NCBI GenBank assembly: GCA_027484655.1
Contig: JAIXSM010000028.1
Location: 62,001-126,000, forward strand
Origin: Hyphomicrobiales bacterium
GTDB lineage: Bacteria; Pseudomonadota; Alphaproteobacteria; Rhizobiales; Beijerinckiaceae
Direction: 5' to 3'
Length of the DNA stretch: 64,000 nt
Shown here: piece after piece, positions 1 to 64,000 of the stretch
How the letters are laid out: every line of letters starts with the position of its first letter
Numbering within the stretch: the first letter of the stretch is position 1
The notes under the pieces: generated by a model
Databases searched by the model: none
The model's input: only the letters and a program-made list of their open reading frames with translations
Told to the model about the DNA's origin: nothing
Made by a program: the position numbers and the translations under genes

Positions 1-723
1 GCGCGTTGGGGTCACCGGCCCGGCAGCGACGCCGAGCGGCGCCAACAACTGGCCGATGGTCATGGGATCGGCGGGGAAAATCTCGCCAAGGAGGGTGATC
101 GTCGGCATCCCGCTGCGTCCGCCGCGGGGCGCCTGCACGGGCCCTTGTTGAGCCTCCTGCCGCGCATAGTTGAGCATGGCGCCGGCGAGCACATCCTTCG
201 CCTCGGCGTGGGTTGGAATGCCGAAGCCTGGCACGTCGATGCCGATGATGCGAACGCCATTGATCTCCTTGGGCAGGAGTTGCAACGGCACGCCCGAGGC
301 GGTGGGCACGCACAGATTCGTGACGACAATGGCGTCATACATAGCGGGGTCCGCCATCTCGAACACCGCTTCGCGGATGTCCTCGAACAGCTTGCCGGTG
401 ACGAGCGTTTCAGAGTTGAACGGCACGTACCCGACGCTGCGGCGCGCGCCATAGAAGTGCGCAGTGAACGTGAGCCCGTAGACGCAGCACGCCGAACCCG
501 AAAGGATCGTCGCCGTGCGGCGCATGCGCAGACCAACACGCAGCGAACCGAATGCAGGGCACATGCTCTGCGGTTGGTCGTGTGGACCCTTCGGATAGTC
601 AGCGGCGTACCGCTCGAGCGTCTCGCTCTTTCCAGCCGCTGCGGCCGCGCGGCGCATCTCGTCGGCGCCAGCGTGGCAGCCGGAGTCGCCTGAGGGTGCG
701 GGTTGAAGGGTCGGTTCGGTCAT
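1..723 (-). CDS. bchY: Chlorophyllide a reductase subunit BchY (3' end outside window)
   Basis: BchY and BchZ form the NifDK-like catalytic component of chlorophyllide a oxidoreductase, which reduces ring B in bacteriochlorophyll synthesis. BchX is the reductase that feeds it electrons. The frame is open from an ATG at 721-723 to the left edge, about 241 codons, so the C-terminal half is missing. Residues typical of BchY are visible: MCPAFGSLRVGLRMRRT, then SACCVYGLTF and HFYGARRSVGYVPFNSET. They include cysteines of the kind that ligate the [4Fe-4S] cluster. The start lies 7 nt after the bchX stop, as expected for the bchCXYZ operon. bchZ and puf would be expected just beyond the left edge. 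Identification is firm. Confidence 0.95.
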   Translation of the reverse strand, partial: MTEPTLQPAPSGDSGCHAGADEMRRAAAAAGKSETLERYAADYPKGPHDQPQSMCPAFGSLRVGLRMRRTATILSGSACCVYGLTFTAHFYGARRSVGYVPFNSETLVTGKLFEDIREAVFEMADPAMYDAIVVTNLCVPTASGVPLQLLPKEINGVRIIGIDVPGFGIPTHAEAKDVLAGAMLNYARQEAQQGPVQAPRGGRSGMPTITLLGEIFPADPMTIGQLLAPLGVAAGPVTPTR

Positions 724-730
724 GGCCGCC

Positions 731-1744
731 TCAAACCGTGTCGTAGACGATTTCGAGCGAGGGCTTTTCAACCACCGACCGCCCGCACATATCCTCGATG
801 GTCGCGGGCTCCAGCACCACGTCGCGTCCCACCACCTCGCTCTTGAACAGGCCGAGCAGGCCATCCTGGGTGAGGGGCTTGGGACGCACGGGCGGAGCTT
901 CCGCAACGTTTTTCGCCAGCTCCGCAAACAGCGGGCCCCACTGCCCGTCGGGGCGTGCGACGATTTCGTAGTTGGCGCTCTTGCGGCGAATGTCTTCATG
1001 CGCCGGAATGGCTGCGAGCACCGGAATGCCAGCGGCTTCCGCGAAAGCCTGCGCCTCGCCGGTCATGTCGTCCTTGTTGATGACCATGCCGGCGACGCCG
1101 ACGTTTCCACCAAGCTTGCGGAAGTACTCAACCGCCGAGCAGACGTTGTTGGCGACATACAGAGACTGGAGATCGTTCGAGCCGACGACGATGACTTTCT
1201 GACACATGTCGCGAGCGATCGGCAGACCGAAGCCGCCGCACACCACGTCGCCGAGGAAGTCGAGCAGCACGTAGTCGAAGCCCCACTCATGGAAGCCCAG
1301 CTTCTCAAGAAGCTCGAAGCCATGGATGATTCCGCGCCCGCCGCATCCGCGACCCACCTCGGGTCCGCCCAGCTCCATGGCGAACACACCGCCGCTCTTG
1401 AAGCACACGTCGCCGATCTTCACCTCGTCGCCAGCGAGCTTCTTCTTCGTCGATGTTTCGATGATGGTCGGACACGCACGGCCGCCGAACAGAAGCGAAG
1501 TTGTGTCGCTCTTGGGATCGCAACCGATGAGCAGCACGCGCTTACCCTGCTGCGCCATCATGTGCGAGAGGTTGGCGAGCGTGAAGCTCTTGCCGATGCC
1601 GCCCTTGCCGTAGATGGCGATGATCTGCGTCTGCTTCTTCGCTTCGCCCATGGCCGGAAGATCCGGCTCAATAGCGGCCTCCTCGCGCAGGGCGCGCGCG
1701 GCGGCGGCGGCGGCGGAGAGCTTGGGGTCGTGAACGGCGTTCAT
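731..1744 (-). CDS. bchX: Chlorophyllide a reductase iron protein BchX
   Basis: This is the NifH-like ATPase that passes electrons to BchYZ. The 337-residue protein has the P-loop GKGGIGKS at about residues 46-53 and two cluster-ligating cysteines, Cys134 in GRGCGGRG and Cys169 in DVVCGGFG. The C-terminal extension is usual for BchX. I chose the ATG at 1744 rather than 1750: it forms an ATGA overlap with the bchC stop and lies 8 nt from a GGAGG box, whereas the box is only 2 nt from the upstream ATG. It sits between bchC and bchY and is very likely translationally coupled to bchC. Confidence 0.97.
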   Translation of the reverse strand: MNAVHDPKLSAAAAAARALREEAAIEPDLPAMGEAKKQTQIIAIYGKGGIGKSFTLANLSHMMAQQGKRVLLIGCDPKSDTTSLLFGGRACPTIIETSTKKKLAGDEVKIGDVCFKSGGVFAMELGGPEVGRGCGGRGIIHGFELLEKLGFHEWGFDYVLLDFLGDVVCGGFGLPIARDMCQKVIVVGSNDLQSLYVANNVCSAVEYFRKLGGNVGVAGMVINKDDMTGEAQAFAEAAGIPVLAAIPAHEDIRRKSANYEIVARPDGQWGPLFAELAKNVAEAPPVRPKPLTQDGLLGLFKSEVVGRDVVLEPATIEDMCGRSVVEKPSLEIVYDTV

Positions 1745-2682
1745 GAGCATTGCCTCCAGTCGAGAACCATTTTCAGGCAGCGAGGATCTTCAAACGCTGT
1801 CCTGTATGCGTCTTGCGCGCTTTCTGCCCGCGCGCGATGCGTGACGAGTCCGTCAAGCGAGAGCGCGCCGCGGGAGATGAGAGTCTGAACATGTGCGAGA
1901 TCAGCGGGGCGCCACTCGGCGGCAATTCGCAGGCGCGCCTCCCGCATGAAGGCGGGTGCGAAGGCGAACGAGACATCGCCCTCATAAAAGCCCGCCAGCA
2001 CAATTTCGCCGCCAGGCGCCAGTCTGCCGATCAGGGTGTTGATGAGCGCCGCATCGCCGCTCACATCGTAGATTGACCTGTAGTCGCGGCGATCATCGTC
2101 CGCCGGGTCGATCACGCTGTAACCGTCAGCGCCAGCGCGCCGCAGCGGATCACGCTCCCACACCACGGGCGCAGGCGCGCCATCAGCCATCGCCACCCGC
2201 GCCAGCAGGCGTCCCAGGACGCCATGGCCGACGATAAGATCAGGCGGCGCAGCGCCAGGCGCAGCGAGGGCATGGCGAGCAGTTGCCGCCAACGCGAGAA
2301 GGACAGCACTGTCTCCCGGGAGATCGCCGACCGGCCGCACGCGGGACGCCGGCGAGATCAACGTCTTCGCAGCGCCCCCGAAAAGTCCACGCACCTCGGC
2401 GTAGCAGCGCGCGCCAGGAACAAACACGCGGGCGCCCACGCGGATATCCGCACGCGGGCCCGCAGCGACGACGCGCCCCACGGACTCATAGCCAGGCACG
2501 AGGGGGTATCCCATGCCGGGGAACGTCGGCATACGGCCGGACCAAAGCAGACGCTCTGTGCCAGTGCTGACGCCGGAAAACTCCGTCTCCACGACCACAT
2601 CGTCCTCGCCTGCGGGCGCGAGCGCGACCCTGCTCAGCGAGAGCTCTCCAGGAGCGTGAAGGACGACGGCGAGCGTATTCAT
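1741..2682 (-). CDS. bchC: BchC, 3-hydroxyethyl bacteriochlorophyllide a dehydrogenase
   Basis: BchC oxidises the C3 hydroxyethyl group of the chlorin ring to acetyl, a late bacteriochlorophyllide a step. The 313-residue protein belongs to the medium-chain dehydrogenase family: an N-terminal GroES-like part contains GVSTGTERLLWSG and GYPLVPGYESVG, and a nucleotide-binding turn VGHGVLGRLLA lies near the middle. The frame extends upstream to a GTG at 2694, but the ATG at 2682 begins the family sequence MNTLAVVLHAPG. It is the first bch gene of the crtEF-bchCXYZ series. A promoter with PpsR-like boxes lies just upstream, overlapping the crtF 3' end. Confidence 0.95.
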   Translation of the reverse strand: MNTLAVVLHAPGELSLSRVALAPAGEDDVVVETEFSGVSTGTERLLWSGRMPTFPGMGYPLVPGYESVGRVVAAGPRADIRVGARVFVPGARCYAEVRGLFGGAAKTLISPASRVRPVGDLPGDSAVLLALAATARHALAAPGAAPPDLIVGHGVLGRLLARVAMADGAPAPVVWERDPLRRAGADGYSVIDPADDDRRDYRSIYDVSGDAALINTLIGRLAPGGEIVLAGFYEGDVSFAFAPAFMREARLRIAAEWRPADLAHVQTLISRGALSLDGLVTHRARAESAQDAYRTAFEDPRCLKMVLDWRQCS

Positions 2683-2728
2683 GTGATTGCGCACTCGCTG
2701 GAAAAACGGCAGGACGCCTACTCGGATG

Positions 2729-2785
2729 CGTCAATATGACATGACAGTTTTCGATGTCAATCTAAACTGTCAAGCGGACTGGACA
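2729..2785 (-). promoter_or_regulatory. bchC promoter with PpsR/CrtJ-type boxes
   Basis: A perfect TGT-N12-ACA lies at 2768-2785, across the crtF stop codon. A one-mismatch copy (CGT-N12-ACA) lies at 2729-2746. Read towards bchC, TTGACA (2755-2760) and CATATT (2733-2738) are 16 bp apart and could be -35 and -10 elements between the two boxes. Paired CrtJ/PpsR boxes flanking the bchC promoter are known in Rhodobacter, and this arrangement fits redox- and light-controlled repression. The boxes are seen; the function is inferred. Confidence 0.6.
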
Positions 2786-3939
2786 GTTGCTGTGAGTATC
2801 GAAACCAGCATCGGCCGCGGCGTTTTCACGGGGCGCACGTTCATGAATCCGGCGTCGCGGAGCATGCCGGCGATCTGCTCGCGGGTGCGCGGCCGGCCGC
2901 TGCCCATGGCGAGCAGGTAAAAACCGAAGTACGCATCGCCCATCGGTTCGGCGCCGGGGGCGTCGGACATTGGCTCGGCCAGGAGAATCGTCCCCCCGTC
3001 GGCCAGAGCGGCCCTGATCTTGCGCAGAATCGTCATGGCCAGAGCGTCGTCGTGGTCGTGCAGCACGCGCACCAGCGACACGAGGTCTGCGCCGGGCGGC
3101 AGGTCGTCAGCGGAGAAGTCGCCGCCGACGGCCACGGCGCGAGCGGAAAGGCCGAGCGATTCGAACCGGGCGCGGGCGCGCGCCGCCACGGGCGGGAGAT
3201 CGAAGACAGTGGCGGTGAGATGGGGCGCCTGGGCCAGCGCAGCGGCCGCGAAGCCGCCCTCCCCGCCTCCCACGTCCATGAGCGCGCGGTAGCGGGCCAT
3301 GGGGAAGGCGGACAGCACATCCTGCCGCACAAGCTCCTGCGAGCGGTCCATCAGGGTCGTGTAGGCGGTCGATTGCGCGTCGGCGATCCCGCCGGGCCGC
3401 TCGCTCGTGGCGTAGGCCCAGTACGCAGAGAGGCGCGTGGGGCCTGCCTCGCCCCTCAGGAGGGCGACAGGGTCGGCGAGGTCGGCGTACAGGAGGTGGT
3501 GGTGCTCCACCATGGCGAGGGCGCCCGGATTGCCCAGAAAAGCCGCTCCGTGCGGCCCCAGACCGAAACGCGCCCCGGGGCGCCGCTCGGCGAGCCCCAG
3601 CGACGCCGCCGCCAGCGCCAGACGTTCCGCGCCTGCCGTCGGCAGGCCTGTGGCCGCCGCAATCTCGGCGACATCCAGGGGGCCTGCCTGCAGGGTCTCC
3701 AGAAGGCGAAGCTTCACGCAGGCGAATAGCGTCTGCGAATAAACGAATCCGGCGGCGAGATCGAAGGCGGCCCGCGCACGGCGCGCCGCGATGGGCCGGG
3801 TGAGCGGAAACCGGGCGGCGAAACGCTGGAACCAGGCGCTCGCGATCAGGTCGTTGCGCCAGTCGCGCCAATCACGCCGGGCGCGCACGTCGCCCCCTAT
3901 CGCGGACCGGGCCAGCACGACAGGCGCATCACGCTGCAA
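2770..3939 (-). CDS. crtF: Hydroxyneurosporene-type O-methyltransferase CrtF
   Basis: CrtF methylates the C1 hydroxyl of acyclic carotenoids using S-adenosylmethionine, giving the methoxy groups of the spirilloxanthin and spheroidene series. The protein is about 389 residues with an N-terminal dimerisation region and a methyltransferase fold. The SAM-binding loop DVGGGEGGFAAA and a later LVRVLHDHDDALA segment are clear. There is no ATG in a suitable place. A TTG at 3939 preceded by AGGAAG is the likeliest start and overlaps the crtE stop by 11 nt; a GTG at 3918 is the alternative. It is co-transcribed with crtE upstream. Confidence 0.93.
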   Translation of the reverse strand: MQRDAPVVLARSAIGGDVRARRDWRDWRNDLIASAWFQRFAARFPLTRPIAARRARAAFDLAAGFVYSQTLFACVKLRLLETLQAGPLDVAEIAAATGLPTAGAERLALAAASLGLAERRPGARFGLGPHGAAFLGNPGALAMVEHHHLLYADLADPVALLRGEAGPTRLSAYWAYATSERPGGIADAQSTAYTTLMDRSQELVRQDVLSAFPMARYRALMDVGGGEGGFAAAALAQAPHLTATVFDLPPVAARARARFESLGLSARAVAVGGDFSADDLPPGADLVSLVRVLHDHDDALAMTILRKIRAALADGGTILLAEPMSDAPGAEPMGDAYFGFYLLAMGSGRPRTREQIAGMLRDAGFMNVRPVKTPRPMLVSILTATVQSA

Positions 3940-4795
3940 GGTCAGCCACTTCCTGCGGGAGGAAGTGGGAGGCCTCCTGCCGGATGAGGGCGCCCAGATC
4001 GCCGGAACGGCGACACGCGGGGATGGACTCCACAGCGGCGTCGACCAGCCCGGTGAGCCGCGCAATGGCGCCGCGAACCCCCAGTTCGCGGCAAGCGCTC
4101 GGCCGCATCAGCGCGGCGTCCTTGCCGACCGGCTTGCCAAGCTCTGCGGGATTGCACACCACGTCGCGAATGTCGTCGGCGATCTGGTACGCCTCGCCCA
4201 GGCATTCGCCGAGCTGGCGCCAGCCCGCGTGGGGCGCTCCCGCGGCCGCTGCGCCGGCCATGGTGGCGGCGGAAAAGAGGGCGCCCGTCTTGGCGCGATG
4301 ATAGCGCGGCACGTCGATATGCGGCTCGCACTCCCACGCCTGTCCCGCGCAGATGCCGCCCTCGGCTCCGGTGGCGGCGGCCACGATCCGCACCAGATCG
4401 GCCAGCCGGTCCGGCCGGGCCGCAGCGGCCCGGGCCAGCACATCGAACGCCAGGACGATCAAGGCGTCGCCGGAGAGCAGCGCAAGCGGCTCCCCGAAGG
4501 CGCGGTGCACGGAGGGTTTGCCGCGCCGCGTGTCGGCGTTGTCGAAAGCCGGCAGATCGTCATGGACCAGCGACGCGCAGTGCAGCAATTCGATCGCCGC
4601 CGCAGCTCCAATCGTGAGCCGGTGGTCGTCAGCTCCGCACGCCCAGGCCACGCTCATGCACAGGCGCGGGCGCAGGCGGGCGCCGCCGGGAAAAATCGAA
4701 TACCGCATGGCCGCGATGAGCCCCGGGGGGCATTCCGCCGTCTGGCTGGCGATCGCCAGTTCAAGCGCCGATTCTAGTCTGTCCCTGGCGTCCAT
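3929..4795 (-). CDS. crtE: Geranylgeranyl diphosphate synthase CrtE
   Basis: CrtE condenses IPP with allylic diphosphates to GGPP, the precursor of both carotenoids and the chlorophyll tail. The 288-residue protein has the first aspartate-rich motif at about residues 79-85 (HDDLPAFDNADTRRG) and the second at 207-211 (DDIRD). A GTG at 4819 is in frame, but the ATG at 4795 has GGAGG 7 nt upstream. It is the first gene of the minus-strand operon and is divergent from crtD across a 139-bp control region with a PpsR-like box. Confidence 0.94.
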   Translation of the reverse strand: MDARDRLESALELAIASQTAECPPGLIAAMRYSIFPGGARLRPRLCMSVAWACGADDHRLTIGAAAAIELLHCASLVHDDLPAFDNADTRRGKPSVHRAFGEPLALLSGDALIVLAFDVLARAAAARPDRLADLVRIVAAATGAEGGICAGQAWECEPHIDVPRYHRAKTGALFSAATMAGAAAAGAPHAGWRQLGECLGEAYQIADDIRDVVCNPAELGKPVGKDAALMRPSACRELGVRGAIARLTGLVDAAVESIPACRRSGDLGALIRQEASHFLPQEVADLAA

Positions 4796-4828
4796 AGCCG
4801 GCCCTCCTGTCGACGCCACGGCGGCGAG

Positions 4829-4846
4829 TGTCAGTTTAGAATGACA
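4829..4846. promoter_or_regulatory. PpsR/CrtJ-type box between crtE and crtD
   Basis: A perfect TGT-N12-ACA with an extended inverted repeat (AGTGTCA ... TGACACT) lies in the divergent crtE/crtD intergenic region. A TTGACA reading towards crtE lies at 4860-4865, which would put the -10 inside the box, so a bound repressor could block crtE. The box matches the consensus exactly; regulation is inferred. Confidence 0.65.
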
Positions 4847-4934
4847 CTCGCATCACTATTGTCAACATTGCTTGTCGCAATTAGTCTCCTGTCAGGCAGC
4901 TGGAGCGCCAGTGGCGACAGGGAGCTTGAGCGGA

Positions 4935-6494
4935 ATGAAGGCTGAGCGCCATGTCGTGGTCGTGGGGGCAGGCGTCGGCGGACTGATGGCCGCGCTAATC
5001 CTCGCGGGGTCCGGGCTCCGCGTCACGCTTCTTGAACGCGCCGCAACGCCCGGCGGCAAGATGCGCCAGCGTTTCGACCAGGGCCTCGCGATGGACGCGG
5101 GCCCGACGGTCTTCACCCTCAAGCGCATCTTCGAGGAAGCCTTCGCAAGCGTGGGGCTGGACTTTGACGCCTGCGCGCCCTCGCGACGGGCGAGCGTGCT
5201 CGCGCGCCATGCCTGGGATGACCGCGGGCGCTTTGATCTCTTCGCGGACCTGGACAGGTCGGCGGACGAAGTGGCGCGTTTCTTCAGCAAAGCGGACGCC
5301 GACGGCTTTCGCCGCTTCGCCGCGGACAGTGCGCGCGTCTGGCGCACACTTGAGCGTTCCTTTGTAAGAGCGCCAGCGCCGCGCTTCTCCAGCCTCGTGC
5401 GCGGAGCCGGGCTGAGCGGGCTCTCGGATCTTCTCGCCACCCGCCCCTTCCAGACCCTCTGGAACGCGCTGGGGGATTACTTCCCTGATCCGCGCCTGCG
5501 GCAGTTGTTCGGCCGTTATGCGACCTACTGCGGCTCCTCGCCGTTCCAGTGCCCGGCGACACTGATGCTCGTCGCGCACGTGGAGCAGGATGGCGTCTGG
5601 ATGATCGACGGCGGCATGCATCGCCTTGCGCAAACGCTCGCCGAACAGGCCGCCGCGAAAGGCGCGTGCGTACGCTATGGCGCGCACGTCGAGCGCATTA
5701 CGACAAGCCGCTCGGGCGCACAGGTTGAACTCGCGAGCGGCGAGGTTCTGACGGCCGACGCCGTCATCTACAATGGCGATGTGAGCGCGCTTGGCCAGGG
5801 GCTGCTCGGCGATGCGGTTCGCAAGGCGGCGCCCGCCACCGCCCCGGAGAAGCGCTCACTCTCGGCGATCACATGGACGCTTGCGGCCCGCACACGGGAT
5901 TTTCCGCTCGTGCGCCACAACGTTTTCTTCTCGCAAGATTACAGCAGCGAGTTCGACGCGGTGCGCCGCGGCGGCCTCATCGATGACCCCACCGTCTACG
6001 TCTGCGCGCAGGATCGCGGCGACGACGACGACGTGCGCGACAGCCCGGAGCGGCTGCTGATGCTCGTCAACGCGCCCGCGACCGGGGATCGTCGCGCCCT
6101 GTCACATGAGGAACTTGCGACATGCGCCGCCCGAACGATGGATCGACTGACAGCCTGCGGACTGAGGTTGGAGAACGAGCCGACCGCGCTTCAGGCGACG
6201 GCCCCGCAGGACTTCGAGGCGCTGTTCCCGGCGACGGGCGGAGCGCTGTACGGGCGGGCGTCGCACGGATGGGCAGCCTCCTTCCAGAGGCCGGGCATGC
6301 GCTCGAAAGCGCCGCGGCTGTATCTGGCGGGGGGCAGCGTTCATCCGGGTCCGGGCGTGCCGATGGCGGCCTTGTCAGGCTGGACCGCGGCGAACTGCGT
6401 CATGGCGGACCTGGCTTCAATGCGCCTGTCCCCCGTGATGGGTACGCGTGGTGGTATATCGACGCCCTCGACGAGGACGGCGTCTACGGCCTGA
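4935..6494 (+). CDS. crtD: Methoxyneurosporene/hydroxyneurosporene desaturase CrtD
   Basis: CrtD introduces the C3,4 double bond into 1-hydroxylated acyclic carotenoids. The 519-residue flavoprotein belongs to the CrtI family. It has the FAD-binding stretch VVVGAGVGGLMAA near residue 10, LLERAATPGGKMR, MDAGPTVFT, and the C-terminal AGGSVHPGPGVPMAALSG. The ATG at 4935 has GGAG about 10 nt upstream and begins just before the dinucleotide-binding fold; the frame extends to a TTG at 4872. The last 225 nt or more overlap the crtC frame, and the 3' tail encodes the serine/threonine-rich CrtD ending often seen where crtD runs into crtC. Confidence 0.94.
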   Translation: MKAERHVVVVGAGVGGLMAALILAGSGLRVTLLERAATPGGKMRQRFDQGLAMDAGPTVFTLKRIFEEAFASVGLDFDACAPSRRASVLARHAWDDRGRFDLFADLDRSADEVARFFSKADADGFRRFAADSARVWRTLERSFVRAPAPRFSSLVRGAGLSGLSDLLATRPFQTLWNALGDYFPDPRLRQLFGRYATYCGSSPFQCPATLMLVAHVEQDGVWMIDGGMHRLAQTLAEQAAAKGACVRYGAHVERITTSRSGAQVELASGEVLTADAVIYNGDVSALGQGLLGDAVRKAAPATAPEKRSLSAITWTLAARTRDFPLVRHNVFFSQDYSSEFDAVRRGGLIDDPTVYVCAQDRGDDDDVRDSPERLLMLVNAPATGDRRALSHEELATCAARTMDRLTACGLRLENEPTALQATAPQDFEALFPATGGALYGRASHGWAASFQRPGMRSKAPRLYLAGGSVHPGPGVPMAALSGWTAANCVMADLASMRLSPVMGTRGGISTPSTRTASTA

Positions 6495-7339
6495 CGATCA
6501 TCGCCTTCGTCGGCAGCGTCTTTTCTCCCTATTACAAATGGGCGCGGCGGGGCGGCGGCGGCGCAGACCCGATGAACCACTGCGCGCTCAACGTCGCGCT
6601 CTATGGCCCCAGACACCGGCGATGGGCGATGACGGAACGGGGCGCAGGCGTCTGCGCGCGGGACGTCGATACGTTCGCCATCGGCCCCAGCGCGCTCACC
6701 TGGCGCAGCGATGCGCTGGTCATCGACATAGACGAGATTACTGCGCCATTCCCGCGCCGGCTGCGTGGTCGTGTGACTGTCCGCCCGCGCACAATGTTCG
6801 GGACCGTGTTTGACCTCGACGGACAACTGCGCCACCGCTGGAGGCCCATAGCCCCGGTGGCGGATGTTGAGGTGGACATGATGCATCCGGGACTGCGCTG
6901 GCGCGGCCTGGGATATCTCGACCACAATGCGGGGGACGAGCCGCTCGAAGCCGGCTTCACCACATGGGACTGGTCACGCGCGCATCATGGCTCCGACGCC
7001 ATTCTGCACTACGATGCGCGTTCACGCGCCGGGACTGATTGCAACCTCGCCCTGAAACTCAAGGCCAACGGCGACATTGAGGCCGTTGCGCCCGTCGCGA
7101 TGACCGCTCTTCCGAAGACGCTCTGGCGTGTGGAGCGAAACGCCCGGTCTGACCTCGCCGCGCCCGCGCGCGTGGCGTCCACGCTGGAAGACACGCCGTT
7201 CTACGCGCGTTCAGTGATCGACCAGCGCGTTTGCGGCCACGCGCTGCGCGGTTTTCACGAGAGCCTTGATCTCGATCGTTTCTGTGCGCCCGTGGTGCAG
7301 GGGATGCTGCCGTTCCGTATGCCGCGTCGCGCCGGATGA
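6269..7339 (+). CDS. crtC: Carotenoid 1,2-hydratase CrtC
   Basis: CrtC adds water across the terminal 1,2 double bond of neurosporene or lycopene, giving 1-hydroxy carotenoids for CrtD and CrtF. The conserved CrtC core begins GYAWWYIDALDEDGVYGLTIIAF and continues with FSPYYKWARR, NVALYGPRHRRWAMTERG and DWSRAHHGSDAILHYD. The 5' end is uncertain. No ATG, GTG or TTG lies close to the core in this frame. The ATG at 6269 gives 356 residues, and the frame is open back to 6122 (405 residues). Either start overlaps crtD deeply. Long and short CrtC forms are both known. Confidence 0.88.
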   Translation: MGSLLPEAGHALESAAAVSGGGQRSSGSGRADGGLVRLDRGELRHGGPGFNAPVPRDGYAWWYIDALDEDGVYGLTIIAFVGSVFSPYYKWARRGGGGADPMNHCALNVALYGPRHRRWAMTERGAGVCARDVDTFAIGPSALTWRSDALVIDIDEITAPFPRRLRGRVTVRPRTMFGTVFDLDGQLRHRWRPIAPVADVEVDMMHPGLRWRGLGYLDHNAGDEPLEAGFTTWDWSRAHHGSDAILHYDARSRAGTDCNLALKLKANGDIEAVAPVAMTALPKTLWRVERNARSDLAAPARVASTLEDTPFYARSVIDQRVCGHALRGFHESLDLDRFCAPVVQGMLPFRMPRRAG

Positions 7340-7393
7340 AAATCACGGTGTAAAGACAAGGCTTCGCAGGCGGCCCACACGGGAGAGGAGACC

Positions 7394-7534
7394 TCAGTCA
7401 TCCTCGCGCCCACGCTCTGCGTCGCGGCGTTTTTTCCACTTGTGGTAATCCCACAACTCGTGCGCGCCCCACGCAATCACGACCAGCGCAAGCAGCGCAA
7501 AATGGAGTGGTTTGGCGTACGCGCCGAGATCCAT
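7394..7534 (-). CDS. 46-residue membrane microprotein coupled to crtB
   Basis: This short ORF begins with an ATG that shares its A with the crtB stop codon (TGATG), so translation is probably coupled. The product has one hydrophobic helix (HFALLALVVIAWGA) followed by an aromatic and basic stretch (HELWDYHKWKKRR) and an acidic tail, which suggests a single-pass membrane protein with its C-terminus inside. I do not recognise a family. As the last gene of the P450-ATP-grasp-crtB operon it may help assemble or place carotenoid enzymes, but that is only inference. Confidence 0.6.
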   Translation of the reverse strand: MDLGAYAKPLHFALLALVVIAWGAHELWDYHKWKKRRDAERGREDD

Positions 7535-8631
7535 CAGACAGCCTTATCGGGACTTGTGGCGAAACCGCCCTGCTCCGCTTCGCGGAGCCTTTGAAACAAC
7601 TCCACAGCGCGAATGAGCCGGGCGGAGAACGAACGATCCGGCTGTTCACGCGCGCCATCGGAAGCGATGCGCACAAGGTCCGCGGCTTCAGCCAATGGCG
7701 GGTGTGGCGCGCCTTTGCGCGCGATGAGCGAAGAGACCATCGCGGAGGCGACCAGCGCAAGCTTGCGGCGCTTGGAGACCACCGCGCGACGCGTGACGCT
7801 ATCAAGCCCGTTGCGCCGCGTTTGTGCGCCAATTTCCGCGTAGATTCGCCGCGCCGCCCAGATCGCCGGTCGCACATCGGCCGGCAACAGGGCGATGCCA
7901 TGCTCCGCGCGGTGGTAGAGGCGATCAGCCTCCTCCAGCAGGCGCTGCGTGACGCGGGCGATTTGCGGGCACGGCACAGGATTGGCAAGCCACGCCTCGG
8001 GATCAACGCCTTCCGCGCGCAGCCATTCGCGCGGGAGATAGAGCCGACCCGCGCGGGCGTCGTCCCCCACATCCCGGGCGATGTTGGTCAACTGCATCGC
8101 CACGCCAAGATCGCTTGCGCGGGCCAACGCCTCGGCGCTCCGCACGCCCATGAGCAGAGTCATCATCACCCCGACCGCGCCGGCAACGCGCATACCGTAG
8201 GCGCGCAGCTCCGAGATCGTTTCGTAGACGCGGTGCTCGGCATCCCACGCGAATCCTTCCACCAGCGCGGCCGGCGCCTCGATCGGCAACGGGTGGCGCG
8301 CGAGCAGGTCCGCGAACGCGCGCTCGACAGGTCCGCACGCCGTCGCGCCGGCGTAGAGCGCGTGCAACCGCTCGCGAACCGCGGCGACGGCGGGCGCGGT
8401 GTTCGCAGCGCCATCCACGAGATCGTCGGCCACCCGGCAGAAGGCGTAAAGCGCGTAAACATCCGGGCGCAGCCGCTTCGGCAACAGCAACGAAGCGGCG
8501 TAGAAAGACTTGGATCCGTCGCGCAGGAGAGCGAGACAGAATTCGAGATCCCGCGCGCTGGCGGGGCGGTGACTCGCGGCCGGCCCACAATCGCGGGGCC
8601 TCCTCGCCAACTCCAAGCCAAGATCACCCAT
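7534..8631 (-). CDS. crtB: Phytoene synthase CrtB
   Basis: CrtB joins two GGPP molecules into phytoene, the first committed carotenoid step. The 365-residue protein has both aspartate-rich substrate motifs, DDLVD at 69-73 and DVGDD at 187-191. The family stretches SKSFYAASLLLP, YAFCRVADD and AMQLTNIARD are also present. The frame is open far upstream; the ATG at 8631 with GGAG 8 nt before it fits the family N-terminus. crtB is separated from crtI, which is unusual, and follows an ATP-grasp gene and a P450 gene in one operon. Confidence 0.95.
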   Translation of the reverse strand: MGDLGLELARRPRDCGPAASHRPASARDLEFCLALLRDGSKSFYAASLLLPKRLRPDVYALYAFCRVADDLVDGAANTAPAVAAVRERLHALYAGATACGPVERAFADLLARHPLPIEAPAALVEGFAWDAEHRVYETISELRAYGMRVAGAVGVMMTLLMGVRSAEALARASDLGVAMQLTNIARDVGDDARAGRLYLPREWLRAEGVDPEAWLANPVPCPQIARVTQRLLEEADRLYHRAEHGIALLPADVRPAIWAARRIYAEIGAQTRRNGLDSVTRRAVVSKRRKLALVASAMVSSLIARKGAPHPPLAEAADLVRIASDGAREQPDRSFSARLIRAVELFQRLREAEQGGFATSPDKAV

Positions 8632-8663
8632 GGAAGTCGCTCCTCGTGTGCTTACGTCGCATT

Positions 8664-9833
8664 TCAGGCTGCGGATCTTGCGGAAGGCCAGGCGGACCCG
8701 CTCGCAACGGCCCCGCCCTCTTCCCTCCAGAGGATGTCCCGGGAGGCCGCCTCCCCGAACGAAACTCGCCGCGCCCGGGAGGCGGAAATGATCGGCCATG
8801 CGGTCCATGGCATACCGATCAGCGGCCAGGGATCCGACGCCGACCAGGTCACGTCCGGCGTCCGGAAGAGGTTGGCCAGATTGCGTCTGAACGCGGGCCA
8901 CTGGCCGAAACGCCCCTGCGTTTCCGTGAGGCAGGCCCAGAACTGCTGGAGCCGACGCTCGGGGCGCAATCGCACCTGCTGGCGCGACTGCATGATCGCG
9001 GGCGCAAGATCTTGCGTCATCATGAAGTGGACGCCGCTTGTCAGCCTTGGGTTGCACTCGATGCCCCAGGGCGTCCCCGCGTCATCCACGATGAAATCGA
9101 ACGATATGAAACCTGTGAACCGCGTGGCCGCGACGAAAGCCTCCACCCAGCGCAGGATCGGCGGATCATCCACGCGCTCAAAGGCCACCGCAACCGTGCC
9201 GGACATCACGAAACCGCGATAGATCGCGCATCCCTGCATCACGCCCTCATGCGCCAGCGCGCAGGCGCTGCGCTCGGCGCCCGGCACGAAACGCTGCACC
9301 ACATCGTCAGGGCCTGCATCAATCGGCGCGCCAGCCTTGAAGCGCCGCACGCCGCCGCCTGCGCAGCCATGGCGGGGCTTCACAATCACGTCGCCGGTCG
9401 CGCTGATCGAAGCGGACGCCGGCGTGCCGCCGATAGCGCTGTCGGGAACGTTGAGCCCCGCCGCGCGCGCAACGTCGACAAAACCAGCCTTGTCATGCAG
9501 CGCCAGCAATTCAGCTTGCGGCATGGCGAAAACCCGCACACGCGGATCGACCCGGCCATGAAGGGCGGAGACGTAGAGAATCTCTTCCGAGACCGGCAGT
9601 ACGAGATCCACGTTCTCGCGCGCGATGATGGCGGCGAGATCGTCGAGATAGCGCGCTGGCGACTCGGCCGGCGGCGCAACCTGGAAACTCCGCGCAACCG
9701 ACCTTGAGGCGCCGACGAGATGGCGCCTGTGGGGATCAGCCACAAGCACGCGCCCGCCCGCTCTTGCGAAGGATCGCGCAAGATCAAGCCCCTTGGGCAG
9801 CCGCCCCAGCGTCAGCAGCACGGTTCCTGTCAT
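8664..9833 (-). CDS. ATP-grasp superfamily enzyme in the carotenoid operon
   Basis: ATP-grasp enzymes activate a carboxylate with ATP and ligate it to an amine, thiol or similar group. This 389-residue protein begins MTGTVLLTLGRLPKGLDLAR, resembling a Rossmann-like pre-ATP-grasp domain. It has the ATP-binding lysine segment VIVKPRHGCAGGGV at about 149-162, a hinge-like QRFVPG at 180-185, and the metal-binding motif IECNPRLTSG at 258-267. The ATG overlaps the P450 stop as ATGA, and the next gene is crtB, 32 nt on. The substrate is unknown. Its place suggests a role in carotenoid or lipid tailoring. The superfamily assignment is firm; the role is not. Confidence 0.8.
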   Translation of the reverse strand: MTGTVLLTLGRLPKGLDLARSFARAGGRVLVADPHRRHLVGASRSVARSFQVAPPAESPARYLDDLAAIIARENVDLVLPVSEEILYVSALHGRVDPRVRVFAMPQAELLALHDKAGFVDVARAAGLNVPDSAIGGTPASASISATGDVIVKPRHGCAGGGVRRFKAGAPIDAGPDDVVQRFVPGAERSACALAHEGVMQGCAIYRGFVMSGTVAVAFERVDDPPILRWVEAFVAATRFTGFISFDFIVDDAGTPWGIECNPRLTSGVHFMMTQDLAPAIMQSRQQVRLRPERRLQQFWACLTETQGRFGQWPAFRRNLANLFRTPDVTWSASDPWPLIGMPWTAWPIISASRARRVSFGEAASRDILWREEGGAVASGSAWPSARSAA

Positions 9834-11218
9834 TGCGCGGCCTTGCGCACGTGGCACATGATCTGGCGCACAGGTCGCGTGGTGAGTCGCGCGGCCGGCT
9901 CCACCGACTGACCGGACGCAACATCGAAATCAAAGCGCCGCGCAAGGTCGGCGATGATGAGCACCGCCTCCACGGTGGCGAACGCAGCCCCCGCGCACAC
10001 GCGCGGACCAAGCCCGAAGGGAATGTAGGCGCCGGGCGTCATCTCGCTTTCGCGCTCGGGCGAGAAGCGATCCGGATCGAAGACGTCTGGAGCGACCCAA
10101 TACCGGCGGTGACGATGGAGCGTCCATGGCGCCACGATCACAAGCGCCCCGCGCGGGACGCGCCGGCCACCCAACGTCGTCGCCTCCAGCGCGACGCGCG
10201 GCAAAAACGTGATCGGCGGATACAGACGGATCGTTTCGCGGAACACGTTGCGGGTGAAGGTCATCGCGCGCACGTGCTCGAAGCCGATCGGGCCGTCGCC
10301 GGCAATCGCCTTCACCTCACGGCGGATGCGCGCCACCACGTCCGGGCGTCGCGCGAGAATGAAAAACGCCCACGTGAGCGCGCTGGCGCTGGTCTCATGA
10401 CCTGCCAGAAACAGCACGCCGAGCTGGTCGATCAACTCCTCGCGCGTGAAGGGCACGCCCTGCGCGTCCTGCGCCATCATCACGTTGCGGGCAATATCGT
10501 CGAAATTGGCGCCGCCGGGCCCCATGTGGGTGGCGAGCATGTCGCCAAGATGGGCGCGGATGGTGTCGCACGCGTCAAGAACCTCGCGGCGCTGGGGAAT
10601 TTTCGCCCATGCCTTGTCCATGATGAGGCGCCGGATCTCCACCTGCGCGACGCTGCGCTCAAACAGGGTGAAGGCGTCGAACACGACGCGTGAGGCCTCA
10701 TGCTCCAGGTTCGTCGAGAACACGGTGCGGCAGATCACATCCGCCGTCAGGTGCGACATGGCGAGGTCAAGGCTGAACGGAGCGCCCGATTCGGCCTGCG
10801 AATCGAGGAACGCCGTACATGCCGCAACCCCCTGCTCCATGGCCGGAAACGCGCGGTTCACGCGCATCATGCTCAGCGCCGGATCGAGCATCTCGCGCTG
10901 ACGCCGCCACGTGGCGCCTGACGAGACGAAGATGCTGTCCCCGATCAGCGGCTCCAGCGCGTTCACCATGAGATCGGATTTGGGAAAGATCTCATTGGGA
11001 TCGGCAAGCACGTAGCGCACCAGATCAGGCCGGTTGACCAGCAACGTGGTGCGTCGCGACCATCCCAGCGGACCCAGTTCCATGCGGTAGGCGGCGGCCG
11101 GCAGCAGCGAAAGAAGGTTGCCGTCCCCGCGCAGGGCGGCGCGCGCCAGCGACAGCAGGGCGGGCAGCGGCGTCGGGCGGGGCGGCGAATACATGGGCGA
11201 GTACATGGGCGCGTTCAT
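9830..11218 (-). CDS. Cytochrome P450 in the carotenoid operon
   Basis: This is a 462-residue soluble-type P450. Visible motifs are the I-helix oxygen-binding AGHETSA (272-278), the K-helix ETIR (328-331), and the haem loop FGLGPRVCAG (401-410) with Cys408 as the expected thiolate ligand. The N-terminus carries a repeated MYSP segment and no clear membrane anchor. It is the first gene of the operon P450-ATP-grasp-crtB-microprotein, and a perfect PpsR-type box lies 35 nt upstream of its start. No ferredoxin or reductase gene is adjacent. A carotenoid or fatty-acyl substrate is possible but unproven. Confidence 0.88.
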   Translation of the reverse strand: MNAPMYSPMYSPPRPTPLPALLSLARAALRGDGNLLSLLPAAAYRMELGPLGWSRRTTLLVNRPDLVRYVLADPNEIFPKSDLMVNALEPLIGDSIFVSSGATWRRQREMLDPALSMMRVNRAFPAMEQGVAACTAFLDSQAESGAPFSLDLAMSHLTADVICRTVFSTNLEHEASRVVFDAFTLFERSVAQVEIRRLIMDKAWAKIPQRREVLDACDTIRAHLGDMLATHMGPGGANFDDIARNVMMAQDAQGVPFTREELIDQLGVLFLAGHETSASALTWAFFILARRPDVVARIRREVKAIAGDGPIGFEHVRAMTFTRNVFRETIRLYPPITFLPRVALEATTLGGRRVPRGALVIVAPWTLHRHRRYWVAPDVFDPDRFSPERESEMTPGAYIPFGLGPRVCAGAAFATVEAVLIIADLARRFDFDVASGQSVEPAARLTTRPVRQIMCHVRKAAQ

Positions 11219-11252
11219 GCAAAATGCTTCCTTGTTTTTTGTCCCCGTCGGC

Positions 11253-11270
11253 TGTCAAATAAACTGGACA
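11253..11270. promoter_or_regulatory. PpsR/CrtJ-type box before the P450 operon
   Basis: A perfect TGT-N12-ACA lies in the 78-bp divergent space between the P450 gene and the membrane-protein gene at 11297. Read towards the P450, the left half contains a TTGACA at 11253-11258. The box suggests that both flanking transcription units belong to the photosynthesis regulon. Confidence 0.6.
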
Positions 11271-11296
11271 CTTTGAGTGTAAGGCAGGACGCGACC

Positions 11297-12037
11297 ATGG
11301 AGCACACAATTTTCACCGCGCTCGTGGCGGCGCACATCGTCACGGGTTCGACGGCGGCGATCGCGTTCTGGATTCCTGTCGTCGGCAGAAAAGGCGGCGC
11401 CGCGCACCGGATGGCGGGGCGGATCTTCGTGGTGGCGATGCTGTTCACCGGCGCGTTCGCCGTGGGCATGAGCGGATTGACGATCCTTGATCCGATGGGC
11501 ACCCATCCGCATCTCGTCGGACTGTTCGAGCCTGCATTCGTGCGCGGCGTGTTCGGCTGGCTGATGCTTCACCTTGGCGTATTGACGATCAATCTCGCGT
11601 GGTACGGCTGGCTGTGCGCCCAGCATCGCGCGCAGCGCGCGCCCATGCGCGAGTGGCGCAACATCGCCCTGCAACCCCTCCTGCTCGCCGCTGCGGTGAA
11701 TTGCGCCGTGCAGGGCGTTCTTCTGAGAGAGCCGCTGCTGCTGGGGCTCGCGGTGATCGGCGTGGCGACGGTCGGCACCAACGTGTGGTTTCTCTACAAG
11801 CCGGTCGCCGGCCCGAAGGACTGGCTGAAGGAGCACCTCAAGGCGCTCGTGGGGGCCGGCATTTCGGTCTACACCGCGTTCATGGCGTTCGGCTCCGTGC
11901 GTCTGCTGCCGGAGTTGGCGCTCAATCCGGTCATGTGGGCCATTCCGGCCGCCAGCGGCATAGCCTTCATTCTCTGGTACTGGCGCACGATTGACCGGCA
12001 GACCGCGCTTCATCGACGGCCTCCCGCCAAGGCCTGA
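11297..12037 (+). CDS. Polytopic membrane protein of the photosynthesis cluster
   Basis: The product is about 246 residues with roughly seven or eight hydrophobic segments. The pattern GGAAHRMAGRIFVVAMLFTG resembles the histidine-arginine motif of DUF2306-like membrane proteins, which I offer only as a weak family match. The ATG at 11297 is preceded by AGGA; the frame also contains a TTG at 11273. The gene lies between divergent P450 and convergent crtI, and its last 28 bp overlap the crtI 3' end on the other strand. Its function is unknown; the PpsR-type box upstream suggests a role in photosynthesis or carotenoid metabolism. Confidence 0.7.
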   Translation: MEHTIFTALVAAHIVTGSTAAIAFWIPVVGRKGGAAHRMAGRIFVVAMLFTGAFAVGMSGLTILDPMGTHPHLVGLFEPAFVRGVFGWLMLHLGVLTINLAWYGWLCAQHRAQRAPMREWRNIALQPLLLAAAVNCAVQGVLLREPLLLGLAVIGVATVGTNVWFLYKPVAGPKDWLKEHLKALVGAGISVYTAFMAFGSVRLLPELALNPVMWAIPAASGIAFILWYWRTIDRQTALHRRPPAKA

Positions 12038-13545
12038 AAGGACGCGGGGTCCGGAACCAGCCCCTCAACGACCTTCGCCGAGGAAATGACGCCGGGCAAA
12101 CCGGCGCCGGGGTGCGTTCCCGCGCCGACCAGATAGAGGCCTTCGACCTCCTCGCTCTTGTTGTGCGGACGGAACCACGCGCTCTGGAACAGTCGCGGCT
12201 CAAGCGAGAACGCGGCGCCCTTCACCGACAGCAGGCGGTCGCGAAAATCCAGCGGCGTGAGAACGCGTGACGTGACGATGCTCTGCGAGAGGCCCGGCAT
12301 CACGGTTTCCTCAAGCCGTTGCTCGATGCGCTTGCGGTAGGGCTCAGCCATCTGCGTCCAGTCCACGCCGCTGTCGAGATGGGGCACCGGCGCAAGCGCA
12401 TAGAACGCATCGCATCCCGGCGGCGCCAGCGAGGGGTCAGTCATCGTTGGCCGATGCAGATAGAGGCTGAAATCGTCCGCGAGCTTCTTGTCATCGAAGA
12501 TGTCGCGCAGAAGCCCCTGGTAACGCGGCCCCAGCACCATCTCGTGATGGTATACGTCATCGAACCTGCGGTTCGTGCCAAAGTACCAGACGAACAGGCT
12601 CATGGAGTATTTCGCGCGATCAAGCTTCGCGTCGGTCCAGCGCTTGCGTTTGGTTTGCGACAGCAGCGATGTGTAAGTGAACGCCGCATCCGCGTTTGAC
12701 ACCACGATGTCGGCGGGAAGGATCTCGCCGCCTTTGAGACGCACGCCCCGCGCGCGTCCGTTCTCAACGACGATCTGCTCCACCTCGCAGTCAAACAGGA
12801 ATGAGCCGCCGAGTTTTTCGGTGAGGCGCACGAGACCTTTGACGATAGAGCCCGTGCCACCCATGGCGAAGTGCACCTTGTGCAGACGCTCAAGATGGGA
12901 AATCAGGCAATAGTAGGCGGTTGTGGAGAACGGATTACCGCCGATCAGCAGCGGATGAAAGCTGAACGCGATGCGCAGCTTTTCGTTGGTGAAATACTGC
13001 GCGACCTTGCTGTAGACGGACCGAAATCCGCCGAGACGCACGAGATCCGGCGCGGCCGCTATGAGGGCTTTGAACTCGTGGAAGGGCGCGTCCGCCAGTT
13101 CTGTGAAGGCAACGTCATAGATGCTGGCGCTGTCGCGCAGGAAACGCTCGAAGCCCGCCACATCACGCGGCTCGAACCGGGCGACCTCCGCCCGCATCTC
13201 GTCCTCGTCGGCGACACATCGCAGCACTGAGCCGTCATCGAAGCGGATCCGGTAAAACGGATCCATTTCCCGAAGTTCGACGTCGTCGGAGAGCCGCGCG
13301 CCAGCGAGCGCCCACAACTCCTCCAGCAGGTATGGCGCCGTGATGATCGTCGGGCCGGCGTCGAAGGTGAACCCATCCTGCTTGTACACGTACGCGCGGC
13401 CGCCCGGCGCATCCAGCTTTTCAAGGACAGTCACGCGGTACCCGCGCGCGCCAAGACGCACAGCAGCGGCGAGGCCGCCGACGCCGGAGCCTATGATGAT
13501 GGCGTGCGGTCGCCTGTCGTGCGTGCGATCAAAGCCGGCGTTCAT
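12010..13545 (-). CDS. crtI: Phytoene desaturase CrtI
   Basis: CrtI desaturates phytoene to neurosporene or lycopene. The 511-residue flavoprotein has the FAD fold IIIGSGVGGLAAAVRL near residue 17, VLEKLDAPGGRAYV, FDAGPTII, and the C-terminal GAGTHPGAGLPGVISSAK. It starts with an ATGA overlap on the bchO stop, so it is the distal gene of dxs-bchO-crtI. The number of desaturation steps cannot be read from the sequence, but the presence of CrtC, CrtD and CrtF without CrtA in the window points to the spirilloxanthin series. Confidence 0.95.
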   Translation of the reverse strand: MNAGFDRTHDRRPHAIIIGSGVGGLAAAVRLGARGYRVTVLEKLDAPGGRAYVYKQDGFTFDAGPTIITAPYLLEELWALAGARLSDDVELREMDPFYRIRFDDGSVLRCVADEDEMRAEVARFEPRDVAGFERFLRDSASIYDVAFTELADAPFHEFKALIAAAPDLVRLGGFRSVYSKVAQYFTNEKLRIAFSFHPLLIGGNPFSTTAYYCLISHLERLHKVHFAMGGTGSIVKGLVRLTEKLGGSFLFDCEVEQIVVENGRARGVRLKGGEILPADIVVSNADAAFTYTSLLSQTKRKRWTDAKLDRAKYSMSLFVWYFGTNRRFDDVYHHEMVLGPRYQGLLRDIFDDKKLADDFSLYLHRPTMTDPSLAPPGCDAFYALAPVPHLDSGVDWTQMAEPYRKRIEQRLEETVMPGLSQSIVTSRVLTPLDFRDRLLSVKGAAFSLEPRLFQSAWFRPHNKSEEVEGLYLVGAGTHPGAGLPGVISSAKVVEGLVPDPASFQALAGGRR

Positions 13546-14441
13546 TGCGTCTCCTGGGGGAGCACGCCGTGCCGGCGCGCGATGGCGATAATGTGATCTG
13601 TGATGAGGCGTGGCGCTTCTTCGTGGGCCAGGTGCCCAAGGCCGGTCAGTTCGATCACCTCGGCGCCGGGCACAACGCGAGCGACGCTGGCGGCCCTGTC
13701 CGGCGGAACCGTGCGATCCCGATCTCCGACGAGCAGGTAGAGGGGAGCGTCGAGCCGCGGCAGGTCGCCCTCAAGTTCGTGCAAGTCCCAGTTCGCCATC
13801 ATCCGCAGCGTCGCCGCGACATGGGCGGGGTCGGTGGCGAGACGCCGGTAGTGGGCGATCCCTTCATCTGACAGACGAGAGCCGGTCTCCTCGATCAGCC
13901 TTTCGACAGCCCCGGGCCACCCGGCGCGCCAGGCGAACATACGCGGGGCGATGGGGTTCTTGGCCAGCAGGCGCGCAAGGCCCGAGTAAACGGAGGCAAG
14001 CCCGCCGCCAAAAGGCAACAGGGCCGCGTTCACGCCCACGAGCGCGCGCGGCGCCATGTGCTTTTCGATGATCATCCGCGCGCAGATCGCTGCGCCCGCC
14101 GAATGCCCCACCGCAAGCAACGGCTGCACGCCAAGGCGGCGCAGCATCGCCGCGGTCGCGCGGGCCATGCCGCGAATCGAATACACGCTTGTGGGCCCGT
14201 CGCTGGAGCGGCCCTGCCCGGGAAGGTCCGGCGCAATCACGCGAAACATGGGCGCCAGAAGATGAAACGCCTCGCGCCACGAATGGCTCGAGGCGCCCGC
14301 TCCATGCAGGAGCAGCACCGGCGGTCCCGCACCCGCGATCTGCACGTGCCAGCGAACCCCAGCCGCATCAACGAAGCGGCTGTAGTCCGGGTGCGGCCAG
14401 GGCGGACCGTCAGGTCCCCATTCTGGCGGTGGTGCGTCCAT
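13542..14441 (-). CDS. bchO: BchO, alpha/beta hydrolase linked to Mg-chelatase
   Basis: BchO is an alpha/beta-hydrolase-fold protein usually encoded beside the magnesium chelatase subunits BchI and BchD; its exact reaction is not established. The 299-residue protein has the family start [21 protein letters not shown], the nucleophile elbow GHSAGA, the oxyanion region [13 protein letters not shown], and a C-terminal [11 protein letters not shown] histidine. The start at 14441 lies inside the dxs 3' end (32-nt overlap) and the stop overlaps the crtI start. No bchI or bchD lies beside it, so the gene has moved away from its usual partners. Confidence 0.9.
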
Positions 14442-16302
14442 CGGGCGCCTCTTGGATCATGACGGCGCGCGAACTGCGACGTGGTTGCACGACGCCGCCT
14501 TCGCTGGCGTCAAGTTCCAGGGCCGATAGCGCCGCGCGGGCGATGGCTCCGGAATCAAGCCCCGCGGCCGAGAGCATGGCGCCCGGGCTGTTCTGCTCGA
14601 TGAAGACATCGGGCAGACGCAGGGACCGAAGCTTCAGCCGCCCGTTCATGAGATCGGAATCCGTGAGGTATTGCGCGACCGCTGACGCGAAGCCGCCGGA
14701 AGATCCTTCCTCTATGGTGACAAGCACCCGGTGGCGCAGCGCCAACGCCCGCACGAGATCCTCATCAATCGGCTTGGCGAAACGCGCATCGGCGACCGTG
14801 ACGGAAAAGCCCTCACGCTCGATGCGCGCCGCCGCCGTGAGGGCGTCGCCAAGCCGCGACCCCAGCGACAGGAGCGCCACATCGCGCCCGCGACGCAGCA
14901 CACGCCCCTTGCCGATGGGAAGCACGCGGCCGGTTTCCGGAAGCTCGAGCCCGACACCCTCGCCGCGCGGATAGCGGAACGCAAAAGGCCCGGCATCGTA
15001 TGCTGCGGCAGTCGCGACAGCGTGGGTCAACTCCGCTTCGTCCGACGGAGCCATAACGACCATGTTCGGCAAGCACGTCAGATAGGCCACATCAAACGCG
15101 CCCGCGTGAGTCGGCCCATCGGCGCCAACGAGCCCCGCCCGGTCAATCGCGAAGCGAACCGGCAGCCCCTGGAGCGCCACATCATGGACGATCTGATCGT
15201 ACGCGCGCTGAAGGAACGTCGAATAGATGGCGCAGAACGGCTTCAACCCGCGCGCGGCGAGCCCGGCCGCGAATGTGACCGCATGCTGCTCGGCGATGCC
15301 CACGTCGAAGGTGCGCGTCGGGAAAGCCGCGCCGAATGAATCAAGCCCGGTGCCGCCCGGCATTGCGGCCGTGATGGCCACGACGCGCGGATCCCGGCTG
15401 GCCTGCTCGGTGAGGGCCCGCGCAAACACCTTCGTGTACGAGGGCGGCCCCGGAGGGCTGGGCGCCTGCGCGCCAGTGGCGGCATCGAAGCGCGACACGC
15501 CATGATAACGGTCTGCTGCGGCTTCGGCGGGGGCGTAGCCCTTTCCCTTTATCGTGCGCACATGGACCAGCACGGGCCCGTCGCCCGGCGCGTTCGCTTC
15601 ACGCAACGCGGCCAGAAGAGCCGGCATGTCATGGCCGTCCACCGGCCCCACATACCGCAGACCAAGATTCTCGAAGAGCGTGGACCCGTTCGTTCCGGCG
15701 TCCCCCGAGATGGCGGACAGATGCCGCGACAGAGCGCCCACAGGCGGCGCAATCGACATGTCGTTGTCGTTGAGCACGACGATCATGCGGCTCTTGCTGG
15801 CGCCGGCGTTATTCATGGCCTCATAGGCAAGACCCGCCGACATGGCGCCATCACCGATGACCGCAATGACGCGCTCATTTCCGCCAACCAGATCGCGCCC
15901 CACCGCAAATCCAAGCGCCGCCGAAATCGACGTCGATGAATGGCCGGCGCCGAACGGGTCATAGTCGCTTTCGGCGCGGCGAGTGAAACCCGAAAGGCCC
16001 GAGCCCTGACGGATCGTCTTCATGGAGTCGCGGCGCCCGGTGAGGATCTTGTGCGGATAAGCCTGATGGCCGACGTCCCAGATGACCGTATCGGCCGGCG
16101 TGTCGAACACGTAATGCAGCGCGACCGTCAGCTCGACGACGCCGAGCCCCGCGCCCAGATGCCCGCCAGTGCCCGAGACCACCTCGACCATCTCGGCCCG
16201 AACCTCGTCGGCGAGCGTCTGTAACTGATCTTCGCTTAGCCTTCGAAGATCTGCGGGGCGGCGGATCGCGTCTAGCAGCGGCGTAAAGTGAGTGCGAGTC
16301 AC
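14410..16302 (-). CDS. dxs: 1-deoxy-D-xylulose-5-phosphate synthase Dxs
   Basis: Dxs condenses pyruvate and glyceraldehyde 3-phosphate in the first step of the MEP isoprenoid pathway. The protein is about 630 residues. It has the thiamine-diphosphate motif GDGAMSAG followed by [10 protein letters not shown], the [13 protein letters not shown] segment, and [12 protein letters not shown]. The GTG at 16302 begins [19 protein letters not shown] and has GGGGGAAGG just upstream; ATG codons at 16323 and 16362 are less likely. A Dxs copy inside a photosynthesis cluster supplies isoprenoid precursor under the same control. A PpsR-type box lies 23 nt upstream. Confidence 0.95.
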
Positions 16303-16324
16303 AGGCCTTCCCCCGAATTCCATA

Positions 16325-16342
16325 TGTCCAATCAACTTTACA
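16325..16342. promoter_or_regulatory. PpsR/CrtJ-type box between dxs and cytochrome c2
   Basis: A perfect TGT-N12-ACA lies in the divergent space between dxs (minus) and the cytochrome c gene (plus). One dimer pair here could control both isoprenoid supply and the electron carrier. The sequence match is exact; regulation is inferred. Confidence 0.6.
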
Positions 16343-16418
16343 CACTCCAGCGCATGTGGCAATACGTCTGTACAGTTAGCGCGGCAAGCGAACCGCCGCC
16401 TGCCTGTTGGAGGATCGC

Positions 16419-16802
16419 ATGAAAACCACGTCCCTCGCCTTCGCGGCGCTGCTCGCCGCCACGCTCCCCGCCGCAGCCCAGGATATCGCAGCCGGCGAAA
16501 AGTCTTTCGCCAAGTGCAGGGCGTGTCACCAGATCGGTGAGACGGCGAAGAACAGCGTCGGCCCGGTGCTAAATGGCCTGATCGGCCGGCCGGCGGGCAC
16601 TGTCGAGGGCTACAACTACTCGGCAGCCAACAAAAACTCGGGCCTCACGTGGGACGAGGCTACGTTCTCCGAGTACATCGCCAGCCCGGCGACGAAAATC
16701 AAAGGCACGAAGATGGCCTTTGCCGGCATCAAGGATCCCGCCGAGGTGGCGAACCTCGTCGCCTATCTCAAGCAGTTCGACTCCTCCGGTAAGAAGCAGT
16801 AA
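16419..16802 (+). CDS. cycA: Cytochrome c2-type class I c-type cytochrome
   Basis: The 127-residue precursor has a cleavable signal peptide ending near AAAQD, so it acts in the periplasm. Haem is attached at CRACH (Cys33, Cys36, His37), and Met99 in GTKMAFAG is the likely axial ligand. The size and motifs fit soluble cytochrome c2/c550, which carries electrons from the bc1 complex to the photosynthetic reaction centre. GGAGG lies 5 nt before the ATG. Its place beside dxs and hemE, with a PpsR-type box upstream, supports a photosynthetic role. The symbol is assigned by context. Confidence 0.88.
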
Positions 16803-16885
16803 TTCTTACACAGAGCCGCCGACGCGCCGAACGGCGCCCAACTCCAATTCCCGGGGTCTAAGCATTGCGCGCAGCAGAAAGCCGG

Positions 16886-17905
16886 ATGATCCGCGTCCTC
16901 GACGGCGCCCCCTCCACCCGCCCACCCGTATGGTTGATGCGGCAGGCGGGGCGCTACCTTCCCGAGTACCGCGAACTGCGCGCCAGCGCGCCGAATTTCC
17001 TCTCGTTCTGCTACGATCCCGCGAAGGCGGCTGAAGCGACGCTTCAGCCCATTCGCCGCTTCGGATTCGATGCGGCGATCATCTTCAGCGACATTCTGGT
17101 GATCCCCGACGCGCTGGGGCAGCAGGTGTCGTTCGAGGCTGGCGAAGGCCCGCGCCTGGCCGCCATCGAAGAGCCCGCGCAACTGTCGCGCATCTCCACG
17201 AGCCTCGACCGCAACAGGCTCGCGCCAGTCTATGAAGCCATCGACCGCGTGCGCGGCGCCCTGACAAGCGACACCGCGCTTATCGGCTTCTGCGGCGCCC
17301 CATGGACAGTCGCCACCTACATGATCGCGGGCCGCGGAACGCCCGACCAGGCGCCCGCGCGCCTGTTCGCCTACCGCAACCCGGACGATTTCCAGACCCT
17401 CATCGACATTCTCGTCGAGGCCTCGATCGCGCATCTCTCGCACCAGATCGTCGCCGGCGTGGATGTGGTGCAGATTTTCGACTCATGGGCCGGCGTGCTG
17501 CCGGATCCGGAGTTCACGCGCTGGACGCTTGAGCCGATCCGGCGCATCGCAACCGCTGTGCGCGCCGCTCATCCCCATGTGAAGATCATTGCGTTTCCGC
17601 GCGGCGCCAGCCCGGCGCAGTCGGCCCGTGTGGCCGCGATTCCAGCTGTGGATTGCGTCGGCCTCGACACCGCGGCGGACATCGCCGTGTGCCAGCAGGC
17701 CGTTGCGCACGATGTCGCCGTGCAGGGAAACCTGGACCCGTTGCTCCTCCTCGCAGGCGGCCCGGCGCTCGAGAAGGACATCGACCGCATCGTGAGCACC
17801 TTCGCCGGCAGGCCGCACGTGTTCAATCTCGGCCATGGCATTCTGCCGCCGACGCCCATCGCCCATGTGGAGCGACTGATGGCGCGGCTGAACGCCCTCG
17901 GCTGA
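16886..17905 (+). CDS. hemE: Uroporphyrinogen decarboxylase HemE
   Basis: HemE decarboxylates the four acetate side chains of uroporphyrinogen III to coproporphyrinogen III, a step shared by haem and bacteriochlorophyll synthesis. The protein is about 339 residues. It has the signature RPPVWLMRQAGRYLPEYR near the N-terminus and GFCGAPWTVATYM in the middle, plus FDSWAGVL and the C-terminal NLGHGILPPTP. A TTG at 16865 is in frame, but the ATG at 16886 matches the family start. It follows the cytochrome c gene by about 80 nt on the same strand. Confidence 0.95.
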   Translation: MIRVLDGAPSTRPPVWLMRQAGRYLPEYRELRASAPNFLSFCYDPAKAAEATLQPIRRFGFDAAIIFSDILVIPDALGQQVSFEAGEGPRLAAIEEPAQLSRISTSLDRNRLAPVYEAIDRVRGALTSDTALIGFCGAPWTVATYMIAGRGTPDQAPARLFAYRNPDDFQTLIDILVEASIAHLSHQIVAGVDVVQIFDSWAGVLPDPEFTRWTLEPIRRIATAVRAAHPHVKIIAFPRGASPAQSARVAAIPAVDCVGLDTAADIAVCQQAVAHDVAVQGNLDPLLLLAGGPALEKDIDRIVSTFAGRPHVFNLGHGILPPTPIAHVERLMARLNALG

Positions 17906-17989
17906 GGCTCTCACGCTCCCGATTGACTCGCCTACGGCGCGACTCTACGCTTCCCCTAAACGACCCTTCGAGGGCGACGGGAGGCAACG

Positions 17990-19069
17990 ATGCGCAAGGT
18001 GCGGCTGGCGGCTGCGGTCGCCTCGCTTTTGCTCGCGAGTAGCGTTGGCGCAGTGACGAGCAGCGCCGCGTGGGCGCAGGGCGTCTCTGACTTTTACCGT
18101 GCAAGACCACTCCAGATTGTTGTCGGCTACGGCCCCGGCGGCGGCTACGATGTGTATGCGCGCCTCGTGGCTCGTCACATCGGGCGCCATATCCCCGGAT
18201 CGCCCAACACTGTCGTGCAGAACATGCCGGGGGCGGGCTCCCTCGTCGCTGTCAACTATCTTTACAATACCGCGCCGCGCGACGGCTCGGTGATTGGCAC
18301 GTTTGCGCGCGACATGGCGTTGTCGTCACTGCTGGGCGGCAATCCCAATGTGCGCTTCGACGCGCGAAAGCTCACGTGGATTGGCACGCCCGCGAGCGCG
18401 CGCGACGATCCATACCTGATGTTCGCGCGCAAGGACTCGAAGGTGCGCCGGATAGAGGACGTGACACGGGGCTCCGGTTCCATGGAACTGGTGCTCGGCG
18501 GCACGGGCGAAGGCGCCGCCGGCAATGACTGGGCGGTGCTGCTGCGCGATGCAGTTGGACTGAACATCCGTCTGATTGCGGGTTATCGGGACTCCAGCGC
18601 GCTGTTCCTCGCCGTGGAGCGCGGCGAGATCGACGGACGCTCGCTTGATTACTCGGCTGTGAAATCATCGCGGCCGCAATGGCTCACCGCAGACAGTCCT
18701 GTTCGCGTTGTGCTGCAATTCGGTCGCGATACGCGCCACGCCGATTTTCCGGATGTGCCCCTCGCCCGCGACCTGACCAAAGATCCATCCGTACTCGCGC
18801 TGATCGATCTGGCGGAGGCGTCCAACACGCTCTCGCGCCCGTTTGCAGGCCCGCCGGACATTCCTGCGGATCGCGCAAAAGCGCTCCAGAACGCGTTCAT
18901 GGCCATGTGCGCCGATAAGGACTTCATCGCGGAAGGCGAGAAGTTGCGCGTGGACATATCGCCCGTGAGCGGGCCTGAAGTGCTGAAACTGATCGAACGC
19001 CTGGCTGCTTTTCCGCCCGAGGTGTTCGAGCACATGAAAAAGATCAGGGCGCACGGCAACAAGACGTAA
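17990..19069 (+). CDS. Bug/TctC-family periplasmic binding protein 1
   Basis: Tripartite tricarboxylate transporter substrate-binding proteins capture carboxylates or related small molecules in the periplasm. The 359-residue protein has a signal peptide ending about AAWAQG, then the family start DFYRARPLQIVVGYGPGGGYDVYARL, HIPGSPNTVVQNMPGAGS and GSVIGTFAR. No TctA or TctB gene is nearby. It is the first of three tandem copies and the most divergent of the three. Substrate unknown. Confidence 0.85.
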   Translation: MRKVRLAAAVASLLLASSVGAVTSSAAWAQGVSDFYRARPLQIVVGYGPGGGYDVYARLVARHIGRHIPGSPNTVVQNMPGAGSLVAVNYLYNTAPRDGSVIGTFARDMALSSLLGGNPNVRFDARKLTWIGTPASARDDPYLMFARKDSKVRRIEDVTRGSGSMELVLGGTGEGAAGNDWAVLLRDAVGLNIRLIAGYRDSSALFLAVERGEIDGRSLDYSAVKSSRPQWLTADSPVRVVLQFGRDTRHADFPDVPLARDLTKDPSVLALIDLAEASNTLSRPFAGPPDIPADRAKALQNAFMAMCADKDFIAEGEKLRVDISPVSGPEVLKLIERLAAFPPEVFEHMKKIRAHGNKT

Positions 19070-19120
19070 TCGATGGCGCCCATGTTCGAAAGAGCGCCAC
19101 AGGGGGGAGTAAAGCGAGCC

Positions 19121-20146
19121 ATGACGCGAGCAAAATTTATCGGGGCCGCGCTGCTGGCCGGATCCATCGCGACGCCCGCATCCGCCGACGCCATTGCGGA
19201 TTTCTACAGGGGCAAGACGCTTAACATGATTATCTCGGTGTCCCCGGGAGGCGGCTACGACCTCCTCGGGCGAACCGTGGCCCGCCATATCGCCAAACAC
19301 ATTCCCGGTTCGCCCACCGCAGTGCCGCGGAACATGCCCGGCGCAGGCGGCATTGTCGCCATGAAGCATCTGGCGACCGCTGCGCAGCGCGACGGGACCG
19401 TCATGGGGATCGTTCAAAACAACGCGCCGCTCGAGCCGCTATTTGGCACGCCTGAGGCAGACTATGATCCCACAAAGGTGAGCTGGATCGGCACGCCCTC
19501 CCTTGAAACAGGATTGCTGATTGTCTGGCACACGTCGCACTTCAAAACATTTGACGACGTGCGCAAGCGCGAAATGACGGCGGGCGCGTCTGGCGTCAAT
19601 TCGGCCCCCGCGTTCTATTCCCGCGTGCTCAACGAACTCCTCGGCGCAAAGATCAAGGTGATCGCCGGTTACCCCGGCCAGAACGAAGGCTACATGGGGA
19701 TTGAGCGCGGCGAGCTCGATACTTATGGCGTGACATTCTGGAGTTCGCTCACATCAACAAAGCAGCAATGGCTGCGGGACAACTCGATTCGCATTCTCCT
19801 CCAGTACGGACCGGTGAAGGAAGCGGCGCTGAAAGGCGTTCCCTACGGGCCTGACCTCGTGAAGAGCGAGGAGGACCGTCTGCTGTTCGAAGCCTCATAC
19901 GGACCCTTGAGCCTTGGCCGTCCCTTCCTCGCGCCGCCGGATGTGCCCGCAGACCGGCTTGCCGCGCTTCGCAAAGCCTTCATGCACATGATGGCCGACA
20001 AGGATTTCCAGACGGAAGCCGAAAAGCTGGGACTGCAGGTCGACAATCCGCGCTCGGGCGAACAACTGCAGGCGGAAGTAAACCGACTGTACGCAACGCC
20101 GAAGCACGTCGTCGACCGCCTGCGACGCATCGCCCAGAACAAATGA
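19121..20146 (+). CDS. Bug/TctC-family periplasmic binding protein 2
   Basis: This 341-residue protein starts at an ATG with GGGGGAG about 12 nt upstream and a signal peptide ending PASADA. The mature start ADFYRGKTLNMIISVSPGGG and the HIPGSPTAVPRNMPGAGG stretch are family hallmarks. It is a close tandem duplicate of the next gene: long stretches such as IGTPSLETGLLIVWHTS and MTAGASGVNSAPAFYSRVL are identical. The frame opens upstream at 19073, but that start has no good signal. Confidence 0.85.
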   Translation: MTRAKFIGAALLAGSIATPASADAIADFYRGKTLNMIISVSPGGGYDLLGRTVARHIAKHIPGSPTAVPRNMPGAGGIVAMKHLATAAQRDGTVMGIVQNNAPLEPLFGTPEADYDPTKVSWIGTPSLETGLLIVWHTSHFKTFDDVRKREMTAGASGVNSAPAFYSRVLNELLGAKIKVIAGYPGQNEGYMGIERGELDTYGVTFWSSLTSTKQQWLRDNSIRILLQYGPVKEAALKGVPYGPDLVKSEEDRLLFEASYGPLSLGRPFLAPPDVPADRLAALRKAFMHMMADKDFQTEAEKLGLQVDNPRSGEQLQAEVNRLYATPKHVVDRLRRIAQNK

Positions 20147-20189
20147 GCGCCACTCGTCTGCACCACATATGAGCCCGAACGGAGCCGCC

Positions 20190-21209
20190 ATGCGTTTGAC
20201 AATCAGCAAAGCCCTTCTGCTGGCCAGCTTCGCAACGCCTGCGATGGCCGATCCGATCGCGGATTTCTACAAGGGCCGCACCATCTCCATGACGATCAGC
20301 TCCGCAGCGGGCGGCGGCTACGACACGCTGGCCCGCACGGTGGCGCGCAATCTTCCAAAGCACCTGCCCGGATCGCCCAACATAGTGCCGCGCAATATGC
20401 CCGGCGCCGGCGGTATTGTCGCGACAAAGCATCTCTACACCATGGCGCCGCGGGACGGCACGGCAATAGGCATCGTGCAGAACAATGCCCCACTCGAGCC
20501 GCTCTTCGGCACCAAGGAAGCCGACTACGACCCGACCCGCTTCAACTGGATCGGCACTCCGTCACTTGAAACCGGCCTGCTCATCGTTTGGCATACGTCG
20601 CAGTTCCGGACGATGGAGGATGTGACGAAACGCGAGATGACGGCAGGCGCGTCGGGCGTGAACTCCGCGCCCGCGTTCTACTCGCGCGTGCTCAACGAGT
20701 TGCTGGGCGCAAAGATAAAAGTCATTGCCGGCTACCCGGGACAGAACGAAGCCTACATCGCCATCGAGCGCGGCGAAATCGATACGTACGGCACAACATT
20801 CTGGAGTTCGTTGACTTCAACTAAGCAGCAATGGCTGCGCGACAGGCTCGTCCGGGTGCTTCTCCAATACGGACCGGTGAAGGAAGAAGCGCTGAAGGAC
20901 GTTCCCTACGGACCGGATCTCGTCAAATCCGAAGAGGACAAGCTCCTGTTCCAGGCGGCATACGGCCCGCTCAGCCTCGGCCGCCCGTTCCTCATGCCGC
21001 CAGATACGCCCCCGGAGCGCGTGCGCGCAGTGCGCAAGGCCTTCATGGATATGATCGCCGACAAGGATTTCATGGCGGAAGCTGAAAAACTTGGACTGCA
21101 AATCGACCACCCCCGTTCGGGCGAGCAATTGCAGGCGGAAGTCGAACGTCTGTACCGCACCCCGCCTCACGTGGTCGAACGCCTGCGCCGTATAGCGCAG
21201 GCCAAGTAG
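20190..21209 (+). CDS. Bug/TctC-family periplasmic binding protein 3
   Basis: The 339-residue protein has GGAG 5 nt before its ATG and a signal peptide ending PAMADP. It shares most of its length with binding protein 2, including an identical block around AKIKVIAGYPGQNE and the same C-terminal pattern GLQIDHPRSGEQLQAEVERLY. The two are recent paralogues and probably bind the same or related ligands. A monooxygenase gene follows about 100 nt downstream. Confidence 0.85.
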   Translation: MRLTISKALLLASFATPAMADPIADFYKGRTISMTISSAAGGGYDTLARTVARNLPKHLPGSPNIVPRNMPGAGGIVATKHLYTMAPRDGTAIGIVQNNAPLEPLFGTKEADYDPTRFNWIGTPSLETGLLIVWHTSQFRTMEDVTKREMTAGASGVNSAPAFYSRVLNELLGAKIKVIAGYPGQNEAYIAIERGEIDTYGTTFWSSLTSTKQQWLRDRLVRVLLQYGPVKEEALKDVPYGPDLVKSEEDKLLFQAAYGPLSLGRPFLMPPDTPPERVRAVRKAFMDMIADKDFMAEAEKLGLQIDHPRSGEQLQAEVERLYRTPPHVVERLRRIAQAK

Positions 21210-21315
21210 GCCGTTGCAGGAGGCAGGAAAACCCTTGTACGGTAGAACTTCAGGCTACCGGGGCCATTGAAACCAACGCCGCACAAATTGCGCACTCAGG
21301 GTGGAAGACAAAACA

Positions 21316-22509
21316 ATGCTCAAGGCAGTGCACACCAAGGGCCATGCAAACGCCACCCGCGAGGAACTTCTCGCCCGCGCCGAGGCGCTGATTCCCGTTC
21401 TGCGCGAACGCGCCACGGAGGGCGAGCGACTGCGGCGCTGCCCCGATCAGACCGTCCGTGATTATGTGGACGCCGACTTGCTGCGCGTCTGCCAGCCCTC
21501 GCGCTACGGCGGCTTTGATCTCGGATATGATGTCGCGTGTGAAATTATCCAGACGCTGGCGCGCGGCGACGCATCGCAAGCGTGGGTCTACATGGTTCTT
21601 GCTGACAATCCGCTGAAACTCGCCTCGTACGAGATTGCGGCGCAGGACGATGTGTGGGGCGTTGATTCAACCAAGAAACTATGCGTCGCGGTGTCCCCCG
21701 TCGGCCGCGCCAAAAAGGTCGATGGCGGCGTGCTGTGGACCGGCTCGCATGGATTTTCCAGCGGCATCGACCATGCCGACTGGGTGATGTGCGGCGGCTT
21801 CGAGTATGATGAGAATGGGGTGAAGGGCCGCGGCCTCAGCGCGCTTATGCCCACGTCCGAGGTCAAGCTCATCGACGACTGGAATGTCGTGGGCCTCGCC
21901 GGCACAGGCAGCAAAAGCTTCGAGGTGAAGGACGTGTTCGTGCCAGCGCATCGCTTGCTGGACAAGAAGGCCAACGATGAAGGCCGCTCCCCGGGCGCAT
22001 TGTTCTACACCGCACCCGTGACGCGCCTGCCGCGCGGCGGCGTCTCCGCTGTCAGTTACACCGCAGTGGTCGTCGGCGTGGCGCAGGGATTTTTGCGCGA
22101 ATTTCTCGACGTGACGGGTCCACGCAAATCACGCGGCGAATCGGTTGCAACGAACGTCGCGTTGCAGGCCAGCGTCGGCCAAGCGGCCGCGGAGATCGAG
22201 GCCGCGGAGCGTATGTATCTGGGCGCTATTCGCGAAACCATGCAGACGCTCGCGCGCGGCGAGCAGGTGAGCCTTGAGCAGCACTACCAGGGCAAGCGTA
22301 ACGCCTGCTACGCCGCACAGCTCTGTCTGCAAGCCGTGCAGCGCCTTTACAACATCGCCGGCGGTCGCGCGCTGTTCCTCGACAACCCGCTGCAGCGTAT
22401 GTTCCGCGACTGTTTTGCAGCCGCGGCTCATCATTCGCTGGTCTGGGAGAACGCCGCCGCGGAATACGGGCGTCACGCTCTCGGCGCGCCCAAAGCGAAA
22501 GCGCACTAA
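21316..22509 (+). CDS. Acyl-CoA-dehydrogenase-fold flavin monooxygenase (hydroxylase)
   Basis: The 397-residue protein resembles the oxygenase component of two-component flavin monooxygenases of the HsaA/group D type, which use FMNH2 or FADH2 from a separate reductase. Visible stretches are RYGGFDLGYDVACEIIQTLARGDASQAWVY, LWTGSHGFSSGIDHADWVMCGG and GLAGTGSKSFEVKDVFVP. The first GTG is at 21301; the ATG at 21316 has GGAAGA at good spacing. It begins a co-directional run with two SDRs and a luciferase-like monooxygenase. No flavin reductase is adjacent. Substrate unknown. Confidence 0.75.
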   Translation: MLKAVHTKGHANATREELLARAEALIPVLRERATEGERLRRCPDQTVRDYVDADLLRVCQPSRYGGFDLGYDVACEIIQTLARGDASQAWVYMVLADNPLKLASYEIAAQDDVWGVDSTKKLCVAVSPVGRAKKVDGGVLWTGSHGFSSGIDHADWVMCGGFEYDENGVKGRGLSALMPTSEVKLIDDWNVVGLAGTGSKSFEVKDVFVPAHRLLDKKANDEGRSPGALFYTAPVTRLPRGGVSAVSYTAVVVGVAQGFLREFLDVTGPRKSRGESVATNVALQASVGQAAAEIEAAERMYLGAIRETMQTLARGEQVSLEQHYQGKRNACYAAQLCLQAVQRLYNIAGGRALFLDNPLQRMFRDCFAAAAHHSLVWENAAAEYGRHALGAPKAKAH

Positions 22510-22536
22510 TTTCCAAAACAGGACACCAGACAGACA

Positions 22537-23313
22537 ATGAACGACAGGATCGAACGCGATGGCTTTCGCAAGGGCGACCTCGTAGTGGTGACCGGCGGAG
22601 GCGGCGGGTTCGGCCGCGCCTTCTGCCGCCGCTTCGGGCGCATGGGCGCCAAGGTCGCAGTATGGGAAATCAACGAAGCTGATGGGGCCGAAACCGCTCG
22701 ACTCGTGCGTGAGGACGGGGGCGAAGCCCAGTTCTTCAAGGTTGATCTCTCGAGCGCCACGCAGATTGATGCTGCCGTCGAAGCCACCACACGCGCTTTC
22801 GGCACGCCCTACTGCATCATCAACAACGCCAGCATCTACCCGCGGGCGCCCATCGTGGAGATGTCTGGCGAGACGTTCGAGCGGACAATGAGGGTCAATA
22901 TCATTGCGCCGTTTCTCATCGTAAAAGCCTTTGGCGCGGCCATGATCGCCAACCGCCGGGGCGTTGTCCTCAACATAGCGTCGGGCCGCGCGTTCGAAGG
23001 GGCGCCCAACGGCATAGGCTACGCGACGAGCAAGGGCGCGATCCTGACGTTCACGAAGACCATCGCGCTTGAATGGGCCAAGCACAACATTCGCTGCAAC
23101 TCAATCGTGCCAGGCGTTTCCTTCACGGCCCAGCCGCTTGAGAATACAACCCCCGAAGAACTCGTTGAACGCGGCCGCAAGACGATCCCCCTCGGTCGCA
23201 TCGGCTACCCGGAGGATATGGCGGGGCTCGCGGCGTTTCTCGTCAGCGAGGATGCATCCTACATGACGGGACAGGCCATCGCCATGAACGGAGGGCGCGT
23301 GCTGATTTCCTGA
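22537..23313 (+). CDS. Short-chain dehydrogenase/reductase 1
   Basis: The 258-residue classical SDR has the cofactor loop TGGGGGFG near residue 19, NNAS at 96-99, and the catalytic Ser149, Tyr162 and Lys166 (YATSK). An acidic residue after the second strand (VWEINEAD) suggests NAD preference. It lies 27 nt after the monooxygenase gene and is probably in the same operon. The substrate is unknown; a hydroxyl or keto intermediate from the neighbouring oxygenases is likely. Confidence 0.85.
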   Translation: MNDRIERDGFRKGDLVVVTGGGGGFGRAFCRRFGRMGAKVAVWEINEADGAETARLVREDGGEAQFFKVDLSSATQIDAAVEATTRAFGTPYCIINNASIYPRAPIVEMSGETFERTMRVNIIAPFLIVKAFGAAMIANRRGVVLNIASGRAFEGAPNGIGYATSKGAILTFTKTIALEWAKHNIRCNSIVPGVSFTAQPLENTTPEELVERGRKTIPLGRIGYPEDMAGLAAFLVSEDASYMTGQAIAMNGGRVLIS

Positions 23314-23370
23314 ACGCAACAACGACGACGCCGGGAACAAGCGGCGCGCACATACAGGTGAGGAACGCTT

Positions 23371-24165
23371 ATGAACGAGAAAGGTCTGCTCGCGGGCCGC
23401 GTCGCCATCGTCACCGGTGGCGGCGGCGAAATCGGCAGCGCAATCGCACGCCGGTTCGCGCGTGAGGGCGCCTGCGTTGTGGTCGGCGATCTCGAGCCCG
23501 CCAAGGCTGCGCGCATCGCCGATGCGATCTGCGCGGAGGGCGGGCAGGCGGCGCCGCACGCGCTCGACGTGTGTGATCCACAGTCATGCGCCGACATCGT
23601 CGCCTTCGCCGTAAAGCGATTTGGCAAGCTGACCACGCTTGCGAACGTGGCGGCGACGGTCACGCCGCTCGGCGACGTTGAGAAACTGGCGCTTGAACAT
23701 TGGAACCGCGCGTTGCAGGTGAACCTCACGGGCATGTTCCTGATGTGCAAGAGCGTCGCAAGCGCCATGCGTGAGACAGGCGGGGGCGCCATCGTCTCCA
23801 TTGCATCATCCCATGGCCACATCGGCATGCCGGGACGACCTGCCTATTGCGCGACGAAGGCCGCTGTTCTGCATCTCTCCAAATGCGTTGCAATTGATTA
23901 CGCGCCCTACAAAATAAGATCGAATACGATCTCTCCTGGCGCCATCGATACGGAGCGCGCGGCGTTGCAGCGCTATGCCAGTCGCGAAGAGGCGAACCGC
24001 GCAAAGGGCCCGGCGTATCTGGTCGGCCGCACCGGCTCGGTTGATGAAATCGCGGCAGGCGCGACATTCCTCGCGTCCGACGAGTCGAGCTTCATGACGG
24101 GAACCGATATGCTCATTGACGGCGGATATCTCGCCTTCAAGGGCACAACGACGAATCCCGTCTGA
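23371..24165 (+). CDS. Short-chain dehydrogenase/reductase 2
   Basis: This 264-residue SDR has TGGGGEIG near residue 15, the acidic VGDLEPAK that favours NAD, and the catalytic Ser146, Tyr159 and Lys163 (YCATK). The usual NNAG structural motif is changed to ANVAAT. It shares the operon with SDR1 but is not a close copy, so the two may act on successive intermediates. Confidence 0.85.
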   Translation: MNEKGLLAGRVAIVTGGGGEIGSAIARRFAREGACVVVGDLEPAKAARIADAICAEGGQAAPHALDVCDPQSCADIVAFAVKRFGKLTTLANVAATVTPLGDVEKLALEHWNRALQVNLTGMFLMCKSVASAMRETGGGAIVSIASSHGHIGMPGRPAYCATKAAVLHLSKCVAIDYAPYKIRSNTISPGAIDTERAALQRYASREEANRAKGPAYLVGRTGSVDEIAAGATFLASDESSFMTGTDMLIDGGYLAFKGTTTNPV

Positions 24166-24183
24166 GCGCGGGCGCTGGAGAGA

Positions 24184-25218
24184 ATGATGCAGTTTGGTCT
24201 CTACGCGCCGGTTCCCCACGTGACGGTTGGTTCAACTGAGATCGCTGCGTCCGTCGCCGGCGCGCTCGAAACGCTTCCCCTCGGCGTCGCGGATCCGGCT
24301 TTCACGCTATCGCGCGATGTATTGGTGGAGGCGGACCGCTGCGGCTTTGACATCATCCTGTTCGCCGAGCGACATCTCGGCGCAGATATGGAAGCATGGG
24401 TTCTTGGCAGCGCCATTTCCGCGCTGACCACGCGCATACGGTCGATGATCGCGGTGCACCCGGGCCTCTGGCATCCGCAGATTATTGCGAAAATGGCGAG
24501 CACGCTGGACCGCATGTGCACAGGCCGTATGGCGCTCAACCTCATTACCGGATGGAACGTCGAAGAGCATACGATGTTCGGCGGCGAGACCATGATCGGC
24601 AACGATGACCGCTACGTGCGCGCAGAAGAATTCATACGCATTGTGCAGGGCATGTGGCGGGAGGCGCCGTTCAGTTTCGAGGGCGTGTTCTACAAGGTCA
24701 AGGATGCGCAGCTTTTGCTGCGCCCTGCAACGGCCGCACCTCCGGAGATTTTCACCGCGAGTCGAAGCCCCCGCGGCCTCGACATGATAGCGCGCGTGGG
24801 CGACTGGTGGTTTGTCGATTACGACAAGGACGCCGAAACAACAGATGACGTCATGGAGAGCCTTCAGCGCGCCATCGATGATATGCGTGCGCGCATGACG
24901 CGCGAGGGCCGCACTGTGCGCTTCGCGTTCAACCCATATGTGTGCTTTGGCGCAAGTCGCGAGGAAGCGATGGAGCGCGCCTTGCGCATGGTGACGCCTG
25001 ACGGCTCCGATGCGGATATGCGCAAACTCCTGCGACGCGTCGGTCCAGCCACGCGCGCCGGCTGCGTCGGCACGCCTGAGCAGGTGCGTGCGCAGGTGAA
25101 CGCGTTCCGCGACATGGGCATCGAGTTGCTGCTGTTCAAGTTCCCGCCCCTCGTTGAGGAGGTGCGGGCCATCAGCCGGGAAGTTATTGCGCCCATGCGC
25201 GGGTCAAAGCCAATCTGA
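24184..25218 (+). CDS. Luciferase-like (LLM) flavin-dependent monooxygenase
   Basis: The 344-residue protein has the TIM-barrel LLM pattern of the SsuD/RutA branch: CGFDIILFAERHLGADMEAWVLGSA, MIAVHPGLWHPQIIAKMASTLD and NLITGWNVEEHTMFGG. Family members use reduced FMN and oxygen to cleave C-S or amide bonds or to oxidise small organics. It ends the plus-strand operon begun by the flavin hydroxylase, and no flavin reductase is present to supply either enzyme. The gene starts with two ATG codons; the second is equally possible. Confidence 0.8.
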   Translation: MMQFGLYAPVPHVTVGSTEIAASVAGALETLPLGVADPAFTLSRDVLVEADRCGFDIILFAERHLGADMEAWVLGSAISALTTRIRSMIAVHPGLWHPQIIAKMASTLDRMCTGRMALNLITGWNVEEHTMFGGETMIGNDDRYVRAEEFIRIVQGMWREAPFSFEGVFYKVKDAQLLLRPATAAPPEIFTASRSPRGLDMIARVGDWWFVDYDKDAETTDDVMESLQRAIDDMRARMTREGRTVRFAFNPYVCFGASREEAMERALRMVTPDGSDADMRKLLRRVGPATRAGCVGTPEQVRAQVNAFRDMGIELLLFKFPPLVEEVRAISREVIAPMRGSKPI

Positions 25219-25219
25219 T

Positions 25220-26023
25220 TCAAGCGCTCGGCCACAAGTCCTGCGTTCTCAGAAACTCTTCCACGCACGCGTCGAAGATCCATGGCTTCTCCAGAAAGCA
25301 GCAGTGGCCCGCGCCTTCGATCACCTGCCTGCGCGCGCCTGGTATCGCGGCGGCTGTGCGGGCGCCGGGCTCCCGCGCGCTGTCGTGCTCGCCATTGACC
25401 ACAAGCACCGGAACTTTGCATTGCGGCAGTCGGGGCATCAGGTCTGCTCCCTCAAGCGCGCCAAACACGTGCGCAATAGATTCAGCGTCGAGGGCGCGTT
25501 CTTGATCGACAAAACTTTCAATAAAATAGGCGCCGAGATCCGTTGACGCCCAATCTGCCGTAACGCCATGGCGCAAATGTCCGCGATGAAATTCTGCAAA
25601 GGTTCCGTCCGCTGCGGCAGAGCGATAATCAGCCTTGCGGCGCGTGAAATCCTGCTTGCCTGCGTTGCCCCCCACGATGATCGCGGCCGACACAAGCTCT
25701 GGCTGCTCGCATGCAAGTTGCAAAGCAATTTTCGAACCGATGCTACACCCCATCAGCACCGCGGGCGCCTTGACGCCCTCGTCTCGCAGCACACCCAACA
25801 CGTCAGCGCCCATGTCCCGCAGGGAGAACGGCGCACGCGGCTTCGCCGAGCGACCCCAGCCGCGCAGGTCCACGCTGTACACCGTGAACGCCTTTGAGAA
25901 CGATCCGACTTGATAGCGCCACAGGTCGTGATTGAACGGGAGGGCGTGGATCATCATCAGTGGCGGCCCCTGGCCGGCTTTCTCATAGTAGATCTCAAGG
26001 CCATTGGCGCGGCTGAACGGCAC
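25220..26023 (-). CDS. Alpha/beta hydrolase
   Basis: The 267-residue hydrolase has the oxyanion region MMIHALPFNHDLWRY, the nucleophile elbow GCSIGS, the acid-bearing NGEHDSAREPG and the C-terminal histidine in GAGHCCFLEKP. The fold resembles 3-oxoadipate enol-lactonase-like and MhpC-like hydrolases, but the substrate cannot be fixed. It is transcribed against the LLM gene, and the two stop codons are almost adjacent. Confidence 0.85.
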   Translation of the reverse strand: MPFSRANGLEIYYEKAGQGPPLMMIHALPFNHDLWRYQVGSFSKAFTVYSVDLRGWGRSAKPRAPFSLRDMGADVLGVLRDEGVKAPAVLMGCSIGSKIALQLACEQPELVSAAIIVGGNAGKQDFTRRKADYRSAAADGTFAEFHRGHLRHGVTADWASTDLGAYFIESFVDQERALDAESIAHVFGALEGADLMPRLPQCKVPVLVVNGEHDSAREPGARTAAAIPGARRQVIEGAGHCCFLEKPWIFDACVEEFLRTQDLWPSA

Positions 26024-26118
26024 AGTTCCCTCCCGTGTCGATAATGATGAGGGGCTGGCGCCCCTCTGCTATCCCGGTAAGATGCGACGCGACGAACACA
26101 TCGCACAAGGGGGAGGAT

Positions 26119-26871
26119 ATGACTTACGAGCCCATTCGACCACGCGCCCGCATCGGCTTCATCATTCCCTCCTCCAACAGAATGGTCGAGCCTCAGGCGC
26201 GGCGCTTTTTGCCCGCTGACGTTGAGCCGCACTTTACGCGCATAGGAATGACGAACCGTCACAAGGCGCCGCTGGATCAATTGCTCGCGCGTATCCTCCA
26301 TGCAACCGAATTGCTCGCGGACTCCAAATGCGACGTTACGGTGCTTCAATGCACCGGAACATCAATGTCCGGCGGCGTGCAGGCGGAACGCGATGTGCTG
26401 AAGGCGATGGAAGCCGCCAGCGGCAAGCCCGCGCTCAGCGCTGCATCGTGCATCACCTCGGCGCTCACAACCCTGCGCGCGCGCAAGCTCGTGTTCATCT
26501 CGGAGACCCAGCAGGAGGGTCATGAAAAGAAAGCAAAGTACCTGAAGGAAGCGGGTTACACGCTGCTGGCGGACAAGGCCGTGGGCCTGTCAGGCACGGA
26601 CGAATACTGCGCCATGCCGCCTCAGCTGTGGTTTGACACCGCCGTGGCCATGCGCCGTGACGACGCGGACGCTTACTTCATCAGTTGCGCGAACATCCGC
26701 AGCATTGATGTTATTCAGCAACTGGAGGCGGCCCTCGGAAAGCCTGTCGTCACCAGCAATCAGGCCGCCTTCTGGCGCGCACTTCGTATGGCTGGCGTCG
26801 ATGACAATGTGCCGGCGCTCGGCTCGCTTATGCAGCACACAGCGCCAGTGGATTTGTTGGACGCCGCATAA
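26119..26871 (+). CDS. Maleate isomerase / arylmalonate decarboxylase family protein
   Basis: The 250-residue protein begins after GGGGGAGG and has RARIGFIIPSSNRMVEPQ. Cys78 lies in LQCTGTSMSGG and Cys190 in FISCANIRS. Two such cysteines are the catalytic pair of the Asp/Glu racemase superfamily, and the spacing fits maleate cis-trans isomerase. Both are present, so it is probably active. Maleate isomerases act late in nicotinate-type ring breakdown, but nothing else here proves that pathway. Confidence 0.75.
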   Translation: MTYEPIRPRARIGFIIPSSNRMVEPQARRFLPADVEPHFTRIGMTNRHKAPLDQLLARILHATELLADSKCDVTVLQCTGTSMSGGVQAERDVLKAMEAASGKPALSAASCITSALTTLRARKLVFISETQQEGHEKKAKYLKEAGYTLLADKAVGLSGTDEYCAMPPQLWFDTAVAMRRDDADAYFISCANIRSIDVIQQLEAALGKPVVTSNQAAFWRALRMAGVDDNVPALGSLMQHTAPVDLLDAA

Positions 26872-26887
26872 GCGGCGTCACTCGGGC

Positions 26888-27916
26888 TTACTTGTTCAGT
26901 TCCGCAGCGCGCTGGATGATCGACTTCGGCGTCGCATAGGCTTCGCGCACCATCCGCTCCATATCGGCGCCGGAGATCGGCTCAACCTCGAGCCGGACTT
27001 TTTCAGCGTCCGCGAGGAAGGCCGGATCCTTCATGGTGGCGTCGAACGCGCGACGTATCACCTCCACAAGCGGCTTCGGCGTGCCCGGCGGCATCAGGAA
27101 GGGGCGACCCAATTCCTCCGGAAACGCCAGCGTCGCAAGCACTTTCCTGTCGTCCTCGTTCTGGACGAGACTCGAGAGCAGCGGAACCTGCTCAAGCCCG
27201 CGCTGGGGCGTGAAACCCGTCTGGATGAGCACATTGATTCGCTTGTTGTCGATCCAATCCGGGCTGGCCGCCTTCAGCGTCGAGTAGGACAATCCGCAAA
27301 TTCCCTCCGCCTCGCCACGCTCAAGTGAAAGTCTCGCCTCAGTCGTGCTGTAGCCCGGCACGACCCGGAAGCGCGTGCCGAGCAGCGCGTTGAGTTGCTT
27401 TGGCATCGTGGCGGAGTTTCCGGTTGCCCCGGTGGCCGCGGTCACCACCTCACGCTCCCTCGCCTGCCCGATCGTCTTTACCGGGCTGGTGTGCCAGGTC
27501 ACGCAGATCTGCTGCTGCTTGCTGATGCTCCCGATCCACTCAAGATCGCGCGGATCATATTTGACGGACGGGTTCCCAAACAGCGGCTCGACCAGAAGCG
27601 TATTGTAGGTCGCGACGATGACAGTCCCGTCTTTCGGCGCCACACTGGCGGCCCAGTTCGTGGCGAGCATGCCGCTGGCGCCCGGCATGTTCTGGTCAAC
27701 AATGTTCGGGTTTCCCGGAATGTGCCGGCGAATATGCTGGGAGAGCATCCGCGCGTAACTGTCATAACCTCCGCCCGCGCCCGACGGAATGACCATGCGA
27801 ATCTGCCGGCCCTTGTAGAAAGACTCTGACGATTGCGCGGCGGCCTCACTGGCCCAGCAAAAACCCATCGCGACACACGACGCGGCCATAGCCGCAAGCC
27901 CCCCGATCCGGACCAT
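26888..27916 (-). CDS. Bug/TctC-family periplasmic binding protein 4
   Basis: The 342-residue protein starts at an ATG with GGAGG 5 nt upstream and a signal peptide ending EAAAQS. ESFYKGRQIRMVIPSGAGGGYDSYARML and HIPGNPNIVDQNMPGASG are typical of the family. It stands alone on the minus strand between two plus-strand genes, without transporter membrane subunits. It is not a recent copy of binding proteins 2 and 3. Confidence 0.85.
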   Translation of the reverse strand: MVRIGGLAAMAASCVAMGFCWASEAAAQSSESFYKGRQIRMVIPSGAGGGYDSYARMLSQHIRRHIPGNPNIVDQNMPGASGMLATNWAASVAPKDGTVIVATYNTLLVEPLFGNPSVKYDPRDLEWIGSISKQQQICVTWHTSPVKTIGQAREREVVTAATGATGNSATMPKQLNALLGTRFRVVPGYSTTEARLSLERGEAEGICGLSYSTLKAASPDWIDNKRINVLIQTGFTPQRGLEQVPLLSSLVQNEDDRKVLATLAFPEELGRPFLMPPGTPKPLVEVIRRAFDATMKDPAFLADAEKVRLEVEPISGADMERMVREAYATPKSIIQRAAELNK

Positions 27917-28088
27917 GGTTTCCTCCAACCCGCGCACGGCTCTTTTTCGGAAGGTTCTCAGGCGCAGCCCTTCGCGTCAACCAGAAGGTTTGCATCAGGC
28001 AAGCCCCGGCGCTAGCTTAGAGCGCTGAAGCCTGCAGGCGGTTTTCGCCCACAACAAACAAGCGCCGAGAGCGCGGGAGGAACTCTTT

Positions 28089-29243
28089 ATGGTCTCATTC
28101 GTGCTGCCTGAAGAATTGCGTATGTTGCGCGAGAGCCTGCGCCGGTATGTCGATGCCGAGATGATCCCGGTTGAGATGGACAGCGTCGACGGCGACGAAT
28201 TCCGCGCAGATTACAAAGAGCGCTTCCAGCAGGGCATGCGCAAGCTCGGCCTCTGGATGATGGACGTTCCCGAGGACTTCGGCGGCCCCGGCCTCGGTTT
28301 GCTCGCCAAATCGGTCGTTTGGGCTGAACTCGGACGCACCATCGCTATCCCGGCGCGTGGCGATCAGATCACAGGCCCGACCGTGCGTTCGATTCTCTAC
28401 TCGCTTGAGGGTGAACTGCGCGAAAAATATCTTTTGCCGGTGCTGCGCGGGGAGAAGAAAGCCTGCTTCGCGCAAACTGAACCTGACGCCGGATCCGACC
28501 CAGGCGGGATGCGCACAACAGCCGTGCGCGACGGAGACCACTACATCATCAATGGCACGAAGCGGTTCATTTCCGGAGCAGGCTCCGCCGATTTCATGCA
28601 ACTGATGGCCGCCACAGACCGCTCGCTTGGATCACGCGGCGGCATTTCGTGCTTCCTTGTCGACATGGACACGCCCGGCGTGAAACTCGGCGCGCGCTAT
28701 GAAACCATGATGGGCGACCGCCCGTGGGAGATCGTTCTCGACAACGTGCGCGTGCCTGCGACCAATATCGTGGGCGGGGAAGGCAAGGGCTTTTCGCTCG
28801 CGCAGAAGTGGCTCGGCGCCGGCCGCGTCAAGCATGGCGCGCGCGCTCTCGGCGTCGCGGAGCGTGCGCTGGAACTGGCGACCGCTTACGCGAAACAACG
28901 GTCTACCTTCGGCAAGCCGCTGTCCGAGCGTCAGGGCATCCAGTGGAAACTCGGCGACATGTACATGGGCCTTGAGGTCGGCCGTATGCTCGTATGGCGG
29001 GCGGCGTCCCTCATTGACGAGGGCCACGAAGCACGTGTGGAAGCCTATCACTGCAAGTATTTCTGCGACGAGATGGCGTTCAAGGCCATCGATGAATGCA
29101 TGCAGATCCATGGCGGCATCGCACTCACCAAGGACATGCCCATCGAGCGTATGTGGCGCCAGCAGCGCAGCTACCGCATCACCGAAGGCGCGAGCGAGGT
29201 GATGCGCAACGTGATCGCACGACACGTTCTGAAAGCCTACTGA
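28089..29243 (+). CDS. Acyl-CoA dehydrogenase
   Basis: The 384-residue flavoprotein has the three regions of the family. They include CFAQTEPDAGSDPGGMRTTA, the FAD-binding RHGARALG-like stretch (KHGARALGVAERAL), and the C-terminal YRITEGASEVMRN, where Glu366 aligns with the catalytic base of medium-chain enzymes. It oxidises an acyl-CoA to the enoyl-CoA, passing electrons to ETF. It heads a plus-strand group with the ornithine cyclodeaminase and hydrolase genes. No CoA ligase is adjacent. Confidence 0.88.
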   Translation: MVSFVLPEELRMLRESLRRYVDAEMIPVEMDSVDGDEFRADYKERFQQGMRKLGLWMMDVPEDFGGPGLGLLAKSVVWAELGRTIAIPARGDQITGPTVRSILYSLEGELREKYLLPVLRGEKKACFAQTEPDAGSDPGGMRTTAVRDGDHYIINGTKRFISGAGSADFMQLMAATDRSLGSRGGISCFLVDMDTPGVKLGARYETMMGDRPWEIVLDNVRVPATNIVGGEGKGFSLAQKWLGAGRVKHGARALGVAERALELATAYAKQRSTFGKPLSERQGIQWKLGDMYMGLEVGRMLVWRAASLIDEGHEARVEAYHCKYFCDEMAFKAIDECMQIHGGIALTKDMPIERMWRQQRSYRITEGASEVMRNVIARHVLKAY

Positions 29244-29365
29244 CGCGACCATCATCGCACCCGCCCGGTCGCAACCGGGCGGGGTTGCCCGTCGCACGCG
29301 AGCCTCCTAGAAAGAGCGCAACGTCGCCGCTGCGCGGCTTGCGCAATCCGAACGAGGGAAACGCC

Positions 29366-30442
29366 ATGACGCTCATCCTGTCCAATGACGACGTCGAGAA
29401 GCTGCTGACGATGCCTGACTGCATCGCAGCGCTTGAAGAAGCCTACGTCGAGATGGCGGAAGGCCGTGGAATCAGCCGGCAGCGCTCGGATTGCATTACA
29501 CCCACGACCTACAGTGATGACGCGATCTATGGCCTGAAGTCGATGGACGGCGTTGTCCCGAAGCTTGGCGTCGGGGCCATTCGCATCAACTCTGACATCG
29601 TCACGAACCCGCTTGTCGGCAACACGCGACGACGCGTTAAAATTCCGGCGGCCCCGAATGATCGCTATGTCGGGCTCGTTCTGCTCTTCTCAACGCACAA
29701 CGGCGAGCCGCTGGCGATCTTTCCCGATGGCGTGCTTCAGCGGATGCGCGTTGGCGCCACAAACGGGCTCGGCGTCAAGTATATGGCTCGGCAGAACGCA
29801 GAAACGCTCGCCATTCTGGGCTCGGGATGGCAGGCGGAAACGCAACTAACGGCCGCTTGTTCGGTGCGCGACATCAAGAGCATTCGCTGCTACTCGCCAA
29901 ACACGGAAAACCGCGAGGCTTTTTCGGCGCGCATGAGCGAGACGCTAGGCATCCCGGTTACGCCTGCAGCGCAGCCGGAAGACGCTGTCGTTGGCGCCGA
30001 TATCGTGATGTGCGGTTCCAACTCGCTCGATCCCATCTTCTTTCAGAAGTGGGTGGAGCCCGGAATGCATTTGTCCTCGATCAAGAAACCCGAGATTGAA
30101 CCGGCAGCCATCCGCGCAGCGCAAAAGGTTGTCGTGCATACGCACGACACCTCGCCAATTCTCGTCGTCGCAAAGGGCGCGAACTTCCGGGAGAACACGA
30201 AGGAAGCTGGCTGGAACGCCGCCAACCAGCTCGATTTCAAGTCCTTCCCCACCCTTCCGCAACTCATCGCCGGCTACGTGAAGGGGCGCGAGAGCGATGA
30301 GGAAGTCACATGCTTCCTCAACAATCTTGGACTGGGCTACCAGTTTGCGGCGGCAGGCTCAGTTATTTACAAGCGTGCGATGGAGCAAAACGTCGGCCAC
30401 GCGTTGCCGACGGACTGGTTCACCGAGACGGTTCACCCCTGA
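29366..30442 (+). CDS. Ornithine cyclodeaminase / mu-crystallin family protein
   Basis: The 358-residue protein has the family pattern: an N-terminal LSNDDVEKLLTMPDCIAALEEAYVEMAEG, then GVLQRMRVGATNGLGVKYMAR, and the dinucleotide-binding LAILGSGWQAETQL. Members are NAD(P)-dependent and act as ornithine cyclodeaminase, alanine dehydrogenase or ketimine reductase. The ATG at 29366 has GAGGGAA upstream; the longer frame from 29096 overlaps the acyl-CoA dehydrogenase gene and is not used. The hydrolase gene follows 14 nt downstream. Confidence 0.85.
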   Translation: MTLILSNDDVEKLLTMPDCIAALEEAYVEMAEGRGISRQRSDCITPTTYSDDAIYGLKSMDGVVPKLGVGAIRINSDIVTNPLVGNTRRRVKIPAAPNDRYVGLVLLFSTHNGEPLAIFPDGVLQRMRVGATNGLGVKYMARQNAETLAILGSGWQAETQLTAACSVRDIKSIRCYSPNTENREAFSARMSETLGIPVTPAAQPEDAVVGADIVMCGSNSLDPIFFQKWVEPGMHLSSIKKPEIEPAAIRAAQKVVVHTHDTSPILVVAKGANFRENTKEAGWNAANQLDFKSFPTLPQLIAGYVKGRESDEEVTCFLNNLGLGYQFAAAGSVIYKRAMEQNVGHALPTDWFTETVHP

Positions 30443-30456
30443 GAACGAGGCTAAAC

Positions 30457-31650
30457 ATGAGCGAAGTTCCCGCTGGCGTGCGGACGATGCTGGCTGGCCT
30501 GGAGGGCGAGAACATCCTTGTGCCGCTCGACTGGGACGGGTGGATGAGTGTTGGTCCCGCGTACGCGGAAACAGCGTTCAGCAAGCGCGAGGTGACGTCG
30601 CGCTTCTCCCGCAACGGCTATACGTGGGACATTCATGGCTCGTTGTATCGCCCCGAGCGCGAAGTCTACCCCGATTGCGCGTTCGTCTTCTTCCATGGCG
30701 GCGCGGATTCCGAGGATGTGTTCGATCTCACGCCCGACGGTCGGCCAGGGCAGGCGCGCGCCCTTGCGGCGCAAGGCTTCACGGTTCTCTCGATCACGTA
30801 TCCAGGGCATTACCCGCCGGGCGGCGTGTGGCGCACGCCTATTGCAGAGCGCCAGCCTGTTTATCTTCTGGATCGCGAACTTTCGCTGGAAGAGACTCTC
30901 GATCGCAATCTGAAGTGCACGTTCAACACAATCCTTCAGGGCGCAGGCCAACTCGTCACAGAGCATCTGCGCGGTCGCAAACTCATCGCTTGGGGCCATT
31001 CAACAGGCGGCCCCATGGCTTCAGCGCTCACCGCGTTCGCGCCTGAAAACACGGTGATCGGCCTCGCCAACTTCGGCACGGGCGGTCCTGATGGATGGCG
31101 CAAGGCGTGGCGTGAGGCGACAGGCGCCGAGCGTTACGTCGAGTTGCCAGTGGATCATGTGTCGCGTCGTTCGCCGCACACCTATCGCGAGGCGGGCTAC
31201 GAGGATCCGCCGGAGCTGACGCCCTGGGGCGGGCCTGACGAGTTGTTCCGCTGGGCTTCAAACGCTCACCGCTCGCAGATCAAGACATCCCTCTGCGACA
31301 ATCAGCATCGCGGCATCCTCACCATGCTGGAGCAGTACGCAGCGCGCACTGGCCTGCCGCTTGCGGAGTACGTCGATCATCTGGCGGAACCGAACCCCGC
31401 GTGGCTGCAGTCGATCTCGGTCCTTGCTATCGTTGGCGACAACGACAAGGGGCACTGGGTTGCGGGCGCAACGCTTGAGCAGAAGCGCGAAATGTACATG
31501 GCGCAGCGCTATCGCGACGCGGGCGTGAAGCGCAACCACGTCGTTCTTGTGCCGCGCTATGGCCACTTCGGCTTCATGGAGATGCACAACGAAAAGTTCG
31601 TGCATCTCTGGCTTTGGGCCTTGCGCGCCGGCTACTTCGGCGCGCTCTAG
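30457..31650 (+). CDS. Alpha/beta hydrolase, large type
   Basis: The 397-residue protein has FVFFHGGADSEDVFDLT, LSITYPGHYPPGG and the nucleophile elbow GHSTGGP, followed by a long insertion and a late histidine in RYGHFGFMEMH. It has no signal peptide. Its start lies 14 nt after the cyclodeaminase stop, so the two genes are probably co-translated. The substrate is unknown. Confidence 0.78.
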   Translation: MSEVPAGVRTMLAGLEGENILVPLDWDGWMSVGPAYAETAFSKREVTSRFSRNGYTWDIHGSLYRPEREVYPDCAFVFFHGGADSEDVFDLTPDGRPGQARALAAQGFTVLSITYPGHYPPGGVWRTPIAERQPVYLLDRELSLEETLDRNLKCTFNTILQGAGQLVTEHLRGRKLIAWGHSTGGPMASALTAFAPENTVIGLANFGTGGPDGWRKAWREATGAERYVELPVDHVSRRSPHTYREAGYEDPPELTPWGGPDELFRWASNAHRSQIKTSLCDNQHRGILTMLEQYAARTGLPLAEYVDHLAEPNPAWLQSISVLAIVGDNDKGHWVAGATLEQKREMYMAQRYRDAGVKRNHVVLVPRYGHFGFMEMHNEKFVHLWLWALRAGYFGAL

Positions 31651-31656
31651 GCTGCG

Positions 31657-32700
31657 TTAGCGTGGACTTTCGGAGATTGCCTTGCGCGCAATCTCCACGA
31701 TGTCGGGCGGCGTCGCGTACACGCGGCGCAGGATCTCATCGATCTCTTCGCCGCGCACCACATCGATGTCCATGCGCAGTTTCTTCGCCTCGGCGAGGAA
31801 CTGCTCATCTTTCGTCATGGCTTCAAACGCCTTGCGCACAGCCTTGAAACGCTCGTCGGGAACACCCGGAGGCATGACGAACGGGCGCCCCCAATGCTGG
31901 GCCGCGAGGATCAGCTCCATCACTTTTCGGTCCTGATCGGATCGCGCGTAATCTGTAATCAGCGGCAGATTTGGAAACTCGGGGCTCTTGGTCATTGCAA
32001 GTTGCGCGAGCAATCGCGCCTTGTTGTCTTTGAGCCATGGCTCAAGGATATCCTTGTCCCCCGCCCATCCGGTGCTGATGCGCCCCTTCACCTCTCCGCG
32101 CTCCATGGCCATGTAGGCCTCTACCGAGCTCTTGTAGCCCGGCACGATCTTGAAGCGGGTCTTGAGCACGTTGTTGAGGAACAGCGGCAGAAAGTCCGTC
32201 GAGGGGCTGGAGCTGCCCACGATCAGCTCCGTCTTGAACAGGTCGTCCATCGTTTTTTGCGGCGCGTCCTGCCACACAACGATCAACCCTGTTTCCGTGT
32301 TCAGGCTCCCCAGCCAGTTGAACTTCATCGGATCATACTGAAGCTGAAGATTGCGCGCCTCAAGCAACGGCGATGTGAGCAGGCCACGCTGGACCGTCGC
32401 CATGGCCGTGCCATCCTTGGGCGCCACATTGTAGAGATAGTTTGTGACGCGAAGTCCGCCGCCGCCCGGCATGTTCTGCACCACGAAGCCCGGCCCGCCG
32501 GGAATCAATCGGCCGAGATGCCGCGTCACCATGCGCGCATAGGCGTCATATCCGCCGCCGGGTTCGGACCCGACAGACATGGTGATGCGCTTGCCCACGT
32601 AAAAATCCGCCACGGCGTCAGCGCGCGCGGCGTATGCCCCCGCGCACACAAGCCCGCCAGCCAGCATCAAACCCGTGAACGCCCGTCGTGTCGAAACCAT
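31657..32700 (-). CDS. Bug/TctC-family periplasmic binding protein 5
   Basis: The 347-residue protein starts at an ATG with GGAGG 7 nt upstream. Its signal peptide begins with an RR pair (MVSTRRAFTGLMLAGG) and ends ARADAV, which resembles but does not prove a Tat signal. DFYVGKRITMSVGSEPGGGYDAYARMV and LIPGGPGFVVQNMPGGGG fit the family. It is the fifth such gene in 15 kb. The stop is 6 nt from the convergent hydrolase stop. Confidence 0.85.
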   Translation of the reverse strand: MVSTRRAFTGLMLAGGLVCAGAYAARADAVADFYVGKRITMSVGSEPGGGYDAYARMVTRHLGRLIPGGPGFVVQNMPGGGGLRVTNYLYNVAPKDGTAMATVQRGLLTSPLLEARNLQLQYDPMKFNWLGSLNTETGLIVVWQDAPQKTMDDLFKTELIVGSSSPSTDFLPLFLNNVLKTRFKIVPGYKSSVEAYMAMERGEVKGRISTGWAGDKDILEPWLKDNKARLLAQLAMTKSPEFPNLPLITDYARSDQDRKVMELILAAQHWGRPFVMPPGVPDERFKAVRKAFEAMTKDEQFLAEAKKLRMDIDVVRGEEIDEILRRVYATPPDIVEIARKAISESPR

Positions 32701-32852
32701 GCCGCAACCTCCTCGCCTTTGAATCCGCACGCCTACTGAGAAGCAAATCAGGCGCCTTGCCCAGCTTGCATCACACGAGACATGGCGACCATCGAAGGCT
32801 ACTGTAGCGCTGACATCCAAGAACGCCAGGAAACGCCCGAAAGCACGCCATC

Positions 32853-34088
32853 ATGCATATGAAAACTCCTGCGCTGGTGAAGCGCAACGTTACGCTGTTC
32901 TCGATTTCACAATCGTTCACCGGCGCAGGAATGCAATTCAGCTACGGGTTCGGGCCGCTGATGGTGGTGAGCCTTACCGGATCTCCCGGTCTTGCGGGCC
33001 TTTCGGTCGGGTTGATCGGCATAAGCCGCTTTCTCGTCGCCTACCCGATGGGGAAGATCACCGACTCTTACGGGCGCAAGCCCGGCATTCTGCTGGGGCT
33101 ATGGCTCGCGCTCGCCGGAGCCCTGATGCTGGGCTCCGCGATGCTGGCGAGCAGCGTGGCGCTGTTCATCGTGGGGCTTCTCGCATTCGGCATGGGCATG
33201 AACGGCGCGCAACAGATGCGCGTCGGCGCTGCGGACATGTACCCGCCCTCCATGCGCGGGCAGGCGCTTGGCTATGTCGCGCTCGGCTCGCTGGGCGGCC
33301 TGCTGCTGAGCCCGCTGCTGGTTGTGATCGCGGAACCGGTCGCGAAACTGACAGGAGTTGATCCGCTCGGCCTGCCGTGGTTCTTCCTGCCCGCGCTCAT
33401 CATCACTGGCATGGTGATCGTGTCTTTCGTGCAGCCGGACCCGAAGGTGATCGGCGCGAACCTTTCGCACTACTGGCCCGACTACAAGCCGGCTGCAAAA
33501 TCAGCGCCCGCCGCAATCAAGGATTTCGGCGCCATGACGTTGCTCCGCAATCCAGCGACGCGGCTGGCCATCGTCGCCAACTGCGCCGCCACGGGCAACA
33601 TGTCCATCGTGATGGTGCTCACGTCGCTTGTGCTTGCGCACCACGGCCATTCATTGACCGCGATTGCGGTCTCGCACACGGCCCATTCGGTGGGCATGTT
33701 CGCGTTCACGATCCCGCTCGGTCGTCTTGCGGATCGTGTCGGGCGCTCGAAGATCATGTACCCGGGCGTCTTCGTCTCGCTGATCGGCGCGGGTCTCGTG
33801 GCGTTCACGCCCGGCTTTTACACCGTCACCCTTGGCACTTTTCTTGTCGGCCTTGGATGGGCGGGGGCGAACGTAGCCGCGACGGCGTTCCTCGCCGATC
33901 AGGTGACAACCAACGAGCGCGGCCGCGCCATCGGTCTCAACGATAGCTTTGCGGGCGCAAGCACAGTGTTTGCGGCCTTCGTCACCGGCCCGCTCATCCA
34001 GTGGTACGGACTGCCAGCCACGGGCATGATCGCCATGCTGCTGGCCGCGATGCCGTTCGCCTTGCTCGCGTTTGACCGACGGCGCTGA
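32853..34088 (+). CDS. Major facilitator superfamily transporter
   Basis: The 411-residue protein has about 12 hydrophobic segments in two halves. The loop between helices 2 and 3 reads YPMGKITDSYGRKPG, close to the family G-x-x-x-D-x-x-G-R-K motif, and a similar GRLADRVGRSKI lies in the second half. It is probably a solute exporter or importer in the inner membrane. A 31-residue microprotein gene follows 62 nt downstream on the same strand. Substrate unknown. Confidence 0.85.
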   Translation: MHMKTPALVKRNVTLFSISQSFTGAGMQFSYGFGPLMVVSLTGSPGLAGLSVGLIGISRFLVAYPMGKITDSYGRKPGILLGLWLALAGALMLGSAMLASSVALFIVGLLAFGMGMNGAQQMRVGAADMYPPSMRGQALGYVALGSLGGLLLSPLLVVIAEPVAKLTGVDPLGLPWFFLPALIITGMVIVSFVQPDPKVIGANLSHYWPDYKPAAKSAPAAIKDFGAMTLLRNPATRLAIVANCAATGNMSIVMVLTSLVLAHHGHSLTAIAVSHTAHSVGMFAFTIPLGRLADRVGRSKIMYPGVFVSLIGAGLVAFTPGFYTVTLGTFLVGLGWAGANVAATAFLADQVTTNERGRAIGLNDSFAGASTVFAAFVTGPLIQWYGLPATGMIAMLLAAMPFALLAFDRRR

Positions 34089-34150
34089 ACGATCCGGGAA
34101 CCAGCAGGCCCGCACGCCATTGTCCTTCCGTTCAAGAACGGAGAAGAACG

Positions 34151-34246
34151 ATGGGCGAGTACACAGGCCTGGCGATGTTCTTGTGGATCGTCGGCGCGCC
34201 GATCATCGGGTTCCTCATCGTGTCGCGTATGCGCGGAGCGGACTGA
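34151..34246 (+). CDS. 31-residue single-pass membrane microprotein
   Basis: The ORF has GGAGAAGAACG directly before its ATG, a good ribosome-binding site. The product has one hydrophobic helix (LAMFLWIVGAPIIGFLIVSR) with a short charged tail (SRMRGAD). It lies downstream of the MFS gene and may be a small partner subunit. It could still be a chance ORF; the strong ribosome-binding site and clean transmembrane profile argue for a real gene. Confidence 0.45.
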   Translation: MGEYTGLAMFLWIVGAPIIGFLIVSRMRGAD

Positions 34247-34287
34247 AGCGCTATGGACAGCCTGATCTACTCAGGCTGCACCCTCCC

Positions 34288-35277
34288 TTAATTGGCTGCT
34301 GACCCTTGCGCCTCGCCCAGCGCATGGATGCAACGCACCTCGCGCCCGGGCGCGAGCGTGACGTTTGGGGGCGGCCCTGCATCGCATCCGGCGGCCTTCA
34401 CTGGACACCGGGGCGCGAACGAGCAGGTGACGGGCGCTGTGTCCAGCGGCGGCGGCGCGCCGGGGATAGCCTGCAACCGCTGGCCTTTCTGCGCGCCGTG
34501 GAGGTTCGCGGCGAGAAGCCCCCGCGTATAGGGATGCTGCGGCGAGCGAAGAATATCGCGCACGCTGCCGGTCTCCACCACCTGCCCCGCGTACATCACC
34601 GCGACGCGATCCGACACCTCCACTGCAACGCCGATGTCGTGGGTGACGAAGATCATGCCCATGCCAAGTTCCCGTTGCAGCTCGCGGAGCAGCAGCAGGA
34701 TCTGGATCTGCACGGTGGCGTCGAGCGCGGTGGTTGGCTCATCAGCCAGAAGCAGCTTGGGCTTGCACGCCAGCGCAAGCGCGATCATGGCTCGCTGGCG
34801 CATGCCGCCCGACATCTCGTGCGGATACGCCTTCAGCCGACGCTCCGGCGAGGGAATGCGAACGCGCGTGAGCATTTCCAACGCGCGGGCGTAGGCCTCC
34901 CTACTGCTTGCGCCCTCATGGCGCATCACGCCTTCAGAGATCTGCTCGCCAATGGTGTAGACGGGATCGAGCGCGAGCATCGGATCCTGAAAGATCATCG
35001 AAACGACGCCGCCACGATGGTTCGCGAGCGCCTTCCCGCTCAGCGCCATCACATCGACGCCCGACACACGCACGTCGCCGGCTATCTGTGTCCGGTTCTC
35101 GGGCAGCAGACGCAGCAGCGTTTTCAGCGTGACGCTCTTGCCTGAGCCGCTTTCACCCAGCACGCCAAGCGTCTCGCCCGGCGCAAGCGTCAGGTTGACG
35201 CCGTTGACCGCGTGCACAGTGCGCTGGCCGTGAAACCGCACATGCAGGTTGTTGATATCCACCAGCGGCGTGCTCAT
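34288..35277 (-). CDS. Dpp/Opp-type ABC transporter ATP-binding protein (DppD-like)
   Basis: The 329-residue ATPase has Walker A GESGSGKS, the Q-loop FQDPMLALDP, signature MSGGMRQR, Walker B LLLADEPTTALD and the switch THDIG. The C-terminal cysteine-containing region CSFAPRCPVKAAGC is typical of peptide and nickel transporter ATPases. The ATG overlaps the stop of the DppF-like gene as ATGA. With its partner it powers uptake through the DppBC-like pore. Confidence 0.93.
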   Translation of the reverse strand: MSTPLVDINNLHVRFHGQRTVHAVNGVNLTLAPGETLGVLGESGSGKSVTLKTLLRLLPENRTQIAGDVRVSGVDVMALSGKALANHRGGVVSMIFQDPMLALDPVYTIGEQISEGVMRHEGASSREAYARALEMLTRVRIPSPERRLKAYPHEMSGGMRQRAMIALALACKPKLLLADEPTTALDATVQIQILLLLRELQRELGMGMIFVTHDIGVAVEVSDRVAVMYAGQVVETGSVRDILRSPQHPYTRGLLAANLHGAQKGQRLQAIPGAPPPLDTAPVTCSFAPRCPVKAAGCDAGPPPNVTLAPGREVRCIHALGEAQGSAAN

Positions 35278-36356
35278 GCGGCGCTCTCCAATCCCGGATG
35301 GCCAGACCCCGGCACGTGCGCATGGCAAGCTGTGAGATGGCCAGCATCGCGCAGGATCTGCGGCGGCGGCTGCTGCGCCGAGCACACAGGCGCAGCGAAC
35401 CGGCACCGGGTGTGAAAACGACAGCCAGACGGCGGATTGATGGGGTTCGGCGGATCGCCGGCCAAGGGCGCTTCCATGGTGCGACGGTCCGGATCCATCG
35501 AGGGCATCGCGGCCAGCAGCGCGCGGGTGTAGGGATGGGCCGCGTTTCCGTAGAGCGATTCAACGGGGCCGATCTCAACAACCTGTCCGAGATACATCAC
35601 CATCACGCGGTCGCTCATGTGACGGACCACGTTGAGGTCGTGCGAGATGAAAATGTAGGTCAGGCCCAACTCGCCCTTGAGATCTTCCAGCAAGTTGAGA
35701 ACCTGCGCCTCAACTGACTTATCGAGCGCCGACACCGCCTCGTCCAGGATCACGATCTTCGGAGAGAAGGCCAGCGCACGGGCGATATTGACGCGCTGGC
35801 GCTGACCGCCAGAGAGTTCGTGCGGATAACGACCCGCGAAGCGGCGCGGCTCCAGCCCCACCTTGAACAACAGGTCATGGGCAAGCGCCAGCGCCTGCTG
35901 TCGCGGCGCTCCGTTGACCATGGGCCCGAAAGCTATGGCGTCCTCCATAGTGAGACGAGGATTGAGCGATGCGTACGAATCCTGAAACACCATCTGCATG
36001 CGCCGGCGCATCTCGCGCACGCTCATCTCTGGGCCGACCTGCTGACCATCAAGAATGATCTGCCCGCTGTCCGGCCGGATGAGATCGACAAGCAACCGCG
36101 CGGTCGTCGACTTGCCGCAGCCGCTCTCGCCGACGATGCCAAGCGTCTCCCCTGCCCTGACCTCGAAGCTCACACCATCCACCGCGCGCACAACGCCAGC
36201 GCTGCGCCCGAACAAGCCTTTGCCCAGCGGAAAGTGCTTGGTGAGTTCATTGACCTGCAGGAGGGGCTGCGAAGCCACCATAGCGGCGGCTGCGTCTTCC
36301 ATCCCGAGTTCCTCCCCGAGTTCCTGCCCGAGTTCCTGCACAAAATCCTGCGTCAT
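35274..36356 (-). CDS. Dpp/Opp-type ABC transporter ATP-binding protein (DppF-like)
   Basis: The 360-residue ATPase has Walker A GESGCGKS, FQDSYASLNP, signature LSGGQRQR, Walker B IVILDEAVSALD and SHDLN. Its C-terminus has the cysteine pattern CRFHTRCRFAAPVC. The ATG overlaps the DppC-like stop as ATGA. The first 20 or so codons carry a threefold 12-bp repeat (ELGQELGEELG), an unusual acidic N-terminal extension that may be dispensable; an internal ATG nearer MVASQPLL could also serve. Confidence 0.92.
   Translation of the reverse strand: MTQDFVQELGQELGEELGMEDAAAAMVASQPLLQVNELTKHFPLGKGLFGRSAGVVRAVDGVSFEVRAGETLGIVGESGCGKSTTARLLVDLIRPDSGQIILDGQQVGPEMSVREMRRRMQMVFQDSYASLNPRLTMEDAIAFGPMVNGAPRQQALALAHDLLFKVGLEPRRFAGRYPHELSGGQRQRVNIARALAFSPKIVILDEAVSALDKSVEAQVLNLLEDLKGELGLTYIFISHDLNVVRHMSDRVMVMYLGQVVEIGPVESLYGNAAHPYTRALLAAMPSMDPDRRTMEAPLAGDPPNPINPPSGCRFHTRCRFAAPVCSAQQPPPQILRDAGHLTACHAHVPGSGHPGLESAA
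36304..36339. repeat. Three tandem 12-bp repeats in the DppF-like gene
   Basis: Three copies of CCGAGTTCCTSC stand head to tail. Read on the minus strand they encode the repeated acidic EL-G units near the protein N-terminus. The copies differ at one position, so slippage is the likely origin. Confidence 0.7.
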
Positions 36357-37234
36357 GCCTTGATGTCCATGGCTGACCTGAGCCCATCCGACAGCAGGTT
36401 GAATGAAATGGAGGTGATGAAGATCATCAGGCCCGGCAACGCCGCCACCCACGGCTGCACATAGATCGCGTTGCGCAGGGTGTTGAGCATAAGACCCCAC
36501 TCCGGCTCCGGCGGCTTCACGCCAAGACCCAGAAACGAAAGACCGGACGCAAGGATCAGCGATACGGAAATGAGCCCCGTCGCGTAGACGAAGATCGGCC
36601 CGATCACATTGCCGAGCACGTGCACGCGCACAATCGTGAAGGCCGACGCCCCGGAAGCGCGAGCCGCCTCCACATACTCGATGCGGCGAACCGCAGTCGT
36701 GACACTCTCCGCGATGCGCGCGATGGGCGGAATGAAAACAACGGTGAGAGACAGAAGCCCGTTGAAGATGCCAGCGCCCAGCGCGCCCGAAAGCGCGATC
36801 GCGAGAAGCACCGACGGGAAGGCGAAAAACACGTCGATGGTGCGCATAAGCGCCGTGTTGAGCCTGCCGCCCACGTACCCCGCGGTAATGCCAATGGCGG
36901 AGCCGATGAAAAACGCAATGACGACGGGCGTCACGCCCATCAGCAGCGACAGTCGCGCGCCATAGATCAGGCGCGAGAGCATATCGCGGCCGAGCTCGTC
37001 GGCGCCGAGCGGAAAACCTTCCGTGCCGATGGGCCGCAAGCGCCGCAGCATGGACGTGCGATAGGGATCCGAAGGCGCGACAAGCGGCGCGAAGATCGCC
37101 ATCAGGATCAGCCCGACAACCACCACCAGCGCGATCATCGCAACAGGATCGCGACTGAAGCGCCGTGCGACGCCTGCCCAGTAACCCGGCGACTTCTCGA
37201 CCGTCGCGAGTTTTTCGATGCTCACAGCGGTCAT
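36353..37234 (-). CDS. Dpp/Opp-type ABC transporter permease (DppC-like)
   Basis: The 293-residue inner-membrane permease has an N-terminal cytoplasmic extension, about six hydrophobic helices and the EAA loop VEAARASGASAFTIVRVHVLGN that contacts the ATPases. GADELGRDMLSRLIYGARLSL is typical of the DppC group. The start lies 1 nt after the DppB-like stop. Confidence 0.92.
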   Translation of the reverse strand: MTAVSIEKLATVEKSPGYWAGVARRFSRDPVAMIALVVVVGLILMAIFAPLVAPSDPYRTSMLRRLRPIGTEGFPLGADELGRDMLSRLIYGARLSLLMGVTPVVIAFFIGSAIGITAGYVGGRLNTALMRTIDVFFAFPSVLLAIALSGALGAGIFNGLLSLTVVFIPPIARIAESVTTAVRRIEYVEAARASGASAFTIVRVHVLGNVIGPIFVYATGLISVSLILASGLSFLGLGVKPPEPEWGLMLNTLRNAIYVQPWVAALPGLMIFITSISFNLLSDGLRSAMDIKA

Positions 37235-37235
37235 G

Positions 37236-38189
37236 TCACGTCCTCTGAACGCGGGGATCAATAAGGGACTGCACGATATCGACGAGCAGGTTGAGGACCA
37301 CGAAGACCATGGCAAGCACAAGAATGGCCCCTTGCAGAAGCGGCAGGTCGCGCTGGAAAATCGCCTGCCCCAGAAGGAAACCTGTGCCCGGCCATGAGAA
37401 CACGGTCTCGATGAGGATGGAGCCGCCCAGCAGGTAACCGAGTTGCAAGCCCATCACCGCGAGCGCGGTTGGAGCGGCGTTCTTCACCACGTGCCGGAAC
37501 ACCCCGACGTCCATCAAGCCCTTGGCGCGCAGGCCCGAGACGAACTCCTGGCTGAGAATGTCAGCCACCAGCGCGCGCACCGTGCGCGCGACGATGCCCA
37601 TGGGAATCACGGACATGGTGATCGCAGGCAGGATCAGGTGGCGAATGTGGGCCCAGTCCCACGCCCAGTCACCGGAGCCGCCCGGCCCTGCGCCGGTCGC
37701 GGGAAGCCAGTTGAGCTGCACGGAGAAGATAATCACGAGCACCATGCCGAGCCAGTAGTGCGGCACGGACACGCCAATGATTGAGATGAAGGACGCAACC
37801 TTGTCGATCCAGCTGTCACGAAAATAGCCCGCGACGAAGCCGAAGAGGCTACCAAGCAGAAACCCGATCAGTGTGGCGACGACGGCAAGGATGAACGTGT
37901 TGCCCAAAGCCCGGCCCAGCTCAGTCGCCACAGGCCGGCCGGTTGCGATCGATGTGCCAAAATCGCCCTGAAGCACCTTCAGGAGCCAGATCCCGTATTG
38001 CACTGGCAGCGGCCGGTCGAAGCCATACAGCGCGCGCATTTCCTGCTGGAGTTGCGCGGACGCGTCAGGCGGCAGGATGGACGTGAGGGGATCTCCGGGC
38101 GCGATGTGCACCAGCATGAAGCACACCACGCTGACGCCGAACGCCACGGGCAGCGTGTATAATATGCGCGCCGCCAGATACTTCAGCAT
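37236..38189 (-). CDS. Dpp/Opp-type ABC transporter permease (DppB-like)
   Basis: The 317-residue permease starts MLKYLAARILYTLPVAFGV and has about six hydrophobic segments. The periplasmic DPL...ALYGFDRPLPVQYGIWL segment and the cytoplasmic loop FVSGLRAKGLMDVGVFRHVVKNA are both typical of DppB. It pairs with the DppC-like protein to form the pore. It lies 33 nt downstream of the first binding-protein gene. Confidence 0.92.
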   Translation of the reverse strand: MLKYLAARILYTLPVAFGVSVVCFMLVHIAPGDPLTSILPPDASAQLQQEMRALYGFDRPLPVQYGIWLLKVLQGDFGTSIATGRPVATELGRALGNTFILAVVATLIGFLLGSLFGFVAGYFRDSWIDKVASFISIIGVSVPHYWLGMVLVIIFSVQLNWLPATGAGPGGSGDWAWDWAHIRHLILPAITMSVIPMGIVARTVRALVADILSQEFVSGLRAKGLMDVGVFRHVVKNAAPTALAVMGLQLGYLLGGSILIETVFSWPGTGFLLGQAIFQRDLPLLQGAILVLAMVFVVLNLLVDIVQSLIDPRVQRT

Positions 38190-38222
38190 GAGATCCCCTC
38201 GCGTCTTGTTTCAACGGGCGCT

Positions 38223-39821
38223 TCAGGGCGCCATGGTGATGGTGGAGAAATCCTGGAACCAGTTCTGCGCCTGCACGAAGCCGCGCACCTTGCCGCTCAT
38301 GGCCCGGGCGTTGACATCATGGGTGACCATCAGGAACAGGGCATCGTTCACATACTTTTCATGAACAGCCTCAAGCACCTTTTGCTGCTCCACCGGATCA
38401 AACGTGTTGCGGATGGCGTTGAAGAGCTTGTCCATCTCGGGGTCGCAATAGTGTCCCCAGTTGGTGCCCGCCGGCGGTTGCAGATCGCACTGCAGGTGGC
38501 GAATGAAACCGGTGAACGGATCCTGGATGAAATAGCTGTAGTTCATGCCCGTGGCGCCGCGGGACGTCTCGTGCCTTGCGCCGGCGCGCCAGATGTTGAT
38601 GAGCGTGTTCCACTCAACCACTTCAAAGTCGATCTTGATGCCAGCTTCCGCGAGATTCTGCTGCACGAATTCGTTCATGGCGAGCGGCTGCATCTGCCCG
38701 GAGCCCGAGGGCGAAATCAGTATCTTCGTCTGCAGCGGCTTCGCAGGTGTGTAACCCGCTTCGGCCATCAGCTGGCGCGCATGCGCGAGATCACGCGTCA
38801 CCTTGAAGCTCGGCTTGCCGAACCACTGGTGCCCCGGCGGCATGAAGCCCTCGGCCGGGATCATCAGGCCGCCCAGAAGCTCCTTCAGGCCTTCACGGTC
38901 AACGGCGAGATTGGCGGCCCTGCGCACGCGGATGTCGTTCCACGGTGATCCATCGACGCGGGAGAAATGCCACGTCCAGTTGTGCGGATAGGCGTTCGAG
39001 ACAATCTGGTAGCCAGCAGTGCGCAAGGAGGGAACCGCGTCCGGCGCCGGCGCCTCGATCCAGTCCACCTGGCCCGAGCGCAACGCGGCGATGCGCGTAT
39101 TGGTCTCGGGCATGGGGATCAGCACAAGCCGGTCGAGCTTGGGAACGCGGGTCTTGTCCCAATAATCCTTATTGGGAACCATCTCCGCGCGCTCGCGCGG
39201 GGTCAGGCCGACAAGCCGCCATGGCCCGGTGCCCGAGGGCGTCTTGGCGAATTCCTGCCAGTTACGGCCGACCTTCTCCCACTGCGCGGGAGACGAAATC
39301 CCAATCCACGCGAGCTGATACGGCAACGTGGCGTCCGGGGTCCGCGTCACGATTTCGAGGGTGAGCTTGTCAACCGCCCGGTAGCTGGCGATGGCGGGGA
39401 TGCGCGAGCGCCCCTGCGCCGCCTGCCGCTGATCGAACTGCGGCGCGTCCTGCTTGAGCAACTTGTCAAAGTTCCACGCGACAGCCTCAGCCGTCAGCTC
39501 GGAGCCATCATGAAACTTCACGCCCGGCCTGATCCGGAACGTCCACTTCGTCTTGTCGGAGGCGTCCACCGACCAGCCTTCCGAAAGGCCCGGGATCAGC
39601 GTGGAGGGCCTGTCGGAACGGGTTAGATCCCAATGGACGAGCGCGTCATAAACGGTCAGACCCATGAACCGCTGGCCCTCGCCGCCCTGATCGGGTTGGC
39701 CGGTGGTGAGCGGCACGTCAGACGCCGTCATGGCGATCCGCAACGTGCCCTGCGCTAGCGCTGACTGCGAGAAAAGTGAGCCGGCAAGCGCGGCGGCGAA
39801 GGCTAACGATGTGACTTTCAT
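38223..39821 (-). CDS. Dpp/Opp-type ABC transporter binding protein 1
   Basis: The product is a family 5 extracellular solute-binding protein of about 532 residues with a signal peptide ending QSALAQG. WTFRIRPGVKFHDGSELTAEAVAWNFDKLL is the family signature. The ATG at 39821 has AAGG upstream; an ATG at 39854 without a clear ribosome-binding site would add 11 residues. It is a paralogue of the next binding protein, with which it shares the pattern SGSGQMQP and the loop YDALVHWDL / YDALTHWDL. Confidence 0.92.
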   Translation of the reverse strand: MKVTSLAFAAALAGSLFSQSALAQGTLRIAMTASDVPLTTGQPDQGGEGQRFMGLTVYDALVHWDLTRSDRPSTLIPGLSEGWSVDASDKTKWTFRIRPGVKFHDGSELTAEAVAWNFDKLLKQDAPQFDQRQAAQGRSRIPAIASYRAVDKLTLEIVTRTPDATLPYQLAWIGISSPAQWEKVGRNWQEFAKTPSGTGPWRLVGLTPRERAEMVPNKDYWDKTRVPKLDRLVLIPMPETNTRIAALRSGQVDWIEAPAPDAVPSLRTAGYQIVSNAYPHNWTWHFSRVDGSPWNDIRVRRAANLAVDREGLKELLGGLMIPAEGFMPPGHQWFGKPSFKVTRDLAHARQLMAEAGYTPAKPLQTKILISPSGSGQMQPLAMNEFVQQNLAEAGIKIDFEVVEWNTLINIWRAGARHETSRGATGMNYSYFIQDPFTGFIRHLQCDLQPPAGTNWGHYCDPEMDKLFNAIRNTFDPVEQQKVLEAVHEKYVNDALFLMVTHDVNARAMSGKVRGFVQAQNWFQDFSTITMAP

Positions 39822-39895
39822 GGCGGCGACCTTGGGTGTGAGCTGCGTTCTCATGAAAGGGGCCGGCCGATATACGCGCCGGCCCCTCGTTTGGC

Positions 39896-41545
39896 TCAGT
39901 CGATGGACATCGGCGCGATGTCGATGAACCAGCTCTTGGGCTGCACGACGCCCTTGACCTTCGCGCTCATGGCGCGGGGGCCCACATCATGGGCGACCCA
40001 CACGAACGGCGCTTCCTCGACGATGCGCTTGTGCAGGGCGGCCAGCGCGTTGTCTCGCGCGGTCGCCTCGAAGCTCGAACGCGCCTTGGCGATCAGGCCG
40101 TCGATCTCATCGTTGCCGAAGAAGCCCCAGTTGTTGGACACCGGCGGGAAGGTCTTCGTCGAGACGAAGCGCACCATGGCGAAGAAAGGATCCATGGTGG
40201 CGAACGTCACGTTGATCGCGTTGGCGCCGCGGGCGTTAGCGTGCTTGGCGCCTTCACGCCAGTTGGTGAACACCGCGTTCCACTCGATCACGTCGAGCTG
40301 CACGTCGAAGAAGCACTGCTTCAGGTGCTCCTGCATCAGCTCGTTCATCGGCACCGGCTGCATCTGGCCAGAGCCCGAGGCGGAGGTGAGAACCTTCACC
40401 CGAACCGGCTTCGCAGCGGAATAACCGGCGTCCGTCATGAGCTTGCGCGCGGCGGCGGGATCATACCGGATGTCGAACGTGGGATTGCCCCACCAGGGAT
40501 GGTCGGGCGTGACGGAGCCCTTGGGAATGCCCATCATGCCGCCAAGCATGGTGCGCATTTCTTCGCGGTTCACGCACAGGTTGGCGGCGTGACGCACGCG
40601 CCTGTCGAGCCAGGGCGAGCCCTCGGCGAACGACAGCTGCCACGGCCACACGTGCGGCTGCGGGTTGGAGTAAACGGTGAACCCGCGGGTGCGGATCTGC
40701 GGAATGGCGTCGTAGGCGGGAGCCTCGATCCAGTCCACCTGCCCCGACAGCAGGGCGGCCGTCCGGGCGTTCGCATCCGCCAGAGGCACGAGCACCACGC
40801 GGTCGAGTTTCGGCGTGCGCTTCGGATCCCAGTACGACTTGTTGGCGACCATCTCGAAACGCTCGCGCGGCTGCAGACGCACGCCGCGGAAGGGGCCAGA
40901 CCCCGACGGCTCCGCCGCAAACGCGGTCCAAGCCTGACGCGAACGCTCCGCCGGATCCGTCACGCTCGCGGGCACGGCGGCGAGCTTCGCCCGCCAGTGG
41001 GCGGGGGACGCAATGAACAGGTTCGTCAGGTTGATGGGCAGAAAGCTGTCCGGCTCGGTCGTGGTCAGCTCAACGGTGAGATCATCGATTTTCCGCGCTG
41101 AACGCAGGGTCGGCATGCGAGAGACGGTGACGCCCACCTGGCTGGGATCGAAGTGCTGCGCGTCCTTGTTGAGCACCTTCTCGACGTTCCAGACAATCGC
41201 GTCCGCGTTCACGTCGGAACCGTCATGAAACTTCACGCCCGGGCGAAGCTTGAAGACCCACTTGGTGGCGTCCTTGGGGTCGACCGCCCATTCCGTGGCA
41301 AGCCCCGGAATGATGACCGACGGCTTGTCAGCCGACGACAGATCCCAATGGGTGAGCGCGTCATACATGGGAATGCCGGTGAACCGGTTGCCCTCGAAGC
41401 CCTGATCGGGCTGGCCGTGCGTGCGCGGAATATCCGCCGCCGTCATGCCGACGCGCAGAACCTTCTCCTGCGCCAACGCGGCGCCCGCCATGACAGTAGA
41501 CGTCAGAAGGACCGCAGAAAGAACGCGTGTGACCTTCGCTTGCAT
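39896..41545 (-). CDS. Dpp/Opp-type ABC transporter binding protein 2
   Basis: This family 5 solute-binding protein has about 549 residues, a signal peptide ending AALAQE, and the signature WVFKLRPGVKFHDGSDVNADAIVWNVEKVL. The ATG at 41545 has GGAG about 8 nt upstream. It is the first gene of the minus-strand transporter operon: two binding proteins, two permeases, then two ATPases. A second binding protein may widen substrate range. Ligand unknown; a peptide or amino-acid derivative is plausible given the racemase divergent from it. Confidence 0.92.
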   Translation of the reverse strand: MQAKVTRVLSAVLLTSTVMAGAALAQEKVLRVGMTAADIPRTHGQPDQGFEGNRFTGIPMYDALTHWDLSSADKPSVIIPGLATEWAVDPKDATKWVFKLRPGVKFHDGSDVNADAIVWNVEKVLNKDAQHFDPSQVGVTVSRMPTLRSARKIDDLTVELTTTEPDSFLPINLTNLFIASPAHWRAKLAAVPASVTDPAERSRQAWTAFAAEPSGSGPFRGVRLQPRERFEMVANKSYWDPKRTPKLDRVVLVPLADANARTAALLSGQVDWIEAPAYDAIPQIRTRGFTVYSNPQPHVWPWQLSFAEGSPWLDRRVRHAANLCVNREEMRTMLGGMMGIPKGSVTPDHPWWGNPTFDIRYDPAAARKLMTDAGYSAAKPVRVKVLTSASGSGQMQPVPMNELMQEHLKQCFFDVQLDVIEWNAVFTNWREGAKHANARGANAINVTFATMDPFFAMVRFVSTKTFPPVSNNWGFFGNDEIDGLIAKARSSFEATARDNALAALHKRIVEEAPFVWVAHDVGPRAMSAKVKGVVQPKSWFIDIAPMSID

Positions 41546-41865
41546 GTCAATCGCTCCAACGCTTCTCCGCGCTGGGGGGCGGAGAGAAAAAGAAAAAAGC
41601 CGGAAGCCCCTGCCCTCGCGCCCCCGTGTTTCCCAAACGTGGCGCGCTTGACCGTCTGGCAAACGGTGTGCCAGTTACCTAAATCCCGGGCTGGGCGCTG
41701 AATCTGTGTAGTAAACCCGATAGCCGCAACAAATGAGCACAGTTTTTCGTCACTCTGCCGTTTGATTGCGCACTTTATCTTGGGGCAAAGCTCGCTCAAC
41801 AGGCGTCATGCTTGCAACAAGTGCAGCGACCATCCGCTCCTCAACGGTCCAACAGGTGAGCCGCG
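41546..41865. promoter_or_regulatory. Divergent control region with an inverted repeat
   Basis: This 320-bp space lies between the transporter operon (minus) and the racemase-like gene (plus). It holds a perfect inverted repeat, CTGGCA-N7-TGCCAG, at 41656-41674, about 110 bp upstream of the first transporter start and a plausible operator. I see no further gene and no convincing promoter consensus. Confidence 0.4.
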
Positions 41866-42597
41866 ATGCGACTTCTGGTCATCAACCCGAACACGACCCA
41901 ATCGATTACGGACACGGTCTCCCGGGCCGTGGGCGGGATGGTCCCTGCGGGCGTCGAGGTTAAGGCGGTCACCGCGTCTTTCGGCCCACGATACATCGCA
42001 AGCCGTTCGGCGTTCGCAGTGGCGTCCCACGGCGCGCTGGACGCGTATGCGACCCATGGAGCGGGCGCCGACGTGGTCCTGCTGGCCTGCTTCGGAGACC
42101 CCGGGCTCGACGCCTTGCGGGAGATTTCGCCAGTTCCTGTGATCGGGCTGGTGGAGGCGGCGGCGGCGGAAGCAGCGGCTCACGGCGGCGCGTTCGCCAT
42201 TGTGACCGGCGGCGCCTTGTGGGGCCCGATGCTTGAGGAGACGCTGCGCGCACGTGGCCTCGCGGACCGCTGCGCCGCCATTCGCACCGTTGCGCCAAAT
42301 GGAGCCGCGATCGCGGCCGACCCGGACGGGGCCGCCGACATGCTGGCGACCGCGTGCCGCAACGTGGTGCGCGAAACAGGCGCCCGGTGCGTGATCCTTG
42401 GCGGCGCCGGGCTGGTGGGGCTTGCGGCGCGCATCGGCAAGATGTCGCCGGCGCCCGTTATCTGCTCGGTGGAAGCGGGCGCGCGGGCGGCGATCGGGAA
42501 ACTGGGATGCGCGGAGACGCCCGAGGCGCGTCGTGAACCGGTGGACTGCGTCGGTGTTTCAGCGGCGCTGGCCCGCGCGCTTGGCGCGCGACCCTGA
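41866..42597 (+). CDS. Asp/Glu/hydantoin racemase family protein lacking the second cysteine
   Basis: The 243-residue protein starts MRLLVINPNTTQSITDTV, a hallmark of hydantoin-racemase-like proteins. Cys75 lies in LLACFGDPGLDAL and matches the first catalytic cysteine. The second catalytic cysteine, normally in an ILGCAG motif, is replaced by glycine at residue 180 (VILGGAGL). Two-base racemases need both thiols, so this protein may be a one-base enzyme (decarboxylase- or isomerase-like) or inactive. It is divergent from the ABC transporter operon. Confidence 0.82.
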   Translation: MRLLVINPNTTQSITDTVSRAVGGMVPAGVEVKAVTASFGPRYIASRSAFAVASHGALDAYATHGAGADVVLLACFGDPGLDALREISPVPVIGLVEAAAAEAAAHGGAFAIVTGGALWGPMLEETLRARGLADRCAAIRTVAPNGAAIAADPDGAADMLATACRNVVRETGARCVILGGAGLVGLAARIGKMSPAPVICSVEAGARAAIGKLGCAETPEARREPVDCVGVSAALARALGARP

Positions 42598-42616
42598 GCT
42601 GACTGGACGAGGCGGA

Positions 42617-43306
42617 TCAGTCGTCGGTCGTGCGACCCCAGAACCTGTAACCAACGCCCCGGATGCTGGAGATGGTGCGCTTGCGCCCTGTCGGGTCCAG
42701 CTTGAGGCGCAGGCGGCTCACCAGCACGTCGGCGGAGCGGCTGTTGCCCTGCCCTTCGTTGCCGAGGACATCCTTGGAGATCGTCTCGCGGGTGACGACG
42801 CCGCCCTCGCTTTCGATGAACATGCGCATCAGCATGAATTCGGACGGGCTGAGCGGCACTTCCTCGCCATCGCGCACAATGGTGCGTTTCACCAGGTCGA
42901 ACACGAAGGTGCCGCAGTCCACGGAGGAGGCGAACCCGGAGGCGCCGACCGACGACTTCTCCAGCCGCTTCATGCGCAACATCAGCTCGCGCAGGTCGAT
43001 CGGCTTCACCATGTAATCGGCTGCGCCCATCTCGAGCGACGTGACCCTGTCGTCGGCCCCCTCACGCGCGGAGATGACGATCACCGCCATGTCGCTTCCT
43101 GCGGCCTCCTTGAGCAGGGTGTAGCCGTCCCCATCCTCAAGGCCCAGATCGAGAAGCATAAACTTTGGCTTGACCGAAGGCAGCAGACGCCGCGCTGACG
43201 CGACGGACCAGGCTTCGTAAACCTCATAGGTCTGTTCGCGAAGGCAATTCCCGATCATGACCCGAAAAGAAGGGACGTCTTCCACGAGAAGGACACGAGT
43301 GGACAT
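42617..43306 (-). CDS. OmpR/PhoB-type response regulator
   Basis: The 229-residue protein has a receiver domain with phospho-acceptor Asp53 (LLDLGLEDGDG) and Lys101 (VKPID). A C-terminal winged-helix DNA-binding domain ends in RKRTISSIRGVGYRFW. The frame extends upstream to 43348, but the ATG at 43306 matches the family start. A hybrid histidine kinase gene lies 155 bp upstream on the same strand and could be its partner, although that kinase has its own receiver. Confidence 0.9.
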   Translation of the reverse strand: MSTRVLLVEDVPSFRVMIGNCLREQTYEVYEAWSVASARRLLPSVKPKFMLLDLGLEDGDGYTLLKEAAGSDMAVIVISAREGADDRVTSLEMGAADYMVKPIDLRELMLRMKRLEKSSVGASGFASSVDCGTFVFDLVKRTIVRDGEEVPLSPSEFMLMRMFIESEGGVVTRETISKDVLGNEGQGNSRSADVLVSRLRLKLDPTGRKRTISSIRGVGYRFWGRTTDD

Positions 43307-43461
43307 GGACAAGATCTCAGGACCGGGGTTTGCCAAGCAGCTATACAACCAAGCTGCGGTTATTCAAATCATCTCTGCTGTTTCATCGATTAAAAAACGC
43401 ATTTCCTTTCCGATTCATAGGGTCATCGATCAGTAGGCAGGGCAGGTCCGGCCCAAAACTG

Positions 43462-46008
43462 TCAGGCCGAATCGGTAGCTTGGGCGACCAGGACGGTAGG
43501 ATCTGCGTCGCTGACCTCGGCGAGCAGTGCGAGGAGTTGCTCCGCTTCCACGGGCTTGGGAATGAAAATGTCCATGCCAGAGCGCAAAGCTGCGTCCCTG
43601 TCGCTGGCCATAACCTGAGCCGTCAGCGCCGCGAGGACCGCCGTCCCGTGCGGCGCCGGCAACAGGCGAATTCTTCGGGCGGCTTCTATGCCGCCCATGA
43701 CCGGCATCTGAAGGTCCAGCAGGATCAGATCGAAACGCTCGGCGGCGGCGGCCTTTATGGCCTCGCGCCCGTCCCCGGCCTCGCGCACCCTGTGTCCCGC
43801 CTTCTCCACCAGCACGCGAACGAGCTTGCGAGACGACGGCGCGTCGTCCGTGACGAGCACGTTGAGCTTGCGGGGAGAATCCGCCGCTTTTGCATACTCC
43901 CGCATGGCGCGCGCGGGCTGCGGCGCGCTCGGCTCAAGGGGCAGCTCGAACCAGAACCTGGAGCCTGCGCCGTGTTTACTCTCGACGCCGATGGAGCCGC
44001 CCATCTTCTTGACCAGCCCGCTGGAGATCGCGAGGCCGAGCCCTGTGCCAGCCGCCCGAAGCTCGCCGGTGGCGTCACCCTGCTCAAACGGCTTGAAGAG
44101 CCGCTCCATCGCCTCCGGAGTAATGCCACGCCCGGTGTCTTCGATCACGAAACGTGCGACCGAACCAGCCTCGCTGTGCTGGAATTCAACACGAACCTCG
44201 ATTCCACCCGTGTCGGTGAACTTGGCCGCGTTCCCCGCAATATTCAGCAGAACCTGATAGATGCGGGATGCGTCGCCAGTCAGCGAAGGCGGCACGGACT
44301 CATCAATGATGCAACGCACCTCGATGGGCTTGCCGCCAATGAGAACGCCGAGCACGCTTTTCAGATGATCGATGAGTTCCCGCGGATCGAACGGGGCATT
44401 GTCAATGCTCACCCGGCCCGCTTCCAGTTGGGAGAATTCAAGCACATCGTTGACGATGCCCTTGAGATGGGACGCGGACTGGTCAACGACCTTCACAAAA
44501 TCTCTCTGCTCTTCGTCGAGATCGGTGCGCGCGAGCAGGCGCGTGAATCCAAGCAATGCGTTGAGCGGCGTCCTGATTTCATGGCTCATGGCGGCAAGGA
44601 ACGCGGACTTCGCCCGATCCGCCTGCATGGCCGCGTCAGCGAGCGTGCGCATTTCCTCCGCCTGCGCGGCGAGGGCGGACCGGCTCTGGATCAGCGTTTC
44701 CTCGCGCGCCTTCGCATCGGTTATGTCCGTGCGAATGCCGACAATCCCGCCCTCCGCCGTGCGCCGCTCGGACACCCGTAGCCAGGCGCCATGGGCAAGC
44801 TCCACCTCAAAGGCGCCGACAGGGTTACGATGGCGCGCCAGCTTCGCCTGAATCCACTGCTCCTCGTCGCCGACGACCTTCCATAAGCCGGCCCTCACGC
44901 CGAGGCGGCAAAATTCCTCGAAGGTCATGCCGATCTTGACGAAATTACCCTGCTTGGAATGAATGCGCCGGAAGGCTCCGTTCACAACCACCAGGCGATC
45001 CTGCGCATCGAACAGGGCGAACCCTTCTGGAATCGCCTCCACCGCATCGGACAGGCGCCGACGCGCCAGCAGCGCCTCTTCCTCCTGAACCCGCAACCGG
45101 AACGCGAGGTAGGACAACCACCCGCCCAGCATGGCGACCATGATGCAAACGCTGCTGGCGACCATGAGGTAGATCGCTCTCTCCGCGCGGATTCGCTCCT
45201 CCACGGCGGCGGCGGGGAACCCGCTGATCACCACAAGGGGAAAGGCGGACAAACGCGCGTAGGCGGCAAGCCGCGTCAACCCGTCAGAATCATTGAACAG
45301 CAAACGCCCTGAGGGACCGGTCGCTCTCGAGATCACATCCAGCCGGGCCTTTTGGGACAGGAAGATACGCTCGGCGTTCCTTGAGCTGGTGCGGGGGAAT
45401 CCATCGTTGCCCAGCAACTTCACGAAGTTACCCTCGCCCAGCGCGTTCGCGGCCCAGAACCTTTCGAAGTACAGCGGGTCGAGCGAGGCCACGAGGACGC
45501 CCACGAGCGTGCCGTCCGCGGACTCCACGGCCCGGGACAGCTGGATCGCCCAGCGTCCGGAGACACGCCCCAGCACAGGGCGCCCGACGAACAGGCCACT
45601 GACCTTACGGTCAAGATGCACGCGGATATGCTCCCGATCGGAAACGTCCGTGCGGTTGGGATCCGGACCCACGTGCGTCGCGAGGGTGCGGCCCTGCGCA
45701 TCCACCATGGCGATCTGGACCAGGAGATCCATGGAGAGCGCGCCCACATGCACGAGGGATCTCAGCCGGTCCGGCGAGTTGTCGCGGGCGAGTTCGTAGG
45801 CTGTGAACCTCAGGTCTGCGTCAATGCTGCGGATAGTCCGCTCCACCTGCTCCGCAAAAACGCGCGCGGAATGGTCCGCCGACAGATACGCGCGATCAAG
45901 CTCGCGCCAGCGGCTCTCGGAGCTGATCCAGACAAACGCCGCCAGCGTGAGCGTGAGCAGGATGCCCGTCACGACCAGAATGTGAACAACTTCGCCAAAT
46001 CGCTTCAT
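43462..46008 (-). CDS. Hybrid sensor histidine kinase with PAS and receiver domains
   Basis: The product is about 848 residues. A transmembrane helix near residues 10-30 is followed by a periplasmic region of about 250 residues, likely a Cache-type sensor (LDRAYLSADHSARVFAEQVERTIRSI), and a second helix (AIYLMVASSVCIMVAMLGGWLSY). A PAS domain follows (SDAVEAIPEGFALFDAQDRLVVVN), then the HisKA H-box with His476 (MSHEIRTPLNALLG). An ATPase domain (GTGLGLAIS) and a C-terminal receiver (LDLQMPVMGG) complete it. I chose the ATG before MKRFGEVV; the frame is open to 46188. Confidence 0.88.
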   Translation of the reverse strand: MKRFGEVVHILVVTGILLTLTLAAFVWISSESRWRELDRAYLSADHSARVFAEQVERTIRSIDADLRFTAYELARDNSPDRLRSLVHVGALSMDLLVQIAMVDAQGRTLATHVGPDPNRTDVSDREHIRVHLDRKVSGLFVGRPVLGRVSGRWAIQLSRAVESADGTLVGVLVASLDPLYFERFWAANALGEGNFVKLLGNDGFPRTSSRNAERIFLSQKARLDVISRATGPSGRLLFNDSDGLTRLAAYARLSAFPLVVISGFPAAAVEERIRAERAIYLMVASSVCIMVAMLGGWLSYLAFRLRVQEEEALLARRRLSDAVEAIPEGFALFDAQDRLVVVNGAFRRIHSKQGNFVKIGMTFEEFCRLGVRAGLWKVVGDEEQWIQAKLARHRNPVGAFEVELAHGAWLRVSERRTAEGGIVGIRTDITDAKAREETLIQSRSALAAQAEEMRTLADAAMQADRAKSAFLAAMSHEIRTPLNALLGFTRLLARTDLDEEQRDFVKVVDQSASHLKGIVNDVLEFSQLEAGRVSIDNAPFDPRELIDHLKSVLGVLIGGKPIEVRCIIDESVPPSLTGDASRIYQVLLNIAGNAAKFTDTGGIEVRVEFQHSEAGSVARFVIEDTGRGITPEAMERLFKPFEQGDATGELRAAGTGLGLAISSGLVKKMGGSIGVESKHGAGSRFWFELPLEPSAPQPARAMREYAKAADSPRKLNVLVTDDAPSSRKLVRVLVEKAGHRVREAGDGREAIKAAAAERFDLILLDLQMPVMGGIEAARRIRLLPAPHGTAVLAALTAQVMASDRDAALRSGMDIFIPKPVEAEQLLALLAEVSDADPTVLVAQATDSA

Positions 46009-46538
46009 GCGGTTACGGACGGCCCCGGGACAGCTCGGCAAGACATTACCGAAAATGTCGCCTGTTAAGCAAATGGTAATCTTGGGTGTTTCACAGCTTG
46101 CCACTGGCCCGGCCCAGATCAAGACGCCCAGGCAAGCGCAGCCACGGCCGGCTTCAGCCGCGACGTGATGCTCGTCAGGCCACCACATGCCCGGCGTGGT
46201 CGTTCTCCGCTGCGCGGCGCCAGATGCTGAAGCGTTTATACTTTTACGCGCAATATCATGACGCCGGCTAACGAAACGTCATAACATTCAATGAGCCCGA
46301 CAAACGAGAAGCGCGCGCACAACGGGCGTTTTTCAATCTTGACGCACATCAATGTCGGCGGCTCAAAAATGGGATGAACAAAACAGTATCTGAACTATAA
46401 AAAACATAGGATCATCTCGCATCCGTCGCTGCGAGCGGCGGACGCTGTATGGGTCAGAGGTGGTGATGCGAGCTTGCCAGCAGCCCCGCTTGTCAGACGG
46501 CTCAGCAGTTGAGCCTTCCTCCGCGGGACGGAAGTAAG
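46009..46538. other. 530-bp divergent region between two histidine kinase genes
   Basis: No gene is evident. The region is less GC-rich than its neighbours and contains the promoters for both kinases. The one clear signal is an FNR/FixK-like box at 46339-46352, listed separately. Confidence 0.5.
46339..46352. promoter_or_regulatory. FNR/FixK-like box
   Basis: TTGAC-GCAC-ATCAA matches the FNR/FixK consensus TTGAT-N4-ATCAA at nine of ten positions. It lies 187 bp before the HWE kinase start. A TATAAA-like element follows near 46396. It suggests oxygen-responsive expression of one or both kinases. Confidence 0.5.
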
Positions 46539-49001
46539 ATGTCGCTCGAACCGCAGGGCCTGAGTGTGGCGTCGTTTGCGAAGAGCCCGAGGTCCGGCCT
46601 TTCGATCCGAATGCATCTCACGCTGCTAATTGTGCTCGTGTGCCTGCCAAGCCTCGCCATATCCGTGATCCTGCTGCTGACCTTCGCCATGGACCGCCGC
46701 CTGGAGGCCGAGACCAGGACCGTGCAGCTTGCCACCGATCTCGCTGCTGACATTTCCAGCGAGCTTGAACGCTCCATCACGATCCTGCGCATCCTTTCAA
46801 CCGCCTCCAGCCTCAGCGAAGGGGATTTTGCCGACTTCAGCCAGCAGGCGCGACGCGCGCTCGAATCCGGGAAGCGCGCCATTATTCTGGTCGCACAAAC
46901 AGGAGAAATCCTTGCGGACGCCTCGGCGTTGTCGAGCGAGCCGCGGGGCGCCTATACCCCGAGGCTTGCGCTCCAGGCCGCCCTCGCAACCGACAGGCCG
47001 TATGTTACAGACCTCAAACTGAGCGCGACCAGCGGAGCCCCGGTTATAGACATCCTGCTGCCCGTGACGACGCGCAACGGCGCCCGCTACGCCGTCGTCA
47101 TGTCGCTGCCGGTGGATGAGATCCAGCGACGCCTGCGCGAAAAAAGCGTCGGCGCCCGCGACTGGATCACCGAAGTTTACGACCAGAACAGAAAGCTCAT
47201 CGCGCGCTCGCGGGACCATGAGGCCTTCGTCGGGCGGTCCTCGGGCTCCGAGCCGCGCCTCGCCGGCCACCCCGACCGGCTCGCGTACTACACACGCAGC
47301 CTTGACGGACGCATGATCGTGCAAGCCGTGGATCGCACCCGCCTCGCCGAATGGACTGTCAGCGCATCCGTCACGCAGGACTTCATAACCAGCTTTGTGT
47401 GGAGCGCTATCTGGAAACTGGCTCTCGTGATCCTGCTCATGATCGGCCTCGCCGCGCTTCTGGTTCGCTCCTATGCGCAGTTTCTCGAAGCCGCTTTTGC
47501 AAACATCGCCTCTGGGCGACCCAACGGCTTCGGCGCCCGCCTTGTGAAGGAAGCCGGCGTGGCGGCGGAAGCGATGGCGGTCGGCTTCGCGGCGCTGCGC
47601 TTTTCCCAGCATTCTCAGGCCGCGGCCATGGACGTGGCGGGCCTCGCCACATGGGGATGGAACGAACGTCGCAAGGACTGGCTCTGGTCGCCGGAAGCCA
47701 GAAGCATCCTCGGGGTGGACGGGAGCGCGCTGATGGACACGGCAAGCTTCGAAGCGATGCTCCATCCAGACGACCGCGCCGAGCATCGCCGCCGCTGGGA
47801 CGAGGCTCTGAACCACACCGGCGTTTACGCTTTCGAATATCGCATTCGCAGACCTGGCGACGGGAAGACGCGCTGGATCCAGTCGCGCGCGCGCGCCGAG
47901 CGCATCAAGGGAAAACCGGATCTCATGATCGGAGCCCTTCGCGACGTGACAGATGAGGTGAACGCAAAGCTGGAGCGAAGCGCCAGTGAGGAGCGCTTGC
48001 GCATTGCGCTTGAAACAGCGGAGGCCGGCGTGTGGTCTTTCGACCTGGTGAGCGGCGCCCCGGAGTGGGATACGCAATCATGCGCGCTGTTTGGCTGCGC
48101 TCCAGGTCAATCCCCGCCCGAACTCGCGCAATGGCTTGAGAAGATCCTTTCGCCCGAGAGCAGAGCGGAAGTGGAGACGCTCATGCGCGCGGAGATCGAC
48201 GCGCAAGCCATCACCACAGAATTGCAGGTGAGGGCTGGAGGGCCGCGCAACCGATGGCTGATGAGCAGTGTTCGCATCAAGCCCGGGAAGGAGGGCGAGC
48301 CGCCGCGCTTGCTGGGTTTGTCGATCGACATAACCGCGCGACGCCATCACGAACAGCACATCGCCCTGCTGATGCGGGAGGTGAACCATCGGGCGAAGAA
48401 CATGCTCGCCGTCGTCACGTCCATTGCACGACAGACGGCTCGCACAAACAAGGAAGACTACATCCCGGCGCTCGTTGAGCGCATTCGCGCACTTTCCTAC
48501 CTGCAAGACCTGCTTGTGAACAACGAATATGCCGGCGTGCAGATGGCCGATCTTGTGAACGCGCAGTTGAAGCCTTTCGGAAAGGAACCCGACCGCATCG
48601 ACGCGTCAGGACCGCCTCTCCTGCTCACCTCCGCCGCCGCGCAGGCCATCGGTCTTGCGCTCCATGAGCTGGCGACGAATGCGATCAAGTACGGATCTCT
48701 CTCCGTGGAACAGGGAGCGCTTGAAATCCGCTGGTGGCTTGAGGGCGACCGCGCCGGGATCAGTTGGCGCGAGACCGACGGCCCGCAGACCAGGCCGGAG
48801 CCGCGCCGCGGCTTTGGCGCCACTGTCATCACATCACTCGTCGAGTTCGCGACCAGTGGCGTCGTATCCCTCCGGTTTCCAAGCAGCGGTTGCGAGTGGG
48901 AGCTGACATGCTCCCTTCAGTCGCTCACAGGACCAGCGGACCCGGCGCTCAACCGAAAGCTGAGCGGGGTGAAACACTCATTGGCGAGTCATGCGCGATG
49001 A
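46539..49001 (+). CDS. HWE-family sensor histidine kinase with PAS domains
   Basis: The 820-residue protein has an N-terminal transmembrane helix (LTLLIVLVCLPSLAISVILLL), a likely periplasmic Cache-type region, and a second helix (LALVILLMIGLAALLV). Two PAS/PAC modules follow (WGWNERRKDWLWSPEARSILG; GVWSFDLVSGAPEWDTQSC). The kinase core has His617 in REVNHRAKNML, the N-box HELATNAIKYGSLS and a WRE motif (ISWRETDGP), typical of HWE kinases. The ATG at 46539 has GGAAG upstream; the TTG at 46509 is less likely. Such kinases often feed the general stress or light responses of alphaproteobacteria. No dedicated partner is adjacent. Confidence 0.9.
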   Translation: MSLEPQGLSVASFAKSPRSGLSIRMHLTLLIVLVCLPSLAISVILLLTFAMDRRLEAETRTVQLATDLAADISSELERSITILRILSTASSLSEGDFADFSQQARRALESGKRAIILVAQTGEILADASALSSEPRGAYTPRLALQAALATDRPYVTDLKLSATSGAPVIDILLPVTTRNGARYAVVMSLPVDEIQRRLREKSVGARDWITEVYDQNRKLIARSRDHEAFVGRSSGSEPRLAGHPDRLAYYTRSLDGRMIVQAVDRTRLAEWTVSASVTQDFITSFVWSAIWKLALVILLMIGLAALLVRSYAQFLEAAFANIASGRPNGFGARLVKEAGVAAEAMAVGFAALRFSQHSQAAAMDVAGLATWGWNERRKDWLWSPEARSILGVDGSALMDTASFEAMLHPDDRAEHRRRWDEALNHTGVYAFEYRIRRPGDGKTRWIQSRARAERIKGKPDLMIGALRDVTDEVNAKLERSASEERLRIALETAEAGVWSFDLVSGAPEWDTQSCALFGCAPGQSPPELAQWLEKILSPESRAEVETLMRAEIDAQAITTELQVRAGGPRNRWLMSSVRIKPGKEGEPPRLLGLSIDITARRHHEQHIALLMREVNHRAKNMLAVVTSIARQTARTNKEDYIPALVERIRALSYLQDLLVNNEYAGVQMADLVNAQLKPFGKEPDRIDASGPPLLLTSAAAQAIGLALHELATNAIKYGSLSVEQGALEIRWWLEGDRAGISWRETDGPQTRPEPRRGFGATVITSLVEFATSGVVSLRFPSSGCEWELTCSLQSLTGPADPALNRKLSGVKHSLASHAR

Positions 49002-49037
49002 GTGAGAAGGCCTGCGCGAACGCGCGCAGGCGCTCCG

Positions 49038-50666
49038 TCAGGTGAAGTCGTAACCTTCCTTCACCATGAATTCGAGCAGGAACGGCCGGCCCTTCTCGGT
49101 GACGGCGACGGCCTCCTCGATACCAGCGCGAATATGCTCTGGCCTGTCGACGCGCAGCGAGTCAACGTTGAGAGCTTCGGCGAGCTTCGCGTAGTTTCCA
49201 CCGACGTCAATCGCGTTGTACTTGGCGATGGATGTCTCCATCACATGGCGCTCCGCCGCCATGACAGCATTGTTGAACACGATGGTCAGGGTGGCGATGC
49301 CATTGCGCGCCGCGGTCTCGATGTCCATGCCCGTCATGCCGACGGCGGCGTCGCCCATCACGTTGATGCAGAGCTTCTCCGGCGCCGCAAGCTTGGCGCC
49401 CATGGCGATGCCAAGGCCGTAGCCAAGCTGGGTGGACTTGCCCCAACCCATATACGAACCTGCCGTGGTTGTTTCCCAGAACGGCAGAAGCTGCTTGCGC
49501 GGGCTTCCCGAGTCATGGGTGATGATGACGTTGTCGCGATCGACAGCGCTCATCAATTCCCTGATGACGCGATACTGGTTGATCGGAACCTCATCTGATT
49601 CAAGCTGGCGCGCCCAGTCTCCCAGCCATTCGCGCTTGATCGCGGCCACCTCATCCGCAAGGTCGCGAAGGCGGGCGTCATCACGCTTGCCGCCATGTCG
49701 CGCGATCCCGTCGATCAGCGCGGCGATCACGAGGCCTGCATCGCCGACAAGCGCCTGCGCCGCAGGGATATCCTTGTTCACGTCATTGGCGTCGTTTGTC
49801 GAGTGGATCACCGTCTTTCCAAAGGGCAATTCCGGGCCGAACGGCGTGCTCGTGAGGCTCGATCCAATGGCCAGCACCACGTCGGCCTCGGCCATGAACC
49901 TGGTGAACATGCGCGGCTGGGATCGGGTCGAGGCGCCAAGCGAGAGCGGGTGGGCGTCCGGCAAGGCGCTCTTGCCCGGATTGGTGCAGGCCACGGGCGC
50001 CGGGATCATGCGCGCAAGCTCCGCAAGCGCGTCGCTGGCGCCTGCATAAAGAACGCCCTGCCCCGCCCAGATCACCGGCCGCTTCGCGGCGAGCAGAAGC
50101 CTGACCGCGGCCGTCACATCTTCGGGCGCCGGCGCCACACGCACGGGCGCGACGGACGTGTAGTTGAGCGGCCCCTCGAAGGGCGCCTCGAAGACATCCG
50201 CGGGGATCTCCAGCAGCACAGGCCCGCCCTTGCCGCTGCGCATCGCGTGGTAGGCCCGGCGCATGAGCGTCGGCAGCTCCTGCGTTGAGTGGGCCATCGC
50301 TGCCCATTTGGTGACGGGGCGAAACACATCGGCGGCGCGGAACGTGGGTTGGCTGTATTGCCGGTTCAAACCGTATCCCGACGGGATCACGAGCAGCGGC
50401 ACATTTTCAGTGTAGGCCTGCGCCACACCGGGGAACGCGTTCTCGATGCCGGGGCCCTGCTGGGCCGCGAACACGCCATTCTGAAGGCCGCGACGCACGC
50501 GCGAAAAACCGTCAGCGAGCCCGACGCCGACCCGCTCCTGCCGGCAAATAACAGGTCGAATGTCCTTCTGCGCGCAGGCGTCGATCAATGGATTGCGCGG
50601 ATAACAGGACAGAAACTCGGTTCCCTCCCGCTTCAGAATCTCCGCAACCACATCGGCGCCGTTCAT
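49038..50666 (-). CDS. Thiamine-diphosphate-dependent enzyme (acetolactate synthase-like)
   Basis: The 542-residue protein has the three domains of the family. The N-terminal pyrimidine-binding domain has the glutamate in CRQERVGVGLADGFSR. The middle domain has GPVLLEIPADVFEAP. The C-terminal diphosphate-binding domain has GDAAVGMTGMDIETAARN followed by FNN. GDA stands in place of the commonest GDG, as in some oxalyl-CoA-decarboxylase-like members. The reaction is unknown; it is not a close match to housekeeping acetolactate synthase. The frame continues upstream, but the ATG at 50666 starts the family sequence. An AraC-type regulator gene lies upstream on the same strand. Confidence 0.82.
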   Translation of the reverse strand: MNGADVVAEILKREGTEFLSCYPRNPLIDACAQKDIRPVICRQERVGVGLADGFSRVRRGLQNGVFAAQQGPGIENAFPGVAQAYTENVPLLVIPSGYGLNRQYSQPTFRAADVFRPVTKWAAMAHSTQELPTLMRRAYHAMRSGKGGPVLLEIPADVFEAPFEGPLNYTSVAPVRVAPAPEDVTAAVRLLLAAKRPVIWAGQGVLYAGASDALAELARMIPAPVACTNPGKSALPDAHPLSLGASTRSQPRMFTRFMAEADVVLAIGSSLTSTPFGPELPFGKTVIHSTNDANDVNKDIPAAQALVGDAGLVIAALIDGIARHGGKRDDARLRDLADEVAAIKREWLGDWARQLESDEVPINQYRVIRELMSAVDRDNVIITHDSGSPRKQLLPFWETTTAGSYMGWGKSTQLGYGLGIAMGAKLAAPEKLCINVMGDAAVGMTGMDIETAARNGIATLTIVFNNAVMAAERHVMETSIAKYNAIDVGGNYAKLAEALNVDSLRVDRPEHIRAGIEEAVAVTEKGRPFLLEFMVKEGYDFT

Positions 50667-50850
50667 CTTGCCGTCGCTCAAGCACGTTCTCCCTGAATGT
50701 TTCTGCGCTTCCCGCGCGCCTATTCTGCTGCACAAACCGGGTCGCTGGCCAGTCTGGCGCGGTCGAACCGGGCGGATTCGCCACCCGCCGGTACGAGGGG
50801 CGGCCGAGGCGTCGCGCGGCCGTGACTGAAGACGGCGAGCATGGCGGAGG

Positions 50851-51834
50851 TCAGTCGCCCGTCGCACCGGCGTTCAGCCTTACACTGGATCGCTCCGCGC
50901 CTGGAAGCACGCCGAAGAACTCCTTGTAGTAGGCAGTAAACCGTCCAAGATGTTCAAACTCATGCCGAAGCGCGACCTCCGTTACGGAAAACGTCGTTTC
51001 CCGCAGGGCCTTGCGCGCCTGATGAAGTCGCACGCAGCGCTTGAGATGAGTGAAGCTCAGGCCGAAGGTCTTGCTGACAGCCAGTTGGATGTAGCGCCGG
51101 GAGCAGACAAACCGAAGTGCAAGCGAATCGAGGTTGATCCTGTCGCCCGGCGTGATCGGCCCCGCCCACAGGATCTCCTCTATGTCGCGCGCGAGAGCGT
51201 TGAGGCTCCTGGTCGGCCGGTCGATCTCCACATGCGGGACGTGCGCGCTCTCGGCGATCAGCGCGCCGACAACCCCTGAGAGGTTGTCACGAAGGCCCTG
51301 CTGTTCATCCGGGCCAAAAGCGCCCTCTCTCGCACGTTGGATTGAACCGCGAATAAGGGATTCCAGAGCCGCGGACTGGCTGGAGAAAGGCGTGATCAGA
51401 GGCCGGTTTTCGCCATCGGCTGGAAATCTGCCATTCAGAAGCTCCGCCGCCGACCGGGAGATGATATTGCCGACAAAACGCTCGGTAGCATTGAACGTGA
51501 ACGCTGACGCCGGGGAGCCGCCGGCCGCATCGAATGCCGAACCATTGCAGGAGATGACCTGCAGTCCGCCGTCAGCGGCGGCCCCGAAGACACGGTGCTT
51601 TTCAAGCTGCAGGAGAGCGATCTGGAGACGCCCCTCGCTGATGGCGCCATTGATCCGGATTGAGCCGGCGTGAAGATGAGTTTCTTCGAGAGAGAGATCC
51701 TCGCCAAGGCTGAGTGTGTGTTTTGTGAAGCGCAGCGCGCCCGGCCTGATCGCGTAGTGGCGCCTCTCCCATCCATCAGGATGCAAGGCGCCCTCTCCAT
51801 CCGCCTCGGTCCTTGTTGAAAATCGGGGGTACAC
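50851..51834 (-). CDS. AraC-family transcriptional regulator
   Basis: The protein is about 327 residues. The C-terminal third has the two helix-turn-helix units of AraC proteins: LDSLALRFVCSRRYIQLAVS followed by TFSVTEVALRHEFEHLGRFTAYYKEFFGVLPG. The N-terminal part resembles the ligand-binding region of AraC proteins that regulate catabolic genes. The start is a GTG, as no suitable ATG exists. It may regulate the thiamine-diphosphate enzyme gene 184 bp downstream. Confidence 0.85.
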   Translation of the reverse strand: MYPRFSTRTEADGEGALHPDGWERRHYAIRPGALRFTKHTLSLGEDLSLEETHLHAGSIRINGAISEGRLQIALLQLEKHRVFGAAADGGLQVISCNGSAFDAAGGSPASAFTFNATERFVGNIISRSAAELLNGRFPADGENRPLITPFSSQSAALESLIRGSIQRAREGAFGPDEQQGLRDNLSGVVGALIAESAHVPHVEIDRPTRSLNALARDIEEILWAGPITPGDRINLDSLALRFVCSRRYIQLAVSKTFGLSFTHLKRCVRLHQARKALRETTFSVTEVALRHEFEHLGRFTAYYKEFFGVLPGAERSSVRLNAGATGD

Positions 51835-52218
51835 CGCAAACTCCTCAGGCTTCTGTGCGCCTGTTCAGGACCGATCTGCGGCGATTTTCATCTCTCAAGA
51901 CCCGAGACGCAAGCTAAACGTTGTTCAAATGTTCCCACAACTTCACGCCAGATCCTCTCCCAAAAGTCGGCGACGGGGAGAGGAGCGTGTGAGCAGGACC
52001 GTTACTTTACAGCTTCATTGTGGATCTTAATTTACTGCCTGAAAGAAAGGCGATCTCGTCGATGGAAGGGAATTGAGAACGCGCGCGACGTTATCAACGC
52101 GCGCAAAAATTTGGAGGTATAACGCGGCAATGCGGCGAACAAAGTCGAAGAGGCCAGCGCCCCTCAAACTCGTGGGAAACCAGAGCGGAGATCGCACATT
52201 GCCGTTGAGTGTGATCCG
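51835..52218. other. Non-coding stretch before the integrative element
   Basis: I see no supported gene here. A minus-strand ORF that runs through it has no ribosome-binding site and crosses the attachment site, so it was not used. The stretch is presumably the original chromosome downstream of the tRNA-Lys 3' end, plus the AraC gene promoter. Confidence 0.5.
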
Positions 52219-52269
52219 TTCGATGGTGGGCGCACTAGGGCTCGAACCTAGGACCCGCTGATTAAGAGT
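52219..52269. repeat. Left attachment repeat (displaced tRNA-Lys 3' end)
   Basis: This 51-bp sequence is identical to 59347-59397. It holds the 3' part of a tRNA-Lys from the anticodon loop to the CCA, but no 5' half, so it is not a tRNA gene. It marks the chromosomal 3' end displaced when the element inserted. Confidence 0.85.
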
Positions 52270-52319
52270 TACTCGCGAAGTATTTTCTTTCAATCGGTTA
52301 GATAGCCGTTTATAGATTC

Positions 52320-52335
52320 GGTTTATACCTTTTCC
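52320..52335. repeat. Left subterminal 16-bp direct repeat
   Basis: GGTTTATACCTTTTCC lies 50 bp inside the left attachment repeat and matches 59275-59290 at 15 of 16 positions in the same orientation. A partial GTTTATA copy precedes it at 52308-52314. Such repeats near both ends suggest integrase arm-type binding sites. Confidence 0.5.
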
Positions 52336-52352
52336 AAAATCAGCGGTTCCAA

Positions 52353-53624
52353 ATGGAACAAAGTTCAGACCCGAAGCCACCACCCGTAGCAGCCAAGCCC
52401 TCCAAGCACGCACTCGATGGCGAGATCATCGTCGTGCACAAGGGCATCGCGATCTACAAGACGCACGCGTCCCCCTATTGGTTCGCGCGCATTCGAGATC
52501 CTCAAGCGCGCAAATACGTCGTCCGCTCGACCAAGGAAACGTCACGACTGAAAGCGCGGCAAGTGGCGGAAGAACTCGCGCGTGACATTCTCAGCCGCCA
52601 GAAAGCCACGCCACGGGAATTTTCTTTCAAATATTACGCAACGCGCTTCATCGAGAAAGGGCGGCGTCTGGTCGATACAGGCGAACGCAACGCCAATTAC
52701 ATCAGAACCACCAGACTTGTTCTCGACAATGATCAATGGGGACTGATGAAGCATTTTGAGGCTACCGACGTGCGAGACTTGCGCACGCGTCACTGGGCTG
52801 AATATCTCGACAAGCTCGCGGGCAAGCGACCCGACCTGTCAGCGTCCACGAAGAATATGTTGGGTGCAACATTCAGAAACGTACTGAAGGTTGCACGTGA
52901 CGATGGCGTCATCGACGCAGTTCCCGACACGCCGCGAACAAGACAGAAAGACAATCCGCGACCGTTCTTCAGATTCCATCCGCTGGTCGACAAAGACAAA
53001 GACACCTACAAGCTTCTGCTGGCTACAGCCAAGGCGATGGCGGAAAGCGGGACGGCTATTCGGGGTGTTGAGACGACCGACGAGCTGTACGACCTGATTC
53101 TGTTTGTCACGCATTCATTCGTTCGACCAACGACAACAGAACTTTATGCGCTGCGACATGCTGACATTCAGATTGCGGACAAGCCCAAGCGACTGTTGCT
53201 GACTGTGCGCAATGGCAAGACTGGCTACAGGATCGCTAATTCACTGGGAGCAGCCGTCAGCGTTTACCAGCGCATCAAGCAACGCAACCCCAACGCCAAG
53301 GGCGAGGATTATCTGTTTTTGCCAAATTATCCCAACAGGCAAACAGCCGCGCGCATTATCCAGCGACAGTTCAACCAAGCGCTGGAGATCGCTGGCATCA
53401 AATTCGATCCCTACACCAATCAGGACCACAGCGTTTATTCGCTACGCCACACTGCGATCTGTATGAGGATCATTCTCAGCCACGGACAGGTAAACGTGTT
53501 CAATCTGGCTAAGAACGCTGGGACAAGCGTTGAGCAGATTGAGCGCTTTTATGCGCGCAATCTGCCGCTGAGCGCTGAGATGGCGAGGAATCTACAGACC
53601 TTTGGAGCGAATGAGCGGGAATGA
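52353..53624 (+). CDS. Tyrosine recombinase / integrase of the element
   Basis: The 423-residue protein has an N-terminal DNA-binding region, a core-binding SAM-like domain and a C-terminal catalytic domain. Visible catalytic parts are the first arginine in SFVRPTTTELYALRHADI, the box VYSLRHTAI, and AGTSVEQIERFYAR with the nucleophile tyrosine. The gene lies next to the left attachment repeat and most likely catalysed insertion into the tRNA gene. It ends just before a hairpin terminator that serves the convergent porin gene. Confidence 0.9.
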   Translation: MEQSSDPKPPPVAAKPSKHALDGEIIVVHKGIAIYKTHASPYWFARIRDPQARKYVVRSTKETSRLKARQVAEELARDILSRQKATPREFSFKYYATRFIEKGRRLVDTGERNANYIRTTRLVLDNDQWGLMKHFEATDVRDLRTRHWAEYLDKLAGKRPDLSASTKNMLGATFRNVLKVARDDGVIDAVPDTPRTRQKDNPRPFFRFHPLVDKDKDTYKLLLATAKAMAESGTAIRGVETTDELYDLILFVTHSFVRPTTTELYALRHADIQIADKPKRLLLTVRNGKTGYRIANSLGAAVSVYQRIKQRNPNAKGEDYLFLPNYPNRQTAARIIQRQFNQALEIAGIKFDPYTNQDHSVYSLRHTAICMRIILSHGQVNVFNLAKNAGTSVEQIERFYARNLPLSAEMARNLQTFGANERE

Positions 53625-53628
53625 AAAA

Positions 53629-53650
53629 ACCCAGCGCCGAAGCGCTGGGT
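53629..53650 (-). terminator. Terminator of the RopB-like gene
   Basis: ACCCAGCGC and GCGCTGGGT form a 9-bp stem with a CGAA/TTCG tetraloop. On the minus strand it is followed by six T residues, a canonical intrinsic terminator, 31 nt downstream of the porin stop. Confidence 0.85.
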
Positions 53651-53680
53651 CTGAGTCGCCTTCGCTCTCGCAGCGAAAGA

Positions 53681-54442
53681 TCAGTAACGGGCGACTACAG
53701 GAGCTGAAGAGCCGCCGAAGCGGTAATTCAGCTTCACAGCAGCGACATGGCTGGACAGATCATTGCTAGCATTGATCGCCGCAACCGCGACGCCAGCTGT
53801 GTTATACTGCTGCTGATTACCAACGCTGAAATTGTAGTAGCTGTATTCCAGACCAAGGCTGAGGTTATTTGTAAAGGCGTACTCAAGCCCTGCCCCAAGA
53901 ACAAAGCCACCCACCTGTTTCGTGGACTGCCCGAGAATTGCACCTGTCGCGATCAGGATATTCTCGTAATGCAGTTCTGTGCTCGCGTATCCAGCCTTAG
54001 CATACGCAAGATACCGCCCAAAAGCGTAACCGACACTGCCTGAAACAGACCAAATATTACCAACCTCAGACAAGCGATGACGGGGCGTGGCGGCTAGATC
54101 TGTTCGCGTTTGGTCGTCTGCGTTGCGGAAAGAGAAAGCCGCTTCGATGCCCAGATACAGATTGCTCTGGAACTGATAGCGAGCACCAATCTGAGCGCCA
54201 CCAAGGAACCCATTTGGGTTGTTTGAAAACGTTTCGCCCGTCGCAGCGCCGCCCTCAAGATGCATAAAAGAGGAGTCGGTCCATGCAAAGCCAACGTTGC
54301 CGCCGACATAGAAACCACTCCAATTTGCCGCGGCGACCATCACTGGCGCAGGCGCGGCAGCTGCACCGCGCTTCGGAAGATCAGCGGCGAGTGCGCCAAA
54401 CGGAAGCGTAACCATAGCAGCAGCGGCAAGAAGTTTTTTCAT
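53681..54442 (-). CDS. Omp25/RopB-family outer membrane beta-barrel protein
   Basis: The 253-residue precursor has a signal peptide MKKLLAAAAMVTLPFGALAAD. The mature protein starts with a proline- and alanine-rich linker, then NWSGFYVGGNVGFAW, the family signature, and alternating beta strands ending FGGSSAPVVARY. RopB/Omp25 proteins are abundant outer-membrane proteins in Hyphomicrobiales. The ATG at 54442 is chosen because it starts the signal peptide; the frame extends to 54514. It is unusual as cargo of a small integrative element and could alter the host surface. Confidence 0.88.
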   Translation of the reverse strand: MKKLLAAAAMVTLPFGALAADLPKRGAAAAPAPVMVAAANWSGFYVGGNVGFAWTDSSFMHLEGGAATGETFSNNPNGFLGGAQIGARYQFQSNLYLGIEAAFSFRNADDQTRTDLAATPRHRLSEVGNIWSVSGSVGYAFGRYLAYAKAGYASTELHYENILIATGAILGQSTKQVGGFVLGAGLEYAFTNNLSLGLEYSYYNFSVGNQQQYNTAGVAVAAINASNDLSSHVAAVKLNYRFGGSSAPVVARY

Positions 54443-54557
54443 TGATTCGAACCTTGTGTACCCATTTCGGATACAGGAGACTAGCATAAGCTGAATTATG
54501 CTGAAACTAGGCAATTTATGAGGTGATGGGATGTTACGATCCTAAAATATTCACTAA

Positions 54558-55151
54558 CTACACCACCTCCACCACACGTCTCTTCGCGTCCTCACTCCCC
54601 TCTATGTATCGCTGCGTTGTTCCCAGCGCTGAGTGACCCGCTAAGAGCTGAACATCCCTCAGCGACCCACCTACCGAACTGATTTTCCTTGCCCATCCCG
54701 TAATCGCTGTTCGCCGCCCGCTGTGGGACGAAGCGCCCTGGAACCCCAGCGCACGGTACCAGCCAGCGAACTTGTTCACGACCGCGTAGGATGAGGTGCT
54801 GGCTGAGCGTTCGGTGGTCACGACATAGGGGCTGGGGCGCAGCTGAGACTGAGCCAGCGGCATCCACCGCTCAAGCGCGACTTTGAGATCCTTGCTCAGC
54901 GGAATGATTCGCCCGCCTCGTTTCCCTTTGGACGCATCGTTGGTCAGGTGAATAGCCTCGCCCAAGCGCCCCTCAGCGTCCGTCAGCATTTCCCACTTGA
55001 GCGAAGCAATTTCTTTCGCGCGTAAACCTGCTTTGAGTGACAGCAGAAAGATCACGCGGTCGCGCTCAGGATGTCGAGTTGTGGACAGGTAAGCCAGCAC
55101 GGCTTCGATTTGCCCCTTTGATAGAATTTTAGCTTGTTTGCCGAGGCTCAT
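54558..55151 (-). CDS. Second tyrosine recombinase of the element
   Basis: The 197-residue protein consists of little more than the catalytic domain of the tyrosine recombinase family. It has the first arginine in KAGLRAKEIASLKW, SHSGRRTAITGWAR, and LAGHSALGTTQRYI with the nucleophile tyrosine. All catalytic residues seem present. It lacks the usual N-terminal arm-binding domain. The ATG at 55151 has GGAG 9 nt upstream; a GTG at 55166 is possible. It may invert or resolve DNA rather than integrate the element. Confidence 0.85.
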   Translation of the reverse strand: MSLGKQAKILSKGQIEAVLAYLSTTRHPERDRVIFLLSLKAGLRAKEIASLKWEMLTDAEGRLGEAIHLTNDASKGKRGGRIIPLSKDLKVALERWMPLAQSQLRPSPYVVTTERSASTSSYAVVNKFAGWYRALGFQGASSHSGRRTAITGWARKISSVGGSLRDVQLLAGHSALGTTQRYIEGSEDAKRRVVEVV

Positions 55152-55385
55152 GGGTGCGGTCTCCACTCGGTATATTTCACAATCGATAGCTGCAAATATA
55201 ACGGGTCGAGGATTTCGCGGCTAGGGCGAAAACCAGAAAATGACGCATAAACAATCGCTTACGAGAATTCGGTATAAAATGAATATTTTGAAACGAGTTC
55301 GGCGGATGACAGAACTTCTGCCCTCGCGAAACGGAACGGTTGTGCTAGCTTTTCCCCAGGAGGCTACACAGGGAGGGTTACCGCG

Positions 55386-56279
55386 ATGGCAAAAGCCACT
55401 AAGCAGACAAAACATTTGACGATGCCAGCAGATTTGGTCCCTGTTGGCGACAACGCGGTCGCCACGCTGGACGAGGAACTCGCGCAAGCAATTTTCAAAC
55501 ACCACGCATCAACTGCTGAGAACATTGCATACAAAGCTATGTATGCTTCGGCGATCAAAAAAGCCCACAGCAACTCGCAGACCGATGCGATGAGCGACAC
55601 TTTCAAGACTTGGTACAAAAAATTCAAACTGGATCGCGCATACGTCAGCCCCAAAAATTTCCAGCACTGGGTAAAAGCTGGTCAAGCCATCGAAAGACAT
55701 CGCAAACTCTTCGGCGAAGACCTTATCGATCTTCCGTTACAACGCGGCATATCGGCGATGGAAGAATTGAGCGGATGGTCTGATGCTGAGGTCAAACTCG
55801 CGATGGAACATGCGTGGAAGCGCGACAATCTATCGACAACGATTGACGATCTCAGAAAAGCGCATGGCACGAAGCCGAAAAAGCCAGTGATTCATGCGCA
55901 TGCTACGGCTGGTTCGTTGAAGTCGTGGAAGGAAGCGTGGACAAACCCGCAAGCGAAAGCAGCTAAAGACACCCACAAGATCGAATTTATTCAAATTCGC
56001 GCGGCAAATGACCTTCTCTATTTCAATAGGCGAACCGCAGCGCATGAAGGTAAGACAACACTGTCAGCACTTGAATCTGCACAAGTCGAGCTTCTACGAG
56101 TGTTGGCTCAATTTGAGAAAGATGGTCACATTAAAATTATAAGTGGCTTTGAAACTTTAAAGTCGCGCTTTGAATCGAAAGAGCGAGTTGCGAAAGAAGC
56201 CGCCGAAAAAGCGAACGCAAAAAAAAAGCCCGTTGTGAAGAAATCGAAAAGAAACTCGAAAGTGCAGAAGCAGAAATAG
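55386..56279 (+). CDS. Unknown protein, N-terminal part of a possible frameshifted product
   Basis: I do not recognise the 297-residue product. It has charged, mostly helical sequence, the stretch RGISAMEELSGWSDAEVKLAMEHAWKRDN in the middle, and a lysine-rich tail. The tail follows an A9 run at 56219-56227. In the -1 frame after that run the reading continues through a coiled-coil-like stretch (CEEIEKKLESAEAEIVK) into the next ORF. The last 17 residues of this frame look like out-of-frame sequence. Confidence 0.6.
   Translation: MAKATKQTKHLTMPADLVPVGDNAVATLDEELAQAIFKHHASTAENIAYKAMYASAIKKAHSNSQTDAMSDTFKTWYKKFKLDRAYVSPKNFQHWVKAGQAIERHRKLFGEDLIDLPLQRGISAMEELSGWSDAEVKLAMEHAWKRDNLSTTIDDLRKAHGTKPKKPVIHAHATAGSLKSWKEAWTNPQAKAAKDTHKIEFIQIRAANDLLYFNRRTAAHEGKTTLSALESAQVELLRVLAQFEKDGHIKIISGFETLKSRFESKERVAKEAAEKANAKKKPVVKKSKRNSKVQKQK
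56222..56228 (+). other. Candidate -1 frameshift site A_AAA_AAG
   Basis: In the frame of the upstream ORF the heptamer reads A AAA AAG, the slippery sequence used in dnaX and many IS3-family elements. A -1 shift joins 55386-56228 to the ORF ending at 56776. I see no strong downstream hairpin or upstream Shine-Dalgarno-like stimulator. A length change in the A9 run could give the same appearance. Confidence 0.4.
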
Positions 56280-56776
56280 TGAAAACAGCCTGCATAGAGG
56301 TTGCCAGCAAGGTCAATGTCCTTGTTGGCAACTATGTCCGATATGTGATGGGAGCGAAGGGCATCACGAAGAAAGGGAGCCTAAATCAAAAGGCATTAAA
56401 TAAATATGGGTTTCATTGGGATGAGCTCTATAGCTGGAAATCAGAGATAAAAGGAAGCCAACAGCATATAGACGGAATGATTGATGTGGTTGTGGGACTG
56501 CTTGGCGATATGTCTGAAAGTGAATTCCACACAGAGTTATTGCTTCCAGCAATCGCTAGGGCGCAGGAGAAATTCGACAAACTGGAAAAAGAACGCGAGG
56601 ATTTACTGAGCCAATTTGCCCATGAACCTTGGGCAGCACACCGCCTGAGAGATATTAAGAAACTTAAGCGCGCTAAAAAGCGAAATGCCAAATCCTCGGA
56701 AGGTCTCCTTGGCGCGAGGCTATCTAGTGAAAGAATTGCGAATAAATCAAAATTTGCCAGTTTTAAACACGAGTAG
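56279..56776 (+). CDS. Unknown protein, possible C-terminal part of a frameshifted product
   Basis: The ORF has a GTG that overlaps the upstream stop (TAGTG), giving 165 residues if started there. There is no good ribosome-binding site, and the sequence continues smoothly upstream in the same frame. The content is charged and helical, with a basic C-terminus (RDIKKLKRAKKRNAKSS). I do not recognise the family. It is probably translated by coupling or by -1 frameshifting from the gene above. Confidence 0.5.
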   Translation: MKTACIEVASKVNVLVGNYVRYVMGAKGITKKGSLNQKALNKYGFHWDELYSWKSEIKGSQQHIDGMIDVVVGLLGDMSESEFHTELLLPAIARAQEKFDKLEKEREDLLSQFAHEPWAAHRLRDIKKLKRAKKRNAKSSEGLLGARLSSERIANKSKFASFKHE

Positions 56777-56791
56777 CGGTCTTTGTGAAAA

Positions 56792-57064
56792 CTACTTATC
56801 AGTAAAAATCACGACGTAGACCTTTTTCGCCTTCGCTAATTTGGTAGCTTCACGATTTAGGTCCGTGAGGTTCTTGCGGACCACATCGTCTTTGATGTCC
56901 TTATGAATTTCGAGTTTCTGAATAACTTTCTTACTTGCCATATTGAATTCGGTCATGAGCTTGTAGTCTCCATATTTCGCAACAAGTGAATGGCTTACCG
57001 TTCCAAGGCGGCGCATAAAAGTATTATCTGGACGTATCAGAATAATTTTGCCCCAGCGCACCAT
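56792..57064 (-). CDS. Small basic protein of unknown function
   Basis: The product is about 90 residues and ends in a lysine-rich stretch KLAKAKKVYVVIFTDK. The 5' end is uncertain: starts at 57088 (GTG), 57064 and 57016 are possible, and the first two overlap the ribbon-helix-helix gene. No convincing ribosome-binding site is seen. It could form a pair with the gene upstream, as in toxin-antitoxin or partition modules, but no signature confirms that. Confidence 0.4.
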   Translation of the reverse strand: MVRWGKIILIRPDNTFMRRLGTVSHSLVAKYGDYKLMTEFNMASKKVIQKLEIHKDIKDDVVRKNLTDLNREATKLAKAKKVYVVIFTDK

Positions 57065-57251
57065 GAATAAGTCGATCAGCAACTTCACGTTCGACTTCGA
57101 TGGCGATGTTGATGTTTCGCTGAATAGATTGTCGAACGAATTGACTGAAGGACATTTGCATTATTTGCGCAGCTTCTTCGGCTTCGGCTCTTAGCTGCGG
57201 CGAGCATCTGAATGTCGTTGTTTCTGTCAGATCCTTTTCATATCGTCTCAT
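57024..57251 (-). CDS. Ribbon-helix-helix (CopG/MobC-like) DNA-binding protein
   Basis: The 75-residue protein has a short beta strand (TTTFRCSPQLRAEAEEAAQIM) followed by a helix-turn-helix stretch MSFSQFVRQSIQRNINIAIE, the pattern of RHH proteins. Such proteins are antitoxins, copy-number repressors or relaxosome accessory proteins. The ATG overlaps the stop of the upstream 54-residue ORF as ATGA, so they are translationally coupled. Confidence 0.65.
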   Translation of the reverse strand: MRRYEKDLTETTTFRCSPQLRAEAEEAAQIMQMSFSQFVRQSIQRNINIAIEVEREVADRLIHGALGQNYSDTSR

Positions 57252-57412
57252 TGGCTGTCCTTTTCGTAATTGGATTGGGTTACGCTATCTCTGGATTTGG
57301 ATGTCGACTTGCATTCATCATTCAAATTTAATATGCGCTGGCAGATTATTGAGTCCTCATCATCGTCTAGAAGCATCATGAGCAATTGAATTTCTTGTTC
57401 TTTAGTGAGCAT
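57248..57412 (-). CDS. 54-residue acidic protein coupled to the RHH gene
   Basis: This ORF starts MLTKEQEIQLLMMLLDDDED and ends KDSQ; AAGGA lies just upstream. Its stop overlaps the RHH start (ATGA). The N-terminal helix is leucine- and acid-rich and could mediate binding to a partner. I do not recognise the family; the coupling and ribosome-binding site support a real gene. Confidence 0.5.
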   Translation of the reverse strand: MLTKEQEIQLLMMLLDDDEDSIICQRILNLNDECKSTSKSRDSVTQSNYEKDSQ

Positions 57413-57527
57413 TTGCTGTTTCCTTTATTAGATAATAGAATTAGAAGCGCATCCACGGAAATCGCAGATACGTGATGAATTTTAATATGCTCGATTTCTC
57501 AGAGACAGCAGTGTCAATCTAAGTGCA

Positions 57528-58019
57528 TCAGAACAAAATAATTGAATCGAGTCCGTATCGTGAATTGTATTTTTGTGTGGCGATGTTTGAGCTTGTGTCT
57601 TCGATGTATATATTTGTCGATGTAATCCAGCGGTTCTTATTCGCAAAATCGCGGATGAATTTCGAAAAGTCAGATTGCTGGGATTCTGATGGAATCTCTA
57701 TCTGGCAATGAACATGACGATGCGGGCGGGTGTGGAGCGCTGCTGTGAAAGCGATTTCTTTTACATTTCCGCGTTCTGTTGAGCTACCAGCACGCTTCTT
57801 TCGCGACGCATTTCCAAAGGCATATTGGTTCAGTTTACGTTGCAGCAGGCGAAGCGTCTTCTGAATGGTTTCTTGAGTGCAAGCTTCGACCTCGTTGTCG
57901 ATTACAATGTGAGAACGGAACGATAGGACCACGTTCAGTGACTGCTTGGCGTCAAATCGACTTGCCAAAAATTCATCGAAAATATTTTGGATGCGTGGAC
58001 TGGTTGATGAGGTCATCAT
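57528..58019 (-). CDS. Possible HUH-type Rep/relaxase-like protein
   Basis: The 163-residue protein contains RPHRHVHCQIEIP, which matches the H-hydrophobic-H core of HUH endonucleases, and a later tyrosine-containing segment ATQKYNSRYGLD that could hold the nucleophile. The assignment is tentative: the protein is short and the usual motif 1 is not obvious. It starts with two ATG codons. A 9-bp inverted repeat lies just upstream (58072-58107) and could be its origin. Alternative: an unrelated element protein with a chance HxH. Confidence 0.35.
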   Translation of the reverse strand: MMTSSTSPRIQNIFDEFLASRFDAKQSLNVVLSFRSHIVIDNEVEACTQETIQKTLRLLQRKLNQYAFGNASRKKRAGSSTERGNVKEIAFTAALHTRPHRHVHCQIEIPSESQQSDFSKFIRDFANKNRWITSTNIYIEDTSSNIATQKYNSRYGLDSIILF

Positions 58020-58071
58020 GAAGTTATTTATAAATGTGCAATACTTGGAAATACGAGTGAATACGGGGTCA

Positions 58072-58107
58072 ATTCCCTCGCTATGCGATGAGCCCTAACG
58101 AGGGAAT
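58072..58107. repeat. Hairpin upstream of the possible HUH gene
   Basis: ATTCCCTCG at 58072-58080 and CGAGGGAAT at 58099-58107 form a perfect 9-bp stem with an 18-nt loop. No T-run follows on either strand, so it is not a typical terminator. It lies about 50 bp before the HUH-like gene start, a usual place for a replication or nicking origin. Confidence 0.5.
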
Positions 58108-58118
58108 GTAGCAGATGA

Positions 58119-58156
58119 TCAAGCCGCTTTCCGTTTGGGAATGGCTCTGCCGAATA
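58119..58156. repeat. 38-bp copy of the DUF6641-like gene 3' end
   Basis: These 38 bp are identical to 58633-58670, the last codons and stop of the DUF6641-like gene (GRAIPKRKAA-stop). The copy ends exactly at the stop codon. It is a fragment without its own gene. Confidence 0.8.
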
Positions 58157-58172
58157 AACGCTTATGAGGCGC

Positions 58173-58499
58173 TCAGTTGCCCTTCGAAGGCGCAATTTTG
58201 CTAAGCAGATGCGCGGGCATTTCGTTCCTGTCGATGGCTCGATTTTGGCTTACTGAAAAGCGGCTCCACGCGGTCCTGTACCACGGCTCGTCTGTGAAGG
58301 ATCCCGAGCGGGTTTCAGGAGCTTTAGCCTTGCTCGCCAATTTGTCGACCGCTGACTTTGAGCGAGTCTTCTTAGACTGAGCTATTTTCGCGCTAGCTTT
58401 TATCGCGAAAATCTTAGGCTCATTTGCTGCGATCTTTTCGGGGCTCTTGCGCCTACCGACGCCGTTTGCGCAACTAGCAGAACGTGACTTTGTGATCAT
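58173..58499 (-). CDS. Small basic protein of unknown function
   Basis: The 108-residue product is rich in lysine, alanine and serine (AIKASAKIAQSKKTRSKSAVDKLASKAKA) and may be largely disordered or bind DNA. AAGGGA lies about 8 nt before the ATG. An opposing ORF at 58177-58380 has no such signal. I do not recognise the family. The gene lies between the two copies of the 38-bp repeat and could be an insertion. Confidence 0.4.
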   Translation of the reverse strand: MITKSRSASCANGVGRRKSPEKIAANEPKIFAIKASAKIAQSKKTRSKSAVDKLASKAKAPETRSGSFTDEPWYRTAWSRFSVSQNRAIDRNEMPAHLLSKIAPSKGN

Positions 58500-58632
58500 G
58501 CTCTAATCCCTTGCGCCCTTCATATGCAGAAACGGCTCACCATGATGGTTCGCTTTATCGCGCTTGTCGGTGAAGGGTTAAAGACACATTGCGCAGCAGG
58601 GCGGCGCGTGGTCCACGCCGCCCATTGGGGCG

Positions 58633-59070
58633 TCAAGCCGCTTTCCGTTTGGGAATGGCTCTGCCGAATACCCCAGTGGCAGCTTCCAGGGCGGCGTCCA
58701 GCTCACCAGCTTTCGCAGCCGCTATCAGCGTCTCAAGGACAGCCGCTAGCCGCTCTTGTGAGCCAACCACTATACCCGCCTTGCCCTTTTCCAGCTCAAG
58801 GGTCCTGGGACCGCTGCGCAAGATCAGGACGAGGGCGCCGTTCACGTCCATCCGCCACCACGGGCGGACGCGCTTGCGGATTTCCACAAGAGCCTTGCTA
58901 CCCCCGCTGGTCGCCTTCCATCGGTGAACAACGGGCGCGTAGGTGCGATCCTGAGCCAGCTTGAGCTGTTCCTCCAGACGGTCGACTATTTTCTGGCGGC
59001 GAATGAGTTTCGGATTGCGCGCGACATGCGGAGTGCTGACGGTCAGCGTGAGGGACTTAAGATGAGACAT
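58633..59070 (-). CDS. DUF6641-like hypothetical protein
   Basis: The 145-residue protein starts MSHLKSLTLTVSTPHVARNP, with KRVRPWWRMDVNGALVLILR in the middle and a C-terminal AAAKAGELDAALEAA helix. This resembles small proteins of the DUF6641 family found in alphaproteobacterial mobile elements; the match is from memory of the pattern. GGAG precedes the ATG. Function unknown. Its 3' end is duplicated about 510 bp away. Confidence 0.55.
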   Translation of the reverse strand: MSHLKSLTLTVSTPHVARNPKLIRRQKIVDRLEEQLKLAQDRTYAPVVHRWKATSGGSKALVEIRKRVRPWWRMDVNGALVLILRSGPRTLELEKGKAGIVVGSQERLAAVLETLIAAAKAGELDAALEAATGVFGRAIPKRKAA

Positions 59071-59274
59071 GGGCTGTTCTCCTTCGATTGAGTGAACAGC
59101 AATCCCATTTAAATGGCATAGAATAGGAAATAAAGCGCAAAACCAGAAAGCGAATGGGCGAAAAAGCCTTTTTCATTTCCAATGGAAACGAGCGATCCAA
59201 AGCTAAGACAAAGCGACGGACCGCCGCCATAAAGCAAAGACCAAGCCTGTGAGACCCGACTTTGAGTTTATAAC

Positions 59275-59290
59275 GGTTTATAACTTTTCC
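59275..59290. repeat. Right subterminal 16-bp direct repeat
   Basis: GGTTTATAACTTTTCC matches the left copy at 52320-52335 at 15 of 16 positions. A partial GTTTATAAC copy precedes it at 59266-59274, mirroring the paired layout on the left. These are likely integrase arm-type sites. Confidence 0.5.
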
Positions 59291-59300
59291 CGCAGTAACG

Positions 59301-59331
59301 GACGGCTCTAGCTGAACTAGAGATAACCGTC
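59301..59331. repeat. Hairpin inside the right end of the element
   Basis: GACGG-CTCTAG and CTAGAG-ATAA-CCGTC form an 11-bp stem with a 5-nt loop and a 4-nt bulge, just inside the right attachment repeat. It could be a recombination-related site. The 281 bp between the DUF6641-like gene and the tRNA hold no gene that I can support. Confidence 0.4.
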
Positions 59332-59346
59332 TGACTTTGGTGGCTT

Positions 59347-59427
<81 letters not shown>

Positions 59428-59543
59428 ATCGAAACTGCAACGGCGGCAAGCGCCGCTGCGGATGACGGGCATGTACCAAAGCCCGCCGGTTGTGTCCAGC
59501 GTGTTCGTCGCACTGGCGCAAGGAAATTTCGGCGCGGCTCCGA

Positions 59544-59981
59544 TTACGAGGCGGGCGCTGCGGCGCGCGGTCTCACGGTCCGGCCGCGAGGCTCCGGTCG
59601 CGGCTTTGGCAGCGGATTCAAGACCGCTGAAACAGGGTTGGGCACATGCTCAAGGGTTGATCCTGTGGCCGCGTCCACACCCATTCCGATGATGCCGCCC
59701 GCAATCACGTTGCCTGCGAAGCCCGCCGCCCCGGCGCCGGCCACCTGCGTGCGCACAGGGATGGTCTGGTCCTCGTATCCCTCTTTCGAGAACACGACGG
59801 AGAATTCGTCCTTGCGCGACATCTGCAGGGTGCATGGCGTGGTGCACTGATGGCCCATGGACGTGCGGACCGTCGCCCCGGTCGGCTCGGAGACGATCTG
59901 CACCTGACTGGTGGTTCCGCGAGTAACCGTCGCGCAGCCGCCAAGCGCGGCGATGGCCACCGCTGCAATAAACACCCTCAT
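59544..59981 (-). CDS. Lipoprotein with PEGA-like domain
   Basis: The 145-residue protein has a lipoprotein signal with lipobox LGGC (MRVFIAAVAIAALGGCATV), so it is anchored to a membrane by its N-terminal cysteine. The stretch QIVSEPTGATVRTSMGHQCTTPCTLQMSRKDEF resembles PEGA-type beta domains. The tail is proline- and arginine-rich. The longer frame to 60077 is not used because the lipoprotein signal fits the ATG at 59981. Function unknown. Confidence 0.75.
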   Translation of the reverse strand: MRVFIAAVAIAALGGCATVTRGTTSQVQIVSEPTGATVRTSMGHQCTTPCTLQMSRKDEFSVVFSKEGYEDQTIPVRTQVAGAGAAGFAGNVIAGGIIGMGVDAATGSTLEHVPNPVSAVLNPLPKPRPEPRGRTVRPRAAAPAS

Positions 59982-60082
59982 CACACCATTCCCCCAAGCG
60001 TTAGCTTGGCCGAGAATGGGCGCATGCGGATGTAGAGTCAATGCGAGGTAAATGCTGATGACAGCGGCGCGCTGCAAAAGAA

Positions 60083-60105
60083 AAGGCCGCCCCTAGGGCG
60101 GCCTT
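60083..60105 (-). terminator. leuA terminator
   Basis: AAGGCCGCCC and GGGCGGCCTT form a 10-bp stem with a 3-nt loop, 26 nt past the leuA stop. On the minus strand the stem is followed by a T-rich stretch (TTTTCTTTT), as expected for an intrinsic terminator. Confidence 0.8.
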
Positions 60106-60130
60106 GCGTCGTCCAGTGTGTCACGCCCTG

Positions 60131-61720
60131 TCAGGGCTTGATGCGCGCGACGATGGGCGCGGGCGCCCCCTTCTGGCGTCGGGCCATCAGTTTCTCCAGC
60201 GCCGCGACGTAAGCGCGGGCGGAGGCGACGAGCGTATCGGGATCGGCGCCGCGGCCTGTGACGGAGCGCCCAGCCTCCGACAGGCGCACAGAAACCTCCG
60301 CCTGGGCGTCGGTGCCCTCGGTGACCGCGTGCACCTTATACAGCTCGAGTGTGGCGTCGTGGGGCGCCAGCGCCTTGATGGCGTTGAAAATCGCATCCAC
60401 AGGGCCGTTGCCGACGACCTGCTTGGTGTGGTGCTGTCCATCGATCGACAGGGTGAGGGTCGCCGTCTGCGGGCCCATGGTGCCGGCGATCACGGTCAGC
60501 GCTTCCACGCGCAGGCGGTCGCCTTCATGGCCGATCTGATCGTCCACCAGCGCCTCGATGTCCTCGTCGTAGATGATCTTCTTGCGGTCCGCGAGCGCCT
60601 TGAACCGCTTGAATGCATCTTCGAGCTGGTTGTCGCCGAGCACGTAGCCCAACTCCTTCAGCTTCTCGCGGAAGGCGTGTCGGCCCGAGTGCTTGCCCAT
60701 GACGAGCGAGGTCTTCGAAACGCCGACGCTCTCGGGCGTCATGATCTCGTAGGTCTGCGCATTCTTCAGCATTCCATCCTGATGGATGCCGCTCTCGTGC
60801 GCGAACGCGTTACGGCCGACGATGGCCTTGTTGTACTGCACCGGGAACGAGGTGACGCCGGACACCAGCTTCGAGGCGCGGGTCAGCATCGTCGTATCGA
60901 TGGTGTTGGTGTAGGGCAGCACGTCGGCGCGGGTGCGCAGCGCCATCACAACCTCTTCCAGCGCCGCGTTGCCCGCGCGCTCGCCGATGCCGTTGATGGT
61001 GCATTCAATCTGCCGGGCGCCGCCGGCGAGGCCAGCGATGGTGTTGGCGACCGCGAGCCCCAGGTCGTTGTGGCAATGCACCGAGAAGATCGCCTTGTCG
61101 GCGTTCGGCACGCGGTTCAGCAGCATACGGAAGATCGCCTCGTACTCCTCGGGCACGGTGTAGCCGACGGTGTCCGGGATATTGATCGTCGTGGCGCCAG
61201 CGCGGATGGCGGCCTCAACGGTGCGGCAGAGAAAATCGTGCTCCGTGCGGGTGCCGTCCTCGGCGGACCACTCCACGTCCTCGACGAAGTTGCGCGCGCG
61301 CGTCACCTGCGCGGTGACCATCTCCAGCACCTCGGAGGGATCCTTCTGCAGCTTGTACTTCATGTGCAGCGGAGAGGTGGAGACGAAGGTGTGAATGCGC
61401 GGCCGGCGCGCATGCTTCACAGCCTCGGCGCAGCGGTCGATGTCCTTGAACGCGGCGCGGGCGAGGCCTGCCACCGTGGCGTTCTTCACGCGCTTGGCGA
61501 TGGCGGACACCGCCTCGAAATCGCCCTCCGATGCGATGGGGAAACCGGCCTCGATGATGTCGACGCCCAGCTCGTCCAGCATGTCAGCGACTTCCAGCTT
61601 CTCCTCGAAGGTCATGGAAGCGCCGGGCGACTGCTCGCCGTCGCGCAGGGTGGTGTCGAAAATGAACACGCGGTCCTTGTTGGAGGAGCCGGCGGCAGGG
61701 GCGTTCTGATGATCGGTCAT
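60131..61720 (-). CDS. leuA: 2-isopropylmalate synthase LeuA
   Basis: LeuA condenses acetyl-CoA with 2-oxoisovalerate, the first committed step of leucine synthesis. The 529-residue protein has the HMGL-like catalytic barrel with [11 protein letters not shown] near residue 25, the metal-binding [13 protein letters not shown], and the C-terminal regulatory domain that binds leucine. The start ATG at 61720 is the family start. A leucine-rich leader peptide and a hairpin lie upstream and suggest attenuation. It is a monocistronic unit ended by a terminator. Confidence 0.96.
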
Positions 61721-61789
61721 AGGTTAAATCCCGTTCTGGTCGCGGCGGGCTCTCGCCACGCGCCGCAGATGCTTCGTTGTGCAAACAAC

Positions 61790-61830
61790 CCCCTGAGCGA
61801 CAGGGCATGAGCCCGGCCGACGCTCAGGGG
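61790..61830 (-). promoter_or_regulatory. Hairpin in the leuA leader
   Basis: CCCCTGAGCG at 61790-61799 and CGCTCAGGGG at 61821-61830 form a 10-bp stem with a 21-nt loop. One strand of the stem contains the stop codon of the leucine-rich leader ORF. This placement suits attenuation, where a ribosome stalled on leucine codons would change the RNA fold. There is no clear T-run, so the terminator part is uncertain. Confidence 0.5.
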
Positions 61831-61907
61831 CGTCTAAGAAGCAGACCGGGAAGAAGGCGAGCGACCGCGAACGGCGCAGCGGCGCTGTGCGGCGAAATTG
61901 CAAACAT
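61824..61907 (-). CDS. Candidate leucine leader peptide upstream of leuA
   Basis: The 27-codon ORF has a C-terminal stretch RLLPGLLLRRP with five leucines in seven residues, close to its stop codon, and the stop overlaps the leader hairpin. Its distance from leuA (103 nt) and its orientation fit a leader peptide. The leucine codons are CTT, CTT, CTG, CTT, CTT. No obvious ribosome-binding site is seen. The role is inferred. Confidence 0.5.
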   Translation of the reverse strand: MFAISPHSAAAPFAVARLLPGLLLRRP

Positions 61908-62111
61908 GGCGGCAATAGCGGCCACGGAAAACCCTCGCTCGGCCGAAGATGGCCGCTTTTGTACATAGCGAGAACCCTGACTGCGCGCAAGCGCGTGCGC
62001 GACAACTGCCGAGACTAAAGCTTAACGCGTTGATTTATATGATCTATGCTCTAGCCCTCGCTTTTCTTTCGGTACGGGAGCGGACTAAACTGACGCCCGG
62101 AGATCAGGGCT

Positions 62112-64000
62112 TTGAAGCACCCGGACGAGCATCGTCTCACCAAGCGCGCGACTGCGGCGTTCGCCACGCGCGTCTACCTGATCGCCCTTGTCCTTGCCGT
62201 GGCTGCGCCCGCGCTCGCGCTCACCGGTTACCTGCTCTTCCGTTTCGCTGACGCCGAGCGCGCGCGCGTTGAGAATCACCTGCGGGAAGAGGCGAAAAAC
62301 ATCGTCACGGTCCTCGACCGGCGCGTGAGCGGCATGATCGAGGCGCTTGAGCTGCTCGCCCTCACCCACGATTTCGCCAACGAGGACATGCGGCAGTTCT
62401 ATGAACGCGCCGGGCGCGCGCGCAAGATTCTTGGTCGCAACGTGGTGTTGCGGGATCTTGAGGGCCGCCAGATCGTCAACCCTCGCGCGCCATGGGGCGA
62501 GCCCCTTCCCATCGTCCTCCTGCCCAGCGATCAGGCGGCGCTGGAGCACGACGCGCCGCAAATATCGGATGTGTTTAAAAGCCCGGCGGATGGCGCGCCC
62601 ATCGTCTCGGTGGTGATCCCGATCCGTATCGAGGACCTTCCCGCCTACCTGCTCAACCTCTCCCACGACCTTGAGTTCTTCGCCGCGCTTTTGCGCGACG
62701 TTCGATTGCCGAAAGGGCGGATTGGATCATTGGCGGACTCCACCGGGCGCGTGGTCGCCCGCATGCGGGACGGTGCGGCTTTTGAGGGTCGCCCGGACCC
62801 CGCTGTCGGGCCTGGTCCCGAAGGGGCCATCGTCAGCCACATGAGCACGGGCGAGCGCGTGCTGGTGGGCTGGGCCACATCAGACTTCGGCGACTGGCGC
62901 GGCATGTCCATCGTGCCCTATGCGCTCATTGACGCGCCGCGGCGCGAAGCGCTTGGGGCGCTGGTCGCCCTTGGCGGCGCCGTCTTGCTGGTCGGCGCAG
63001 CGCTGGCGTGGGTCGTCGGCGCCCGCATATCCAAGGCGCTGCGCACGCTGACGCAAGCAAGCATCGAGTTGGGCGCGCGGCGCAAGGCGCCAGTGGTCCG
63101 CACGCCCCTGTCGGAGGTCAACGAAATCGGCGAAGCCCTGCGGGGAGCGGGCGCCAGGCTTGAAGAAAACGAGGCGCGTCTGGAGAAAGCGCTCGCAGCC
63201 GCGCACATGTACGCCTTCGAGTGGTCGGGCGAAAGCCGGGCTATCGTGCGCAGCGCCAGTTCCAACCTCGTTCTCGGCGAGACCAGAAACGACATGCGGG
63301 ATGGCCTGCGGGGCGAGTTGGTCGCCCGCATTCACCCGGCGGACCAGCCCATGTTCCAGCGGGCTTTGCGTGGCGTCGCGCCCGACAAGCCGGCGTATTG
63401 CGTGGAGTACCGCTACATCCGCCCGGATGGCGAGACCATCTGGCTGCAAACCAGCGGCGTTGGCGAGTTTGGCCCATCGGGACAGCAATTGCGTGTGACT
63501 GGTTTCACGCGCGACATCACAGCCCGGAAGCAGGCGGAAATCCGGCAGTCGCTTCTCGTGCGCGAGTTGCACCATCGCGTGAAGAACAATCTCGCCACGG
63601 TGCTGGCGCTCGCCAATCTGTCGGCGCGCAACGCCACGAGCGTGGAGGATTACAAGACGAAGCTCCGGGCGCGCATCCACAGCATGGCGCGCAGCCATGC
63701 GCTCCTGAACGAGGCCTCGTTCCGGACCGCCTACTTGCGCAATGTGCTCCAGGATGAACTGGAGCCCTACGCCCAGGGGAGCATCGACCGGATCCGCATC
63801 GAGGGGCCGGACGTGGACCTGCCGGCGGAAGCTGCGCTCGCGCTGGCCATGGCGGTGCATGAACTCGCCACCAACGCCGGAAAGTACGGCGCGCTCTCAA
63901 CGGAGAAAGGACGGGTGGACGTGCGCTGGGAGCGCCTCGAGGCGCAGGGGCGCTCACGCCTGCGGCTTCACTGGCGCGAGAGCGGGGGGCCGCCTGTGAC
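62112..64000 (+). CDS. HWE-family sensor histidine kinase (3' end outside window)
   Basis: The frame is open to the right edge. The likely start is a TTG at 62112 with GGAG about 9 nt upstream; no earlier ATG fits. The protein has a transmembrane helix (VYLIALVLAVAAPALALTGYLLF), a periplasmic Cache-like region, a second helix (LGALVALGGAVLLVGAALAWVVG), a HAMP-like linker and a PAS module (CVEYRYIRPDGETIWLQTSG). The kinase core has ELHHRVKNNLATV with His488 and HELATNAGKYGALS. It resembles the HWE kinase at 46539 in type but has a different sensor. It is divergent from the leuA leader. Confidence 0.88.
   Translation, partial: MKHPDEHRLTKRATAAFATRVYLIALVLAVAAPALALTGYLLFRFADAERARVENHLREEAKNIVTVLDRRVSGMIEALELLALTHDFANEDMRQFYERAGRARKILGRNVVLRDLEGRQIVNPRAPWGEPLPIVLLPSDQAALEHDAPQISDVFKSPADGAPIVSVVIPIRIEDLPAYLLNLSHDLEFFAALLRDVRLPKGRIGSLADSTGRVVARMRDGAAFEGRPDPAVGPGPEGAIVSHMSTGERVLVGWATSDFGDWRGMSIVPYALIDAPRREALGALVALGGAVLLVGAALAWVVGARISKALRTLTQASIELGARRKAPVVRTPLSEVNEIGEALRGAGARLEENEARLEKALAAAHMYAFEWSGESRAIVRSASSNLVLGETRNDMRDGLRGELVARIHPADQPMFQRALRGVAPDKPAYCVEYRYIRPDGETIWLQTSGVGEFGPSGQQLRVTGFTRDITARKQAEIRQSLLVRELHHRVKNNLATVLALANLSARNATSVEDYKTKLRARIHSMARSHALLNEASFRTAYLRNVLQDELEPYAQGSIDRIRIEGPDVDLPAEAALALAMAVHELATNAGKYGALSTEKGRVDVRWERLEAQGRSRLRLHWRESGGPPV

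Follow-up and report, generated by a model that had tools for sequence, protein, structure and literature searches.

The window analysed here is a 64,000-nt stretch of a contig from a Hyphomicrobiales bacterium. Among its photosynthesis genes, a gene for a cytochrome P450 and a gene for an ATP-grasp enzyme are located between the carotenoid genes crtI and crtB, and a gene for a polytopic membrane protein, ORF2306, diverges from the P450 gene (Table 1). An earlier note on this DNA had described the P450, the ATP-grasp gene, the ATGA overlap between them, a 32-nt gap to crtB, crtB, and a 46-residue membrane ORF at the end, and all of these were found again at the same places. The window holds a spirilloxanthin-series set (crtB, crtC, crtD, crtF, and crtI), with crtF assigned solely from its O-methyltransferase domain; the crtB product scores 371.6 bits against NF045921, below the family cut-off of 500. 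The crtD and crtC neighbours point to an acyclic, spirilloxanthin-series substrate.

Table 1. Positions of the cassette genes and neighbouring features in the window.
Feature	Position	Strand	Remarks
P450	9830-11218	-	462 aa; motifs AGHET, ExxR, FGLGPRVCAG intact
ATP-grasp ligase (predicted)	8664-9833	-	389 aa; ATG overlaps P450 stop as ATGA, 4 nt
crtB, phytoene synthase	7534-8631	-	NF045921 E 3.3e-111; PF00494 E 5.3e-75
Membrane ORF, 46 residues	7394-7534	-	ATG overlaps crtB stop by one base
ORF2306, polytopic membrane protein	11297-12037	+	246 aa; divergent partner of P450
crtI, phytoene desaturase family	12010-13545	-	TIGR02734 E 5e-187
crtD + crtC	4872-7339	+	NF045637 E 4.3e-196; NF045922 E 1e-83; limits are ORF limits as listed, actual starts uncertain
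Perfect PpsR-type palindrome	11253-11270	no strand	TGTCAAATAAACTGGACA; between P450 and ORF2306

The perfect PpsR-type box previously noticed near the P450 gene was confirmed. Three perfect TGTC-N10-GACA boxes occur in the window, compared to 0.73 expected: one precedes bchC, one separates crtF from crtD, and one lies in the gap that P450 and ORF2306 share. Since at least three were also reached in 6 of 100 shuffles, the box count by itself is weak evidence. The P450-ORF2306 palindrome also has the TGT-N12-ACA form of a PpsR-regulon promoter box, and is a putative PpsR site. Of 71 orthologous regions between ORF2306 and P450 (window excluded, nine duplicate loci dropped, close relatives not independent), 21 contain this looser motif, compared to 1.9 expected from shuffles. 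The box is common among orthologous regions, yet not universal.

The 46-residue membrane ORF had been taken for part of a special operon, a view that did not hold. Similar membrane ORFs of 44-61 residues also trail crtB where there is no cassette: they were found after crtB in 9 of 17 loci without a full cassette (L103-L106, L224, L226, L228, L231, and L233), and in 7 of 22 scanned loci of cassette genomes (L021, L026, L028, L029, L100, L101, and L180). The ORF is an ordinary crtB companion, not specific to the cassette, and was rejected as a cassette component.

Conservation and history of the cassette

An alignment-based search of genome contigs yielded 226 relatives, the best 80 of which were used for locus counts; a single-protein search of the same contigs gave no matches. 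P450 adjoins ATP-grasp in 79 of the best 80 loci, even in two where the gene order is rearranged; the remaining locus ends at a contig edge. The 4-nt overlap is preserved in 45 of 68 measured junctions, and crt or bch genes are present on 76 of the 80 loci, the pair being beside crtI, crtD, crtC, or crtB in most. The divergent ORF2306, present on 69 of the 80 loci (the other 11 are truncated), had been overlooked in the earlier note. The cassette is therefore larger than first noted and includes ORF2306, and crtI tends to accompany it.

The hosts are Acetobacteraceae/Roseomonas, Sphingomonadales, and Hyphomicrobiales, with a few beta- and gammaproteobacterial genomes, and include the cultured strains Rubritepida flocculans, Paracraurococcus ruber, Falsiroseomonas stagni, and Novosphingobium fuchskuhlense. 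Because the gene arrangement is kept across orders and classes, it is beyond chance. The titles of several MAGs among the relatives appear to be wrong.

Spirilloxanthin-series clusters of purple bacteria share with the window crtB, crtC, crtD, a crtF-type methyltransferase, crtI, and PpsR-type boxes. In the cassette-free clusters seen, crtI adjoins crtB, in agreement with the earlier statement that usual clusters have the two side by side without a P450 or an ATP-grasp gene, whereas in cassette clusters, as in the window, ORF2306, P450, and ATP-grasp lie between the two. In three genomes (g3), crtI, ORF2306, P450, and ATP-grasp are found together, away from the photosynthesis cluster.

Within the family, the ATP-grasp gene was found in 15 of 298 genomes, and 14 of these 15 have bchC, compared to 93 of 298 overall (Fisher p 4.5e-7). 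P450 orthologues were found in 18 of the 298 genomes at a threshold of at least 53% identity, which was chosen after a gap was noticed (next best, at most 39%). Every one of these 18 genomes carried ORF2306, compared to none of 62 genomes that have no P450 orthologue, the 80 genomes tested being a sample that left out 17 bchC genomes without a P450 orthologue. G348 and G417 have P450 and ORF2306, with no ATP-grasp match and no crt matches within the 20 kb read. Another genome, G105, which emerged after the threshold was set, has a P450 of 50% identity near crtI-crtB; ORF2306 was looked for in this genome and not found.

Trees of CrtI, BchC, and BchX, built in comparable ways, were compared, with CrtI of the g3 genomes taken from the cassette locus, and BchC and BchX from the photosynthesis cluster. 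Cassette CrtI sequences formed one clade with support of 98/95 and a single label change (29 rows: 18 cassette, 11 other). When all 87 CrtI rows were used, the cassette label needed four changes, because the CrtI sequences of L171, L180, and seven sphingomonad loci do not fall within the main cassette clade. The best BchC tree required four label changes (17 cassette and 10 other rows; AU test p 0.35 for a cassette clade), and the best BchX tree required five (16 cassette and 10 other rows; p 0.09). A single cassette clade appeared in no bootstrap tree of BchC or BchX. Since the AU test rejects such a clade for neither protein, descent of the whole cluster remains compatible with the data, and the proposal that CrtI would share the history of the cassette while chlorophyll genes would not is weakened. 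An earlier quick run had given five label changes each for BchC and BchX.

Properties of the encoded proteins

The P450 belongs to the cytochrome P450 superfamily (PF00067, E 3.3e-71, 240.9 bits compared to a cut-off of 22.8), and its motifs are invariant or almost so across 14 aligned sequences. Among solved P450s, it is closest in sequence to the CYP97 carotene hydroxylases (CYP97A3/LUT5, the top match, and CYP97C1), plant enzymes that act on ring carotenoids. This kinship was rejected as a clue to the substrate: two non-cassette bacterial P450s used as controls are equally near, ranking LUT5 first or second with similar E-values. No plasmid copies of the P450 were found at E 1e-90. In locus L184, the P450 is in two pieces.

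The ATP-grasp protein matches PF02655 (ATP-grasp_3; E 1e-9, 39.1 bits compared to a cut-off of 23.2), which places it in the superfamily. Its score against NCBIfam PRK06849, 220.5 bits, is short of the cut-off of 406; all 48 members match this family, either with scores under that value or with no cut-off applied. Residues K115, K152, D246, E259, N261, and R263, which we take to form the ATP and metal site, are invariant in 48 sequences. The predicted structure (pLDDT 92.5) matches PylC, CPS-like proteins, and L-amino acid ligases; the top two structural matches are PylC entries, L-amino acid ligases also rank high, and biotin-carboxylase and PurK structures are present as well. The predicted fold shared with PylC and L-amino acid ligases fits a carboxylate-amine ligase. 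In contrast to these enzymes, the cassette gene is coupled to a P450 gene, and among the matches listed, identity to solved relatives is 13-21%, with a TM-score of about 0.5-0.6.

Plasmid relatives of the ATP-grasp enzyme are distant only (16 records); the nearest, at 27-37% identity, include genes in KAS-III/F390-synthetase/MBL/GNAT operons. KAS-III and F390/CoF-synthetase genes were found in four of the five plasmid contexts examined, and no crt genes or P450 were annotated there. Known non-carotenoid roles for the P450 and ATP-grasp families would, according to the earlier note, speak against a carotenoid function; the orthologues, with their carotenoid context, pass this check, while ATP-grasp relatives at ~30% identity, which act in operons without carotenoid genes, count against the carotenoid reading.

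Four histidines of ORF2306 (13, 37, 70, and 180) are invariant in 37 sequences, and a heme-related role for them is a guess. The predicted structure has a pLDDT of 91.8. The window protein scores 15.3 bits against DUF2306 (PF10067), below the gathering cut-off of 31.6, and 11 of the 37 members show weak matches to this family (E up to 0.01). A fold search against the PDB gave a best match of only E 0.3, and a sequence search gave no match up to E 1.

A proposed role in carotenoid tailoring

Carotenoid tailoring affects blue-green light harvest and survival under light with oxygen. To our knowledge, enzymes that add an acid group to a carotenoid and join something to it have not been described from such bacteria. 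The link to carotenoids made in the earlier note is upheld by the placement of the pair beside crt genes, and we consider it highly probable that P450, ATP-grasp, and ORF2306 make up a carotenoid-tailoring module. CrtB and CrtI would provide a lycopene-type carotenoid; the P450, together with the membrane protein ORF2306, would use O2 to convert a methyl of an end group or side chain to an alcohol, an aldehyde, and then an acid; the ATP-grasp enzyme would turn the carboxylate into an acyl phosphate and couple it to an amine. The product would be a polar carotenoid for the antenna or the membrane, and the PpsR-type box may link cassette expression to photosynthesis genes in this lineage. Taken as a whole, an oxidise-then-ligate tailoring module for acyclic carotenoids in oxygen-respiring phototrophs is our best explanation, though we hold it with slightly less than even confidence; that the P450 goes as far as the acid and that the ATP-grasp enzyme then ligates it is a tentative proposal. 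Oxidation of a carotenoid end and subsequent ligation of the carboxylate had already been suggested, and the P450 and PylC-like folds and the known carboxylated carotenoids are consistent with these steps, while the conjugate stays a candidate product.

One such carotenoid is gemmatoxanthin of Gemmatimonas phototrophica (1'-methoxy-19'-oxo-caroten-16-oic acid), an acyclic, methoxylated photosystem pigment with an aldehyde and a carboxyl, whose oxidising enzymes could only be guessed at by its authors (PMC8342508). In contrast to the proposed conjugate, gemmatoxanthin carries an unbound acid, and its pathway would therefore not require a ligase. It is conceivable, if doubtful, that P450 and ORF2306 correspond to the missing oxidising machinery for carotenoic acids of this kind, ORF2306 serving the P450 as a membrane-bound partner for electrons or substrate, and that the added ATP-grasp enzyme yields a carotenoid-amine conjugate. 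The carotenoid acid of Roseococcus is reported as C30, not C40, which we counted against our best explanation, along with G348 and G417, the G105 P450, the CrtI sequences outside the main cassette clade, and the AU results for BchC and BchX.

Oxidation by the P450 might instead go no further than a carotenoid with a hydroxy, formyl, or keto group, with the ATP-grasp enzyme activating a small acid, such as an amino acid, for the new hydroxyl, or serving another pathway step. The adjacency in 79 of 80 loci and the 18 of 18 co-occurrence of ORF2306 fit this equally, oxidation appears to be useful alone in G348 and G417, and oxidised carotenoids lacking known enzymes include rhodopinal, about whose genes nothing is known according to a 2023 review (PMC10604819). 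Tight P450-ligase coupling, however, favours a product/substrate relation, and a distinct transferase was not among the constant neighbours seen; we regard this alternative as rather unlikely. Modification of bacteriochlorophyll or another isoprenoid, with the cassette among crt genes only through joint inheritance of the photosynthesis cluster, would agree with bchC in 14 of 15 ATP-grasp genomes and with the BchC and BchX trees, which do not reject shared descent. It is improbable given that the cassette adjoins crtI or crtD in most loci and, in the g3 genomes, lies with crtI away from chlorophyll genes. Quite improbable, too, is a carboxylase-like or unrelated ATP-grasp enzyme, with the pigment dependent on P450 and ORF2306 alone: the biotin-carboxylase and PurK fold matches and the low identity to solved relatives among the matches listed would allow it, but the PylC and L-amino acid ligase ranking and the conserved P450 overlap argue otherwise. 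That the genes are chance neighbours or decaying, with no shared role, is hardly credible, being contradicted by the order, overlap, and motifs kept across orders and classes, even if most bchC genomes of the family have no ATP-grasp gene and the L184 P450 is split.

If the oxidise-then-ligate reading is correct, an ATP-grasp step is added to carotenoid chemistry in a cassette common to many oxygen-respiring phototrophs. Both a class of carotenoid-amine pigments and an ATP-grasp enzyme acting on a carotenoid would then be new to the part of the literature covered by our search. Since the cassette is compact, conserved, and present in cultured strains, the question is testable. No description of the cassette was found among the accessible portions of the open-access papers searched; a figure legend on gene neighbourhoods in a Citromicrobium paper names a P450 (PMC3338782).

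Gene layout of the cassette

The window (G000:C51:62001-126000) comes from a 3.6-Mb alphaproteobacterial genome, and its first 16 kb are filled by a partial photosynthesis gene cluster with the order bchX, bchC, a gene for a CrtF-type O-methyltransferase, crtD, crtC, crtB, ATP-grasp, P450, ORF2306, crtI, bchO, and dxs. The gene order, overlap, 32-nt gap, 46-residue ORF, and PpsR-type box described in the earlier note were all found again in the sequence. Its set of P450, ATP-grasp, and crtB genes was sound but omitted ORF2306, a divergent membrane-protein gene that we count, with the P450 and the ligase, as the cassette. The microprotein was ruled out as a special cassette part, being an ordinary ORF.

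Features of the cassette and its surroundings (window positions)
Feature	Position	Strand	Remark
46-residue ORF (microprotein)	7394-7534		
crtB	7534-8631	-	32 nt from ATP-grasp
ATP-grasp ligase	8664-9833	-	ATGA overlap with P450
P450	9830-11218	-	motifs intact
PpsR-type box, perfect	11253-11270		between P450 and ORF2306
ORF2306	11297-12037	+	divergent from P450

The bchO-crtI genes are headed by dxs (14410-16362), an order kept in close relatives, and a TGT-N12-ACA box, TGTCCAATCAACTTTACA, lies at the 5' end of dxs (16325-16342). Beside the cluster, at 17990-26871, three ORFs of similar size, which we take to be of the periplasmic-binding type, are followed by genes for an HsaA-like monooxygenase, two SDRs, and an SfnG-like flavin monooxygenase; this is likely a degradation island. 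Two kinase genes arranged back to back occupy 43462-49001; one product is a BarA/TorS-like hybrid histidine kinase, and the other, which is PAS-rich, matches the family of blue-light-activated histidine kinases.

Conservation and distribution of the module

A scan of genome contigs with the ligase alignment yielded 226 relatives, the best 80 of which were read. Among these best 80 loci, a P450 at least 55% identical lay directly upstream of the ligase in 77; the P450 was directly downstream in L171, adjacent and convergent in L186, and in L154 the sequence ended 81 bases upstream of the ligase. The two genes overlapped by 4 nt in 45 and by 1 nt in 8 of the 68 junctions measured (three further loci gave no measure, and nine had no called pair). 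ORF2306 was present on 69 of the 80 loci, divergent and adjacent in 67 of them; the 11 loci without it have less than 2.4 kb of upstream sequence. The cassette is a conserved module.

By the NCBI lineages of record titles, many of which belong to MAGs and some of which look wrong, the best 80 loci come from Roseomonadaceae/Acetobacteraceae (35), Sphingomonadales (15), Hyphomicrobiales (11), Rhodospirillales (3), other Alphaproteobacteria (6), Gammaproteobacteria (5), and Betaproteobacteria (2), with 3 unplaced. Photosynthesis-type genes occur in MAGs titled Klebsiella pneumoniae, Roseomonas mucosa, Asaia bogorensis, and Rhizobium sp. (L148, L150, L142, and L107); the Klebsiella title, at least, is probably a wrong label. 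In a Betaproteobacteria-titled MAG (L184:4071-7615), the P450 is in two overlapping pieces, either a broken gene or a sequencing error.

Within the class sample (n = 337), CrtI was detected at E 1e-100 in 47 genomes and a close ATP-grasp in the host only; two other genomes had 31-33% ATP-grasp matches, with no crt gene found nearby. Of 298 family-sample genomes, 15 carried the ligase, 18 the P450 orthologue (at least 53% identity; next best at most 39%), and 93 bchC. bchC was present in 14 of the 15 ligase genomes (Fisher p 4.5e-7; the exception, G541, is a 78%-complete MAG) and in 16 of the 18 P450 genomes (p 2.6e-7). When 80 genomes were searched, a set that left out 17 further bchC genomes, ORF2306 was found in every one of the 18 P450 genomes and not in any of the 62 others, 60 of which have bchC. 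Since the ligase start is visible at a contig end in G626, all three genes are probably present in 16 of the 18. G348 and G417 carry both the P450 and ORF2306; neither genome gave a ligase match, nor any crt match within the 20 kb read. Here P450 and ORF2306 seem to be obligate partners, to which the ligase is usually added. In G348, the ORF adjoining the P450 (L098:11251-12504) has a cysteine motif at its N terminus and presumably resembles BciB-type vinyl reductases.

Linkage to carotenoid genes and CrtI phylogeny

A close CrtI (at least 60%) was encoded on 50 of the best 80 loci and a more distant one on 7 others; CrtD was found on 55, CrtC on 43, CrtB on 29, and bchC or bchX on 14, with at least one of these on 76. 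The cassette separates crtI from crtB in the window. The two genes adjoin in four cassette-free loci and, within the class sample, in 15 of the 16 loci with CrtI, the remaining one being at a contig end (the two sets share one genome). A single genus includes three genomes in which crtI, ORF2306, P450, and ligase lie together (L100-L102), apart from the photosynthesis gene cluster (L030, L031, and L033) by 90-100 kb in two genomes and on a different contig in the third; the 20 kb of that cluster read contained crtB and no close CrtI. Here crtI moved out of the cluster along with the cassette.

CrtIs of cassette loci formed one clade (98 bootstrap, 95 SH-aLRT; 29 rows) that excluded CrtIs from cassette-free members of the host's own genus. 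Over all 87 CrtI rows, the cassette label needs 4 changes, the exceptions being L171, L180, and seven sphingomonad loci whose CrtI is distant. The best tree of BchC requires 4 such changes and that of BchX 5. A claim that the chlorophyll genes had a separate history was withdrawn after the AU test, which rejected the cassette clade for neither (BchC, p 0.35; BchX, p 0.09), so that descent of the whole cluster is possible judging from these trees.

Cassette proteins and proposed chemistry

The ligase model (pLDDT 92.5) matched PylC first, followed by PurK-like, CPS-like, L-amino acid ligase, and biotin-carboxylase structures. Both PylC and the L-amino acid ligases couple a carboxylate to an amine. 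The predicted structure of ORF2306 is a bundle of ~7 long membrane helices (pLDDT 91.8) with no counterpart in the PDB (best E 0.3); its four histidines are invariant in 37 sequences. The best solved relatives of the P450 are CYP97 carotene hydroxylases. This kinship was dropped as evidence on the substrate, since LUT5 also ranked first for one non-cassette P450 control and second for another.

Our best reading, like the earlier note's suggestion, is carotenoid oxidation followed by ligation: P450 and ORF2306 would carry out O2-dependent oxidation of an acyclic carotenoid, as far as the acid, and the ligase would then perform an ATP-dependent ligation. Two known acids may serve as leads, rather than tests, for this reading. 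Gemmatoxanthin of the Gemmatimonas antenna is a methoxy, formyl caroten-16-oic acid, for whose oxidising enzymes its authors offer only guesses (PMC8342508); this acid is free there, so a ligase is unneeded, and it fits less well. Roseococcus has a carotenedioate with a diglucosyl ester, and one Roseococcus MAG carries the cassette (L124); the acid is reported as C30, and it also fits less well (PMC12654162). Spirilloxanthin, reported as the carotenoid of Elioraea (PMC8781829) and Congregibacter (PMC2654016), likewise sits less well with oxidation and ligation, in a comparison by pigment. The same holds for genome G105, where a 50% P450 lies ~3 kb from crtI-crtB and ORF2306 was not found.

No description of the cassette was found in the open literature searched. 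We rate it as very probably a carotenoid-tailoring unit of photosynthesis clusters; its ATP-grasp step, if shown, would be new to carotenoid chemistry.

Plasmid relatives of the ligase comprise 16 records. At the five whose surroundings were read, no crt genes were found; four contexts held KAS-III, F390/CoF-synthetase, MBL, and NAD(P)-oxidoreductase genes, and the fifth a GNAT gene alone beside the ligase relative. The repeated plasmid operon (L187, L188, L189, and L191) comprises KAS-III, ATP-grasp, NAD(P)-dependent oxidoreductase, MBL hydrolase, and F390/CoF synthetase genes, mostly with GNAT, and its hosts are Paraburkholderia, Pontibacillus, Rhizobium, and Paenibacillus.
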